DNA from: Carex sylvatica
Taxonomy: Eukaryota; Streptophyta; Magnoliopsida; Poales; Cyperaceae
Assembly: GCA_964058845.1 (NCBI GenBank)
Contig: CAXKVR010000118.1
Location: 22,501 to 86,500, forward strand
DNA length: 64,000 nucleotides
Reading direction: 5' to 3'
Notes under the pieces: generated by a model
The model's input: only the letters and a program-made list of their open reading frames with translations
The model's database searches: none
What the model was told of the DNA's origin: nothing
Shown: one piece after another, positions 1 to 64,000 of the stretch
Position numbering within the stretch: the first letter of the stretch is position 1
How the letters are laid out: the number at the start of each line of letters is the position of its first letter
Position numbers and translations under genes: made by a program

Positions 1-1047
1 AATATACAACCGAGCAAACTTCATAGAAGAAAATGAGAGTCATTAAAGTATTTTCTATGCGTGCCACTCAGCCAAGGAAGAGAAAGGCAATATCTGGTTC
101 CTTGATAGTTGTTGCACAAATCACATGACTGAAAACTGCAAATTATTTCACCACATTGATACTTCGTATGAGACAAAGGTATGTATGGAAAATGGCTCAA
201 TTGTTCAAGCAAAATGCAAGGGAAGTATTGCCGTACAGACTAAGATAGGTCTGAAATTTATCCGAGATGTACTACTGGTTTCGGACTTAAAACAAAATAT
301 GCTGAGCGTGGGCCAATTAGTAAAAAATGGATACGCAGTTCATTTTGAAGATGAAGGCTGCAAAATTTTCGATCGAAGAAATAAAAATCAAATAATAGCA
401 AGAATACAAATGGAGAAGTCGAGAAGCTTCCCACTCCACATAAGCTACGCTTCGCATTTGGCTCTAACAAATGAGGTGATCGAGCCATGAAAGAAAGGTG
501 ATACACAACGCCAAGATGAGTTAAGTTCAAGCACTACTACAAGACTAAGTTCAAACCCGAGTGCTAGTCGAGGAACTAGAAAAGGGCCTACAATATCAGA
601 GTCATCAGCCCAGCAAGTAAGATTTTTATCCAAAATTTATGAGCCATCTAATTATTCAATAGTTGAACCTCAAAGTCTTGAAGGGGTCAAGAAGTAAGAA
701 AATTGGATAAAGACCATGAATAACAAAATGCAAACAATTGAGAAGAACAACACTCGGAAACTTGTAGATCGACCAAAAGATTGTGAAGTTATTAGCGATA
801 AATGCATCAAAGCAAGATTGATGACAAAAGGCTTCATACAAAAATTCGACATCAATTATTGGAAGACATATGCTCCGATGAGAAGGATAACAGCTTAAAA
901 GAAATGGCGATCATTTGATAAAGAAATTTATGTGATACGACCAGAAGAAATTTCAGTTTAAGGGGGAGAAAATGGAAGATACGAAAATCAATTGGCAAAT
1001 CAAAATTTAGAGAGACTAAAAAGAATTAAGTCGGTGGTGAGGGAGAG
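1..1047 (+). pseudogene. Ty1/copia polyprotein remnant (protease/pre-integrase and RT scraps)
   Basis: Two translated islands belong to a copia polyprotein. The first (about 89-490) reads through a protease-like motif, W-F-L-D-S-C-C-T-N-H-M-T, where intact copia proteases have D-S/T-G, so the catalytic glycine appears replaced by cysteine. It continues into the GAG-pre-integrase region (LLVSDLKQNMLSVGQL). The second (about 716-898) resembles the start of the reverse transcriptase (ARLMTKGF, DINYWKTYAPM). Integrase and most of the RT are missing between and after them, so this is an internally deleted, non-functional copy. A purine tract just before 1048 and the following LTR give the orientation. 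The 5' end lies outside the window. Confidence 0.85.
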
Positions 1048-1150
1048 TGTTGAAATTAATCAACACCGAAAGTCCAGCCCATTAATTATTTCTGGAATAT
1101 TCAAGAGCTATCAAAGAGACTCATATCGTCGGTAAAATAAAATGTGATAA
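1048..1150 (+). mobile_element. Copia 3' LTR, first part
   Basis: The sequence begins TGTTGAAATT directly after the purine tract GGTGAGGGAGAG, the normal polypurine-tract/LTR junction. The LTR breaks off at 1150 where a CACTA terminus begins, and resumes at 17065. Confidence 0.7.
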
Positions 1151-1195
1151 CAGTAGTGGAAAATATAGAATCAAGATCGATTATATACACATATT

Positions 1196-1600
1196 AGTAT
1201 CGGAATACAACCGATCCTGATGAAGGCGATACTGATACTACAATAATCTGGATCGGTTAAATAACTGATCCAAATGGAAACTATCAGGATCGGTTATTTG
1301 AAACAACCGATCCTAATATATTTTTTTTTTTGCAGAATCAACTTTATAAAAAAAAAGTATTAGGATCAGTTGTTAATAAAAAATCGATCATAAAAGTGTT
1401 TTTTTTTAAGTTGGTTCTGCAAAAAAAAAAAAAAAATTTTAGGATCAGTTATTTTAAACAACCAATTCTAAAAGTTTTTTTTTTTTTTAAGAATTAGGAT
1501 CGGTTATTGTAAACAACCAATCCTAATAGTAGTAATATGGATCGGTTGTTTAAAATAACCGATCCTGATGTTTTATTGAAGCTAAAAAAAATATATTTTT
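1196..1600. repeat. CACTA 1 left subterminal hairpin array
   Basis: Repeated GGATCGGTT...AACCGATCC inverted pairs are separated by short A/T spacers. In CACTA elements such subterminal repeats are the known class of site bound by the TNPA-type protein; binding here is inference. Several copies have decayed (ATCAGTTATT, AACTGATCC). Confidence 0.8.
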
Positions 1601-1859
1601 ATTTATTTGACTAGCTTCCATATATATTTTGCTGGCCAGCACCTTAAATTTCTTTTTTTGACAGTAAGAAGTAATAATCAAATATCATATACACATCCTA
1701 AATTAAATATCATACACATCTTAAATTATTACAAAAAATTCATGTTCATACAAAGTTTTGTGAAGCATTACATATTATGACAAGAAATTTAAATCTAAAA
1801 AAATTTAATTAACAAACATACAAGTGACTAATTGAGCTATTTCTTCAATTAACACACAT
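1601..1859. other. AT-rich CACTA 1 interior, no gene
   Basis: This is AT-rich internal sequence of CACTA 1 between the left subterminal array and the Athila insertion point. I see no ORF or other structure in it. Confidence 0.6.
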
Positions 1860-1864
1860 TTATA
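1860..1864. repeat. Athila target-site duplication, left copy (TTATA)
   Basis: TTATA at 1860-1864 is repeated exactly at 13588-13592, directly outside the two LTRs. A perfect 5-bp duplication is the expected footprint of Ty3/gypsy integration and fixes both element boundaries. Confidence 0.9.
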
Positions 1865-3332
1865 TGATCGCACGAGAATATATGCTAAAAAGTTTCAGTA
1901 TAGCAAGCTATACTTCTTAAACCTTTGTTATACTCTGTCAATTCAGATAGCAAGTGTACTATCCTGTCGTTGAGTATGCTCAGGTATCGATCCACAGGGA
2001 CGGAATAAAAACACTGGACTTATCTTAAAATCACTTAAGATTCTAGAAGTGAGAGAAATTGGTTTGGTTTTAGTTCTAACAATTCTACTGATTAAAAGAC
2101 AGTAAAAGATAATTAAAGTTGTTTTCAATTGATAAAAAGGAGTTTCCAGGGTTCAGATTTCATTTCTGTTCAGCCTCGAGGCATACGGCCCGTACAGATT
2201 CTCGTACGGTCCGTATGGGACCTCAAGTTGATGTTGCAGCTACTGTTTTCTGTGTTGATACTGTGTTTAGGGTTTCTTTTGACCAGATCTAGATACCTAA
2301 CCTCAACTTTCGCATTTTGGCCTAATACCCGATTACCGGACTCAAATACTTCCCTCTTAGATGCGTTAAACCTCAACTTTCGTATTTTGGCCTAATTTAT
2401 CTAAGTTACTTGTTAGTTTACTAAAAGTATCCAAGGACTTTCGCCTCAAGGAAAGTTTCGCCTTTCGGGTACTCCTTGGTTTAACCCTACTTCATATACT
2501 TTATTCGGTTGGAATGAATTTCATAGACTTGGCTCCTAACACTTAGATGTGCGCATTCATCTAACGGGATGACTAATCAGATTCAAGCAAGCACAAATAG
2601 AGCAATAAAAATACTACACAACAAAGTAAAAACAAAGCGTTCAACACAAAATCCAAGTAGCATACAAGCAAAACAAAACTAGAAACTACATCTTACCCCT
2701 AGAAACAAAGTAAATTAGCTACTCATGTTCATGAGATAGCACAAATAACAAGAAATAAGAGAGTTCACGATAAAACAGTGGAAAAATCCGAAGATCCGTT
2801 CAAAACTCGCGTTCTTCCCTTCTCTCCTTCTTTTCCTCTTGTCCAAGTAACCTAGTAAGAATGAATGATTTGATCCCCCTGGAAAGTTCTTTTGATTTGC
2901 TATTAATTCCCTTTCCTGCTGTGGAATATCTCCTTTAATGCCCCAGATCACGCCTCCAGGGGTTTCCTTTTCGGCTCCTCAAATCGTGCTCAATTCAGAT
3001 TCCAGCTGGATTTTCCGAATCAGCGTTGTACGGCCCGTACAGGATCCCGTACGGCCCGTATGCCTGGGCTTTGACTTGGAGACTTTGTGCCTCTGTTGTG
3101 GATCCTTCTGTGTGGTTGGGCAGTTCTTGTACGGCCTGTACAGAATATCATACGGGCCGTATGAAAAGTTGTCAGAACCAGTTTTTCGCCCTTTTTCCTG
3201 CAAAATACCAAACAAAGCATAGCAGTACCACATTTCATCGAAATATAAGTAAAAAGTCCACATTCATAGGCTTTAAAGCACAGGTTTCATTGTAAATTAG
3301 GGCCATAATTTAGATATAATATGGAGACATCA
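1865..3332 (-). repeat. Athila 3' LTR
   Basis: 1468 bp, TG...CA. It aligns without gaps to 12120-13587, with differences seen at 2202, 2330, 2383, 2768 and 3190 (four transitions, one transversion). Apparent short ORFs inside it recur identically in the other LTR and are not genes. Confidence 0.95.
2184..3161. repeat. TACGGNCCGTA palindrome pairs in the 3' LTR
   Basis: Three pairs begin at 2184/2205, 3029/3050 and 3130/3151. Every pair has a start-to-start distance of exactly 21 bp. The copy at 3130 has one mismatch (TACGGCCTGTA). In the first pair the outer edges read CATACGG and CCGTATG and the inner edges both read GTAC, so the pair is also a larger imperfect dyad of about 32 bp. Confidence 0.9.
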
Positions 3333-3348
3333 AATTCCCCCAAGCTTG
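3333..3348 (-). other. Athila polypurine tract
   Basis: On the minus strand the sequence reads CAAGCTTGGGGGAATT directly before the 3' LTR start TGATG. A G-rich purine tract abutting the 3' LTR is the plus-strand primer for reverse transcription. Near-copies occur at 3644-3659 and 4208-4220. Confidence 0.8.
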
Positions 3349-4299
3349 AACTTTGCTTGTCCTCAAGCAAAAATTCTAACTTAGGTATGGATCGGGTTGT
3401 TGGACTTACCTAAATGCAACTTAATCTACTAAGAGGAAAAATGTGCATGATCTTGCGTTCGTTAGAAATCCATTAGAGTCATTTTGGATAGTAACTTGGT
3501 TTCCTTTGGTCAATTTAATTCACCCCACAACTCAATTGATCAAACCCTAACTTCAAGAATGTAATGCTATTTGTAAGAATTAAGCAATCAAACGTATCAA
3601 TAGTTCATTCTTTACCAAATTTATGCCCTCATTTGTGGTTAGAAATTCCCCCAAGCTTGGAACAAGCTTAGGTCAGAAAGTCACGGACTTCGTGTGTTGA
3701 TGTTTGTAAAGGCTCTTTTCGGTTTTTTTTTTATTTTTTTTTTATAGGTGTACGGTCCGTATGATCTGGGTACGGTCCGTATGGGAGACGAGCTCAAAGG
3801 CGCCTAACACGGCTTATTGCCAGTACTCTTATATTCTCCATCTTTTCCCTTCGTATGCATCATGAATACACATATCCAATGATATTCATTCATACCAATG
3901 GATGTCCTAATCTTTCTATTACTTTGAAATCCCATTTTTCTATTTTTACAAGGCATAGTCCGGTTTCAAATGCTTTCTTGACACAATTCAATTCAATCCC
4001 ACAAAGTCCCAAAACAGACTATCGTATACAATTCTTTCTACCAAATGTGTGGTTATTTCCAATTTCCCTAATTCAACCATTTCACAACCAAAATTTTTCA
4101 AATTGAACCCTAATTCACGCAATTCACACAGATTTAATCCTCAAAACATGCAAACACAGAAACAAACTAAGACAAACTAAATGCAAAATAAAGAAAATAA
4201 CTAATCACCCCCCCAAGCTTAGTCCGAGCATTGTCCTCAATGCTTCAGGATATGTAATGGGAAAAATAAATAAGCTAGGGTAGGGAGAAAGAAACCTGA
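3349..4299. other. Athila 3' untranslated region
   Basis: No ORF here is supported. The stretch holds a second polypurine-like block at 3644-3659, a T-rich run at 3722-3743, one palindrome pair at 3751/3771 (20-bp spacing), and a third purine-tract-like block (CCCCCCCAAGCTT) at 4208-4220 followed by GCATTGTCCTCAATGC, a small hairpin. Confidence 0.7.
3751..3781. repeat. TACGGNCCGTA palindrome pair in Athila 3' UTR
   Basis: Two perfect copies of TACGGTCCGTA begin at 3751 and 3771, 20 bp apart, downstream of the third ORF in element orientation. Confidence 0.9.
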
Positions 4300-5321
4300 T
4301 CAGTAGTCAGAAGAGGGGTCGAAGCGCCAGTCGCGAAACTGGTCCTTGATGTCACCAAGACGCTCGGCGTAGTCAAGCATGTACCCGCTAATCTCATCCA
4401 GGCGAGTGGTGTGCTGAGCTGTCTGGTGCTGGATGGCGGTGATGTCACGGCCCTGCTGCAGCTGAGTGTCCCGGATGTCAGTCATGAGGGAGTAGATATC
4501 CCTAAGAGAGGGGTCAGCTGGGCAATGGCGGGCAGACGCAGATGTGGGTGGAGGGGAGGAGGAACTGGGGATGTCCGAGTGAGCATGAGAAGGGCCAAGT
4601 CCGGATACTCGGGGATGGGACGGAGCATGGTGTCCATGAGCATGAGGTCTACGGTGTTGGCGCGGTTCTGAGTCTCACCGCGCGCGAAGATGGTAGAGGC
4701 AAGGGCTCGCTGGAGGATACGAAGGACAGGGTGAGGGATGTAGCGGGCGCGGAAGGAGGTATGGGCTGAGCGAGGGCAGCCGGTGATCATGCCCCAGAAG
4801 GTATCGCGATCCCACCCCTCTCGGAAGCTGAGGGTGTCAGTAGAGGGTGTACTATGGAAACCGAACCATTCGCGTAGAAGAGGGAGATAGACGCGATGGG
4901 TTCGATTGCATAGGCGGAATTTGATGAAGGGGACATCCAGGTCGTCCCACTTAAGCTGGAGAGAGGAGAGGAACTCCTTGGTGTCCATCTCGTAAGCGGG
5001 ATGGCGGAGGTTCCAGAAATCCAGGCTAAACCCCACCCGGGTGGTGAGGATAATGAAGTCATCCTCCACTCCGAGGGTGTGGAGTGTGTTGATGTCGACC
5101 ATGGCAGTGTTCTCGAAGACCCGTTTTTGTAAGGATATGAAATTCTCGTACATCCGACGAGTGGGCATGTCAAAATACCGAACCGCGAAGCGGTCGGCTC
5201 GGTCGGTGTATTCGCCAGAGGAGGTTCCGTCGGAGCCGGAGTCATAGGGTTCAGGGGATGGATGGCGGTGTGGTGTGGGTGAGCGGTCTTGGCGCCGCTT
5301 TTGACGGCGCTCACCAGACAT
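4300..5321 (-). pseudogene. Athila third ORF (env-position protein, ATHILA ORF-1-like), frameshifted
   Basis: The main frame runs 5321-4482 (279 codons) with a basic, Ser/Pro-rich start followed by a folded-looking region. Conserved-looking landmarks are YFDMPTRRMYENF, DINTLHTLGVEDD, AYEMDTKEFLSSL, REWFGFHS and ALASTIFARGETQNR. This pattern is that of the ATHILA ORF-1 protein family, which in Athila elements sits downstream of integrase in the place where retroviruses have env. I see no clear signal peptide or membrane segment, so an envelope role is not supported here. The frame ends early. A coiled-coil-like tail (TQLQQGRDITAIQHQTAQHT) continues in another frame at 4485-4300, so a frameshift lies near 4490-4525. 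Confidence 0.75.
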
Positions 5322-5340
5322 AGCGGTCAGTAGGAAGTGG

Positions 5341-5415
5341 TACGGCCCGGAGAGGGATTTGTACGGGTCGGACGGTGGTTGGTACGGCCTGGATGGGGAG
5401 TCTGTGCGGGCCGTA
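5341..5415. repeat. Degenerate row of four TACGGNCCGTA units
   Basis: Units begin at 5341, 5362, 5383 and 5405, so the spacing is 21, 21 and 22 bp. Each has one or two mismatches, which suggests an older row whose spacing has been kept while the palindromes decayed. Confidence 0.7.
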
Positions 5416-5957
5416 GGGCTGGTGTGTGCTCAGAGGGGAAGGAGGCGGCTGGTAGGGTTTGGTCGGTGTCTTGGTAGAAAAGTTGTCGGCGGCGAGGGAT
5501 TTGTAGTGCGGCTTGGAGGGAATCACGAGGGTGTAGCAGCGAACGAGGGCGGTGGTGCTCTGCTAGAGATGGTGACCGGTGGTGGTGAGCTGCTAGAGAA
5601 GATCGGTGACCGGTGGAAAAGAGAAGGGTGGTGCGGAGGTGAGGTGGCAGCGATCCGCTAGAGGCGGATAGAAAGGTGGTGGAGAGTGGGCGGCCGGTGG
5701 GTAGCTAGAGGCGGAGAGCGGCGGAGGAGAAGTTGCGGCGGCTAGGGTTTTGGTTATACGGGGTGGTGTTCGGTCCGTAGGAAGAAAACGACAAAAAGGA
5801 GGTGGTGTGGGGTAGAGTCTGTCGGGGGGGTCGGGTTTAAAAGGGAAGAGGGTCTAACCGAAAGGACGGGAGTTAAGTCGAATGGGTGTGAAGAGAAAAG
5901 GTCGCGCCCTTTGAGGTTCTGCCGCGCCCCTTGAGGCTCTGCGCCGAATGGTTCCCA

Positions 5958-5989
5958 TACGGCCCGTATGAAATATAGTACGGACCGTA
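5958..5989. repeat. TACGGNCCGTA palindrome pair before the third ORF
   Basis: Perfect copies TACGGCCCGTA (5958) and TACGGACCGTA (5979) lie 21 bp apart. Confidence 0.9.
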
Positions 5990-6187
5990 CCAACTCCCAG
6001 AAATGGTTACTTCTCATGTCTGCTCAGAATTGAAAAATAACAACTACAAATTGAAAAGTCAAAATTAAACTAATATAAAACTAAAACAAAAGTAAAAGAA
6101 ATGACTAAACATAATGATTTTAAAAGTGCTTGGGTTGCCTCCCAAGAAGCGCTCGTTTTAGGTCTTTAGCTAGACCGCCGTGCAACT

Positions 6188-9100
6188 TTAAACTTCCACT
6201 GGAGCGGGGTCAGAAAGAAACTGCACACTCCGCTCACTCATCAAGTGATCAGCAACGTAGTGCTTGAGACGCTGACCATTTACTTTGAAGGTCCCTCTTT
6301 CTGTACTCCAGATATCAACTGCTCCAAAGGGGTACACTTTCTTCACTTGAAATGGGTGGGACCATCTTGATTTGAGTTTACCTGGAAAAATTCTCAATCT
6401 AGCGTTAAATAAAAGTACAAGATCTCCCTCTTTGAACTGGCGAGGCGAAATGCGCTGGTCATGCAATCGCTTCGTCTTTTCCTTGTAAAATCTCGCATTC
6501 TCATATGCATGCAACCTCATTTCCTCCAACTCATGCAAGTCGAGGACACGCTTTTCTCCAGCTGCAAGCAGGTCCATGTTAATCGCTCTTGTGGCCCAGA
6601 ATGCTTTGTGCTCAATTTCAACAAGAAGGTGACACGGCTTTCCATACACCAGCTTGTACGGGCTCATGCCAATCGGTGTCTTGAATGCGGTGCGGTAGGC
6701 CCAGAGTGCATCATGCAGCTTGAAAGCCCAATCCTTCCTTGTCCTTGCGACTGTTTTCTCTAAAATCGACTTGATTTCCCTGTTAGAAATCTCAGCTTGC
6801 CCATTAGTTTGAGGGTGATAAGAAGTAGATACCTTGTGAGTCACCCCATGTCGGCTCAGGAGATTTTTGAATTGTCGATTGATGAAATGCTTGCCTCCGT
6901 CACTGATGACAGCTCGAGGCACCCCAAAATGAGGGAAAATGATCACATTGAAAAACTTTCTTACCGAATTCGAGTCAGCCTTGCGGCACGCCATGGCCTC
7001 AACCCACTTTGATACATAGTCGACTGCCACCAAAATATACTCATTCCCTCGAGAAGATGGGAATGGACCCATGAAATCGATGCCCCAAACATCAAAAATC
7101 TCGACCTCAAGAATAAAGTTGAGAGGCATCTCACTTCGTCTTGTCATGTTTCTAGTTCTTTGGCACCTATCACAAGCTATAACAAAAGATCTTGCATCTT
7201 TAAAAAGAGAAGGCCAAAAGAAACCAGATTGTAATACCTTGGCAGTGGTCTTAGAGAATGAAGAGTGTCCTCCATAAGCGGACGAGTGGCAATGTGCAAG
7301 AATAGAATCTGTTTCCTCGAATGGAACACAGCGTCGGAATACGCCATCAACTCCAACCTTGAAGAGATAGGGCTCGTCCCAAAAGTAGTACTTGGAATCT
7401 GACCTTAGTTTCTTCTTCTGTTGTTGGGACATTGTGGCTGGCAAAACTCCAGAGACTAGGTAATTTGCGATGTCGGCATACCAGGGAGTTTGCTGTTTGG
7501 ACTGGTTGGTACTTGTACGGTCCGTATTAATTTGTGTACGGCCCGTATGGTGGATAGTGCAGGCCGTATGAACTTCTGTACGGCCCGTATGGTTGTCGTC
7601 CAGATCAGAACTGATTGCAAGGAGTTGTTCATCGGGGAATGAGTCATTGATTGGGAGCTTAGTTGTGGTATCTTCTTCCCAATGAAGACGTGACAGATGG
7701 TCTGCTACAGAATTCTCGACTCCTTTCGTATCTCTTATCTCAAGATCGAACTCCTGCAAAAGAAGAATCCATCTAATCAGTCTTGGTTTTGCATCTTTTT
7801 TACTTAAAAGGTACCTTAGTGCGGCATGATCTGTGTAGACCACTATCTTCGAGCCCACCAAATATGATCTGAATTTATCGAGAGCAAATACGATGGCGAG
7901 GAGCTCCTTTTCGGTTGTGGTGTAGTTCATTTGGGCCGGATCTAGCACCTTGCTAGCATAGTAAATAACACACGGCTTTTTGTCTTTCCGTTGCCCCAGA
8001 ACTGCTCCGACTGCATAGTCGCTTGCATCGCACATCAACTCAAATGGTAGTGACCAATCTGGCGATTGTAAAATAGGTGCAGAGATAAGAGCTTCCTTTA
8101 AACTGCAAAAGGACTTGACACAATCATCAGTGAAAATAAAATCAGAATCTTTGATAAGTAAATTGGTCAAAGGTTTTGCAATTTTTGAAAAGTCCTTTAT
8201 GAAACGGCGATAAAAACCGGCATGTCCAAGAAAACTTCGAACCCCCTTGACATTTGTTGGGATTTCGAGTTTCTCGATTATCTCAATTTTTGCTTTATCA
8301 ACCTCGATTCCTCTAGAGGTGATAACATGCCCCAAGACAATTCCTTCTTGGACCATGAAATGACATTTTTCCCAATTGAGGACTAAATTGACTTCTTCAC
8401 ATCTCTGCAAAATCTTACACAAGTTAGCCAAACAAGCATCAAAAGAGGTACCGTATACAGAAAAATCATCCATAAAAATTTCAACTTCTTTCTCAATAAA
8501 ATCAGAAAAAATAGCCATCATGGCTCTCTGAAAAGTCACAGGTGCATTGCAAAGACCGAAAGGCATCCTACGGTATGCGTAGGTACCGTATGGGCATGTG
8601 AATGTGGTCTTCTCTTGATCCTGCGGGTGAATGGGAATCTGAAAGAAACCTGAATAACCATCAAGATAACAAAAATATGAGTGGTTAGCAAGCCTCTCAA
8701 GGAGTTGATCAACAAATGGCAAGGGAAAGTGATCCTTGCGTGTAGCCGCGTTGAGCTTCCGATAATCTATGCACATCCTCCAACCGGTTGCAACGCGCGT
8801 TTGAATCATCTCTTCTTTCTCATTTTTCACCACTGTTGCTCCTCCTTTCTTGGGAACCACATGGACGGGACTCACCCATTTGCTGTCAGAAATCGGGTAG
8901 ATGATACCTGCTTCATAAAGTTTTAAAATTTCTTTCTTTACTACCTCTTTTAAATTCGGGTTGAGCCGTCTTTGGTGTTCAACTGAAGGCTTGTGGTCGT
9001 CTTCTAGCAAGATCCTGTGTGTGCAAGTGGTTGGATCGATCCCCTTCAAGTCCTTGATAGAATACCCAATCGCGCTTTTGTGGGTTCTCAACTTCTCCAT

Positions 9101-10156
9101 GAGCTTGGCGGTCTGGTCAGGGGTCAACCCTGCATTCACAATGACAGGACATGTCTTTTCTGAGTCAAGGAATTCATACCTGAGAGTGGCTGGGAGAGGT
9201 TTTAATTCGGGAGTGGTCTGTGCTGTCTGGCTTGTTGTACGGGCCGTATGGGTTTCGTGCGGACCGTATGCCTCAGCTTCAGACTGGCCTTTTGGTTCCT
9301 TCTCAATCTCCAGCTTCTCTGTTTTAAATTCGTCTGTTGTACGGTCCGTATGATCTGTGTACGGCCCGTACGGAAAATCTTCCAGACAGACAGGTGTCAT
9401 GTCTGCTGCGCAAATTCTCTCAAGATCGCCTGTTTCAGCCTGCAAATCAGATAAAAAATCAGAATGATACCTTAGAGAGTTGTTGATTTGCTCCATTAAC
9501 TTCTCTTCAACTAATTCATCAATCACATCGACCATATAACACGATTCGGGTTGAGCGGGATACTTCATTGCTCGGTCGATTTGAAAGTGAACTTTCTCAT
9601 CTCCAATGTTCAAGGTTAAAGTCCCATTTTTCACATCGATTAGTGCCCTGGCGGTTCTCAAAAACGGCCGTCCTAGAATAATAGGGACCTCCTTGTCTTC
9701 CTCCATTTCCATCACAACAAAATCACCGGGCACATAGAACTTACCGACTCGAACCGGTACATCCTCCACTATGCCAAGTGGTAGTCTCACCGAAGAATCC
9801 GCAAGTTGTAAAGTCATCCGTGTAGGTCTAAGCTCGCCTACACCCATTCGTTCGAAGATAGTTCGCGGCATGAGACTCACACTAGCCCCCAAATCACATA
9901 AAGCTTGTCGGATGGTTGCTTTGCCAATTGTGCATGGAATGGAAAATTTACCCGGATCTCCCAATTTCGGTGGAAGTTCATTTCTCAGGATGGCACTGCA
10001 CTGCTCAGTCAATTTCACCGTCTCATGCCCCTCCAAGCTTCGTTTATTGGATAGGATATCTTTGAGAAACTTAGCATAGGTTGGCATTTGGGTCAAAGCC
10101 TCGGTAAATGGAATGGTAATGTGCAATTGCTTGAGAACTCCAAGAAAGTTTGAGAA
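6188..10156 (-). CDS. pol: Athila Pol: protease, reverse transcriptase, RNase H, integrase
   Basis: The open frame has no internal stop from 10156 to 6188. Its first ATG is at 10126, giving 1312 residues. Domains, numbered from that Met: aspartic protease with C-D-L-G-A-S (about 78-82); RT with [10 protein letters not shown] and the catalytic F-M-D-D near residue 552; RNase H with C-D-A-S-D-Y near 699; integrase with an H-H-C-C zinc site ([10 protein letters not shown]...CDRCQ, about 945-985) and D-D-E residues in [15 protein letters not shown] and [11 protein letters not shown]. All catalytic motifs look intact. Two linkers, between protease and RT and between RNase H and integrase, are built from the palindrome repeats. 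The frame is the same as that of downstream gag and is separated from it by one UAA, so translation would need readthrough, or the stop is a mutation. Confidence 0.93.
7516..7589. repeat. Row of four TACGGNCCGTA units inside pol
   Basis: Units begin at 7516, 7537, 7558 and 7579, an exact 21-bp period that keeps frame. On the minus strand they encode a seven-residue periodic linker (H-T-G-R-T, H-T-A-C-T, H-T-G-R-T, N-T-D-R-T) between RNase H and integrase. The third unit is imperfect (TGCAGGCCGTA). Confidence 0.92.
9238..9370. repeat. Two TACGGNCCGTA pairs in the protease-RT linker
   Basis: Pairs begin at 9238/9258 and 9340/9360, both 20 bp apart. On the minus strand they encode [12 protein letters not shown] and [12 protein letters not shown], low-complexity linkers that match no protease or RT motif. 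A spacing of 20 rather than 21 places the two units of each pair in different codon phases. Confidence 0.9.
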
Positions 10157-11835
10157 TTATTCATTGAGTCGGGTTTCGGCTAGTCTCTGTGGAAATGGTA
10201 CTGGTGGCCGGTAGGGCGGTGGTTTCTCGGTCACCTTCTTTTTCTGTTTATCAGTTTCATTCGGTACGGGCCGTACGGGATTTGTACGGACCGTATGGTC
10301 TGTTGTCTCAGTCACAACCTCAATCGGATCAGGTTTTGACTGTTCAGAAATCGCAGGGGGTGTTGGTACGGGCCGTATGGGATTCGTACAGACCATATGA
10401 TCGACTTCTGGCTCGACAGGTATTGCTGGTCCTTGGTACTGTGTCCCACTTCGCAATGTTACCGCTTTGGCCTCTCCCCTAGGGTTAATCTCTGGTTGGC
10501 TTGGTAGCATCCCAGGTTGTGGTGGTGCAGTTTGGCTCCCACTTTGAGGTTTGTTTTGGGCCAAACTTGCCAATTGAGCACTGATCGTTTGCATCTGTTC
10601 GAAAAGCATTTGATTCATCTTCCCTTGTTCATGCATGAAGTTTTCTACTTCAGGGGCAACATAGGGCTTAGATGGTCCAGAATATGGTGGTCGGTTGTTT
10701 GAGTTATTGAATGCAGCATTGTTGTAGAAGTTGCGGTTGTTGTTGTTGTTGCTGCCAGAAGGGTTGTTGTTGAATTGTGTGGGATTGTTTTGCTTCCACC
10801 TCCAATTCTGTTGTTCAATCGGGTCCTTGGAATAGGTTCGGCTGAAAGGAGGTTTTGGAAAGTAGGATGGTTCACTGTTGAGAGAGTTAACTTGCTCGGG
10901 CCCTTCATCCCTTTGCGCAAGCGGGCAATTCTCATACTCGTGCCCTTCGTCTCCACACATAACACAAGACTGTGGTTGCTGATTACCAAGCGCTTTGACA
11001 CTCATCTTGTCAAAAGCCTTCTGCATGGCGTCAAACTTGGCGGTGAGAGCGGTGATCTGATCGAGCTCAAGTCGGCCTCCTCCAGTTGGTCGATTGCCCT
11101 CTCGGCCGGACCACTGTTGGTTAGTCGCCATATTGTCGATTAAGTTCATTGCTTCAGTAGCGTCTCGATCCATGAGAGCTCCACCTGCAACTGCATCTAC
11201 AGAAGTACGAGTGGTATCAGTTAAACCAGCATAAAAAGACTGAATAAGTAACCACTCGGGAATACCATGATGTGGGCAAGAGTATTGTAATTCCCTAAAC
11301 TTTCCCAGGCCTCATTCAGTGGTTCATCAGACCTTTGTTTGAAACTGGTCAGTTGGGTCCTAACCTTGGCAGTTCTTTTATGGGGGAAAAATCTGGTCAA
11401 AAACAGTTTGGACAATTCCCTCCAAGTGGTAATTGAATCCCTTGGTAATGACCCTAACCATTTCTTGGCTTTATCCCTAAGAGTAAAAGAAAATAAAGCA
11501 AGTCTAATATAATCAGCTGTTGCGCCATTAATTTTAATGGTGGCACAACATTCAAGGAAGGTCTGAACATGGGCATGCGGATCCTCATGATCCATGCCAT
11601 GGAATGTGTTTTGTTGCACGATGTTGACAACGCCCGGATTGAAGTTGGGTTGGTTGCCGACAATCCTTGGTAATCGGATTGCTCCTCTAACATCTCCAGC
11701 TCTCGGGACATTGAACTCTCGCAACGTCCTTGGTGCATAGTTTGCTCCTTCGTCATCAGAGTATTGATCCTCGTTGGGTTGACCTTGTCCAGTACCCTCG
11801 TTGAGTAGATCTTGTTCAGCACCGTGGTTGTTCAT
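10157..11835 (-). pseudogene. gag: Athila Gag (capsid and nucleocapsid), one frameshift
   Basis: The N-terminal part (11835-11221 frame) contains the capsid core typical of Athila Gag: HVQTFLECCATIKINGAT, LRDKAKKWLGSLP, SITTWRELS and FFPHKRTAKVRTQL. The reading then leaves the Gag frame at about 11304 (after N-E-A-W-E) through an apparent 1-nt loss and resumes in the frame of 11173-10157. That part has a zinc knuckle C-V-M-C-G-D-E-G-H-E-Y-E-N-C (CX2CX4HX4C), Asn- and Gln-rich stretches, and a tail containing palindrome-derived segments (IRPVP, VRPVP). A UAA at about 10157 ends it. The frameshift removes the nucleocapsid from the capsid reading frame, so this copy should not make a normal Gag. 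Confidence 0.88.
10265..10397. repeat. Two TACGGNCCGTA pairs in the Gag tail
   Basis: Pairs begin at 10265/10285 and 10367/10387, both 20 bp apart. The last unit is degenerate (TACAGACCATA). They encode the repeated C-terminal segments TNPIRPVP and TNPVRPVP of Gag. Confidence 0.88.
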
Positions 11836-12119
11836 TTTGCTTTGTTCTGGATCTGTCTGGCCTCTGTTGTTGGTTTGTACGGTCCGTATGAATTTGGTAC
11901 GGGCCGTACGGAGAGGTGACAGATGTGGTGGCGCTGGAACAAATGTGTTGGAAGTTTGCCCCTTGCTTCTGAGATGGTAGTGGTTCTTGGGCAGTGATTC
12001 TTCCAGTATGTTCCTGCAAAGATGAAGTACGAAAAATTAAAATTAAAATCTAGAATCAAGCAAAAATAAGAAAAAGTATAGAATTTTAGTTGCCGTCCCC
12101 GGCAACGGCGCCAAAAACT
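11836..12119. other. Athila 5' leader with primer-binding site
   Basis: This is the untranslated leader between gag and the 5' LTR. It holds one palindrome pair at 11878/11898 (TACGGTCCGTA and TACGGGCCGTA, 20 bp apart) and the primer-binding site at 12096-12113. Confidence 0.8.
12096..12113 (-). other. Primer-binding site, tRNA-Asp type
   Basis: On the minus strand the sequence reads TGGCGCCGTTGCCGGGGA, complementary to the 3' end of plant tRNA-Asp(GUC) as I recall it (CCCCGGCAACGGCGCCA). It lies six bases inside the 5' LTR. tRNA-Asp priming is usual for Athila elements. Confidence 0.85.
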
Positions 12120-13587
12120 TGATCGCACGAGAATATATGCTAAAAAGTTTCAGTATAGCAAGCTATACTTCTTAAACCTTTGTTATACTCTGTCAATTCA
12201 GATAGCAAGTGTACTATCCTGTCGTTGAGTATGCTCAGGTATCGATCCACAGGGACGGAATAAAAACACTGGACTTATCTTAAAATCACTTAAGATTCTA
12301 GAAGTGAGAGAAATTGGTTTGGTTTTAGTTCTAACAATTCTACTGATTAAAAGACAGTAAAAGATAATTAAAGTTGTTTTCAATTGATAAAAAGGAGTTT
12401 CCAGGGTTCAGATTTCATTTCTGTTCAGCCTCGAGGCATACGGCCCGTACAGATTCCCGTACGGTCCGTATGGGACCTCAAGTTGATGTTGCAGCTACTG
12501 TTTTCTGTGTTGATACTGTGTTTAGGGTTTCTTTTGACCAGATCTAGATACCTAACCTCAACTTTCGCATTTTGGCCTAATACCAGATTACCGGACTCAA
12601 ATACTTCCCTCTTAGATGCGTTAAACCTCAACTTTCGCATTTTGGCCTAATTTATCTAAGTTACTTGTTAGTTTACTAAAAGTATCCAAGGACTTTCGCC
12701 TCAAGGAAAGTTTCGCCTTTCGGGTACTCCTTGGTTTAACCCTACTTCATATACTTTATTCGGTTGGAATGAATTTCATAGACTTGGCTCCTAACACTTA
12801 GATGTGCGCATTCATCTAACGGGATGACTAATCAGATTCAAGCAAGCACAAATAGAGCAATAAAAATACTACACAACAAAGTAAAAACAAAGCGTTCAAC
12901 ACAAAATCCAAGTAGCATACAAGCAAAACAAAACTAGAAACTACATCTTACCCCTAGAAACAAAGTAAATTAGCTACTCATGTTCATGAGATAGCACAAA
13001 TAACAAGAAATAAGAGAGTTCATGATAAAACAGTGGAAAAATCCGAAGATCCGTTCAAAACTCGCGTTCTTCCCTTCTCTCCTTCTTTTCCTCTTGTCCA
13101 AGTAACCTAGTAAGAATGAATGATTTGATCCCCCTGGAAAGTTCTTTTGATTTGCTATTAATTCCCTTTCCTGCTGTGGAATATCTCCTTTAATGCCCCA
13201 GATCACGCCTCCAGGGGTTTCCTTTTCGGCTCCTCAAATCGTGCTCAATTCAGATTCCAGCTGGATTTTCCGAATCAGCGTTGTACGGCCCGTACAGGAT
13301 CCCGTACGGCCCGTATGCCTGGGCTTTGACTTGGAGACTTTGTGCCTCTGTTGTGGATCCTTCTGTGTGGTTGGGCAGTTCTTGTACGGCCTGTACAGAA
13401 TATCATACGGGCCGTATGAAAAGTTGTCAGAACCAGTTTTTCGCTCTTTTTCCTGCAAAATACCAAACAAAGCATAGCAGTACCACATTTCATCGAAATA
13501 TAAGTAAAAAGTCCACATTCATAGGCTTTAAAGCACAGGTTTCATTGTAAATTAGGGCCATAATTTAGATATAATATGGAGACATCA
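12120..13587 (-). repeat. Athila 5' LTR
   Basis: 1468 bp, TG...CA, about 99.7 percent identical by eye to 1865-3332. Being adjacent to the primer-binding site, this is the 5' LTR and would hold the active promoter on the minus strand. I could not place a TATA box with confidence. It contains three pairs of the TACGGNCCGTA palindrome. Confidence 0.95.
12439..13416. repeat. TACGGNCCGTA palindrome pairs in the 5' LTR
   Basis: The same three pairs as in the other LTR begin at 12439/12460, 13284/13305 and 13385/13406, again with 21-bp spacing. Five of six units keep a perfect 11-bp palindrome. Confidence 0.9.
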
Positions 13588-14068
13588 TTATACAATTAAT
13601 GTAAAGCACAACAATAAAAATAATAATAATTACCTCTTTTGCAATCACATCACTTGAGATTAGAAAAGACCCGAAAAATAAAAATAAAGGTAACAATTAG
13701 ATGAAAAAACATTTTTCAATAAAAAATACAAAAATAAAATGTGTTTTTAAAAGTATAATAATGAGAAAATTAGATAAAGCTAATACCGTGATAGTTGATC
13801 GGCCGGATGATTAAGTAACTTGAGCGAGATGTCCTCAAGACTATAAAATAATATACAAACACCATTAATTAATTTTTGAAACAATAAAAAAAAATTAAAA
13901 ACTGACACAATTGAGAGGCTCGGCTTTGACAGAAAGAGACGGAGATAGAGAGAGAGACACACACAGAGGACTGAGGATTTGAGAGGGAGAGACGGAGACG
14001 CAGAAAGAGACGCTAAGTTAAAAATGAAAGGCGCGAAATAAAAATAAGAACCCTAAGCAGATTATATA
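13588..14068. other. CACTA 1 interior, AT-rich with a GA-rich block
   Basis: It starts with the right TTATA target copy. About 13920-14030 is GA-rich (GAGAGAGACACACACAGAGG), possibly a relic of a transposase-gene leader. I see no ORF with recognisable content. Confidence 0.5.
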
Positions 14069-14510
14069 GGGAGTTATCAGGATCGGTTGTTAATAAAAAA
14101 CCGATCCTGATAGTTCAACTATTAGAATCAGTTGTTCTAAACAACTGATCCTGATACTATCAGGATAAGTATCAGGATTGATTGTTAATAAAAAAACCCG
14201 ATCCTGATAGTTCAACTATTAAGATCAGTTGTTCTAAACAACTGATCCTGATACTATCAGGATAGGTTGTTAATAAAAAACTAATCCTAATACATTTTTT
14301 TTAAGTTGGTTCTGCAAAAAAAAAATATATATATATATATTAGGGTCGGTTTTTTATTAACAACCGATCCTGATACTTTTTTTTTTTTAAAGTTGGTTCT
14401 GCAAAAAAAAAAGTATTAGGATCGGTTGTTTCAAATAACCAATCCTAATAGTACTATTAGGATCGATTTTTTATTAACAACCGATCCTAATACTTTTTTT
14501 TTAATAAAAT
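14069..14510. repeat. CACTA 1 internal hairpin array
   Basis: GGATCGGTT/AACCGATCC-type inverted pairs in A/T spacers, interrupted by an A-run followed by (TA)n at about 14317-14340. Many units carry a mismatch in one arm (AACTGATCC). Confidence 0.75.
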
Positions 14511-14620
14511 ATATTGAAGAATTGATAAAAATAAAAATGTCAGAAAATCTAGTGTAACTTAATATTTGCATTGAACATCTTCGTGAGAGACAAATACCTG
14601 CTTAATATATATTTTTTAGA

Positions 14621-15022
14621 GAGGAGGGTTCCAATGCCTTATCTTTTTCATATCTCATCATACCTCATATTTTATATTTTTATTTTCAAAGTTCAAATTG
14701 TCGATCGGAACCATTCAACATAATATTTGTACTAAAATATGCATGGAGATAAAATTTTATATTTTTTTGAAATTTTTTTACTAATTTTTAAGATAGGTAC
14801 AAAATCACTGTTTTTGAACCATTCAAAAAACAGTGATTTTCTACCCATCTTAAAAAATAGTAAAAGAATTTCAAAATTATAAAATTTCATCCCTAACCAT
14901 ATTTTAGTATATATATCATGTTGAACGGTTCGGAATGACAAGTTGGACTTTGAAAATGAAGATATAAAATATGAGGTATGATGAAATATGAAAGGCGCAT
15001 TGGAAGTTTGGAACCCTTCTCA
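14621..15022. mobile_element. Foldback MITE a
   Basis: A long inverted repeat with arms of about 190 bp starts GAGGAGGGTTCCAATGCC and ends with a near-inverted copy (GGAACCCTTCTC). Inner arms carry the core shared by other foldback elements in this window: a run like TTTTTGAAATTTTTTTACTA and, near the centre, AAAATCACTGTTTTTGAACC. No ORF. Confidence 0.75.
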
Positions 15023-15028
15023 TTTTTA

Positions 15029-15424
15029 GACTAGAACTAGGGGGTTCTTGGTGAACTTAAGTCTAAAACCCGTCAAATTGGCTTCAAATTACGAATCTGG
15101 ACCGTTGAGACTCGCCTATCTTATGAGCGATGAGTATACATTTAAAAATTTTAAACATTTGAATTATTTTAGTATAAAGTCAAGTGGTCAAAAATTAGAA
15201 GTTTAATTAATTAATTTTGATGCATTCATTTTTTGAACATTTTTTGACCGCTTGACTTTATAGTAAATTAATTCGAATGTTTAAAGTTTTTACATGTAGA
15301 CGCATCACTCATAAGGTAAGCGGATTTGAACGGTTCAGATTCATCATTTGAAATCGATTTGACGAATTTTAGACTTGAATTCACCAAGTGACTTGATGAA
15401 CTTAAGAACACCCTAGTTCTACTC
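15029..15424. mobile_element. Foldback MITE b, separate family
   Basis: The inverted repeat starts at AGACTAGAACTAGGG and ends at CCCTAGTTCT. Arms of about 170 bp match imperfectly, with shared blocks such as AAAGTCAAG(T/C)GGTCAAAAA and CTTATGAG(C/T)GATG. It lies directly next to MITE a but has unrelated sequence. Confidence 0.7.
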
Positions 15425-16435
15425 ATTTTTTGTATATTATTTTATGTTTTACAATATTCTAAAACCTAAAATTCAAATATTCTAATTTAAGTGCATATAT
15501 ACTTCATTATCTCTGTTATTCAAATTTGAGAAATTCAACTCCAATTATGTGGCTCATTAGTTTAATTTAGATTTCTCTTAAATTATAGAGGCCAAAAAAT
15601 ATTAACGGAGTTGTTAATTTGATCAGCCAGAAGCATCCCAACTTAATAAAAAAATTTAAATAATATGCTTATTTCCCATTTTTCAGAACAACAAACAGAT
15701 ATAAAGAAGCATGGAAAGATGTAACAAAAATAAATAATAAGTTTAAACAACCATCTTGATAATAATGAATTATTAAAATTTCTCATTTATCCTGATAACA
15801 CTTGATAAGTTTGATAGTCTTTTGTGTATTTTATTACTTAAATTAATTATATGATTAATTAGACTTTATAGTTGTCGTTCTTATAAAAAAAAAATAATGC
15901 TTGATTGAGATGTTTGTACTTGCAATATTTTTTTTATTTCTGCAAACAAAAAGTTTGTATATATTAACAAGAATGTGTTTCATGACCTCATTAATTTTCA
16001 TCATGGTATGATGATGAAACTATCAAAATTAGACCATTTGGAGACTTCATCTCCTCAAGAAACTTCTGTAACATAGGTATGTGATTTTTATTTCTTTTTA
16101 AATATGTTACGAACTATTTCTTTGCTTGTGAGATACAGAATTTGAACCAACTTGTCACACAAAACATTCAATGCTAAACGAATTAGCAGCAAACAGTTGA
16201 TATGTGCTATTTAGAATCTTATTGCCTTATTGGCAATTCAATCATGCATATATTTATTTTTAAATAATCAATGTTCATGTACCCTCATTTTATAATAGAA
16301 ATTTCATAATTTATTTTGACTATGTATTCAATTAAGCAAGTAGGAAATTTTTACTTTATTTTTAAGATTAATTAATGATTTTAGAAAATTATAAGTACGA
16401 AATTTCAAACTTTTTTATTTGAAATTAATAGTACT
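15425..16435. other. CACTA 1 interior, AT-rich, no gene
   Basis: About 1 kb of AT-rich sequence without a supported ORF, hairpin array or recognisable element. Confidence 0.5.
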
Positions 16436-17045
16436 ACTAAAATCAGATGTTTGAAATAACCGATCCTAAATTTTTTTTTTTTTACAGAACCAACTTTAAA
16501 AAATAAAAATAAAGCATTAGGATCGATTTTTTAATAACAACAGATCCTAATACTTTTTTTTTTTTGCAGAACCAACTTAAAAAAAAAAGGTATTAGGATC
16601 GGTTGTTAATAAAAAATCTATCCTAATACTTTTTATTTTTTTTAAAGTTGGTTCTGCAAAAAAAAAAAAAATTAGAATCGGTTTTTTATTAACAGCCGAT
16701 CCTGATAGTATAAGAATCAGTTGTTTAGAACAACTGATCCTAATAGTTGAACTATCATGATCGGTTCCTTTTAAAAACCGATCCTGATAGTATCAGGATC
16801 GGTTTTTATAAACAACTGATCCTGATAGTTCAACTATCATGATCAGTTGTTTAGAGAAACTGATCCTGGTAGTATCAGGATTGGTTTTTATAAACAACCG
16901 ATTCTAATAGTGAAACTATCAGGATGAGTTGTTTAAAAAACCTGATCTGATTAACTATTGGGATCGGTTTTGTTCAGAGAACCGATCCAGATAGATACTA
17001 GTATCGGTTGTTTCATATAGCCGATCCAGATAGACCAATCCTGAT
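16436..17045. repeat. CACTA 1 right subterminal hairpin array
   Basis: Dense GGATCGGTT/AACCGATCC inverted pairs (for example 16750-16800), ending in the TTTTTCCACTAGTG terminus. Units resemble those at 19609-19890 in inverse order. Confidence 0.85.
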
Positions 17046-17064
17046 TTCTGTTTTTCCACTAGTG

Positions 17065-17369
17065 TAGATGCTTCTTATAGTGTCTAGATTATTGTGTATC
17101 TTGTATATTCTAGATAATTGTAAAGGATCAAAGTATGTGTCGGTAATAGAAGTATATGTATTATCTAGCTAGAATGTTCACTACTGACATATGGTATTAT
17201 AAATAGGATATGTAGAACTTGTGAAAATTAAGAGAAACATAGAATCAGATAGCATATTGAAGCGGGAGTTATCAGAGCCTTGTAAATCTTGTATAGTCAA
17301 TTAAATAAAATAAATTATTATATAAACTCCTCTCCTATACCATCGACAATCCGATTGCAATTTCCAACA
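17065..17369 (+). mobile_element. Copia 3' LTR, second part
   Basis: This continues the LTR interrupted at 1150. It carries a TATA-like box (TATAAATA at about 17198) and ends ATTTCCAACA, the inverted match of the TGTTG start at 1048. Without the insertion the LTR would be about 408 bp. The TATA box and the end lie on the far side of the 15.9 kb CACTA insertion. The exact resumption base depends on whether a 3-bp target duplication (TAA/TAG, one mismatch) is counted. Confidence 0.7.
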
Positions 17370-18108
17370 CAATATACATATACAATTGTACACTATCCAT
17401 TCCAGTTGTGTGCCTTACGGGTTGCTAATGTGAGCAGCAAACCGGTTTTGATAATAATTTGTGGCTATTAATAATTATCTTCAATTGAACAAGGGAATCA
17501 GCACAGAAATTCATCTTTTGGCAGATTCGTTATTGTTTTTGCAATTATGTGATGTAAGTGTAACTTTAGTACTTCTTAGGATTTGACCAGAAGAAAATAA
17601 GTGACATATTCATCATAAGATACAGACAGGAGCTGAGCAAGATGCACATGCCAAATCTTTTTTCTTATTTTTGTTATTTTGTGATCCTTTTCTTTTATAA
17701 TAGGGGAAGTTATTTTTTTATCTTTTACGCCTTATTGAAAATATTAGTTGATTTTAAATCTCTTAATCTTCAGGTTAGTAAAGAAGGTCACGGTAATGTT
17801 ACAATTTTGCCTTTACTTGACAAAATTGCAGTGTTAGCCTATTATTCAGGAATTGAAGATACCATCGATCCTTCGGTTTGTCGTGGCACATGTTAGCTTA
17901 TTTCTAAACCTTATCAGAGTGGCTAGTAAACATACTAATCGGCTGGTTAGTCTCTTCCGATTGAACAATAGCATAGGTGGGGCCTGTTGGAGAGTTTAGC
18001 AACCTCCTTAGATTGAGCCCAAAATGGAGGCATCCGTTGCGTAATCAAGCAAATTTGATGATGAGAGCAATTCAAAAGGTTAAAAACTTTCTATTGAATT
18101 TATACAAT
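17370..18108. other. Flanking DNA between copia LTR and LINE, no identified gene
   Basis: No retrotransposon signature. One stretch (about 17770-17890) translates to VSKEGHGNVTILPLLDKIAV and nearby residues, with exon-like composition after an AT-rich tract. I cannot match it to a family. A host gene fragment is possible but unproven. Confidence 0.35.
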
Positions 18109-18121
18109 TTGATCAAGTTAG
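18109..18121. repeat. LINE 1 target-site duplication, 3' copy
   Basis: TTGATCAAGTTAG at 18109-18121 recurs exactly at 34919-34931, bracketing the two halves of the LINE. The 3' copy is followed by the T-run that represents the poly(A) tail on the minus strand. Confidence 0.7.
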
Positions 18122-19608
18122 ATTTTTTTAGAAAATAAGATAGGAGTCAAGCCCCTAATCTTATATTTTATTGATAAATTAAATATAAGATATAATGAAA
18201 AGAGTCAAAAAGTAAGAAATTGCTCAATGAGTATTGAGCAAATATAAAATAAAAATTACATCTCTTGTACCATTTGACCAACCAACTGAAAAATAAAGCA
18301 AAATTTATCTCTAAATATTCGATTGCATCGCTCTCTCCATAATATAAAGATGGCAATCATGAAGACTCTTCTCAACTGCATAGGGTACTTATTTTGAAGA
18401 ATAGCACACAATGGTGTGGCATTTATCATTTCACCATATCTATGTGAGAGCAATGATAAAATCACGGTTTGTAAGAATTGGTAGAGAGATAAGGAGAAGG
18501 GGCATTCATTAAATAAGTGTAACACCGTCTCTACACTTTGGTTGTAGAGATAGCAGATACTTGGAAGGGATCACCCTTGTTTCACCAAGTTGTTGGTTGC
18601 TAGAATTTTATTTTGAATTGCTACCCAAGCAATTAAAGATTTTGCATCCTAGGTGGTATTCTCACTTTCCAAATATTTTTTATCTCTGTGCATGTGCAAA
18701 CTCCTTTCTGAATGAAGTTGTAAAGAGAATGAGAAGTAAATAATTCATTGGAATTTAGATTCCAAGTAATCATGTCAGCTAATAAGTTAAGAACAAGAGT
18801 CCCATGAGAAAAAAGATGTAACAGAGAATTTTGCTCTTGCTCGACTTCATGTGACAAATTCGGCCTTATATTAAGATATCAATTATCTTGAGAGAGAGTT
18901 TGTTGTAGGGTCGCATCTTGGCAGAGTGAGAAAGAGTAGAAATTAGGATATGAGTGTTTCAAAATACCATGTCCCCAATTGTGATGCCAGAACAAAATTA
19001 CATGGTCATATCCAGGATGAAAGGTAACATTTGAAAGGAATACTGTTAGAATGCGCCTCAATCCTCGCATGAATGGTGTTGTTTGCAAAAGACTGCCATC
19101 AGTGAGGGAAGTACTAGTAGACAAAAATGCTTGTTTCCATAGGTGACGGTTGGTTGGAACCATTGCCACAACCACTTAGCTTGCAACGAAAGATTTACGG
19201 TCTTTAAATCTCTAATGCCCAATCCTCCAACTTTCTTTGGTCTACATATGAGCTCCCAATTAGCTAGATTAAATTTCCCGGTTCTTTGAGCTGAGCCGTG
19301 CCAAAAGAAAGTTCTGCGTATTTTGTCCATCTCAACAATTACCCATGAAGGTAGCATGAATGCTGACATGAAGAAAATTGGAATTGCAGACAAAGTAGAG
19401 TTCAATAAGACCAAGCGACCCGCCAGTGATAACAAATTTGCTTGCCAACCGGATAATTTTTTTGCCATATTCTGAATAAGTGGGAGATAGTGTGTTTTAG
19501 AAAGGTTCTTATATATCAGACAAAGGCAATCCCAAATAAGTCAGGGGAAATGTACCAGCTTTGCACTGCATAAAATGAGCCCAAGACTGAGTTTGATTGG
19601 TTGTCATA
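18122..19608 (-). pseudogene. L1-type LINE 1, 3' part (RT C-terminus and zf-RVT region)
   Basis: Minus-strand translation gives plant L1 ORF2 segments: KLSGWQANLLSLAGRLVLLN and W-V-I-V-E-M-D-K-I-R-R-T-F-F-W (RT C-terminal region, 19468-19058), F-T-S-H-S-L-Y-N-F and W-K-V-R-I-P-P-R-M (zf-RVT, about 18640-18760), and L-H-L-F-N-E-C-P-F-S further down (18525-18256). Stops and frame changes separate them, so it is dead. The short T-run at 18123-18129 is the remnant poly(A) tail. The sequence continues on the far side of CACTA 2 at 34479. Confidence 0.85.
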
Positions 19609-19890
19609 CACTAGTGGAAAAACAGGAATCAGGATCGGCCTATCTGGATCGGTTATATGAAACAACCGATACTAATATCTATCTGGATCGGTTCTTTGAA
19701 CAAAATCGATCCTAATGGTCTATCAGGATCGGTTTTTATAAACAACTGATCCTCATAGTTGAACTATTAGGATCAGTTTTTCTAAACAACTGATCCTGAT
19801 ACTATCAGGATCGGTTTTTATAAACAACTGATCCTGATAGTTCAACTATCAGGATCAGTTGCTTCTAAACAACTGATCCTGATAGTGAAT
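19609..19890. repeat. CACTA 2 left terminus and subterminal array
   Basis: The 8-bp palindromic end CACTAGTG is followed by at least five GGATCGGTT/AACCGATCC hairpins with 8-10 nt loops, spaced by AGTT(C/G)AACTAT-type links. These are the likely transposase-binding sites, by analogy with TNPA binding in En/Spm. Confidence 0.9.
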
Positions 19891-20071
19891 AGATTAATTT
19901 TTTTTTAAAAGTAATAGATTTTTTTTAAGAAACTAGAAAGATATAATTTTTTTTTATTCCATAGAATAAACATATGAGTTATATATACAAAATTGCCCGA
20001 ATCTAGCACATACCATTGTTTACAAATCTAATCAGATCATAACATTAATAAACGCATAAGGCGAAGGTGAA
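19891..20071. other. CACTA 2 AT-rich leader
   Basis: AT-rich sequence preceding the small ORF at 20072. No other structure seen. Confidence 0.5.
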
Positions 20072-20428
20072 ATGGCCAAGCGGAGAAAGACTAACGAAGG
20101 AGGAAAAACTTTAAATCCTCTGTCTTCTCAGAATAAAATCAAGGGAGAAAAGACTTTGAATTATCCATCTCAGAGTAAAACCAAGGGTGGAAAGACTTTG
20201 AACCCTACATCTCCTCAAAATGAGATTAGAGAAGAAAGAGATATAGCCACAATCCATACCGACTTTCTGAAGTGCTCAATTTGCTTCAATCCCATGTACT
20301 GTCCGTTTAATCAAGTAATTACTTTTTTAATATTATTCTCTGGAAATTTAAATCTTCCTTCTTTCAGTTTGCCAAAAGCTCCATCGAATTTCAAGTTTAT
20401 TTGGATTATGGCAGAATTTTTTATTTGA
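20072..20428 (+). pseudogene. Captured fragment resembling exon 1 of a SINA-like RING E3 ligase
   Basis: The frame begins MAKRRKTNEGGKTLN and has three imperfect tandem units of 14-15 residues (GGKTLNPLSSQNKIK, GEKTLNYPSQSKTK, GGKTLNPTSPQNEIR). It then reads FLKCSICFNPMYCPFNQ at about 20264-20314, matching the beginning of a SINA-type RING (C-P-I-C-F-x-P-L-x-x-P-V-F-Q). The next bases, GTAATTAC, look like a splice donor; the rest of the RING is absent and the remaining residues read into intron-like DNA. A host gene piece inside a CACTA element is well precedented. The match is short and the assignment tentative. Confidence 0.45.
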
Positions 20429-21867
20429 TATAAGGATTAGGCCCGAATTTTTTATCTAATATAATTTATTAAAATAATTTAAAAAATAATTTGTAAGATA
20501 ATTTAAGAAATAATTATTTTTAGTATCAATTTCTAAGAAATAATTCTTTTTAGTATCAATTTTTAAGAAATATTTTTTTTTCAAAGATTTTTGGTTATTT
20601 TTTAAGAAATATACTTTTAGGATCGGTTGTCTATAAACAACCGATCCTGACAGTCTACTATCAGGATCGGTTTTTTATAAACAACCGATCCTAATAGTGC
20701 ATATGAAAAGTTAATTCAGTCCCAATATTGTCAGAATCTCGTTTCTCTTCCTCTATCGCCTCTCTTAATTAGCGCAGCAGCTATTTCGCCCTAAATTATT
20801 ACTTCAGCTATCTCACCTCTCTTTTCTGAGGTACATTTGATCATCTCTTTTCTCAAGTTTGTTATTACTAGTAGAGCACCATTTTTTGGCTTTATAATTA
20901 ATTCGGTTCAAACCCTAAATCCTAAATCCTATATATATATGAGAAGTGAGTTATGATCCGGCCCGCTCAAAATCTAAACCTTATAGCCTTGATTCAGCTC
21001 TTTTGTTAGTTCCACAAGCTTTTAATTATAAGTTTGAATACCTAGCATCTTTTCATTTCCAGTTTTTTTTTATATGTGGAGACTTGGATGCACATGCATA
21101 TATATATATAAGCATATATGCTATATATGAGGTAATATATGAGCTACATATGAGTTATTCTTTATATGTAGAGATTTTCTTTATAAGTTTGAATATCTCT
21201 TCTTATTTCAGGATTAATTTTTGTATGCACACGCTTTTGAGTTTGCTATATATATGCTATATGAGCATTTTTGTTATTTCAAGTTGTAGGATATATAACA
21301 TGCATGTTATGTACATCTCTTAATTAGGTTCCGATCGATGGTTTAATTTTGTAGATTGGCTATTATTGAGATATTTGGTGCAGCGATATATTTTCATCTC
21401 ACTCGATCCGTCATCCAAAGAAGTTGTAAGTACAACCTAGAAGTTTCATGTTTAATTATTTTTGTGCATTAATTAATGTGTTTTTTTTTGTAAGAGATGT
21501 ATTTATATTTGCTAGCTAGTATGTAGCTAGAGTACTGTCTTATGAGCCACAACCGCATTATTAATGCCTTCAGGTCATGATACCCGTTCAAAATTAATCC
21601 ATTAGGGATTAATTTTGAATAGTCCCCGTTTTGGGACTGCTCTCTGAATACTTTGTCTCATTTAGGATGTGGCTTCGGGAAAACTAAGTGGAAATGCTGC
21701 CGAAATTTTCTTAAATGCTAAAACACGACTAACATGTGGCCACTACTGAGACAAAGTATTCAGAGAGTGGGATAGGATGGTAACCCGACCCCATGTAAGC
21801 CATATTGTGAACAGAACTAAGCTCTCCAACCTTGTTCTTAATTAATTGTGTTTTATTATAATTGCAG
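20429..21867. other. CACTA 2 region upstream of the transposase
   Basis: Contains two hairpin units at about 20620-20696, AT-rich DNA, and two strong inverted repeats: 14-bp perfect arms with a 5-nt loop (21587-21619), and 21-bp perfect arms at 21640-21660 and 21747-21767. The sequence TAATTGCAG directly before the ATG at 21868 looks like a splice acceptor, so this is probably leader plus 5' intron. Confidence 0.6.
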
Positions 21868-24800
21868 ATGGGCCGCAGTTGGATGTACGAAGTATCACGT
21901 CTATCTGATGAATATATGACAGGTGTCGAGGAATTTATCAGAGTTGCTACGGAAGATATGGCGAATAAGGGGAGTGCACTGATGTCGTGTCCTTGCCGTG
22001 ATTGTAACAATGATCAAAAATTCTCCAACTCGAACCAAGTGAGGAACCATTTAATCCGTCGTGGATTCAAGCAAGGATATAAGTGTTGGTTATGGCACGG
22101 TGAGAGTTTGCCAACCGACATAGGTACTGGTACTGAGCATCAGAAATACCATACCGGTAGAAATGACGGGAATGATCTACGGGGATTGGAAACCGATGTA
22201 GGTGCTCGCACTGAGGATCAGGAATACCATACCGAAGAAAATGATGATATGGTGGTAGATAGATGTGATAATTTTGATCAAATGTTACGTGATTTAGAAG
22301 AGGATTTTGATAATGATAAGCAGTATTGTTTATTTGAGAATTTGTGTGAGGATTCTAATAAGGAATTGTATCCTGGTTGTTCTAAATTTTTAAAATTGAA
22401 AGGTGTATTAAAATTGTATAACCTTAAAGCATCTAACGGTTGGAGTGATAGAAGTTTTACTGAGTTATTACAAACTTTAAAAGAAATACTTCCGGATGGA
22501 AACGAGATACCACCAAATGTTTATGAAGCGAAGAAAATATTGTGCCCAATGGATTTAGAAGTTCAAAGAGTACATGCATGTCCAAATGATTGTATATTAT
22601 ATCGATCCGAGTATAAAGATCTTCATGAGTGTCCAAAATGTGGTGTATCACGTTACAAACCAAAGCAGTTAACCGGCGATAAAAGTGATTACAAACCGAA
22701 TAAAGGGCCTCCGGCAAAAGCATTGTGGTACCTCCCCGTGAAACCGAGATTGAAACGTTTGTTCTCAAATGCTAAAGATGCAAAATTAGTGCGTTGGCAT
22801 GCAGATAACCGAAAAAAAGATGGGAAATTACGGCACCCCGCTGATTCTCCTCAGTGGAGAAATATTGACAGAGAGTTCCCCGAATTCGGATGTGACCCTA
22901 GAAATCTTAAGCTTGGGCTGAGTGCAGATGGAATAAATCCGCACAGTAGCATGAGCAGCAAGCACAGCAGTTGGCCGGTTTTATTGTGCATTTATAATCT
23001 TCCGCCTTGGTTATGTATGAAACGCAAATACATCATGTTGACCTTGCTCATATCAAGACCCAAACAGCCCAGGAACGACATAGATGTGTATCTAGCGCCA
23101 TTGATCGATGATTTAAAAGAATTATGGCAACCCGGAGTGCAGATATTTGATGCATACAGCAAGGAGAAATTCACTTTACGGGCCATGATTTTCTGCACCA
23201 TTAATGATTTTCCGACTTATGGAAATTTGTCGGGTTACAGTGTCAAAGGAGAGAAAGCATGCCCTGTTTGCCTAGACGATACAGTCGATGTGTGGCTACC
23301 TAATTCCTCTAAAAATGTGTACATGGGTCATCGTAGATTTCTTCCTGCCAACCATGCACACCGAAAGAGAAAGAAAGAATTCAATGGAAAGACCGAGAAT
23401 ACCAGAGTAAATTATCCGTTGACCGGTAAAGCTGTTTATTCACGAGTGAAGGATATCAAAGTTCAATTTGGGAAATTTAAAAAAAAGGTGGTGAGAAAGA
23501 AAGGGGCACCGAAAATTAGTTGGAAAAAGAGGTCAATATTCTGGGATTTACCATACTGGCAGCACTTAGATGTTCGACACTGTCTCGATGTGATGCATGT
23601 GGTTAAAAATGTGTGTGATAGCCTAGTTGGAACACTATTGAATATTCCGGGTAAGACTAAGGATGGTATCAATGCTCGGAAAGACATGCAATTCCTGAAC
23701 ATACGGTCGGATCTACAACCAGCAGAGAAGGAAAGAGAAAATGGGAAATTTTGTACGTATCTAAAACCTGCAATGCATACGCTGTCGAAAGCAGAGAAAA
23801 AAAGCTTATTGGAATGCCTTCACGGTGTCAAAGTTCCATCTGGATATTCTTCGAATATTAAAAACTTAGTTTCACTGGAAGATTTAAAATTGACAGGAAT
23901 GAAGTCTCATGACTGTCATGTTTTAATGACACAGCTTCTTCCTGTTGCAATTCGGGGCATATTGCCAAAGTGTGTTAGGCAGACCATCACGAAGCTTTGT
24001 TTTTTCTTTAATGCCATATGTTGCAAAGTAAGTGATCCCGATATGCTAGATGCTCTGCAGAAGGAGGTTGTTGTCACTCTTTGTCATCTTGAAATGTATT
24101 TTTCGCCGTCTTTTTTTGATATCATGGTTCATTTAATTGTTCACCTAATTAGAGAAATTAAGATGTGCGGACCTGTTTTCTTGCGGTACATGTATCCGTT
24201 CGAGAGATACATGGGATTGTTAAAGGCATATGTCAGGAATCGATATCGGCCTGAGGGAAGCATCGTAAAAGCTTATGCTGCCGAAGAGGTTATTGAGTTT
24301 TGTACTAATTATATGGATGATGTCAAAGCTATAGGCATTCCTAAATCTCGGCACGAGGGTCGACTTCATGGGGTAGGCACAATCGGTGCGAAATTAATCG
24401 AGCCCGATAGTACAATGATGTCACTAGCACATTTTCATGTTTTGCAACACCTCACTGACGTTCATCCTTTTTGGGATGAGCATATGACTCTCTTGCGGCA
24501 ACAGAATCCTAAGAAAACCGACAAGTGGTTAATCAGCGAACACAATAAAAAGTTTGAAGGATGGTTTACACGGAGAGTCGTGCAAGCTCCAGAGGGAGAA
24601 AATATTATAGAAACTGTGAAATTATTGGCTCTTGGTCCAGTCCACGTCGTGAGGACCTTCCAAGGATATGACATCAACGGGTACACATTTTACACAAGAA
24701 ATCAAGATTCAAAGAGTACCGTGCAAAACAGTGGAGTGACGTTAGTAGCCGTTTCGAGTGATTTGTCAGATCCTAAAGGTGCCGGACCATCGCATGCATC

Positions 24801-25233
24801 AATGTCATATTACGGGTTTGTTGAAGAAATTTGGGAGGTAGATTATAGAAAATTTAACATTCCGTTATTTATGTGTAAATGGGTCGATAACCGTAGGGGG
24901 GTTAAAGTCGACGAAGATGGTTTTATTCTAGTGGATTTCAGTAAGGCTGGATACAAGGACGATCCATTTATACTTGCAAGACAAGCCACGCAAGTGTTCT
25001 ATGTTACTGATCCGGCCGATCGTTCAAGACATGTTGTCCTCTCTGGTAAAAGACGTATCATCGGGATTGATAATGTGGAAGACGAAGAAGCGTACGATCA
25101 TTTTGATGAGATACCACCGTTTTCCATTGGCATGACATCTTTACCAACCGGTGAGGATAACAAGACAAGTCACACGCGCAACGATCACAATGAAGGAGAA
25201 TGGATTGAAGTTCCCACTGGCAATAATCCCTAA
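21868..25233 (+). CDS. tnpD: CACTA TNPD-type transposase
   Basis: A single uninterrupted frame of 1121 residues from ATG 21868 to TAA 25231-25233. N-terminal zinc-finger-like transposase-associated domain (about 1-77: C-P-C-R-D-C...H-L-I-R-R-G-F). A second cysteine motif H-E-C-P-K-C-G near 252. Transposase_21 core with L-S-A-D-G-I-N-P (about 350), H-C-L-D-V-M-H (about 573) and the region around F-E-R-Y-M-G-L-L-K (about 777), candidates for the D, D, E catalytic residues. DUF4218-like part around 700-820, DUF4216-like part around 978-1050 (YGFVEEIWEVDY, PLFMCKWVD). The ATG directly follows an AG acceptor-like site; I chose it over an in-frame TTG at 21862. In CACTA elements this protein cuts and joins the ends. 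It looks intact. Confidence 0.93.
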   Translation: MGRSWMYEVSRLSDEYMTGVEEFIRVATEDMANKGSALMSCPCRDCNNDQKFSNSNQVRNHLIRRGFKQGYKCWLWHGESLPTDIGTGTEHQKYHTGRNDGNDLRGLETDVGARTEDQEYHTEENDDMVVDRCDNFDQMLRDLEEDFDNDKQYCLFENLCEDSNKELYPGCSKFLKLKGVLKLYNLKASNGWSDRSFTELLQTLKEILPDGNEIPPNVYEAKKILCPMDLEVQRVHACPNDCILYRSEYKDLHECPKCGVSRYKPKQLTGDKSDYKPNKGPPAKALWYLPVKPRLKRLFSNAKDAKLVRWHADNRKKDGKLRHPADSPQWRNIDREFPEFGCDPRNLKLGLSADGINPHSSMSSKHSSWPVLLCIYNLPPWLCMKRKYIMLTLLISRPKQPRNDIDVYLAPLIDDLKELWQPGVQIFDAYSKEKFTLRAMIFCTINDFPTYGNLSGYSVKGEKACPVCLDDTVDVWLPNSSKNVYMGHRRFLPANHAHRKRKKEFNGKTENTRVNYPLTGKAVYSRVKDIKVQFGKFKKKVVRKKGAPKISWKKRSIFWDLPYWQHLDVRHCLDVMHVVKNVCDSLVGTLLNIPGKTKDGINARKDMQFLNIRSDLQPAEKERENGKFCTYLKPAMHTLSKAEKKSLLECLHGVKVPSGYSSNIKNLVSLEDLKLTGMKSHDCHVLMTQLLPVAIRGILPKCVRQTITKLCFFFNAICCKVSDPDMLDALQKEVVVTLCHLEMYFSPSFFDIMVHLIVHLIREIKMCGPVFLRYMYPFERYMGLLKAYVRNRYRPEGSIVKAYAAEEVIEFCTNYMDDVKAIGIPKSRHEGRLHGVGTIGAKLIEPDSTMMSLAHFHVLQHLTDVHPFWDEHMTLLRQQNPKKTDKWLISEHNKKFEGWFTRRVVQAPEGENIIETVKLLALGPVHVVRTFQGYDINGYTFYTRNQDSKSTVQNSGVTLVAVSSDLSDPKGAGPSHASMSYYGFVEEIWEVDYRKFNIPLFMCKWVDNRRGVKVDEDGFILVDFSKAGYKDDPFILARQATQVFYVTDPADRSRHVVLSGKRRIIGIDNVEDEEAYDHFDEIPPFSIGMTSLPTGEDNKTSHTRNDHNEGEWIEVPTGNNP

Positions 25234-26156
25234 ATTTTTGTTGGTATGTCAAAATATAAAAATATAAAAAATGTGATTTATTATTATTTCATATCGTTGA
25301 CTTAAGAAATTTTTCTTTTTTCAGGATGCATTGAAACACTAGACAATGAAAAGCATGCATGCAAGTTATATATTCTGCAATGTTTCTTGTAACTTATTTA
25401 TTTTCATGTTATATGTAAATTTATTAGCTTATTTTTTAATTTTTTAATTTTTAATGTTACTATTTAGTATATACGTATCATCTGGTAAAATATAACACAT
25501 ATACATTCTGACTTTCATTTTTAAAAGAAGTATACATGTACACACAAAAATATAAACCACACATATAGGGAAGAACACCATCTGGATCGGTTCTGGAGGT
25601 AGGAACCGATCCAGATGGTGTTTTCCCTATATTTGTGGTTTATATTTTTGTGCATTAATAAATTACTTCTTAAAAATTCTAGAAATTTTTTTTAAAATAA
25701 ATTATTATAATGAGAAATGTTAAAGAACATTACTCTCTAAAAATTATTTCTAAAAAAATGCTTTTCTTCATAAATTATCTAGTTAAATGTAAGCTACAAA
25801 TATTTGTCATATCAAATAAGATTTCAGGAGAAAGTACTACAATCATGGATGCCGTGCATGGGAGGCCTGGACATAAAAGAAACATGAAATTTATTTAGTT
25901 TTGAAATTTTCAAACCACTAAAAATAATAATCAAATAAGTTTTAAAATGTAATTTATATATCAAAATATGATAACTTATTTAAAAAAAATATATTTAAAA
26001 AATCATTTATATATCAAAATATGATAACTTATACATATAATATCATAACATATACATTATTTATAAATTATATAAGTTATTTGTAAATTATTTTAAAAAA
26101 TAACATTCTAAATATCTGATAACTTATACATATTTATTATCATATTTAAATTTAAT
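25234..26156. other. CACTA 2 intergenic DNA after tnpD
   Basis: 3' UTR-like AT-rich sequence. A long inverted repeat lies at about 25569-25640 (GGGAAGAACACCATCTGG...ACCATCTGGATCGG inverted), built on the same GGATCGGTT motif. From about 25900 the DNA is strongly A/T with ATATCAAAATATGATAACTTAT repeated twice. No gene. Confidence 0.6.
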
Positions 26157-26160
26157 AGAG

Positions 26161-26790
26161 TATCAAGATCGGTTCTCACTACAGAACCGATCCTGATGCC
26201 TATCTGGATCGGTTCCTTACTAAAGAACCGATCCAGATAGGCATCAGGATCGGTTCTGTAGTGAGAACCGATCTTGATACTCTATTGGGGGCACCGTTTT
26301 ATTTTTAAATTTAAAAAAAAATTAAAAACGTATCAAGATCGGTTCTCACTACAGAACCGATCCTGATGCCTATCTGGATCGGTTTCGTACTAAAGAACCG
26401 ATCCAGATAGGCATCAGGATCGGTTCTGTAGTGAGAACCGATCTTGATACTCTTTTGGGGGCATCGTATTATTTTTAAATTTTAAAAAGAATTAAAAAAG
26501 TATCAAGATCGGTTCTCACTACAGAACCGATCCTGATGCCTATCTGGATCGGTTTCTTACTAAAGAACCGATCCAGATAGGCATCAGGATCGGTTCTGTA
26601 GTGAGAACCGATCTTGATACTCTATTGGGGGCACCGTTTTATTTTTAAATTTAAAAAAGAATTAAAAACGTATCAAGATCGGTTCTCACTACAGAACCGA
26701 TCCTGATACCTATCTGGATCGGTTTCTTACTAAAGAACCGATCCAGATAGGCATCAGGATCGGTTCTGTAGTGAGAACCGATCTTGATAC
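26161..26790. repeat. Four 170-bp tandem repeats, each holding a 120-bp palindrome
   Basis: Units begin at 26161, 26331, 26501 and 26671, an exact 170-bp period. Each opens TATCAAGATCGGTTCTCACT and closes with its inverted copy 120 bp later; mismatches between arms are few. Each palindrome contains three nested GGATCGGTT/AACCGATCC pairs. A 50-bp A/T-rich spacer (CTATTGGGGGCACCG...) joins units. The array lies just upstream of the TNPA leader exon. Confidence 0.92.
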
Positions 26791-27129
26791 TCTATTAGGG
26801 CGCCGGTTCACTTAGCCAAAATTTGGAAAAAATTTGAAAACCGTGGCTTCCCTTCCTCTTCTCCTCAAAACCGTGGCCTCTCCTCTCTTCCTCTTCTCCT
26901 CAAGCACTTAGCCAAAAATTTCACAAGTTTCAAAACCCTAGCTCCGCCGTGGCCTCACAAGTTTCAAAACCGTGGCCTCTCTTCCTCTAGCTCCACCGTG
27001 CGTCTCTCTTCCTCTCCTTCTCAAAACCCTAGTCCGTCGGCTCGTTCCACCCCGCCGTGCGTCTCTCTTCCACCCCACCGTCGGCTCGTTGGCTCCGCCT
27101 CCCTCTCCTTCTCAAACTCGGGTAAGTCC
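26791..27129 (+). promoter_or_regulatory. Probable promoter and leader exon of the TNPA/ULP1 gene
   Basis: CT-rich sequence with repeated CTCTTCCTCTTCTCC blocks and AAAACCCTAG motifs, common in plant 5' leaders. At about 27122 the bases CGGGTAAGT form a strong splice donor. The next good acceptor before the coding start is GCTTCAG at about 30415. I infer a leader exon spliced to 30416. The ORF 26972-27178 is probably not coding. Confidence 0.45.
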
Positions 27130-29815
27130 TGTCACACCCCGCGGCCCCACGAGGCGTGACGGGTGCCTCCTGCCGTAGACATACGGTTGCCCGTATGCCT
27201 ACAAGGCAAGTACGATATAAAAGAAAGTAAAACACAACCAAACAAACAAACAAATAACTAAGAAAAACAGTTCATAAATCCCAACTGGTCAGGTAATATC
27301 ATACAAAATCCGTATCTCGATGGATACGTATCACCAAATGACATAGAGAACACATATATATATACAATCAAAACATAAATCTATACATGTCTCTAGTCAC
27401 AATACCAGACAGCTAAGCAGCGGTGAAAACCAGGCCTACCGACCTCGTGTCTCTCTCGGATCCGCCGAACCGGTACCTGAAAAATTAACCCAAAAGAGGG
27501 GATGAGAATTGAATTCTCAGTGCGATAAATTGCCACAAATCGTCCCTGGACTTGCAATCAAAGATTATATTCAAAAAGTAAACACAAATAAAGCTCAAAT
27601 CAGTTTATAATCATATATAAACATAAATGCACAAACCCGACAACATTTATCCAAATGAAATCACAATTCAGGAATTGCCAAGATGAAATTCAAGCACACA
27701 ATATTTGGTTTAACTCGATTTCAGAATATCTGGTAGTAACTACAGATGTTCCACCAAACTGGACCCCAATTCGTTCCCATTCATCTGTAGGGTTACAGAC
27801 ACCTACAGACGGCTGTACCAGGTAAAACCTTTTCTCATGACACTCATCTGTAGTTACAGGCTTAACTGTTTAATTAAAAGTCTGGTTCCAATTCATATCC
27901 GGAAAATCCATATAAATCCAATTGAACATCCAAACGCATACCCCCTGGGTAATGCCTCCGATACACAGTCACCCATAACCAAAATCATAATACAAAGTCA
28001 CTTACCCCTCGTCCCAACCGGTACTGGGAACTGCCGAGGGCCAGACGATCTAAAGCTTTAGAACACTGAGCGTCAAACGTCCATGCATTAGACTTTGACA
28101 AATCTGGATTCACCCCCTGGGTGACGTCATCACGGTGGATGACCATAATACCATATCCACCAACCGATGGTGATATAAAGCACGGTGACTTTAATTCCAA
28201 AATCAGATCATTCAGATCAACACAAATAATAACCATACCAGCATGCAAATCAATCAGATGAAAACAATTCGAGTTTCACTTTATTTGGGCAATGCAATGC
28301 ACATGAATCAAAACACAGTTTAATTACATGAATCAAAACACAGTTTAATTTCTGAATATAAAATATCAGACAAGTCCAGAAACCCCGCACCTGAGTAATA
28401 GCACGCTCGACTAAGGCTCAGGCGTCTCGAACGACCCAGAAATCCTTTGCCTCGTATGATTACCACCTATTTTACACGTTAAATTCGATTAACGCGTTCG
28501 ATTAATATCTGATAATTAACACCATTACCAAACCCTAATTCGAATTCCAATTCAATCGGTAGTTCTGAATAAACAACATGAATCGATATGTTTTACGAAG
28601 TTATAACTCGATTAATTTCCGAATTTCTCGAATTTCACACACAAAATACCACAATTCATTTCCATTACGACCGAACCCCAAAACCCTAGTTTAATTCCAA
28701 ATTCCACAAGCAAATCAATCCGATTATCGAGTTATAACGTTTCAAATCAAATTCGACTTCGAATTTCACCAAAATATAACAAATCAAATAAAATTAGGGT
28801 TTCCAAGAGAAAAGGAAGATAAATCGTATCAACTATCACAAATTAACAACTAATTGAGTTAGAACTCGATTATGAAACCCTAATCACAAATTTCAACCGA
28901 AATCATAACAAATCGAATAACTCGAATAAATTAGGGTTTTTCAAGAAATTACCAGGGAGAAATATATACCAAATTGAAGCTTTCTAATCGATCAAGGATC
29001 GTCAATTCAACTCGAATCTCGATTTTCCGGTCAGTTCGATCAGTTTCCGCGTTCAATTTCTCTCTCTCTCTCTCTTTCCCTTTTTGCTTCGGCTCTAACC
29101 TAGCTTTCCCGAATTTCCTTTCAATTTTACGGTGAAATGAAAGAAGAAGAAAGATATTTTGTTTTAATAATTGGAATTTTGCAAATATACCCCTCCATTT
29201 TCATAATATTACCAAACTTTGATAATTTCACAATTAAGCCCTTATGTAAATGTTTAATTTCACAAATAAGCCCTTATGTAAAGTTTTATTTCAGTAGAAT
29301 GATAATAAGAAGAAAGGTTTTAATTAATATTTAGAAATTTGCAAAATAACCCTCAAAAATAGCAAAAATACACACCAGTGCGGATCACTCATCCGCACTG
29401 CGGATCTATCCAGCCGCACTTACTACGCAAATAGCAAACATACCCCAGTGCGGACCGATCATCCACACTGCGGATCCGTCCAGCCGCACTCACGGCGCAG
29501 AAAAAATGTCCGAGCCTAGTGCGGACGCACTGAGGCCAGTGCGGATGCTCCCATCCGCATTCAGTACTTAGCGAAATTTTCAGAAGAGTACAGAACTCAC
29601 CCGCAGTGCGGTTGCCCATCCGCACTTCCATCCGCACCCAGAGGAAATTGCAGCCGTTTATTAAGGAACTTGTCCCAGTGCGGGTGAAGCCACCCGCAGT
29701 GCGGGTCATCCATCCGCACTGGACCGTTTTTCTATATTTATAATTAAATTCTTGACGCCTTAACTCAATTAGTCAGTATAAAAATATTTCCTTACGTTAT
29801 CATAATGTCACATTT
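27130..29815. mobile_element. LTR-like insertion in the TNPA leader intron
   Basis: It begins TGTCACACCCCGCGGCC, a start found in many large plant LTRs, just after the splice donor. About 2.7 kb without coding content follows. LTR-typical blocks include GGGGATGAGAATTGAATTCTCAGTG-like text at 27498-27522 and duplicated CATCTGTAG...TTACAG segments (27781-27860). It probably ends near ATAATGTCACA at 29815. It could be a solo LTR or a LARD-type element. I found no target duplication, so the right boundary is uncertain. A motif related to the Athila palindrome, CATACGGTTGCCCGTATG, occurs at about 27179. Confidence 0.45.
29376..29721. repeat. Cluster of GTGCGGAT/ATCCGCAC inverted motifs
   Basis: About ten pairs or half-pairs of CAGTGCGGAT and ATCCGCACTG lie within 350 bp (for example 29376-29400, 29450-29490, 29536-29560, 29700-29721). 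It is GC-rich in an otherwise AT-rich region. Spacing is irregular. Confidence 0.8.
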
Positions 29816-30417
29816 CCCCTCTCCCTCTCCCTTTAACAAAATCAATTTAGTAGGAATTGTTTAGAAATTTTGAAAAATTCGGATTAGAAATTATTGTTAG
29901 AAATAATTATAAATTGTTGCTAATTCGGTTTATTAGAAATTATTACTAATTTGGTTTATTAGAAATTCGGCTTACAAACTCATAATGTTGCTAATTAGAA
30001 ATTGTTGCTTATTACAACTTATTTAAAAAATTAGTACCAAGGCTTATTACAAATTGTTAGCAATCCTCTTATTTGCTTATTAGAAATTGCTTATTTGAAA
30101 TTGTTAAACTTTGATTGTTCACCCTAGCTACTCAGGTATACTTGGTACCAAGGCATTGTGAGAATTTTATATGGTATTGCTCAAGTATTGGTAATTTAAT
30201 TTATTTGGCATAGAGTTAACCCTAGTTGCTAATTCGGAATATTGTTAACCTTAGTTGCTTAATTGAGTTATAATCAAAATATTGTTAAACCTTTTTACTC
30301 AAATATGCCTATTTAATTGTTCCAAATGATATTGCTAATTTTATATGGTATCGCTCAAGTATTATCAAATTTTATTTGGCATTGAGTTAATCCTAATTGC
30401 TAATTCTTGCTTCAGAT
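29816..30417. other. Remaining TNPA leader intron
   Basis: AT-rich with degenerate repeats of AATTGTTGCTAATT and TTAGAAATT. It ends in TGCTTCAG, a good acceptor two bases before the ATG at 30418. Confidence 0.55.
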
Positions 30418-33400
30418 ATGGAAGGTGATGGTGACATAGTCTCAGCTAAGAAGAAAAGAAGAGGGCCTAACAAAATTAAGGAGAAGTTCAACGAGAAAGA
30501 CAAACAGCTGGAACTTTACAAATTTTACAGGCCGGTTGTTACTCGAGATACGACGAGTTTTGCAACGGAATTTGGGATATTGGTAAGAAGGAATGTTTCT
30601 CTAAGGTTCCAACGATGGAAAGATGTTCCAGATGAGAAAAAACAAAAAATATGGAAAATACTTAAGGTAAACAAATTTTGCTGCTAATTTCACAAGATTT
30701 CTTTTGATATTAACTAACTCTAAATTTTTTATTTCTATTTGTTTGTAAGGTGGACTGGGGCATAATCGACAACAAAGAGGTGCAGAAATATTATTATCAG
30801 AAAATGTCTACTTGTCACCGGGAGTGGCGAACCGAAATGACTAAAGTGTGGCGCAAGGGTGAGACGCCCAATTTTGGTAAGCTCCAGATTGAAGAACAAG
30901 ACTGGGAAGAATTTTGCAAGTTCCGAGAGACGGAGAAATTTGCTGTATGATAGTTACTATGAACCACCTACCTTATGTATAATTAATTAAGAATTCAAAT
31001 TTTTTTATAATTGAGACTAATTGTTTCTTTGTTCAAATTGTAGGATTCCAGCCAGACTGGAAAGGCGAATCAGGCCCACAACGAGTATCCGCATTTCTTA
31101 GGATCCAGAGGTTATACCGGTGAGGGTTTTCAGAGTAGACTCAGAGATGCTATGCAGACGATTGCAAACGAGAAAGCATCTAGTGATCCGTCTTCCCAAG
31201 GGTCAACTGGTACTGCATTGACACCAGAGGAGCTTATTGATTTGTCGGTTGAGCATAGGCACGTCACGTGGAAACTAGGAAGACAGAAGCTCTCAGAAGA
31301 GACCAATGAACGCTTTTATCCAGAAACATACTTACCGGTTATCACCAGGATTGTGAGTATTTAGATATTGTCATTTATTGAAACTTCAACTTTAATTTAT
31401 TTTGTTATAACATTTATGTTGTCATTTCAGGAAGAACAAGAAGCGGCCTTTAAACAAGGCCAGTTGGCCGTCGTACGATACAATGATGTTCTGGGAAAAT
31501 CTCTGCCAAATTGGGAACATCCCGGGAGGGTGAGAGGAGTGGGCGGTCTGCTTCCAATTACAACGGCATTTGGTAAGAGCTCGATAAGGAGGAAACACAC
31601 TGGTACTTACTCGAGATCCGAAGAAGAATTTGATGCGAGAGTGGATCAAAGAGTGGAGGAGAGAGTAAGAGGAATGGAGCAGAGATTGCGGCAAGAAATG
31701 AAAGAAGAAATGAAAGATGAGCTTGCAATAATGCTTCAGCAGACCATGGGCCAACAAGAAAAGACGTATAGCCCAACAGTCGTTCAGAGCAGCTGTCAGT
31801 CAGTCAAACCATATGCAAATCTTTCCGAGTTTACTGAGGTAATGCAAATTCAGATTTGAATCAGTAGGCTTATGCTTTAATTTCATACATATTTAGATTT
31901 TATTCGAGTAAATACATGTATTTGTACAGGAGGCAGAAGTAAGCTGCAGACTCCAGGCGAATGTAGGTGGGAATACTCTTGTAGTGGCCGTAGGGACAAT
32001 TCATGTTCCAGTTGTAAAAGGTGGAACAATTCACGGTTTGCCTATGCCGCCCGACCATGCAAGAGTAACGGTGGATGTTATTCGTGATGCAGACTTCATA
32101 GAACTCCCCTTACCTGTACCAAATGGCGAGCAGTTAACCCTTGCATCGGTCCTCGGCAGTTTCACTGCATGGCCGATGTCCATGATATTGACAGGTTCAG
32201 ATGAGGTATATTATTATTAAGTTTTATGCCTTCTTAATTTGTATCTATATGATATAGTTATAGTTGATTTTGGATTTTATTTCAATTTATTATGAAATTT
32301 TGCAGGAATCACGCAAAGAGGTGCAAGTTTCTGGAGATCGAAAAACAACGAGTCACAGCAAGGTGTTTGATCATATCAATTTTGAAAAGCTGGGACGAAC
32401 ATCCAACCAGCTGCGTGATCGATTTTCAGAGCTAGATGGCAGTCCATTCAAAATCGATCCGCCACTTGATCTTTTCTGTTCAGCAGAGTCCATATACGTT
32501 TATGCAGATGATTATGCGGCCTTGCTTACACCACGGGAGTGGCTCACTGGACCAGTCATTCAGATATGGATGCTGTGAGTTTAATATTCGTAATAATTGC
32601 AGAATTCAGTACTTTTAATTCAAATTTCACAAACTTGAGAACACATGTATGCCTTCTTTTTTTTAGGCATTGGCACAAATTCATCAAGGAGGAATTTCCC
32701 GATGAGCAGATTGGTTTTATGGACCCCCAGCGAACAAATGCCACCATGCTGCATGATGACCGGGGAGGTGTTCTCCAATACATGAGGAAAGCACTCCAAG
32801 AGAATCGGGACAAGAGATTGATCTTCATACCTTACCATCAGATGTTAGTGTTATATATATATTATAATTTTATTATATTTCTTTCAATTTATATAAATTA
32901 TAGAATATGACATGCTACAAACCTAATATGCAGAAATCATTGGATATTGACCGTGCTTATACCAAGAGATCGTTCCTTGTACGTGTACGATTCCGATAAG
33001 AAGAGCAAAAAAATGCTAATGATCACTGCTGCGGTCGAGGAGTAAGTGACTTTCTTAATTTTATGTTTGTTTAGAATTCTAATGATTTTATTATTATATT
33101 ATTGTTTTAAATATCTCCCGTAAGTACTGATTGTTCAATTTGTTCATATTTCAACAGTGCCTTCGCCAGGGAAATGGGTACTTCTTTAACGATTTATAAC
33201 GATTGCAAGGTAATAGTTTCTATTGAGATAGGATTATAAGGACCTAGATGCAAAAATTTGTGAATATCTAAACATATAAATCATTGGTATATATGCTCAT
33301 TAACTTACATTTTATTTTTTACAAACTTGTTATATAGTGCCCACAACAACCAGCCGGCTGGGAATGTGCATATTATGTCCTGTTGCTCATGCAAGACATA

Positions 33401-33645
33401 ATAAGCGAACAACTCGATTCTTTTCCGAACTTAAGGGTATATATGCATTTATATATTTTTCAAAAGTAATGATAATTTTTTGCTTCAAATATAATAAAAT
33501 ACAAAATTAATTGTCCATGCTCTTCTTTTTAAAAATGCAGGATATTCCCGCTAAACATAATGTACAATGCTTGAGAGATTTGCAGAAAATGTGGGTTAAA
33601 ATTTTTTTACATGAGATTAGGCCGAGAATAACTACAACGTTGTAG
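30418..33645 (+). CDS. CACTA TNPA/Transposase_24-like protein fused to a Ulp1-type protease
   Basis: Eleven exons join with GT-AG introns and consistent phase: 30418-30666, 30750-30944, 31044-31352, 31431-31838, 31930-32205, 32306-32574, 32667-32843, 32934-33041, 33158-33209, 33338-33436, 33541-33645. They predict 748 residues without an internal stop. The N-terminal basic part and exons 1-3 resemble the plant Transposase_24 family (R-R-G-P-N-K, WRTEMTKVWRKGETPNFGKL). Exon 4 has a charged coiled coil (RVEERVRGMEQRLRQEMKEE). Exon 5 matches the DUF8039-type domain of plant transposon proteins. Exons 6-11 are a C48 cysteine-protease fold: His in N-H-W-I-L-T-V (exon 8), Asp in V-Y-D-S (exon 8), Gln/Cys in C-P-Q-Q-P-A-G-W-E-C-A-Y-Y (exon 10). 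Likely DNA-binding/accessory function plus SUMO-type protease activity; substrate unknown. Confidence 0.85.
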
Positions 33646-33849
33646 GATGTGTGTAATTTTAATTTGTATTAACATGAATTTTTTGTAATAACTTAGGATG
33701 TGTATGATATTTAATTTAGGATGTGTATGTGATAGTTAATTTAGGATGTGTGACATTTCATTTCTGATTTGTGATAATTTAGCAAGAATTTTTGCCAGCA
33801 AAATATGGAAGCTGGTCATTTAATAAAAACATTTTTTTTTGATGCAATT
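33646..33849. other. 3' UTR of the TNPA/ULP1 gene
   Basis: AT-rich with repeated TTAGGATGTGT segments after the stop codon. It runs into the right subterminal array. Confidence 0.5.
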
Positions 33850-34475
33850 TAACTATCTGGATCGGTTCCTAAGCTAAGAACTGATCCAGATAGTAATAAT
33901 CTAAATTTAAAAAATTAAAATATAATTAAAAATAAACCCTAAACCCTATTAGGATCGATTCTATAATAGTGAACCGATCCAGATAGTTATTTTCTGAATT
34001 TTATAACGTTTTTAATATAAATTCAGAAAATAACTATCTGGATCGGTTTACTATTATGGAACCGATCCAGATAGTCAGTTATCTGGATCGGTTTACTATT
34101 ATGGAACCGATCCAGATAGTCAGTTATCTGGATCGGTTTCTATGTTAGGAACCGATCCAGATAACTGACTATCTGGATCGGTTCTATAATAGTGAATCGA
34201 TCCAGATAGTCAGTTATCTGGATCGGTTCCTAACATAGAAACCGATCCAGATAACTGAGTATCTGGATCGGTTCACTATTATAGAACCGATCCAGATACT
34301 CAGTTATCTGGATCGGTTTCTATATAAGGAACCGATCCAGATAGGTGATTATCTAGATCGGTTATTTAACCGATCCAGATTATGGTAGTATCTGTATCGC
34401 CTTTATCAGGATCGGTTGTATTCCGATACTAATATGCGTATATAACCGATCCTGATTCCATATTTTCCACTAGTG
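33850..34475. repeat. CACTA 2 right subterminal array and terminus
   Basis: At least ten TATCTGGATCGGTT...AACCGATCCAGATA hairpins, most with 10-12 nt loops, sit back to back (densest at 34030-34350). It ends TTTTCCACTAGTG. The right array uses the CTGGATCGG variant more than the left, which uses CAGGATCGG. Confidence 0.92.
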
Positions 34476-34478
34476 GTA

Positions 34479-34918
34479 GATGTTATAAGAAGTTCAGATT
34501 TTGCCTCATTGAGTTTGAGTCCTGAGATGTTATGAAAAACCATGAATGCAATCTTCAATTTTTGAAATTGCTGTTGTGTAGGTTGCAAGAAGAAAAGAGC
34601 ATCATCAGCGTAGAGCAAGCACGGCTTCATCCCAGGAAATGGAAGCCTTAAATCTTGAATGGAAGTAAGTCGGCTGAACCAAGCGGCAAGGAAATCCAGA
34701 GCTAAGATAAATAAGTACGGAGATAATAGGTCTCCTTGTCTAACACTCTTCTTAAAAAAATCTTTTTATCTGCTAATCCATAGACAATGACTCGAGAGCA
34801 TCCTTGTAACACTCCATGGTGAATGCAATTTAACCAAGTTTCAGAGAAGCCTTTAGCTCTCATGAGTTGGAGAAGAAATTGCCAACTTATCGTGTCAAAT
34901 GCCTTGTGCAAATCGGCC
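34479..34918 (-). pseudogene. L1-type LINE 1, 5' part (RT core), 5'-truncated
   Basis: Minus-strand translation contains KADLHKAFDTISWQFL (RT block A), the catalytic motif Y-A-D-D in PCLLYADDALFFLQ, and SGLKLNEAKSELLI. The frame across the CACTA junction is preserved when the inserted element and one target triplet are ignored, so the LINE was continuous before the insertion. The element starts inside RT block A, typical of 5' truncation by incomplete target-primed reverse transcription. Confidence 0.85.
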
Positions 34919-34931
34919 TTGATCAAGTTAG

Positions 34932-35355
34932 TCGTTTGGACATCTGGATGACATGATTGAAGTTTCATAACATCACTCTACCAGTTTTATGTCATGATAT
35001 ATTGCTATTATTTAATGAATGTTGTGCTACAATATCCAATCTTACTGATTCGGGAATGATACCAGCTTATATAACTTTAAGAAATGAAAACAATCCGTCT
35101 AATCATCTATTTTTCAGAAGACATGCATGCGTAGTTTGATTGTGACCTATCAATATCTTTATAATGCAACTCATCATCATTTTTCCGTAATTAATATCTG
35201 TGAGGATAATTATGAAAATTCAAAATATGGATCAAGCCTGAGCCGAGAATGGATTTGGAGGCATAACCGCTTTTACACGGTATATGGTCGAATTATTTTT
35301 TATATCTTTCCTTTTCTCTTTTACTTTTAAAGGTTACAGTTAGTTCCATCTTGTC
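34932..35355. other. Flanking DNA between LINE 1 and LINE 2
   Basis: It continues the pre-insertion sequence broken at 18121. A plus-strand frame (34957-35139, then 35127-35330) has exon-like composition (NENNPSNHLFFRRHA; FSVINICEDNYENSKYGSSL) but I cannot assign it to a family. It could be a decayed host exon. Confidence 0.3.
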
Positions 35356-35370
35356 AATAGAGACAGTTAT
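35356..35370. repeat. LINE 2 target-site duplication, 5' copy
   Basis: AATAGAGACAGTTAT at 35356-35370 is repeated exactly at 41477-41491, directly after the poly(A) tail. A perfect 15-bp duplication defines the LINE ends. Confidence 0.92.
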
Positions 35371-35428
35371 CTCTTATTCCACAGCCAAAATGGCTTAATT
35401 TTACCATGGCGATTTTTTTTAACTCCTG

Positions 35429-37404
35429 ATGGCGATGGTGGACTCCTCCCCACTGATGCCCATGCCCCCACCACATCACCTGTTCCTTGATCACCCCCCC
35501 TCCAATTTGCCTTCTCCTAAGCCCTCTGTCCTAGTGGGAACGATACCGATCCTATTTCAAATTGGAATTGGTTCTATACCTATCTTCCATGCCTCCATTC
35601 CTTTAAGAAATTTATCTCTCTTACAAACGGTAAACTCATGTCCCTTATTTCTACAAGAAGCTGACTATCTACAAGTCAGCTATGCAAAAGTATCAAAGCC
35701 CCCTGCGTGTAATCTCCTTCCCTACTGCTCTGCTCTGCAGCCTAATCCCATGTTTTGGTCCACAGCTGCCCCTGGTGCTCCCAGTTCAGACTCGGTGTCT
35801 TCCTGTCTAGATTGTCAATCTGCATGATTCTCGGGGCTGATCCCACAAACTGCGCCGGCACTGGATCCTATGATTCTTTCTGGTTTAGTAAATTCCCATA
35901 AGGATGGCACCCTGGAAAAAGAGGCAAGTAATTATTTGTGCTATCTTACCTCTGCATTACAAGGAAAAATGTACCAGTCGGGGTCCGCGAAATCACCGGT
36001 GCCCCCAGTAAAGGCCCAGGGTTCAGCCTCAAAGGAAAATATAAAATACGTCTACGGGGGCATTGATTTTGATAAAGATCCCTGCTGCTTTCTCAAGAAG
36101 GAAGGTGCTAAAATAATATACAACGGTTCCAAATCAAGATGGAATTCTGTGAGCAAATCATTTTCTTATCTAAATCATTCCTTAAAAAGCCAATCTTTTT
36201 CCCCTTAGCCCCTGGAAAATAAAATATCAATCCTTGGCCCACATCCGTTTTCACTGCTGTCTCATTCCCCCTTTATCAAAAATAAAAAACCTTTTCCTCC
36301 CAGCAAAAGGAAGTTACCTGAAAAATACTCAGTAAAAACAGCAGCTCTGCCAGAAATGAATAATATCACAGAAGATGATGAGGCCTTCATTCAAAAATTT
36401 ATCGGCCTTAGTACAGTGGATCCTAAGAGTTCCGAAGTAGAAATCCCGCAGAAGGCTACATCAAGCACCAATTGGGATCTCTGTCTTCTAGCACGAGTAG
36501 TCACCGATAGAACGGTACTAGACGGACCCTTTACTCAAGCCATTCTTAACGCCTGGAGAGCGGACCCAAAAACAGAAGTGAGACAAGTGTCTAAAAACCA
36601 CTACCTCTTTGAGTTTAACTGTGTTGAGGATTTTCAGATGGCACAGCTAGGCGGAGTATGGACATATAGAGGGGATTTGGTAGCATTAAAGCAAGTAACT
36701 TCTGATCTAGACTTGAGCCCAGCCAAGGTTGATTCGGCGGCCGTGTGGGTGTTGTTCATGAACCTACCGGTGAATGCATTTAATGATAAAGGGCTCCTGA
36801 TGATTGCCCAAGAGGTTGGAATACCAGTCTCGGCACCGGTTAAAGGCTTTGTCAACGGAAGAAGGCTCGTTAAGTTTAGACTTATAATTCCGGTGGATGA
36901 ACCAGTAAAGGATTATGTGAAGGTCAAGCATCCAACTCTAGGTAAACTCAAAGTGTATTGCTCCTATGAGAAGGTTGCTCGTATTTGCTTGTTCTGTGTG
37001 GGGATGGGGAATGAGGTGGTGGGTTGTAAAGACCACATAAGACTAGCCTTACTAGTTAAAAACCAGGTCAGGAGGATAGATTTAAAGGACTGAACCTGCT
37101 GTCAGAAAAGACGGGTGAGTGGGTTACTAATCTGGCCCTTGCGCCGGGATACTGTGTGTCAAGAAGGGCACCTACTGAGAGCTCGGCCACCAGCCAAACA
37201 GTGGGTAAAGCAACTGGTAAGAGGAGGTTTGATAGGGAAATTAGTGTTGATAGTGGTAGCCCTTCCCATATCGGCACCAATCAGAAAGAGCAGGAGATAG
37301 AATATGAAGAGGGTTTTGTTAATGTGTTCATTGAAGAGGATGTTTTGGCTTTGAATAAAAGGCCTAGGTTGGCGAGGCCCAACGCGCCGGCCAATTATCA
37401 ATGA
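35429..37404 (+). pseudogene. LINE 2 ORF1 (nucleic-acid-binding protein), broken
   Basis: Three open segments lie in one frame: 35429-35827, 35870-36208 and 36356-37093. They are separated by stops at about 35825 and 36206 and by unrecognised sequence. The third has a DUF4283-type domain (NWDLCLLARVVTDR, FMNLPVNAFNDKG) and a zinc knuckle R-I-C-L-F-C-V-G-M-G-N-E-V-V-G-C. A frame change at about 37070-37090 moves the reading to the frame of 37156-37404, which ends A-N-Y-Q-stop. That stop overlaps the ORF2 start as ATGA. In L1 elements ORF1 protein coats the RNA. This copy cannot make a full protein. Confidence 0.8.
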
Positions 37405-40400
37405 ATATCATGTCGTGGAACTGTCGGGGCAGCGGAGGCACGACAGTATCCACGTTAAACAGATACCTTTGTTGCACAAGGGCCACTATTGCTTTTATTT
37501 CTGAAACGCGATGCGGTTTGGAAGTTGCTGGTAGAAGAGTAGCAATGTTGCCTTTGCGTAACTATTTTGGAGTACCTTCTGATGGGAGATCAGGAGGTTT
37601 ATGGCTTTTATGGAATGATGATGTGACAGTTAGAGTATGTAGTTCGAGTAAATTTTATATTTTTGCTGAAGTTTCAAATAAAGATGGTTCAAAACCATGG
37701 GGGCTAGTAGCTGTTTATGGAGATCCTTCAAGGGTGCAAAATCCAAGAATATGGGATGAGATCGAAGAGTTCATTGATCGCTGGGATGGTCATGCTTGCC
37801 TCTTTGGTGATTTTAATGCAGTTATGTTCCCTCACGAGAAGAGTGCTGGTTCTGAAAATTTTGGGTCTCCTAATAGACTTTTCAAGGAGTGGTTTACTAG
37901 AATGGGGCTAGTGGATTTAGGCTATCATGGACCAGCTTTCACGTGGTCAAATAGTCAAGGGGATGGTGCAAATATTTCACAAAGACTTGATAGAGCCTTG
38001 TCCACTGTTTCATGGATGATGGCTTATAATGAAACGGCAGTTTTTCACTTACTGCGTTTTAATAGTGATCATTTGCCCATTCTCATTCGAACCAAACCAA
38101 AACCAATCCGAGCTAAAAATTCCTTTCGATGTGAAAACTGGTGGAGCCTAAAAGAGGGTTTTGATGGAGTGTGCCAAAGGGCGGCTTCGAGGGGCCAATC
38201 AGATTGGGGCAATTTTCGAGCCTCTTTCAAAAAAGGGGTACTGGAGTGGCTAGGGACGTGCCATACACCTGATCATATGCTGAGAAAAATTGAAGAAGAA
38301 ATGAAAGTAGTAAATGGAGAGGTGCCTCATCAGTCAAACATTGAAAGAGAGAAGGAGTTGCAAATAGAACATCAAAAAATTCTATTGATGCAAGAGAGGT
38401 TTTGGCATCAAAGAGCTCGATTAAATTGGGCCCTTTTCGGTGACAATAACACGCATTTTTTTCACACAACTGTTGTTTCTAGAAAGAGGAGGAATTTGAT
38501 CCGAGCACTCAGAAATTCAGACGAGGAATGGGTGACTGACGAGAAAGGCATTCGAGAGTTGTTTGTAAATTATTTCAAAAATATTTACAAAAAATCTAAT
38601 GTCAAGCCTATTTTTGATGTTTACAGTGAAGAAGTGTTTCAGGATATATTGGGGATCCCCTCTACAGTGCATGAGCTACTGGAGGCTGAGCCCAATATAC
38701 TTGAAGTGCATCGGGCCTTGATGACTTTGGGCCCAGATAAAGCCGTCGGTCCTGATGGGTTCAGTGCAAGAATCATACAAGAAAATTGGTCCCTGTTCGG
38801 TCCAGCCATTCTGACAGAGGTTCAAAAAAATTTCACTACTGGACAAATTTCTCCGAGCATTGGCCGATCTAACCTCATTCTCATCCCAAAAATTGATGAA
38901 CCGGTAAAGGTGACTGATTTTCGTCCCATTTCGGTGTGCAATGTGATCTATATAATTATTTCTAAAATCTTGACTTTGAGACTGAAACCATATATCGGTC
39001 TCTGTATTTCAAGGGCTCAAAGTGTTTTCTTACCGGGTCCTGAGATATCAGAGAATGTTATTCTACTAAGGGAAGTTTTGCACTCGTTTGGTTTACCGAC
39101 CTATAAAAATAAAGAGTTATGTCTAAAAGTTGATTTGTCAAAAGCTTTTGATAGAATGGATTGGGAGTTCATAAATTCTTTAATGCCAATCTACAATTTC
39201 CCTCCGAAATTTGCAAGTTGGATTATTGGGTGCATAAAGTCAGCTCAATTTACAATTATTTTAAATGGAAAAGGGGATGGTTTTTTGACACCGAATAGTG
39301 GATTGAGGCAAGTTGCTCACTATCGCCATATATTTTTATTTTGGGAATGGATGTGCTTTCAAGGAGTCTAGCACGCCGTGTAAAAACAAGGGTCCTGAAA
39401 GGGGTCCGCATTGCTTCGTCGGCTCAGCCTCTCACAGACTGTCTATATGCGGATGATTTATTAATTTTTGGAGCAGCAAGGAATGAAGAGGCTCACCAAA
39501 TCATGATGGCACTGCAAGAATTCTCTGAGGTTTCGGGTCAAATTGTGGGGCCCCAAAAAAGTAGCATCTGGTATAGTGCAATCACTCCTCCACTGATTAG
39601 GGAAGATTTATCAAACCTTTTTCAGATTCCACATGAAGTGAACTGCTCCTCTTATTTAGGGGCGCCAATTGAAACTAAGAAACAGTCTTTTGACTTTCTG
39701 ATTGACAAATTTGAAGGCAAGCTACAGATGTGGAAAAGTGCCTTGCTCTCCCGTTTTGTTCTTGTTCGGACTGTCCTTCAAGCGATGCCCATCTATTACA
39801 TGGTGACGTGTCGTATTCCAAATTCGGTGATTAATGAAATAACTTCTATTATCCAAAGATTTTTCTGGGGCAAAGTGGAGAAGCGGCGATATTTGGCATA
39901 TGTCGCTTGAGAAAAAATTACGATGCCGGTAGAGATGGGTGGGCTCAGAGTGCGTGATCTACAAGCAATGAATGAAAGCCTTCTCATGAAATTTCTGTGG
40001 AGATTGGCCGCAGGTTCGGAGGCACAGTGGGTGAAATTAGTAAAAGCTAAGTATTTTCCGAGGAGTGAATTGTGGCATAGCAAAAGAGATTATAATTGCA
40101 CCGGGTTTTGGAAAAGTATGATGCGTCTCAGGAGTGTTCTAGAGTCATGGGTGCAGTGGAATATAGGCAATGGAGAGAGTTGTGGGGCCTTCTCAGAACC
40201 CTGGTTTCAAGGGGCTTTGGAGTCAAAACCGGCAGATGAAACTCAGCGGCACTTGGTTGTCAGAGATTTGCTTGATGTCCAAAGTGGAAATTGGGATGTA
40301 GATCGGCTCTCTCACCTGTTCGGTTATGTGAAGTGCATGGAAATCATTTCAAATATTGATCCTCCTTCACATGGTGCTTCTGAAGATAAGCTGATTTTCA

Positions 40401-41387
40401 AAAAAGGTAGCAATGGCATGTATTCGGTGAAGATGGGATACACACTGTTGAGAAATCCACAGGTGAGTCCGTGCATTGGAACACAAGAACTGTGGGAAGC
40501 TGTTTGGCGCAAGGGAGAAGTGTTACCTAGAATCAGATTGTTTGTTTGGAAATTGCTGCATAAGGCTGTGCCTCTAGCAAAAACCATGCATCGTCGGTTC
40601 CCACATCAAAGCCTGTTGTGTGTGACGTGTGGTAGGGAGGAGGAAGACGCATCTCATCTATTGCATCTATGCCCCTTCTCTAGGGCATGCTTCCTAGCAG
40701 GACCGTTAGGTATGAGAACAGAAGGATTTGGTGGTGAATTTGTGCAAGAGCTACATACAGTTTTGGAAATGCTTGATGACGACCAGTGGCTTCTATATGT
40801 AAACTCGGCATGGGCCCTATGGAGATGTAGAAATGATCGAATTTATGGGGGTAAACAACCTGACTTTTCTCAGTTTATGATTTATCTCAATGCTATAAAT
40901 GGGGAATCAAAGATTGCTTCTACACGCAAGTTTTGTGTGATGCCGGGTCGGGCGCAAGGCAAGATCTTAAGGTCAGAGGTGCAAAATGACTATAATTGTT
41001 TTTTGGATGGGTCATGGGATGAGGGGTGGGCGGGAGGAATTGGAGTTGTTGTGTGGTATAAAGAGGAAATGATTCTATATCAATCCAAGGCAGTAAAGTG
41101 TTGTTGCTCACTTCAGGTGGAGGCCACAGCCCTCAGAGAGTCGATTCTGTTGGTGATTAAACTTGGTAAAAGCTGTTTCGAATCCACATGCCCCAGTAGA
41201 TGCAGAATGGCATGCGTTCGAGGAAGTGCTAGAAAGTTGGAAGCTGTTACAAGAAAATCTCTCTTTCTCATGTAATTATATTCAAAGAGGTCAGAACGAT
41301 ATGGCCGATAATTTGGCAAAGATTGGGAGGATAAACAGATGGGATCACTCAGGATATACATTTCCTTGTTTTAAAAATTTGATGTAG
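37401..41387 (+). pseudogene. LINE 2 ORF2: endonuclease, reverse transcriptase, zf-RVT, RNase H
   Basis: Starts at ATG 37401 (MNIMSWNCRGSGG). Endonuclease residues are visible in M-S-W-N-C, I-S-E-T-R, L-F-G-D-F-N-A and S-D-H-L-P. RT landmarks: VGPDGFSARIIQENW, TDFRPISVCN, KVDLSKAFDRMDWEF, G-L-R-Q and C-L-Y-A-D-D-L-L-I-F-G. The frame is lost at about 39310-39325, just after G-L-R-Q, and resumes in the frame of 39341. A stop at 39908-39910 falls where relatives have Trp (V-A-W-E-K), so TGG to TGA is likely. zf-RVT follows (WKLLHKAVPLA, CVTCGREEEDASHLLHLCPF), then RNase H with F-L-D-G-S-W and E-A-T-A-L-R-E-S. Another frame change with apparent small deletion occurs at about 41160. The plant-type RNase H tail is typical of one L1 branch. 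Confidence 0.92.
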
Positions 41388-41491
41388 CAGGGCAGGGTAG
41401 ACAATATAGAAAGGGCTAGTGTGATGATTTCATTTTCTGGGATGTAACAACCTACGGGTTTCTAATAACAAAAAAAAATAGAGACAGTTAT

Positions 41492-43618
41492 ATTTTTTTT
41501 AGTGGGAACTCCTGACATTTTGTTGACTTTTCACCCGTAAATTATGTACTTAACTCTTTAGGTATGTAAGTGTAAGCTTATAATGGTCATAAATCGAACC
41601 TGTCTTAGTTATGCTTATGCACATAAGTTTTCAAGTGGTTTCATTTGATATTAGAAAATGAGAAGTAATCTTTTCTTAACTCATGTTATGTCGAAATTTT
41701 TATTTTTTCTATCTTAAAAAAAAAAAAAGTAAAACGAAATAACTAAGATTAGGTCAGAATTTCATTTTTGACATGGGCCAGTTTTAAACTGCGGACATCA
41801 ATTGAGTGTCTGCAGTTTGAAACTATAGACATGTACATATCCTTTTTTGTGTGTTCAAAGCCGTTGCTTTGATTTTTGTGGGCCCCAAATTGTTTTGGCA
41901 AATCCAAAACACATCTTCTAGAGCTCAATTTTAGACATGATTTAAAGTTCTTTGAAGAAATATAACATTTTAATTTGATGACGGAGTCCATTATTCTTTA
42001 TATTATGTACCATTTGCATGCTTCTTCAAATGATGAGAAGGATTGGAAATAGGATTCAGCAGATCGAGATGCTCTCGCCATTTTAGTTTCATTATTTTGA
42101 ATTTCTAGTTGAGTAGCTATCTATTCTGGGCAATGGTACCAAACTACCAATGGAGATAAGAAATGCGGCACGAAAAGGTGAACCTCCTAAAAATGTAAGT
42201 CAGAGAAAAAGGATAATATTGAGCACGGTAATGTTTTTATTTGCCTGTCGTCAATTGGGAGAGGAGAGGAGAGAGATGAGAAAAGAGAAACAGAGAGGAG
42301 AGAGATGAACTCAGTAATACAGAATTTTAAATGGGGGTAAAATTGTCAATTAGATTTCTAATCATTATTAATATGAACTTTTTAGTGATTTTTTTTTAAA
42401 CTGCGTATATTAAGAAAATAAGTGAGTTTAGATGGAGAAATAACTAATTTTCAAGTTTGAATGAGAAAATATCACAATAGAGCTCCACTCTCAAGTTGCA
42501 AAACAGAGCGCGGTCCCATGTGATTACATAACATTATAAAGGGTCATATATGTTACTATATAACAAGATTTATTACTACTTAGCTTGTTTAGCAGCTTGG
42601 CCAATTAATTAAAATTGCCAATTGTTTTTATTCTAATGTCATAGCGGTCAAATTGGATTATTATTTTCTCAAGACCTTTTACTTATCTTATGATGTGTGA
42701 ACTATAATTAATTTCCATTTACTTACTTTTATCTATGTGTGGTTGTGTGTGTGTGTTGGGTGGGGGGTGGGGGGGGGGGGGGGGGGGGGGGGGGTGTGTT
42801 AAAAAAGGTCCTAACTCGGCTACTAAATACATTTTATAAATACACTTTATACATGGCAGGATGATCTATCTTTATATTAACTGAAGTTCAAGGTACGGAT
42901 TTGTATGCTTCCAATAAATTAGTATTAGATTTTAAAAGATTAATTAATCAATCATATCCTATTGTTTACTATATTTTTTTAGATAAGTAGAAAATTACTT
43001 GATCTAAAAATTCTAGACCATTCAAAAATAGTGATTTTCTACCTATTTAAAAAATTAGTAAAAATATTCTTAAAAAAAATTACAGTTTAGTTTGAAAGTA
43101 CATTTTCAAAAGGAGATCGTGTTGAACAATTCATATCGACTGTTTGAATTTTGAAAATGAAGATATTAATTCATAGTATAGGTCAATCTATATTCCATGC
43201 ATAGTATGGTAGCCTCACTTACGATTTATAACTATATATGTATTGTTTGCTACTTCAAATTGTTCTCAAGTCCAGAAGTCCTTGCCTTGTTTTCTCACCT
43301 AGAGTCTAGAGAATCTTTTTGAAGATAGATCGTAGATAATGTCAATGTTATATATAGATTTTTTTTATAATCTAGTAGCTAGTTTTTTAAAATTAGCACC
43401 ATAAATTGTTGAATCGATCTCATCTCTGTTTACTTGGTGAACTTGTAGGATCGGAAGCTTAATTTATACCCAGATCTTCCATTTTTTTTAAAGTTAATTT
43501 GCAGAGTTCATGTGCTTAGTGATTGACTTCCACTAAAATAATGTCTAATTGAGTTGTTGCAATTAAGAGAGACGGTAACACCTTAGGGGAGAGAGAGGAA
43601 GGAGAGTCACAAGCAGAG
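41492..43618. other. Intergenic AT-rich DNA upstream of the ankyrin gene
   Basis: No gene recognised. It contains a GA-rich block (42246-42310), a TG repeat leading into a run of 26 G (42769-42794), and part of a foldback MITE (about 42970-43200) sharing the GATTTTCTACCTATTTAAAAAA-type inner arm. Confidence 0.6.
42769..42794 (+). repeat. Poly-G run of 26 bases
   Basis: Twenty-six consecutive G, preceded by TGTGTGTGTGTTGGGTGGGGGGT. Length may be inexact because homopolymers are hard to sequence. Confidence 0.8.
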
Positions 43619-45835
43619 ATGGCAGCTAATTCTGGGAGAATTTTATTAGATCGGAGACTACATGATGCAGCAAAGAATGGTGACATGCCTGCCTTAGAAG
43701 TGCTTCTTTCCGGAACCATACAAGTAGAGGGTGAAATAGCCGTCCCTATTGCAGGGGAAGTTGAGACGACTCCTCAGCACCCCAGACCACAAGCTAGCTG
43801 CCTCTCAGGAGTTACCCATGGTGGAGATACAGCCCTACATATCGCAGCTCGCTTTGGCCAAATTGAGGTGGCAGAAAGAACTTGTCGTGATAATGTATAT
43901 CTCTTGCTTCAGGACAATGCCAATAAAGAGACACCCCCTACACTATGCCGCCAAAGCTGGGAAGCACGAATTAGTCACCCACTTCATCCAACGCTCCCGT
44001 GAGGTGCCTAACCACATCGACCTGGCCAACAAAATAGCGCGACAGACGAACAAAGATGGAGAGACTGCCTTATATCAGGCAGTTCTCTACGGACATCAAG
44101 CTGTTGTAGAGGAGTTTATTTTGCTCAATTGGCAAGCATCCCCAACAACAAAAAGATATCTCCACGTACTATACCTGGCAATATTTCAAGATCAACGTGC
44201 TATTGTTACTTCTTTGATTGGATCATTACGTGACGATGTGTCACCAGAAGCATATGCAGGACCAGATGGACAAACAGCTCTACATATTGCGGCTCAAAGA
44301 ATAGGTAAAACTAGATGCAAATCCTATTTAATCTTTTATGCTCAACTAATTAAGTTGTATAATATTATATGTGAGTATCCCTCTCTTAAATTATGTAAAA
44401 TATGAAACGTACTCAATTGCTTTTGAAACTTGGAAATATTTATGATAACAAAGAGTAAGAATAACTTACCAAGGGAGTTCTAATGATTTTATATTGGGGA
44501 GGCTTTCTTGGATAAAAAAAAAAAAATTGAAATTCAATGTGTTGCATAGAAAAAAAAAAGTGGGTGTAAAGCCATTGATAATCAAGATGTTTGGAAAAAA
44601 ATAGAAGTTAATGGGGTGTTAAATTATAATATTTACAGTCAAACAAATATATAATTTATGAAGGTAGTTCTATAGGTTTTTTGGGGAGCCCTAAAGATTA
44701 TTTGGATCTAAAAAACTGAAATTTGAAATTGTCTAGCTTAGATAGACGAAAATAGTTGTAATGGTCAGTTTAAAATAGTTGCTTAGATCAACAAAAATAG
44801 TTGTAATATTTGTGTGTTGTTGAAAAGTTTAGAAGTTATATACAAAACACAGTCATTTGTATGCATGAGAGACAAAAATGTTAGTTTGAATAAACAGAAA
44901 TTTGAAATATGTGTCAAACTTCACCCATACTGCACCAAAATATTTCTTAATTCTATCATAGTATCCAATTAGTTGTGCAGACTGAATTTTTTTTTTTCGA
45001 TCGAGTAGGGTTAAAATATATTATTGGGTTTGTGCTCCAATCATGCTCCACATTCTTATATATCTTTTCAAAGTAAGAACAATTGATCCGAACCGCTCAA
45101 CATAATCTTCATATTAAAATTTTCTTGGTGATCAAATTTTATAATTTTTGGAACTCTTCTTTTATTATTTTAGATAGGTAGAAAATCACTGTTTTCAGAT
45201 GATTCTCGACCATCCAAAACAGTAAATTTTTTATTGCTTTAGTTAAAAATATCCAAGTATGTTGTGCCCGCGAAAACTCACTTGTATTTCTACAGGTTTT
45301 GTTCAGGAGGTACTAGACTGGAGACCAGAATTAGCAAACTCTATTGACAATTCAGGCAGTACACCTCTTCACTTTGCAGCAGCATCTCGCAATCTTGCTG
45401 CATTAAACACGAAACTACAGAACAACATAACTTGTGCGTATGTGGCCGACTCCTCTGGATTATATCCCGTTCACCTTGCAGTCAAGATGGGTTTTGCAGA
45501 AGTAGTGGCCAAGCTCTTCGACCACTGTCCTGACTTGGACCAGTTACTTGATAATAATGGCAGAAATTTTGTTCATCTTGCAGTGGAAAATAAAAAGGAG
45601 TACATTGTGCGGTGGATCTGTAGACAAACTGAGGTTGGAGAAGCAATGAATGCCCCGGATAAGTGGATAACAACGGAGACACGGCTATGCATCTGGCTGT
45701 AAAAGCAGGACACATTAATATCTTTGCTCGTCTTATGGAAACAAAAAAGGCACACTTATGTGTGACGAACAAGGACGGGTTGAGACCTCGTGATCTTGCC
45801 ATATCCAAGAGGCGATTGGCTTCGGAAATTGGCAG
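43619..45835 (+). pseudogene. Ankyrin-repeat protein gene, ACD6-like, frameshifted and lacking the membrane domain
   Basis: Exon 1 runs from ATG 43619 to a donor at 44305; exon 2 from 45296 to a donor at 45836; the joint is phase 1 and in frame. Ankyrin units include GDTALHIAARFGQIEVAE, L-H-Y-A-A-K-A-G-K-H-E-L-V, DGETALYQAVLYGHQAVVEE, G-Q-T-A-L-H-I-A-A, GSTPLHFAAASRNLAAL, G-L-Y-P-V-H-L-A-V-K-M-G and GRNFVHLAVENKKEYIV. An extra C in a run at 43934-43938 breaks the frame in exon 1. An apparent 1-nt loss near 45662 breaks it in exon 2, after which D-T-A-M-H-L-A-V-K-A-G resumes. Plant proteins of this type normally end in a PGG domain with several membrane helices. None is visible downstream, where CACTA 3 begins 104 bp on. 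It is probably a pseudogene, though both indels could be sequence errors. Confidence 0.8.
44305..45295 (+). other. Intron of the ankyrin gene
   Basis: 991 bp, GTAAAA...TTTCTACAG. It contains part of a foldback MITE (about 45045-45245: AATTGATCCGAACCGCTCAAC and TTAGATAGGTAGAAAATCACTG) and otherwise AT-rich DNA. Confidence 0.7.
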
Positions 45836-45938
45836 GTGACTCATGACACCATCTCACAATATGTTTCTTACTATTAGATTACCAGCCTGTCATCAGCCTG
45901 TTTGACATAACCATGAACATGCATTTAAACCATACAAA

Positions 45939-46654
45939 CACTAGTGGAAAAATAGGAATCATGATCGGCCTATCTGGATCGGCTATACGTAACAACCGAT
46001 ACTAATACCTATCTGGATTGATTTTATTAATAAAACCGATCCTAAAAACTAATCAGATCAGATTTTTTGGTCAACCGATTCTAATTTATGAACTATTAGA
46101 ATCAGTTATCTCTAAAAACCAATCCTAATAGTATCATAATTGGTTCTAACAAAAAATCGATCCTAATTATCATATATTATGATCGGTTATTATAAAAAAC
46201 CGATCCTGATAGTATCAAGATCAATTCTAACAAACAACCGATCCTAATAGTTCTATAATTATGATCAGTTATTTGTTAGAACCGATACTAATAACTATCT
46301 GGATCAGTTGTTTGTTAGAACTGATCCTGATAACTATCTGGATCGGTTTTTTATTAGAACCAATCCTGATAACTATCTAGATTGGTTATTATCAAAGAAC
46401 CGATCTTGATACCTGTTTTTTATTTTTTTAAATTAATAAAAAAATAGGATCGGTTCTTTGATAATAACCGATTCTGATAACTATCTGGATCAGTTATTAA
46501 CTAAGAATCGATCCTGTTTTTTTATTAATTTAAAAAAATTAAAACAGGTATCAAGATCGGTTCTTTGATAATAACCGATCCAGATAGTTATCAGGATCGA
46601 TTCTTAGCTAAGAACCGATCTTGATTCTCTTAATCTGGATTGGTTAATGCTAAG
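45939..46654 (+). mobile_element. CACTA element 3, left end only
   Basis: It starts CACTAGTGGAAAAATAGGAA and continues with the same first hairpins as CACTA 2 (TATCTGGATCGGCT, ACAACCGATACTAAT). It then holds a long, decayed array of GGATCGGTT/AACCGATCC pairs, including large inverted repeats around 46380-46640. No right terminus or transposase follows. It is cut at about 46655 by a foldback MITE half. Confidence 0.82.
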
Positions 46655-46868
46655 TGAATATCTAAATGGTGCAGAATTTTTTAGATCAAGTGATTTTCTA
46701 CTTATCTAAAAAAATAGTAAAAAAATTTCAAAAAATGTAAAATTTGATCTCCAAATACATATTAATATGAAGAACAAGATGAACGGTTCGGATCGACCGT
46801 TAGGATTTTTAAAACTTAAATATTGAGCCATAGCACCGTAGTCCTCTATGCTCACCGTAGCCTTACTC
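46655..46868. mobile_element. Foldback MITE, right half only
   Basis: Matches the right half of the element at 62969-63362: GGTGCAGAATTTTTTAGATC, then AAGAACAAGATGAACGG, then GAGCCATAGCACCGTAGTCC and CCTTACTC. The left arm is missing, apparently replaced by CACTA 3. Confidence 0.75.
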
Positions 46869-46884
46869 TATATATATATATATA

Positions 46885-47272
46885 GAGGAGGGTTCAAATG
46901 CACCCTATCTTTCAAATTATTTTTCTCCGTTTTCAAAGCCCGAATAGTCAATCCGAACCATTAGATACGATCTATATATTAAGATATGCTTGGAGACCAA
47001 ATTTTATATTTTTTGAAATTTTTTTACTATTTTTTTAGATTTATTGAAAATCGCTGTTTTTAGCAAATCTGGACCATAAAAAACAGCGAATTTCAATAAA
47101 TCTAAAAAAATAGTAAAAAAATCCAAAAAATGTAAAATTTGGTCTCCAAGCACATCTTCATATATAGATTGCATCTAACGGTTCAGATTAACTGTTTTGA
47201 CTTTGAAAACGGAGATAAAAGATAGGTTGCATTTGGGTGCACAAAAATTTGGGTGCATTTGAACCCTCCTCT
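46885..47272. mobile_element. Foldback MITE c
   Basis: Ends GAGGAGGGTTCAAATGCACC and TGCATTTGAACCCTCCTC, inside (TA)n DNA. Arms of about 180 bp; centre AAAATCGCTGTTTTTAGC. Inner arms carry GGAGACCAAATTTTATATTT, shared with the neighbouring elements. No ORF. The (TA)n flanks suggest a TA target preference. Confidence 0.85.
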
Positions 47273-47283
47273 TATATATATAT

Positions 47284-47697
47284 AGTAAGTCTACCATACA
47301 TTGCAATGCATATCTTTGTGCATTGGACTATAAATCACTGGATTCAAAGTCCAAATGACCGATCCAAACCGTTAATCTTGTTCTCCATATTAATATGTGT
47401 TTGGAGACCAAATTTTATATTTTTTTTAGAATTTTTTTACTATTTATTAAGCCACATTGAAAATCACTAATCCAACGGTGCCTTTTGATTTTACTGTTAC
47501 CGTTGGATCAGCGATTGTCAAAGTGACTTAATAAATAGTAAAAAATTTCCAAAAAATGTAAAATTTGGTCTCGAAACACATATTAATATGGAGAACAAGA
47601 TTAACGTTTGGATCGGTCATTTGGACTTTTGAATCCAGTGATTTATAGTCCAATGCACAAGAATGCCTATGCATTGCAATGTATGGTAGCCTTACTC
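47284..47697. mobile_element. Foldback MITE d
   Basis: Outer arms AGTAAGTCTACCATACATTG and AATGTATGGTAGCCTTACT; inner arms again GGAGACCAAATTTTATATTT. The centre TCCAACGGTG...CCGTTGGATC differs from MITE c. Confidence 0.85.
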
Positions 47698-47698
47698 T

Positions 47699-47736
<38 letters not shown>
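47698..47736. repeat. (TA)n tract between foldback MITEs
   Basis: Near-pure TA repeat of about 39 bp separating MITE d and MITE e. Confidence 0.9.
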
Positions 47737-48163
47737 GAGGTTGACTACTATGCTTATATAAGCATATCCCCACATATGCTTATAACTCATTTTTTTTTGT
47801 TTCCAATGTCCAAATGGTCGATCTGAATCGTTAGATGTGATCTCTATATTGAAATGTGCTTGGAGACCAAATCTTACATTTTTTTGATTTTTTTTACTAT
47901 TTATTAAGCCAATTTGAAAATCTCTAATCCAACGGTGACTTCTGATTTTACTGTTTTGTTAAGCCACCGTTGGATCAGCGATTTTCAAAGTGGCTTAATA
48001 AGTAATAAAAAAATTCAGAAAAATGTAAAATTTGGTCTCCAAGCACATTTCAATATAGAGATCACATCTAACGTTCAGATCGACCATTTGCACATTGGAA
48101 ACACAAAAATGAGTTATAAGCATATGTGGAGATATGCTTATATAAGTATAGTAGCCAACCTCT
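47737..48163. mobile_element. Foldback MITE e
   Basis: Outer arms GAGGTTGACTACTATGC and GTATAGTAGCCAACCTC; inner arms GGAGACCAAATCTTACATTT and a TCCAACGGTG centre shared with MITE d. It is followed by (TA)n, CA and GA microsatellites to 48234. Confidence 0.85.
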
Positions 48164-49519
48164 AAATATATATATATATATATACACACACACATACATA
48201 TATATAGAGAGAGAAAGAAAGAGAGAGAGAGAGATTGATTAATATGCTTTCGGTAGCACTTTGGCCGAAGTACTACTAATTCAAATTTCAAAAAATCAAA
48301 TTCGAAACTTCAAACTAAGTAGTTCAATAAATTGGTATATATTAAACTTGTAGAATATCAATTTTTTACTATTTCTGAAATTTTTCTTACTATTTTTTAT
48401 GATTTATAAAAGATGGCAAAAATGTGGCCTAAAAAATTGACAATTATTGAGCACGTTTCTCTTTTGTTGGCTAGTTATTGAGTACTCGTGCAGAACAATT
48501 CTTACGTGGAACACATCACTGCTCCCCAATTTTTAAGATATGACAGACACTATTACATTACCCTCGACTTGTAACTCCTTCATTCTTAAACTCTTTCCAT
48601 ACTTCGATTTCTCATTCCAAAATTAAACAAATAATGTACTTTCTTAGTAAAAAAAAGAACATAATATACTTAATTTATGAAATATGGGAAACAGCAGTGT
48701 GACCAATATAATGAACTGGCGCACACAGGCAGCATTGTGCTGAAAGGCAAGACTTTCTTTCCAATATTGAAATAGCAACGGTAGCTGAATTAAAAACAAC
48801 AATTTTTAGAACAGAAATAATTGTGTGCGCGTGCGCGTGCGCGTGTGCGTGTTGAGTAGGGAGAAAATTGGGATGGAGATTGGGGAGAAGATAAAAAGTT
48901 TATTGAGAAGAGATGAACCATCAGAAGAGACGCAACAGAGGTAGCAGAAGCACTGCCAGGGGACGAATCAATCATTTCCCTTATAAACCTGACAGGAGGC
49001 ACAGCCAATCCGTCCTCTTATTCCTGGCTGTCATCGTTGAGGTCGTCGCCATCCTCCCTGGAGTCCCTGGACGAATCGTCACAGCCTTTTAAAAACAAAT
49101 AGATTCTCTAAAAACATAAACTATCAGAAACAAAATTTTGAAACTATCCTTCATACTAATAACAGAGAACATATTTTTAATTCAACATATCAAATTATCA
49201 GCAGGCTATTTTAATTCATTCTAGCAAATTTCAAAAAAATACATCATTTGTGATAAAATCATGTAAGATATACATAACAAGAATAAAAAAAATAAAGTTA
49301 AATTCTGTTAAATTAGTAAAATTATAATTTACACAATTTCGATTTTAATAGCAAAAATATATTTATATTTGATTTTTTTTTTTGAAAATATATTGAGGAT
49401 TCAAATAAGAGGTGTAATTGTCAGTCATGGAGAAAAATTTACTTACCAATCAGCCAGTCTTGTCTTAAACGCCAAAAAAAATATAAGTAAAATCTTGAAT
49501 AATTAAATTCGAGACTATT
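48164..49519. other. AT-rich intergenic DNA with microsatellites
   Basis: Mixed TA/CA/GA microsatellite 48168-48234, then unstructured AT-rich DNA, then an alternating GTGCGC tract at 48822-48852. One short ORF (48913-49092) is listed separately. Otherwise I see nothing supported. Confidence 0.6.
48913..49092 (+). CDS. Short ORF, 59 residues, basic N-terminus and one hydrophobic segment
   Basis: ATG 48913 to TAA 49090-49092. The first 35 residues are rich in Arg and Lys (M-N-H-Q-K-R-R-N-R-G). Residues of about 36-52 form a hydrophobic stretch (SVLLFLAVIVEVVAILPGV) long enough for one membrane segment. GC content is higher than the surroundings. I do not recognise a family. It could be a gene fragment or chance; no promoter or neighbouring exon supports it. 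Confidence 0.2.
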   Translation: MNHQKRRNRGSRSTARGRINHFPYKPDRRHSQSVLLFLAVIVEVVAILPGVPGRIVTAF

Positions 49520-49820
49520 CCATCAAATTCTTTTCCTTGACTCTCTCTCCATTTCATCTTTATTGGGAATCCTCCACTTCATTTCTTTGACTTCAAGGCA
49601 GGTGTCAAATTGTCAAGGTGATGCATATGGAGAAAATGATAGTTTCATTTTTAATTCTTGATTTATGATGGTTCCATCAAATTCATTTCCTTGACTCTCT
49701 CCTCTTCATCTTAAAAGGGAACCATCCATTTGTTTCTTTGACTTCCAAGGCAAGTGCCAATTAGTCAAGGTGATGCAACTGGAGAAAATGATGGTTCCAA
49801 TTTTAATTCTTGATATACGA
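49520..49820. repeat. Two-copy tandem duplication, about 154-bp unit
   Basis: CCATCAAATTC...TTTTCCTTGACTCTCTC begins at 49520 and recurs at 49674. Both copies continue through TTGACTTC(C)AAGGCA and TCAAGGTGATGCA to GGAGAAAATGAT. Copies are diverged by several substitutions. Confidence 0.8.
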
Positions 49821-51499
49821 TGGAACGCACCTATTAAGTATTATGTGTTAAAAATAATATAATTGATACCATTTTATTTTATCAGTGATAATTAGTAACA
49901 TTTTATTTAATTTTGATATAAATATCAATTTTCTGAAAATAAATATTGTGCCTCGTCAATAAAAAAAAAAAGTAAAACTTCATGTCAAGAAAATAAAACA
50001 TTGTTTTTTTGTGAACAATTGTTTTTTGAAGAAGTGTTTTTCTCAAATATTAATGTCAAATAAATTATAAATTTTCCGATGAAGGCATTTTGTGAACAAA
50101 CATTTTCTCATAATACATAAGAAAACCCTTTATCAAAATTATTTCGGCTGGAATAAGGTGTCAATGTCATTCTTTTACTTGTTTATTTAACCTGAACCGT
50201 TTAGATAAGACAGGTATAGGTACATTATTTTATTTCTTTAGTTAATAGAATATGGGTAAGGATAAAGATATTTTTTCGTTAAAATTATGGATAAGAGTAT
50301 AGATAAAGATATTTTTTATCCTCTATCATTACAATAATAATTAAAAATAAAAATTATAATATTATATATATTGATATATATTAATATGGTGACGATGAAT
50401 GATATGATATAGTTTTATTCATGATTTATATAAATCTATTCAATAACGCTCTTTTATCTATTTACCTGAACCGTCATACTGTATTCGATAAGATGGATAC
50501 GAGTAGAATTTTATTTTATTTAGCTCATCGGATGAATTTTTTTCCATTAACATAATAGATAAAGGTATGAAAATATTTTTACCTGACCTATTTTGTACCC
50601 GTTAACACCGTCAGTTGGAATTAAAATTTCAATATAACCGTGTAACTTTTCATATATATTTTTCTTAAATTCTAGAAATAAAATAATCGGCGTATCTAAT
50701 TCAGTCGTTGAGATAATGAACTTTTAATTTTACTAATAAATATTCGAGGTATAATTAAAACAAAAGAGAGAAAAACATTTAAGGTGTTTGCGTCTTTGTA
50801 CAAATCAAAAGAGGAAAACACTAAAGTTGAATAAAAACAAACACAAATAATTTACAAAACAAAATTGGTAATTAAGATAAAATTTTCATTTATATGCTCA
50901 TATTTTTGTCCTTTATTTATTTTTTATTTTCTTGAATCCTCCACAATGGAATCTCACAATTACATATGCTAATCTGAATCACTTTGAATTTATTTATGAC
51001 ATATGAATATCTCTTATTAGTAATCTGAGTTTAAAATTAATCACTCAAATTTGATTTGTATTTTGGTAACCATTGAATTATGAATTTGTTTGGATCAAGT
51101 CATTCACCATTATTTTTGTATAAATAGAATATGGCGTGGCGGCCTACTCATTATATTTGATAGATTATGGAATTTATTTTGGAGATATGAAGTATTTCTT
51201 ATCCACTAGCCCTCCACCTTTTATTTTTTCGCTCCTCCAACCACTTCTCTACTCTCTTTTTTTTTTTTCTCCAGCCATCCATTAAATAATGTCTCTTCAC
51301 TAAAGCAGGCTTTCAAAATTATCTCTTAACAATGTCTTTTTATTACATTTTGTACATAAAAATTATAATTTAAAAATCTTCTATTCGAAGTGACAAATTA
51401 TATTTTCGATACTAGCTATATATCCAAATGTTCAAATATTATAAATCTTAATAAAAGGTGAAATATGAGCAGATACAATTGAGTAATTGGATCTAAAAT
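49821..51499. other. AT-rich intergenic DNA
   Basis: About 1.7 kb of strongly A/T sequence. I see no ORF, inverted repeat or transposon end that I can support. Confidence 0.6.
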
Positions 51500-51695
51500 T
51501 TATCATATGTGCCTCTAAATTAAACATGATATTCAATAAAAGGTGATATATGTGCCTTTAGAACATGATATTCCCATAATAGGTGATATATATGTGCCTC
51601 TAAAACATGATATTCCATAAAAGGTGATATATATGTGCCTCTAAAACATGATATTCCATAAAAGGTGATATATGTCTCTAAAACATGATATTCCA
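51500..51695. repeat. Minisatellite, about 47-bp unit
   Basis: Four to five units of AACATGATATTCCATAAAAGG followed by TGATATATATGTGCCTCTAA. The last unit lacks a few bases. Confidence 0.85.
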
Positions 51696-51859
51696 ATTAT
51701 TTATTTCAACCGATTTTTATCATCTGATAGAATATTAAACGCAAATCCAACGTAAGCTTTAATTGGGGTGCAGATAATTAAGTACAAGGCGGTAATTATA
51801 GCTGCATATTATAACTCTAGAAATAATAAAGATATTGGTAAAATTCAGTTCCTTGCTAC

Positions 51860-52436
51860 TAGGGATGGCAAAAAAGTTCAATTAGCCCGGTAGCCCGGTC
51901 TTACCCATCCGATCCATCCTTTATCAGGTCAGCTCGACACTATGATGGACCAGGTAGGGCGGACCTAGAGACGGACCGAGCCGGATCTGGACTTATGTCA
52001 AAGCCCACCAAAAGTCCGTGGACCTTTATGTTAAAAAAAAAAAAAAGCAGACTAGCCGCGCCCTTATTTGCTATTAAATTATAAATTATTTTGTTGCTTT
52101 ATTAGCAAAATCACATTGTTATTTGTTGTTAAACTATGAATTATTTTTTTATTAGAAAAATCACATTATTATTTGTTTTGTTTTCTTGTACGATCCATTT
52201 GATGTGGAGGAATATTATGGATGGGCTAGCGGGTATGGGCAGTCCAGGTAGGCCCATGGGCTGAAACAGGCAAGGATGGGCAAGAATGGACTTGGGAGAA
52301 AGGCCCATAGACAGGCCGAGCATAGATTTTCAAGCCTATAACAGATTGGACTGGGCAGGTGGACCATCAGTTTTTAACGGGCAGGCCGAACATTAACTTA
52401 GTAAATACCCGTGAGCTCGGCCCATTGCCATCCCTA
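51860..52436. mobile_element. hAT-type MITE, 577 bp
   Basis: Terminal inverted repeats TAGGGATGGCAA and TTGCCATCCCTA, with longer similarity inside (GCCCGGTAGCCCGG; GAGCTCGGCCCATTGCC). The flanking 8-bp duplication CTTGCTAC is perfect (51852-51859 and 52437-52444), the size expected of hAT transposases. GC-rich ends and an AT-rich middle; no transposase. Confidence 0.9.
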
Positions 52437-52444
52437 CTTGCTAC

Positions 52445-53032
52445 AAATGATGGCAACAAGATAATTTTTTTTGGATGTTAATCGATCTTTTAAAAGAGAA
52501 GGATGCTATTCGTCCAATCTGTGTCATTACTATCGAGGCCGAAATTTTGATATATTTTTCTTAATAGTTCGTCTGTTTTCCTGTCTTGCAAATAAGCAAT
52601 GACACGAGTATGCTGTGATGGTGATGTAAGAGGCATTACTTCATATGAACAATTCAAATTGAAGTCGTCAACCAACTAAAGCTGTGCACAAGCAAATTAT
52701 TAAGAAAAAAAGTCAATACTTATAAACTATAGTGAAAACCAAAGACTTAATTATTGGATGATATAAATTATAGATATCTAATTAGGATAACGGACCACGA
52801 TTTTCTTTTGATCAGGTCTAGTGATTTTTTGTATCGGATAAATTATTTGATAATATAATCTCATCTCAAGAGATAGAAACCGTTTAAATGACGGGAAAAA
52901 AAACAGTAAAATATGTAGTGCTTCTAAAAAAACTTTCATTTCTATTGGAAAGTTAGATAGTTATATGTGCAACAATTTGATTTAGTTTATAATTTGTTCA
53001 CTATCTGAAAACTAGAATCTATATATAAAATT
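52445..53032. other. Intergenic DNA with an unassigned ORF fragment
   Basis: On the minus strand 52675-52490 reads through SPSQHTRVIAYLQDRKTDEL and NFGLDSNDTDW with coding-like composition, but no family is recognised and no neighbouring exons are seen. The rest is AT-rich. Confidence 0.3.
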
Positions 53033-53545
53033 CACTACTAGAATCTGAGTTTGTTGCATGCGTAGGTCCAGTTTGTTGCAAGGTAAGGACGACCCTTGCA
53101 ACAGAAATGACGTTTATGGATTCCTCAAACTTGTTGCAAGGGTAGTTCCTCGCAACACCTATCGCATGCAAATGTATGATGTGCAACCATGCAACTGTTT
53201 TCTACATACCCTTGCAATTACGTTTTGGAGGTCAGCTATTATAATTAATTGGAGGTTCTTGCAACAACTGAACCCCTTACCATGCAACTACTCAAACACA
53301 TGGTGGATATTATATTTTATTAACCGGCCTTGCAACTACTTAACTCCACGCCCATGCAAATACTTTACCTCCTTGTTTATATTATATTTTATTGAAGGTC
53401 CTTGCAACTACTTAATCACATGCCATGCAACTACTTAACCCCCTGTTTATATTATATTTTAATGAAGCTCCTTGCAACTACTTACCGACTTGCGCATGCA
53501 AAAGCCTGGACTGACTTTTTTATTTAATTGCATGGGCTTACCCTT
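53033..53545. repeat. CACTA 4 terminal and subterminal repeats
   Basis: About 17 copies of TTGCAAC, ATGCAAC or variants. From 53270 they fall in a larger unit of about 75 bp: CCTTGCAACTACTTAA, then CATGCAA(C/A)TACTT, then TGTTTATATTATATTTTAT. The plus-strand ORF 53058-53438 is a by-product of these repeats. Confidence 0.8.
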
Positions 53546-53809
53546 GCAATTGTTTGGTTCCTGGAGACAGGTACACTTATGTTTATTTGATATCTTCTTT
53601 GTAATGCTAATTTATACTATGAATCACAACAACATGAATAATAGCAGTATATAAGAGTTAAATACTTTGATGATTTCAATTTTTGCATTTAGAACAAACA
53701 CTCCAAAATAATTGAGAAACAAGATAATATTACAAACTTTGTGACACAACAGACATATACAACTATTGATTCACTAATATTAAAATTCTTGATCGGAAGC
53801 ATCGAGGGC

Positions 53810-56800
53810 CTAGAAATCAAATTCATCCTCACCTTGGTCCGTATCCAAATCTTCGTCACTTAACTTAATTGGGTTGTCATCTTCTTCTTCTTCACCTGCC
53901 GACATTGTATCGACTACTAAGTCGAACTCGCCTTCTTGAGGTGGCATACCATCCCAATCAAAATCTTGACCATTTGAAACCTTGATTGGATGATCCGGCA
54001 TTTCGTCTTGGAAAAATTCTAGGTTTGCATCGACCTCGTCCTCGAGCTCAGTACGAAACCTCCCCTTTGTGCTAGTTTTTATTGCCACCCACCATTGTCT
54101 TCTTTCATTACTATCCAATGCATAAGGGAGGTAGAAAACTTGGATTACTTGAGGTGCCAATACAAATGGTTCGTTTGTTTTAAGGTGAGAAGCATGTTTA
54201 ACCTCAACAATTTCATGTTGGATGTCCACCCTAACACCGTTTGTTATGTCAAACCAATTACACCTAAAGAGAATGACCTTGTTGAGTCCATCATAATCTA
54301 GCTCAATTACCTCTTGGAGAAGTCCATAGTAGTCTTGTGGTTTGTCAATTCCATACCACTCCCCTTTAACGCAAACACCGCTACTATTTGTTGACTTGTT
54401 AAACCCATATGGCTCTGTGTGAAATTAAAAGCTGTTAACTTCGTACCCTTGGTAGCAGTTAGCTTGTTTTTGTGGCATTTGTCCTGCCCTTCGGATGTAT
54501 GGGTTGCAATCATGATCAGTTAGTATCTTCTTTCGTAGCCAATCTGCAAATCCATCTTCACGAACCTTGTCCAAATATTGAGCAGATATGGCTTGTCCAG
54601 AGTTTAACATGCATGCATCAAACTCTCTACACAATTCGACATATCAAAATTTTAGATTTTGAAAGTGATTAGAATAGGTACTTTTGAAATCATCAAAATA
54701 AAAATTTTATAAGATTGTACCCTAGAAATTTATCTTTTATCTCTGGACAGTTAAGGATGACATATGTGTGAACAGCTTTAAGTTCCTCGTCAGTGAGAGT
54801 CCTTCGATTTGGTCGTGTGAAGAAACAGCCCGCGGTATCAAATATCAATAGACATCTCCGCGGAGGGTTACTTGTTCCAACCTTTTGTGGGTTAGTTTTA
54901 GAATTCTCTGCAAAATAACGCGTGCAAAAGGAACCAATTTCTTTAACAATTGTTGCCTCGACAATTGAACCCTCAACACGTGCCTTGTTTGTGACTTTCA
55001 TACTGTGTTCTTTGTTCCATCTGTAATAAAAATATTGGGTTAGATATGGAAGCAATAAGTGAGCTAAGTCTTTCGTTATAGAATAAGAAAGAGATTAAAA
55101 AAAACACACACACCTTTCACATGCATGCATCAATCGAGCCCCTACAGGTTCACCCAATCTAGCCTCCTGACAGACATGGACCACAAGATGCTCCATGGAT
55201 CGAAAAATGACTGTGGGAATATCTTTTCCATTTTGCATATTGTGACTGCAATATCCTTTTCTAAATGGTCGATATGAGATAGATCAAGCTCCTTGTCACA
55301 AATCTCTCTAAAGAAGCTTGAAATTCCACACAAAACATCTCATACGTAATCAGGAACAAAGTCCCTAAAAGCGACTGGAAGTAGTGGCTCCATGAACACA
55401 TGGAAATCATGACTTTGTAGCCCAGTTAAGCTGTTTATTTTGAGGTTTACACACCTTGACCAACTTGATACGTAGCCATCGGGGAACTTGACCAAATTCT
55501 TGAGCCATATTAAAACCTTCCTCTTATGTGGTAGAGAGAGTGTGAAGGGAGCCTTTGATTTTCGCAACTTTTCTGGATGGTTCGAGTCTGGGGCTAAGTT
55601 CTGAGTGGGTTGATTGCAAAGAAGAGCCAAATCTTTCTGTGCCTTCTCATTATTCTTGTTTTTTTTCCCATGCCTAAAAGCGTGTAAATCAAATTTTCCG
55701 CAAAATTATTCTCCAAATGCATCATGTCAATGTTGTGTTGCAACAAATTATCTTTCCAATAATGCAAGCTCCAAAAAATACTCTTCTTGGTCCAATGGTG
55801 GGTTTGACCATAACTATCCAATTGGTCTGGCTTATGATTTTTACCCCATCTCATCTTCTCTAAATTAGTCACCATCTCCTCTCTCGTGACTCTTCTTGGT
55901 GGCCGATCAAAATCGCATTGACCTTTCTTGAAATTTTTCTTATCGCGGCGAAATGGGTGATCTAGAGACAAGAAGCATCTATGACAACCCCACCATGTAA
56001 ATTTACCTCCATACTTTAGTCAGAATGCCTTTGTTCTACCCATGCAATGAAAACATGCTAATCGGCCTTTAGTACCCCACCCACTTAGCATCTCGAACGC
56101 GAGGTAATCGTTTATCGACCAAAGAAGTATTGCATGCATGTTGAAATTGTCTTGTCTAGACACATCCCATGTCTTCACTCCATCCTTCCACAATTTATTC
56201 AATTCATCGATTAAAGGTTCAAGAAGAATGTCAATGTCCCGACCCGGATGCTTTGGTCTGGGAATGACAAGCGTGAGAAACATGGTGTCTTCTTTCATTA
56301 TCATCCCGGGTGGTAGATTATATAGAAAAACTAGTACCGGCCAACAAGAATATGGAGCCGCACTTGAGTTGAATGGCATGAACCCATCCGTCGTGATCCT
56401 CATCCAAACATTTCTCACCTTTTTGGCAAATTCTAGATATTTCCATTCGAAATATTTTCAAGCCTCACCATCAAACGGATGCAGCATAATCCCGGGCTTC
56501 TCACAAAAACCTTCCTTATGCCATCTCATTTTGACCGCATTTGATCGGGTCATGTACATTTTTTGCAATCTTGGGGTGATAGGAAGAAAACGAAATGTCT
56601 TTTGTGCAACCAGTTTTGCATTCTTATTAGGACCTGAGGGCTTATATCTCAGTTCACCACATTCATCACATTTAGTCTTCTCATCCCTATCTTTGTAATA
56701 AAGCATACAAAGTTTGGGCATACATCTATATTCTCATGTTCCATGCCGAGCGGCTCGGTCAATCACTTGGCTTGATAGAAGTTTTCTGGCATTTTTTTCA

Positions 56801-57309
56801 CTAGGGGGAAGCATGCTTTTGATAAGACCCATCATCCCATCGAAGCATTTTTGGCTCAATTGGTGTTCCGACTTCAATGCGAGTGCATGTGTCAAGGACG
56901 ATAAGATTGTGTGTGATTCGCATTTCAATTCACCCATCATGTTCTCTTCCTAAAGCGGCGTATTTGATGAAGTTATCATGTCGAAGAACCTTTTGGCCAT
57001 TCCGGTTGGCTTGTCCTCCTCCCAATCAAAATCTTGCCCAACGGCTGCCCTAACCATATCCGCACCCACTTGATAATTATCATTGATAGTCTTAGATGGT
57101 GGATGGTGTGGAGCATCGAAAGATGAGTTTGGACGTTCCTCCCAGTGTGCATGCCAGTGTCTATATCCTTCTCGAAAGCCAGATTTATAAAAATGTATTC
57201 TCACGGTTTGCAAGTCTTTGTTGTAGAGGTTCTCACACTTCTTACATGGACAGAGGATACATTGCTTGCCGTTAAGGATAGTCAAAACCGAGGGGTTAGA
57301 AATGGCCAC
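53810..57309 (-). pseudogene. TNPD-like transposase of CACTA 4, many breaks
   Basis: Transcribed right to left. Pieces in order: transposase-associated domain (57309-56950; CILCPCKKCENLY, H-F-Y-K-S-G-F-R-E-G-Y); cysteine motif C-D-E-C-G-E-L-R-Y-K-P (56721-56458); core with T-D-G-F-M-P-F-N (about 56380) and P-R-P-K-H-P-G-R-D-I-D; H-N-I-D-M-M-H-L-E-N-N (about 55720); DUF4218-like part (55630-55142 and 55055-54693); DUF4216-like end (54229-53810; QVIQVFYLPYALD). At least six frame changes or stops separate them. Some could be introns, but TNPD coding regions usually have few. Non-functional. Confidence 0.82.
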
Positions 57310-58478
57310 ATCAACAAATTATTTCACACCCTTTATGAACTCGGCTAGAAGCTTTCCGATGGAATTTAGTCTGTTGTACATCCATGTGCGATCCGTTCCT
57401 ATTTGTCTAGTTAATTATTGGAAAAAGAGTAGTGTGTTAGTGTCATAATTAACATGCATGTAGTTTAATTTGAAAATTGAACAAAGCTTGTCATAAATGA
57501 AAATTATTTTTAAGGGTGTCAATGGAGATGTGTTAGTGGAGCTCTGAAAATTACCTCAAAATCAATGGAGATGCTATCTACAGTGAGCTGTTGGAATCCG
57601 CCGCCCAAATCAGAGAGTTGAGAGGGTGGAGATGCTATCGAGATTGAGCAGGTTGGATCCTCCGCCAAAATCAGAGAGATGAGAGGGCTTTGGGTGCCAT
57701 TCTACGATGAGAGTTCATTGTGGGGTTTGTTTTTGTGGGTAGAGTGACAAAAATCGGTTATCTGATTAATACAAAAATGTATTATGCCTTCTTTATTTGT
57801 ATCGGGATACCAATGCAAATAATGGCACTCTACAGTAAGTAAAAATTTATTTTCTTGGTGTACCCAGTGTACGCATCATATTAAACACAACCTAGCAACA
57901 TTTTGATTGAACATACATATGAAATACAGAGAAAATAAATAAAGGAAACACAGCAAATAAGAACTACAAACTAACATGTTCAACAACCTACAAATTAGCA
58001 CAAGTTCACATCCTACAAATTAACTTGTTCACATCCTACAAATAAACAGATTCAGATCCTACAAATTAACTTGTTCACATCCTACAAATTAACAAATTCA
58101 GATCCTACAAATTAACATATTCAACAGACTACAAATTAACTTTGTTCATTAAACAGATTACAAACTAGCATAAGAAAGGGAGGTAGACCAAATCCCACTT
58201 TTCATTGCTGAGGATCCTTTCCACCCCCGTTGGTTGGTGCACGATCATTTTCCTTGGATGGAGAAGCCTCCTACAGAGCAAATAACAAGGTAATTTAATA
58301 ACAATTATGCTATGTTGTAAGTCATGGTCAACCTAATTTATTAGAGATAAAGAGTTAAAGAGTTTACATTAGGGGGTGGAATAGACACTCCAGTTGCTTG
58401 CACGATCGCTGCAATACACTTCTTGTTGTATTCCTCTTGCTTCTTAAACTCTTCGAGCTCTTCTCTGTAGCACTTTTC
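57310..58478. other. CACTA 4 spacer between the two transposase genes
   Basis: Contains an imperfect tandem pair (about 57565-57690; AAATCAGAGAG(T/A)TGAGAGGG) that looks like transposase leader sequence, and a minisatellite of about 24 bp at 57975-58140 (TTCACATCCTACAAATTAAC). No ORF supported. Confidence 0.6.
57975..58140. repeat. Minisatellite, about 24-bp unit
   Basis: Six or seven units of (C/G)ATCCTACAAATTAAC(T/A)(T/A)(G/A)TTCA, alternating two variants (TTGTTCACATCC and AGATTCAGATCC). Confidence 0.8.
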
Positions 58479-61071
58479 TTAGGCAACTATTGCGCTAGCA
58501 AACTTCTTTCGTTGAGCAGCCACTAACATTGTCACCTGTGCCTTTGTGAATGTTCCCCTCTCATCTTCAACCGAGGTGGCAGTGCTCCTGGCAGGATTCG
58601 ACATGGTTGCATCCTCTGCAACCAACGTTTTATTGACTTTAGATGTCCTCGACAGGTTTCCAAAGTCAAAAAATTGGCCATGCGTATCCTCCCCCTCTAC
58701 AGCAAGCTCCCATAGTTCTTCATCTGTCAGGGCCTCTCCGTATAACCTCTTCAGGTGCTCATATTCATCCTGCATTTGGAAATGATAAAGGCATAAGAGT
58801 TAACATAAGCACATTACAGTGAAGGAAAATAGAAGTGTTTGAAATTATTTTATAACTCTTTTATTGTAGTCAATCTTCTATTTACCCTTAGCATCAGTCA
58901 TGAATGCTGTACTTCATGTTACTCCATAGTCATTCTAAATTATGAACAATAAAAAAAGGGATAAGATCAATTATCGCTGCTTCTTGTGCCCTTTTGTTTA
59001 CATACACCTTATCCTTGCCCTTTTTCGTCAAATGGGTTTGGTCGAAGACCTCCTTCAAAGAGACGGCAGATTCCTTCTTGGAAGCCTACAATTGAGAATT
59101 TGGTTTATGTAAATTTTAAAAATGAGATTTCTCTAATTTTTTTCAATTATAAAGAGCGAATTATGAATTACCATTGCTTGTTTGTGCCGAAACATTAACA
59201 TTCTTCCACCCACATGAGAGATGAACGGTCCATCTTTTATTTTGTTATATTTTTTTTTTGCTGATATTCGATCCCATTTGTCCTTAGACCAAATAAGGCA
59301 CAAACCCTCCAATAAGCTGGATTCTTGCACCACTGAGGAGGGAAGTCCACCCACACTTCCTTGTCTTCAGAATATTTCTTCCCGTACTTGCTCCTCACGT
59401 CATTCATCTCGCCACTAAATGCTACTGAAGCAATTTTCTCAAAGACATCCAAGCAGCATTTCACATCTTCCCCCTCAGCCCAAGAATATCTCTGTAGGAA
59501 CTTTTTCACAATATCCAACCTTGCCTTTATAGGAAACATATTGTACTTCCGATATGGTCTCGGCAAGTTCTCTAAGGTCAGTATCCTAATGGTGGTGACC
59601 ACCCTTTTGCAAAGAGGAACGGAGGTGAACTCCGCGTCACCAACCTCCATCAACTCGGGTCTGCTTTCTGGGGCTGCTAGTTTACGAGCCTTGGCCATAC
59701 CCCAACCCCGCCTCACATCAGATTTCTGCCCCATTTTCCTCTTCCTCTTGCCTTCAGCCCCTTCGGCGTTCTCTTCATCTAGTTCTCTAAGGTTCAAGTC
59801 CAGAGCTAGTTCACAATCTCAAAGTTTGCGGCGTATTATCCCTCTCTTACCGCCATCATCATCCTTGACTGCTAGATGCACTCCCTCCCCCTCTAAATCA
59901 ACAAGGCTTTCAGAATCACCACATGAGATTTGCTCAGGTACAGCTTATCTGCAGACCCAATCGGACCAGTCAAAATTTGACTCATGTGGCGGTGATTCTG
60001 ATGCTGTTGTCTCAGCCCCATGGGGGCTGCTGGGAGACATAGGCAAAGACATTGGTGGGGATGAATTGTCAAAGGTCGGGTTTAGAATTTCAGCAGGTCT
60101 AGTTGAATTGTCAGGGCTCGGGTTGGGTGTTTGAGCAGGTCTAGTTGAATTGTTAGGGGTCGGGTTGGGTGTTTGAGCAGATCTAGCTCGGTTGTCAGGG
60201 GTCGGGTTGGCAATTAGAGCAGGTTCGGTTGAATTGTTAGGCGTCGGGTTGGGTGTTTGACCAGGTCCAGCTTGGTTGTCAGGGGTCTAGTTGGCAATCT
60301 CATCTGGTCCAGTTCCTAAACATGACATCTCAATATTAGATAAACATGTTCCAAACTAAAGATAATGGCACCATGACTATAATTGGTCAAGTACAGTAAA
60401 CTGAAACTAAAGATCAAATCAGTCTAAGGTGATTTCTTCAATTTATTTCCTTCGGATTATACTTGGTCAAATTCAATAAACTCAAATAAGGCACCATGAC
60501 TTATGTTAGTTCTCATACAAATTCAGTCTAAATTATATTTGCATGAATCAAAGCACCAGATCAATTCAGCGAAGCACCAAATTAATTAAAAAATAGATTT
60601 TACAATTACCCTGCAGCCTTGATGAGCGTGTAGGCAGCGAAGGGCTTGACTTGTTGCGTGACAACGGCGTCTGACAGGCTTGTGAACCCTTTGCGCCAAT
60701 TTCAAAATAGGCGTTGTAACATCTCCTGGGGATGCGGGGGTTTTAGGAGGTGGTGACTTCAGTGGCTGGGATGCCCCTGACGGCTTACATGGCGGTGTTT
60801 AGGCAACATGTTCTTCATTATGCACAAGGGATGAGGTCTCAATGGTTTCAATTGCTGTATTATTTGGCTGGGAGATTTTCGATGACTGTTGAAGTGACGG
60901 GTGTCGGATAAATCTTGGTGACCCCCTTGCTTTGATTTTCTTCATTATGGCTTTGTGGGCTAAGGATGGCCCAGCATTTAAATCCTCTTCTTCTTCGCTC
61001 GTATGATGCAGCCTCGGAGATTTTTGGCGACCAACTAACTCGAACTGCGAGACATCATCATTGTCGGACAT
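58479..61071 (-). pseudogene. TNPA/Transposase_24-like gene of CACTA 4, broken
   Basis: Start ATG at 61071 (M-S-D-N-D-D-V-S), an acidic first exon to about 60799 ending in a stop, then a proline-rich part, then a 17-residue tandem repeat (N-P-T-P-N-N-S-T-R-P-A-Q) at 60310-60070. Next comes the conserved part 59797-59237 (RVVTTIRILTLENLPRPYRK, VWVDFPPQWCKNPAYWRVCA), typical of the plant Transposase_24 family, and a C-terminal exon at 58775-58479 (GEALTDEELWELAVEGEDTH). Several in-frame stops interrupt it. No Ulp1 domain is seen, unlike the CACTA 2 gene. The order TNPA upstream of TNPD is the reverse of CACTA 2. Confidence 0.7.
60068..60312. repeat. 51-bp coding minisatellite in the TNPA-like gene
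   Basis: Four to five units of GGGTTGGGTGTTTGAGCAGG and TCTAGTTGAATTGT(C/T)AGGGG. Unit length is a multiple of three, giving a 17-residue periodic, Pro/Asn/Thr-rich segment on the minus strand. Confidence 0.8.
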
Positions 61072-61860
61072 GATGTATCTCAACTAAAAAAGAAAAAATC
61101 AGAAGAGCACATTAGTAAAATCATTGGCAGTCTTGTAATAATATGTTACATTAAGAAACCCTAGCATATGTAAAGTGACCAAATCAGAACTTCCCCTTTT
61201 AAAAATAAAGTAAATGAATAAAATCATTTCATTCCCATACATGCTATAAAGGATTGAGTCCAAATCACAACTTCCCTATATTACAAATTCAGCCAATTAC
61301 ATGCTAGAAAGGATTGATTGTACTCGTATATTTAAAATTATTGACCTGAGAATAGCACCTCTGTTTAACAAAAGCCTTAAATCTTAAATTCATTATGTTT
61401 GATTCTATTTTGACAAAACCCTAAAACCCCTAAACCCTTAAATCCTAAATTATTGACCTTAGAATAGCACCTCTATTTAACAACAACATAGAAAACTACT
61501 TAACCAACCCTACATTACCAAAACCCTATATTACAGAAACCCTAAATTACCAAAAACCCTAAGTTAACAGGAAAAAAAAACTAATTAATCAACCATCAAA
61601 TTAAACCCTTTGTTCTACCAGTAATAGTGATCACCAAATTAATGAAACCCTAGTAGAGAGAAGGAAGAGAAGAGAGAACTTACCATTTGCGATTAATCAG
61701 CCTAGTACAGAGAAGATCGGCGGTGACTTAGATCGAAACGCTAGTGGGGGAGAGCCTCTGACGGACCAGATCGGAGCGAGGGTAGGGAAGGAAGAGAGAG
61801 CACGAGTGGCAAGGAAGAGTGAGCGTCGGCTCATTTTGGTAGAGAGAAGAGAGAGCTTTC
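61072..61860. other. Leader region of the CACTA 4 TNPA-like gene
   Basis: AT-rich, with a duplicated phrase (GAATAGCACCTCT(G/A)TTTAACAA at about 61351 and 61460) and scattered AAACCCTAA motifs (61420-61565). GA-rich at 61650-61860, as in plant 5' leaders. No other gene. Confidence 0.5.
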
Positions 61861-62968
61861 GAAATGGATTTCAAAAAAAATTCCTAAGTCCAGGGTTCTC
61901 TCTTATGGCCTTGTGTGAAGGGTAACAAGTACACTATTTTTCCGAAATAATAATTCGAACCTGTTATTCTGATCCCAACTGTTTGTGTTTATTAAGATTT
62001 GTGCATGAAAAGCTATATTCCCTTGAGATTGAGTTCTTAATTGATCTGAGGGTAAGGATCGTAATGACAGGTCCATGTTATTCATTGATAATAACAGATT
62101 ATTTGTACACAATGGAGAGACGTTTATTTACTTCCACACCCACCCGATATTTTTGGGCCTAAGGTAACACAATATTCATTAGGATGATCGGAGCGGCATC
62201 ATATAATCCATGCGCGAATATTGAAGTATCCTTAGCAGCATCTAGGGTCAGATCAGAAATGAAATATTTTGTTACTTTAGAATGTTTCCACTCTCTACCC
62301 AGCAGATTTCCAAATTAATAGATTAAGACCATCTATCCCCAATCAGATGGCATGGGATCTGCTGCTGATCTATACAGAAACTTGTATGAAAAAATATCAT
62401 AAAAATTCCTAATAATTTTTGAAATAATATATTTTATGACCGTTCATTTTGAAGTGAATTTTTAACGGTCGATCTTCGATGAAATGACCCGAAATTTATT
62501 TAGAAATGATCAAGGCATAATAATTAACATAAGCAATACAAATTATGGTAAAAAATGAGATGTTTTTTTTTCGATCCAACGCAAAGTGTTTGTAGCCATT
62601 TGATGCTTCTATATTCGGTCAAATGGATGGAGGAGTTTGCATAAATTTTACTTGATGAATCTTTTCCGCATGACAATATACGTAGTGCTCTTCAGTTTCA
62701 AACGGTTCCGATCAACCACCGCATATTTTATTTCACCGCATCTTCATTACCTCACGTTGCAAGAGTTTATGTTTCATAGACAAGCATAGAAGATGTAATC
62801 CATTCATGCAATATTCATGCAAGTCAACATAATTTAATGTGTTAAGTTTATTTAATTATGCAATAAACTATAAAATTATCATATATTATTGTATAAAAAT
62901 AATTATTTGGATTTTGCATTTTGTTTTTTTATAATCATATATTACAATTAATAATCATATATTATAAT
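61861..62968. other. Intergenic DNA
   Basis: No gene, array or transposon end that I can support. Mildly AT-rich. Confidence 0.5.
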
Positions 62969-63362
62969 GAGTAAGGCTAAGGTGCTATGGGTTGCATAGA
63001 GAGCTACAGTGCTACTGCTCAATATTTGAGTTTTCAAAATCCTAACGATCGATCCGAACCATTCATCTTGTTCTCCATATTAATATGTGTTTGGAGACCA
63101 AATTTTACATTTTTTTTTAAAAAATTTACTGTTTTTTTAGATAGGTAGAAAATCACTTGATCTAAAAAATTCTGCACCATTTAGATATTTGATTTTCTAA
63201 CTATCTAAAAAAATAGTAAAAAATTTTCAAAAAATATAAAATTTTGTCTCCAAACACATATTAATATGGAGAACAAGATGAACGATTCAGATTTTAAAAA
63301 CTCAAATATTGAGCCGTAGCACCGTAGTCCTCTATACAACCCATAGCACCCTAGCCTTACTC
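62969..63362. mobile_element. Foldback MITE f
   Basis: Ends GAGTAAGGCTAAGGTGCTATGG and its inverse (CCATAGCACCCTAGCCTTACTC) in TATTATAAT flanks. Inner arms carry TTGGAGACCAAATTTTACAT and GATCTAAAAAATTCTGCACC. Its right half matches 46655-46868. No ORF. Confidence 0.85.
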
Positions 63363-64000
63363 TATTATAATTCAATACTACTTCAATGGATTACAACGAT
63401 AATATTTTAATACCATCATTCAATTAAACTTATAAAAAAAATTAAAATTACTTACATAAAATACACAATTCAAAAGATTTTCAATCATCCAACAAATGCT
63501 AAAAAAACTAATTATTTGAGTTTAATTTGTGAATTTTGTGACTATGATTGTAAATTACTACTATATGCAGCAGTGACTCGATAGATGGGCAGTAGCATAC
63601 TATGCGCCACATAAATTAAGCTTTGTAAATGCCTAAAATAATCTAACGTGGTACTTTTGTATGTTATTAGTTAAACTACAGTTGTCTTCACTGCCAACCC
63701 AAATACTTCTGCCATTATTGATATTTGATGAACTATCAAAGAGCTATTTCCACTAATTGCATCACACAACTTATTAATACAGGGGTCATTAAATGTGGTC
63801 ACTTACTTGCATGAAGCCATTACCGCTCTGTTTCTAACTCCAGGAATTCGCGCTGATCCAAAATTGCATTCCCCCCCCATTTCCTCCGAGCCCTAGTTTT
63901 GGTGGTGCGATCAAATACAAGGACACGTCCGTACTCTACGATAAAAGGCAAATCCGATCAAAATCACAACCGTCCTCATGCGATCTGCAACAATCTCAAC
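63363..64000. other. AT-rich DNA to the window end
   Basis: No supported gene. The last 160 bp are less AT-rich (CCCCCCCCATTTCCTCCGAG, then GAGCCCTAG), which could be the promoter or leader of a gene starting beyond the window; an ATG lies at 63979. Confidence 0.35.

Follow-up and report, generated by a model that had tools for sequence, protein, structure and literature searches.

The Athila-type LTR retrotransposon in the window, the whole 64-kb stretch of Carex sylvatica DNA analysed here, carries paired palindromic units: they lie in its two LTRs, in the stretches that separate coding domains and ahead of its ATHILA open frame. Across 29 other copies of the same family (family A), the central base drifts but the palindrome persists. 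A new finding is that three further Athila families of this genome have, in the copies examined, palindromes of their own in a similar layout. The sites, their spacing, conservation, turnover and positional recurrence are established. On balance, we read the units as double-stranded-DNA operator dyads for a dimeric, likely family-specific protein, with activation or protection of same-family copies as the likeliest outcome; the binding, the identity of the protein and its effect are what we infer. The finding is broader than that of the first-pass annotation, since the copies of related families have other motifs in a similar layout.

Paired units in the window element

The element occupies 1865-13587 on the minus strand. 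The order protease-RT-RNase H-integrase, the LTRs (99.66% identity across 1468 bp) and a 5-bp target duplication, TTATA, on either side (flanks read by eye) identify it as Ty3/gypsy, and a PF03078 ATHILA ORF downstream of pol identifies it as Athila; the Athila placement of its RT is based on identities. A PF03078 ORF downstream of pol is given for 16% of Athila elements in PMC6317226. The features of the element are as follows.

1865..3332, minus strand: 3' LTR (TG...CA, 1468 bp), units at 2184, 2205, 3029, 3050, 3130 and 3151
3751..3781, minus strand: unit pair between the ATHILA ORF and the 3' LTR, from motif positions and the element map
4482..5429, minus strand: ATHILA ORF (PF03078, E=6.5e-16), encoding a candidate binding protein
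5341..5415, minus strand: four degenerate units, each with one or two mismatches, at the start of the ATHILA open frame
5769..5779, minus strand: single unit with one mismatch between pol and the ATHILA ORF, from the motif scan
5958..5989, minus strand: unit pair between pol and the ATHILA ORF, from motif positions and the element map
6188..10156, minus strand: pol open frame (protease, RT, RNase H, integrase)
7516..7589, minus strand: four units in the linker that joins RNase H to integrase, at about residues 857-881 of pol
9238..9370, minus strand: two unit pairs in the linker that joins protease to RT, at about residues 263-307 of pol
10157..11311, minus strand: gag C-terminal open frame with a zinc knuckle (by eye) and no match in a Pfam search; pairs 10265/10285 and 10367/10387 lie close to its end
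11221..12036, minus strand: gag N-terminal open frame (PF03732); units 11878 and 11898 precede the Gag domain
12120..13587, minus strand: 5' LTR, units at 12439, 12460, 13284, 13305, 13385 and 13406

The window has 25 exact occurrences of TACGGNCCGTA and 31 when one mismatch is allowed, all of them within the element; in dinucleotide shuffles the mean is 0.33 and the highest count 2. Allowing two mismatches yields 36 units, 6 per LTR and 24 in the interior. The first-pass annotation had described paired palindromes in an Athila element, and every position that it named is correct. Its total of about 34 units is recovered when 8580 and 5769, two single units absent from its list, are subtracted; its six units per LTR also hold, and its interior count of about 22 becomes 24 with these two included. 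Thirty-five of the 36 units look genuine, and the lone unit 8580 in the RT coding region looks like chance.

The motif is not restricted to one copy, as the 64-Mb genome contains 1166 exact single units versus 23 for the reversed pattern. The genome-wide scan for pairs that the annotation had proposed gives 401 exact pairs whose gap lies within 0-30 bp (0 in the reversed-pattern control), and the gap is 9 or 10 bp, a unit spacing of 20 or 21, in 400 of them; the suggested phasing by two helical turns is real. The spacing preference also holds in other copies: among 222 family-A units with at most one mismatch, on pieces of seven copies (the window copy and six others), neighbours within 30 bp are 20 (38 cases), 21 (61) or 22 bp (1) apart. 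Each 13-bp unit, RTACGGNCCGTAY, would present two 6-bp half-sites about an uncontacted central base to a protein dimer. With at least two units 20-21 bp apart, neighbouring dimers would lie on the same helix face, which would make cooperative binding possible.

A comparison of copies, also proposed in the annotation, covered 12 units in the central 3.8 kb of the 29 other family-A copies; the weak unit 8580 was left out of this footprint and of the CpG and codon-frame counts. The outer T/A columns of the units are changed in 1 of 682 cells and the inner G/C columns in 7 of 680, whereas the central N is changed in 42 of 340 and the -2/+12 columns in 94 of 682. Variable CpG columns amount to 3/48 in the units versus 18/45 in the 80-bp flanks (p=0.00012) and 84/281 elsewhere (p=0.0003), and variable non-CpG columns to 3/72 in the unit core versus 83/580 in the flanks (p=0.015). 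The coding units sit between protein domains, and the 18 listed use codon frames 0, 1 and 2; thus, selection on the peptide alone is insufficient to explain them. The earlier suggestion that the sequence itself is kept is supported.

Two rival explanations concern these patterns. First, the units may be CpG/CHG palindromes kept since their methylation or small RNAs regulate the element; each has two CpGs plus CCG/CGG sites, better kept than the other CpGs of the region. We consider this quite unlikely, because phasing at 20-21 bp, conserved T/A ends and family-specific half-sites do not follow from it. Second, short units at many places in the element could be without function, left behind by local duplication or by the ancestral spread of a small mobile repeat, as the annotation had allowed. 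Family-wide retention, the drifting central base, the kept CpGs and the strict spacing argue against this, as do the three pair-of-pairs 101-102 bp apart, which lack flanking homology (24-34% identity outside the units), and the several positions held across families; this explanation is barely credible.

Related palindromes in other Athila families

Family labels A-D were assigned in the present analysis, and RT identity alone does not separate these families cleanly: among the decayed copies at 84-85% RT identity, some (C87) carry a PF03078 match of the B kind at 43%. Family C was taken to comprise only C140 and C281 (both 83% RT identity), and family D only C258 (74%). LTRs of the B, C and D copies were taken from repeated ends.

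The palindrome of family B is YACGR-N-YCGTR and that of families C and D is AGTGCGG...CCGCACT. The half-sites by family type are TACGG, YACGR and TGCGG, and CGG/CCG halves are common to all four families. In family B (four copies, eight pieces), 90 units were counted where shuffles average 0.12, and 39 spacings between neighbours measure 19-21 bp; families C and D have 20 and 14 units versus 0.0 (one copy and 100 shuffles each). Genome-wide, there are 49 exact family-B pairs versus 0 in the control and 1638 C/D dyads versus 1. GTAC is the core of SBP-box sites, and the annotation had noted such a core in some units. We rejected an SBP-box site, since GTAC is not constant in family B and the C/D dyads lack it, whereas the CGG/CCG halves persist.

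Clusters are seen repeatedly at the two ends of the element, between protease and RT, and in the interval from pol to the 3' end. In the protease-RT linker all four families have them, at about residues 250-305 of pol (one or two copies mapped per family). In the RNase H-integrase linker, three units (residues 854, 861 and 875) are kept in two B copies, and the family C copy has dyads upstream of PF03078. The half-site and the order of gaps differ between the families of this one genome. A changed half-site combined with a similar layout and several retained positions is what would be expected if site and reader change together.

We also weighed an RNA role, in which paired units of the genomic RNA fold into hairpins that serve packaging, dimerisation or the control of translation. 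A pair could form two stems of 5 bp on either side of a central mismatch, closed by a loop of 9-10 bases, and the C/D dyads are inverted repeats with short loops. The unit core pairs by its own palindromy, so that RNA pairing is informative only beyond it. Of 37 distinct pairs, 25 have centres that do not pair (the other centres are 6 Watson-Crick and 6 G-U); on the sense strand, 23 have C.A at the inner flanks and 25 have A.C at the outer ones. Next to GCGG, 13 of 24 family-C dyads are unpaired, 7 being A.C (LTR dyads counted twice). The packaging or dimerisation signal offered by the annotation is thus not favoured, and RNA structure is improbable. On the antisense strand, the C.A and A.C flanks would be wobble pairs.

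Relatives in other species were examined as 141 proteins (P0001-P0141) by crude peptide-level tests, in which most gave no sign of units. A strict peptide scan for A-type pairs matched 1 of 141, P0002, with IRPV/IRTV seven residues apart. Among the proteins with an ELK-x-LP anchor, P0068 (Rhynchospora breviuscula) has a 7-residue repeat ahead of RT, and P0129 (Carex rostrata) has only a single 4-residue match. The linkers of 25 chosen proteins were read by eye, and 3 of the 25 gave no linker.

Comparison with known systems

No Athila counterpart of the paired dyads was found in the open-licence papers searched. To this extent, the annotation's remark that no such Athila feature is described holds, although a close counterpart exists in Ty1/copia: the nearest described feature is the CGG-CCG repeated motif (RM) of Sireviruses, as presented in the available part of PMC2829016. 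There, the RM is described as high-copy, CpG-rich palindromes of element-specific sequence, with a CGG-CCG core in 12 of 13 listed elements, located in the LTRs and upstream of the env gene and, in two cases, also at the env start; from a comparison with classic Ty1/copia elements, the motif is called Sirevirus-specific there (Bousios et al. 2010, PMC2829016). The Athila units share the CGG-CCG palindrome, the high copy number and the element specificity, and they also occupy the LTRs and, with the 5958 pair, a position upstream of the env-position gene. However, the Athila element is Ty3/gypsy by domain order, its units are paired at 20-21 bp and also lie within gag/pol coding linkers, and its families in one genome are comparable position by position. 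A later paper on maize Sirevirus palindromes reportedly exists.

This likeness bears on a host dimeric transcription factor that would read CGG/CCG dyads and activate the elements, each family being tuned to a different factor. The Sirevirus motif, suggested to be stress-responsive, is a precedent; sites are concentrated at the element ends; and CGG-CCG dyads in unrelated Sireviruses (in the part of PMC2829016 available) and in four Athila families here fit a shared host reader. Activation through the LTRs alone, however, leaves the sites in gag and in the protease-RT and RNase H-integrase linkers unexplained, and the half-site and gap order vary among families within one genome. We regard a host factor as unlikely, though it deserves consideration. 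A possible link to LATERAL ORGAN BOUNDARIES found no backing in the open-licence literature searched, where no paper combined all of its terms.

The VANC/VANDAL system resembles the family-specific sites in another way. In the portions available of two reports, dense element-specific short motifs change along with a fast-evolving element-encoded protein, the VANC21 motif has one orientation and lies chiefly in non-coding tandem repeats, and motif binding and methylation loss are proven experimentally (PMC5735166, PMC10398659). The Athila motifs are likewise dense, family-specific and different between families, but their units also lie in coding frames, three pair-of-pairs have unduplicated flanks, and they are known here from sequence, whereas binding in VANDAL is experimental. 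The subterminal repeats of En/Spm (CACTA) are inverted short-motif arrays bound by the element-encoded TnpA; unlike the Athila units, they belong to a DNA transposon and occur only at its ends. Two extra proteins of Ty3/gypsy elements are also comparable, as far as the accessible text of each source goes. The antisense TRP28 of Retand has a suggested DNA-binding and regulatory role but is antisense and has another domain, with no dispersed target motif described (PMC11963269); the sunflower Athila 3' ORF is PF03078-related and has a predicted nuclear localisation signal, with no target sites described (PMC11728184).

Candidate reader and meaning

The first-pass interpretation as a whole is partly supported, its site for a dimeric factor being the best reading. 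The likeliest reader would be a family-specific protein, perhaps the element's own PF03078 protein acting in a VANC/VANDAL-like manner, and the likeliest result would be that same-family copies are activated or shielded from silencing. With sites spread over its length, a whole integrated copy (or its cDNA) would be a multi-site target distinguishable from other DNA.

The PF03078 protein is the predicted leading candidate because it has no membrane-type segment (three copies; highest 19-residue hydropathy 0.93-1.35), a net positive N-terminus (three copies compared) and a long C-terminal helix, modelled at 377-437 in the homologue P0001. In a profile search of solved structures, four sequences had E values no higher than 1, the best being 0.0089, and three of the four fall on the C-terminal helix region; a structure search, in which the core domain was not folded on its own, gave no fold match. 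The genome has 94 PF03078 matches, fragments included. PF03078-type frames are open in A, B and C copies and interrupted by stops in the D copy, and the ATHILA ORF of the window copy is shorter than that of other copies. Between A and B, the PF03078-type proteins share 47-48% identity versus about 69-79% for pol (short fragments aside).

Tentatively, the PF03078 protein of each family may read its own paired dyads along the whole copy and keep its copies transcribable, site and protein co-evolving. Such Athila self-recognition would amount to VANC-like anti-silencing by an LTR retrotransposon; it would have arisen independently of the Sirevirus CGG-CCG motifs, or both would follow a common principle.

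The paired sites, present even in coding parts, and the related families' own versions of them suggest that each Athila family keeps docking sites for a protein recognising its own kind. The role of env-like proteins is called debatable in the available part of PMC11728184; scattered family-specific operators would offer the Athila-type extra 3' gene, whose function is unsettled, a directly testable job, with several natural site variants within one genome as built-in controls. The comparison also suggests the same kind of CGG-CCG dyad for plant Ty1/copia (Sirevirus) and Ty3/gypsy (Athila) elements, which, if true, would be relevant to the ways in which plant LTR elements evade host control or turn it to their own use.

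The Athila copy and its surroundings

The element at 1865–13587 is an LTR retrotransposon on the minus strand, with LTR termini TG...CA and a TTATA duplication on both sides. Its frames encode Gag (PF03732), protease, RT, RNase H and integrase, and a PF03078 ATHILA ORF sits downstream of pol; Carex rostrata and Rhynchospora proteins are among the closest named relatives (full-query matches), which suggests a sedge-like host. The ATHILA ORF (4300–5429) is without a middle stretch found in other copies and resumes in another frame. The main features are:

1865–3332 and 12120–13587, minus strand: LTRs, 1468 bp each, mutual identity 99.66%
21862–25233: CACTA-type transposase (PF02992)
36356–41275: LINE-like frames (PF14111, PF03372, PF00078, PF13966)

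Near the transposase lie inverted GATCGGTT/AACCGATC repeat arrays (16458–16988, 19647–19817 and 26167–26784), which are possibly subterminal repeats. Similar arrays occur at 33860–34452 and 46034–46621, and others flank the Athila insertion on either side (1209–1565 and 14081–14487).

Spacing and conservation of the palindromic units

The GC-rich palindrome TACGGNCCGTA, here called the unit, occurs in the window 25 times exactly and 31 times at ≤1 mismatch, always within the element, against 0.33 expected. At ≤2 mismatches the element contains 36 units, and the one at 8580 looks like a chance match. In a genome scan of 64 Mb, the exact motif is found 1166 times against 23 for the reversed control, so that it extends well beyond the single copy. 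Exact pairs with a gap of 0–30 bp number 401, an equal count is obtained for gaps of 7–13 bp, and the controls give 0 in both cases; in 400 of the 401 the gap measures 9 or 10 bp. The preference for regularly spaced pairs, noted in the first-pass annotation from one copy, is thus borne out. Among units ≤30 bp apart in pieces of seven copies of the window copy's family (family A), the start-to-start spacing is 20 (n = 38), 21 (n = 61) or 22 bp (n = 1). The pairs of pairs at 3029/3130, 9238/9340 and 10265/10367 are separated by 101–102 bp with flanking homology absent, and these separations are not the same in other families.

The 18 coding units listed fall in all three codon frames, and the 20-bp step within a pair itself shifts the frame; the gag and pol units sit outside the Pfam domains detected. 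On the sense strand, units at ≤1 mismatch (3′ LTR excluded) are flanked as A-unit-C in 13 of 25 cases and as the opposite G-unit-T in one; therefore, the arrays may also be directional.

To follow the units within the family, a 3.8-kb stretch of gag and pol that contains 12 units was compared in 29 other copies, each through a pairwise alignment with the window copy. The cells that differ are 1/682 in the outer T/A columns, 15/682 in the A/T columns, 39/681 and 41/681 in the CpG columns, 7/680 in the inner G/C columns and 42/340 at the central base. Beside the units, 8/682 differ at −1/+11, 94/682 at −2/+12 and 72/682 at −3/+13. The footprint is RTACGGNCCGTAY with a drifting centre. Pooled, the unit columns differ in 103/3406 cells (3.0%), which equals the region-wide rate (3.0%) and is below that of the 60-bp flanks (5.3%). 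The units are rich in CpGs, which mutate fast; compared like for like, CpG is retained in 573/595 cells in units and 3091/3520 elsewhere. With a column scored as variable when at least two copies depart from the majority, and with p values serving as guides only because the copies are related, variable CpG columns are 3/48 in units against 18/45 in 80-bp flanks (p = 0.00012) and 84/281 elsewhere (p = 0.0003), and variable non-CpG core columns are 3/72 against 83/580 in flanks (p = 0.015). No significant difference was found for these core columns against all other columns (308/3355; p = 0.21), for −1/+11 (3/24; p = 1), for the central base (4/12; p = 0.085) or for third codon positions (1/18 against 197/1036; p = 0.22). 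The palindrome, suggested earlier to be kept as DNA or RNA sequence, is retained in the 29 other copies while its centre drifts, and the units look to be kept through selection on DNA.

The RNA form of that suggestion would have the paired units preserved as RNA hairpins, whose centres and flanks should then pair. The palindromic core is uninformative in this respect, and pairing beyond it is mostly absent: among 37 distinct pairs, the centres form 6 Watson–Crick and 6 wobble pairs, with inner C·A flanks in 23 and outer A·C flanks in 25, and in family C, another Athila family of this genome, 13 of 24 dyads have no pairing next to the core. DNA dyads would account better for the unpaired centres and flanks.

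Motifs and layout in the other Athila families

RT identity suggests four families, A (93–100%), B (88–89%), C (83%; copies C140 and C281) and D (74%; copy C258), and on its own leaves some copies unsorted. Besides the window copy, we sampled six A, four B, one C and one D copies, two halves each, and one 4.9-kb piece from a second C copy. Exact A units are scarce in the B pieces (0 or 1 per piece), which hold 90 YACGR-N-YCGTR units against a shuffle mean of 0.12, with 39 neighbour spacings at 19–21; genome-wide, exact B pairs number 49 against 0 in the control. The C motif is AGTGCGG-N8-10-CCGCACT, linked back to back via CCGCA-N-TGCGG (20 matches, shuffles 0); relative to A, the half-site order is the same and the 1-bp and 10-bp gaps are swapped. 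D carries AGTGCGG-N9-CCGCACT plus AGTGCG-NN-CGCACT (14 matches, shuffles 0). C/D dyads at any genomic location number 1638 for gaps of 0–30 (control 1) and 1233 for gaps of 8–10 (control 0); among the first matches listed, the gaps are 8–10 or 30, the latter spanning two dyads.

In the window, 29356–29725 is a fragment like the family-C LTR region (83–91% identity in pieces) with 12 AGTGCGG/CCGCACT half-sites; thus, two Athila motif types are present in the window. In the Rhynchospora breviuscula pol protein P0068, the protease–RT linker holds two pairs of a 7-residue (21-base) CAVA-containing repeat, possibly a trace of another motif variant. Residues 156–190 of another protein, P0002, hold IRPV/IRTV and YGPH/YGPY, spaced seven residues each (the second pair by eye); these directly precede a PF03078 protein of another sample and are readable as A-type unit pairs.

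Layout was mapped on the window's pol residues for the window copy and pieces of three B, one C and one D copies, with the B, C and D LTRs inferred from repeated ends. Clusters occupy the protease–RT linker in every family (263–304 in A, 274–305 in B, 250–283 in C and 250–302 in D) and the RNase H–integrase linker in A (857–878) and B (854–875). Both element ends and the pol-3′ region carry clusters in all four families, and in the second C copy four clusters lie upstream of the first ATG of an intact 513-residue PF03078 frame.

A candidate reader of the units

The open-licence literature searched yielded no account of comparable sites in Athila elements. The nearest feature is the Sirevirus palindromes, which belong to another superfamily; according to PMC2829016 they are element-specific, have a CGG-CCG core in 12/13, lie in the LTRs and upstream of env, and are described as missing from classic Ty1/copia elements. 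The nearest mechanism is VANC/VANDAL (PMC5735166).

The PF03078-type protein, with 94 matches in the genome (fragments counted), is a candidate for a reader, that is, a protein recognizing the units. Its identity between A and B is 47–48%, against about 69–79% for pol (short fragments aside). Gag shows 51–78% (51–59% for its C-terminal frame in longer matches) and is therefore nearly as variable. The three PF03078-type copies compared (A, B and C) have net positive N-termini and no membrane-type segment; the D frame is broken. The model of P0001, a homologous protein, predicts a confident core at residues ∼51–280 and a helix at 377–437, and profile and structure searches returned no solved structure resembling it. 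For a related sunflower protein, PMC11728184 reports a predicted nuclear localisation signal. One C copy without the PF03078 frame retains its sites, which would reflect either supply in trans, recent loss, or a reader other than the PF03078 protein.

In summary, the units are very probably selected DNA sites, and their reader is rather likely to be family-specific. Its identification with the PF03078 protein is tentative, and an anti-silencing or activating effect is about as doubtful. The motif sequence shifts between families while position and pairing persist, as would be expected for sites that co-evolve with their reader.
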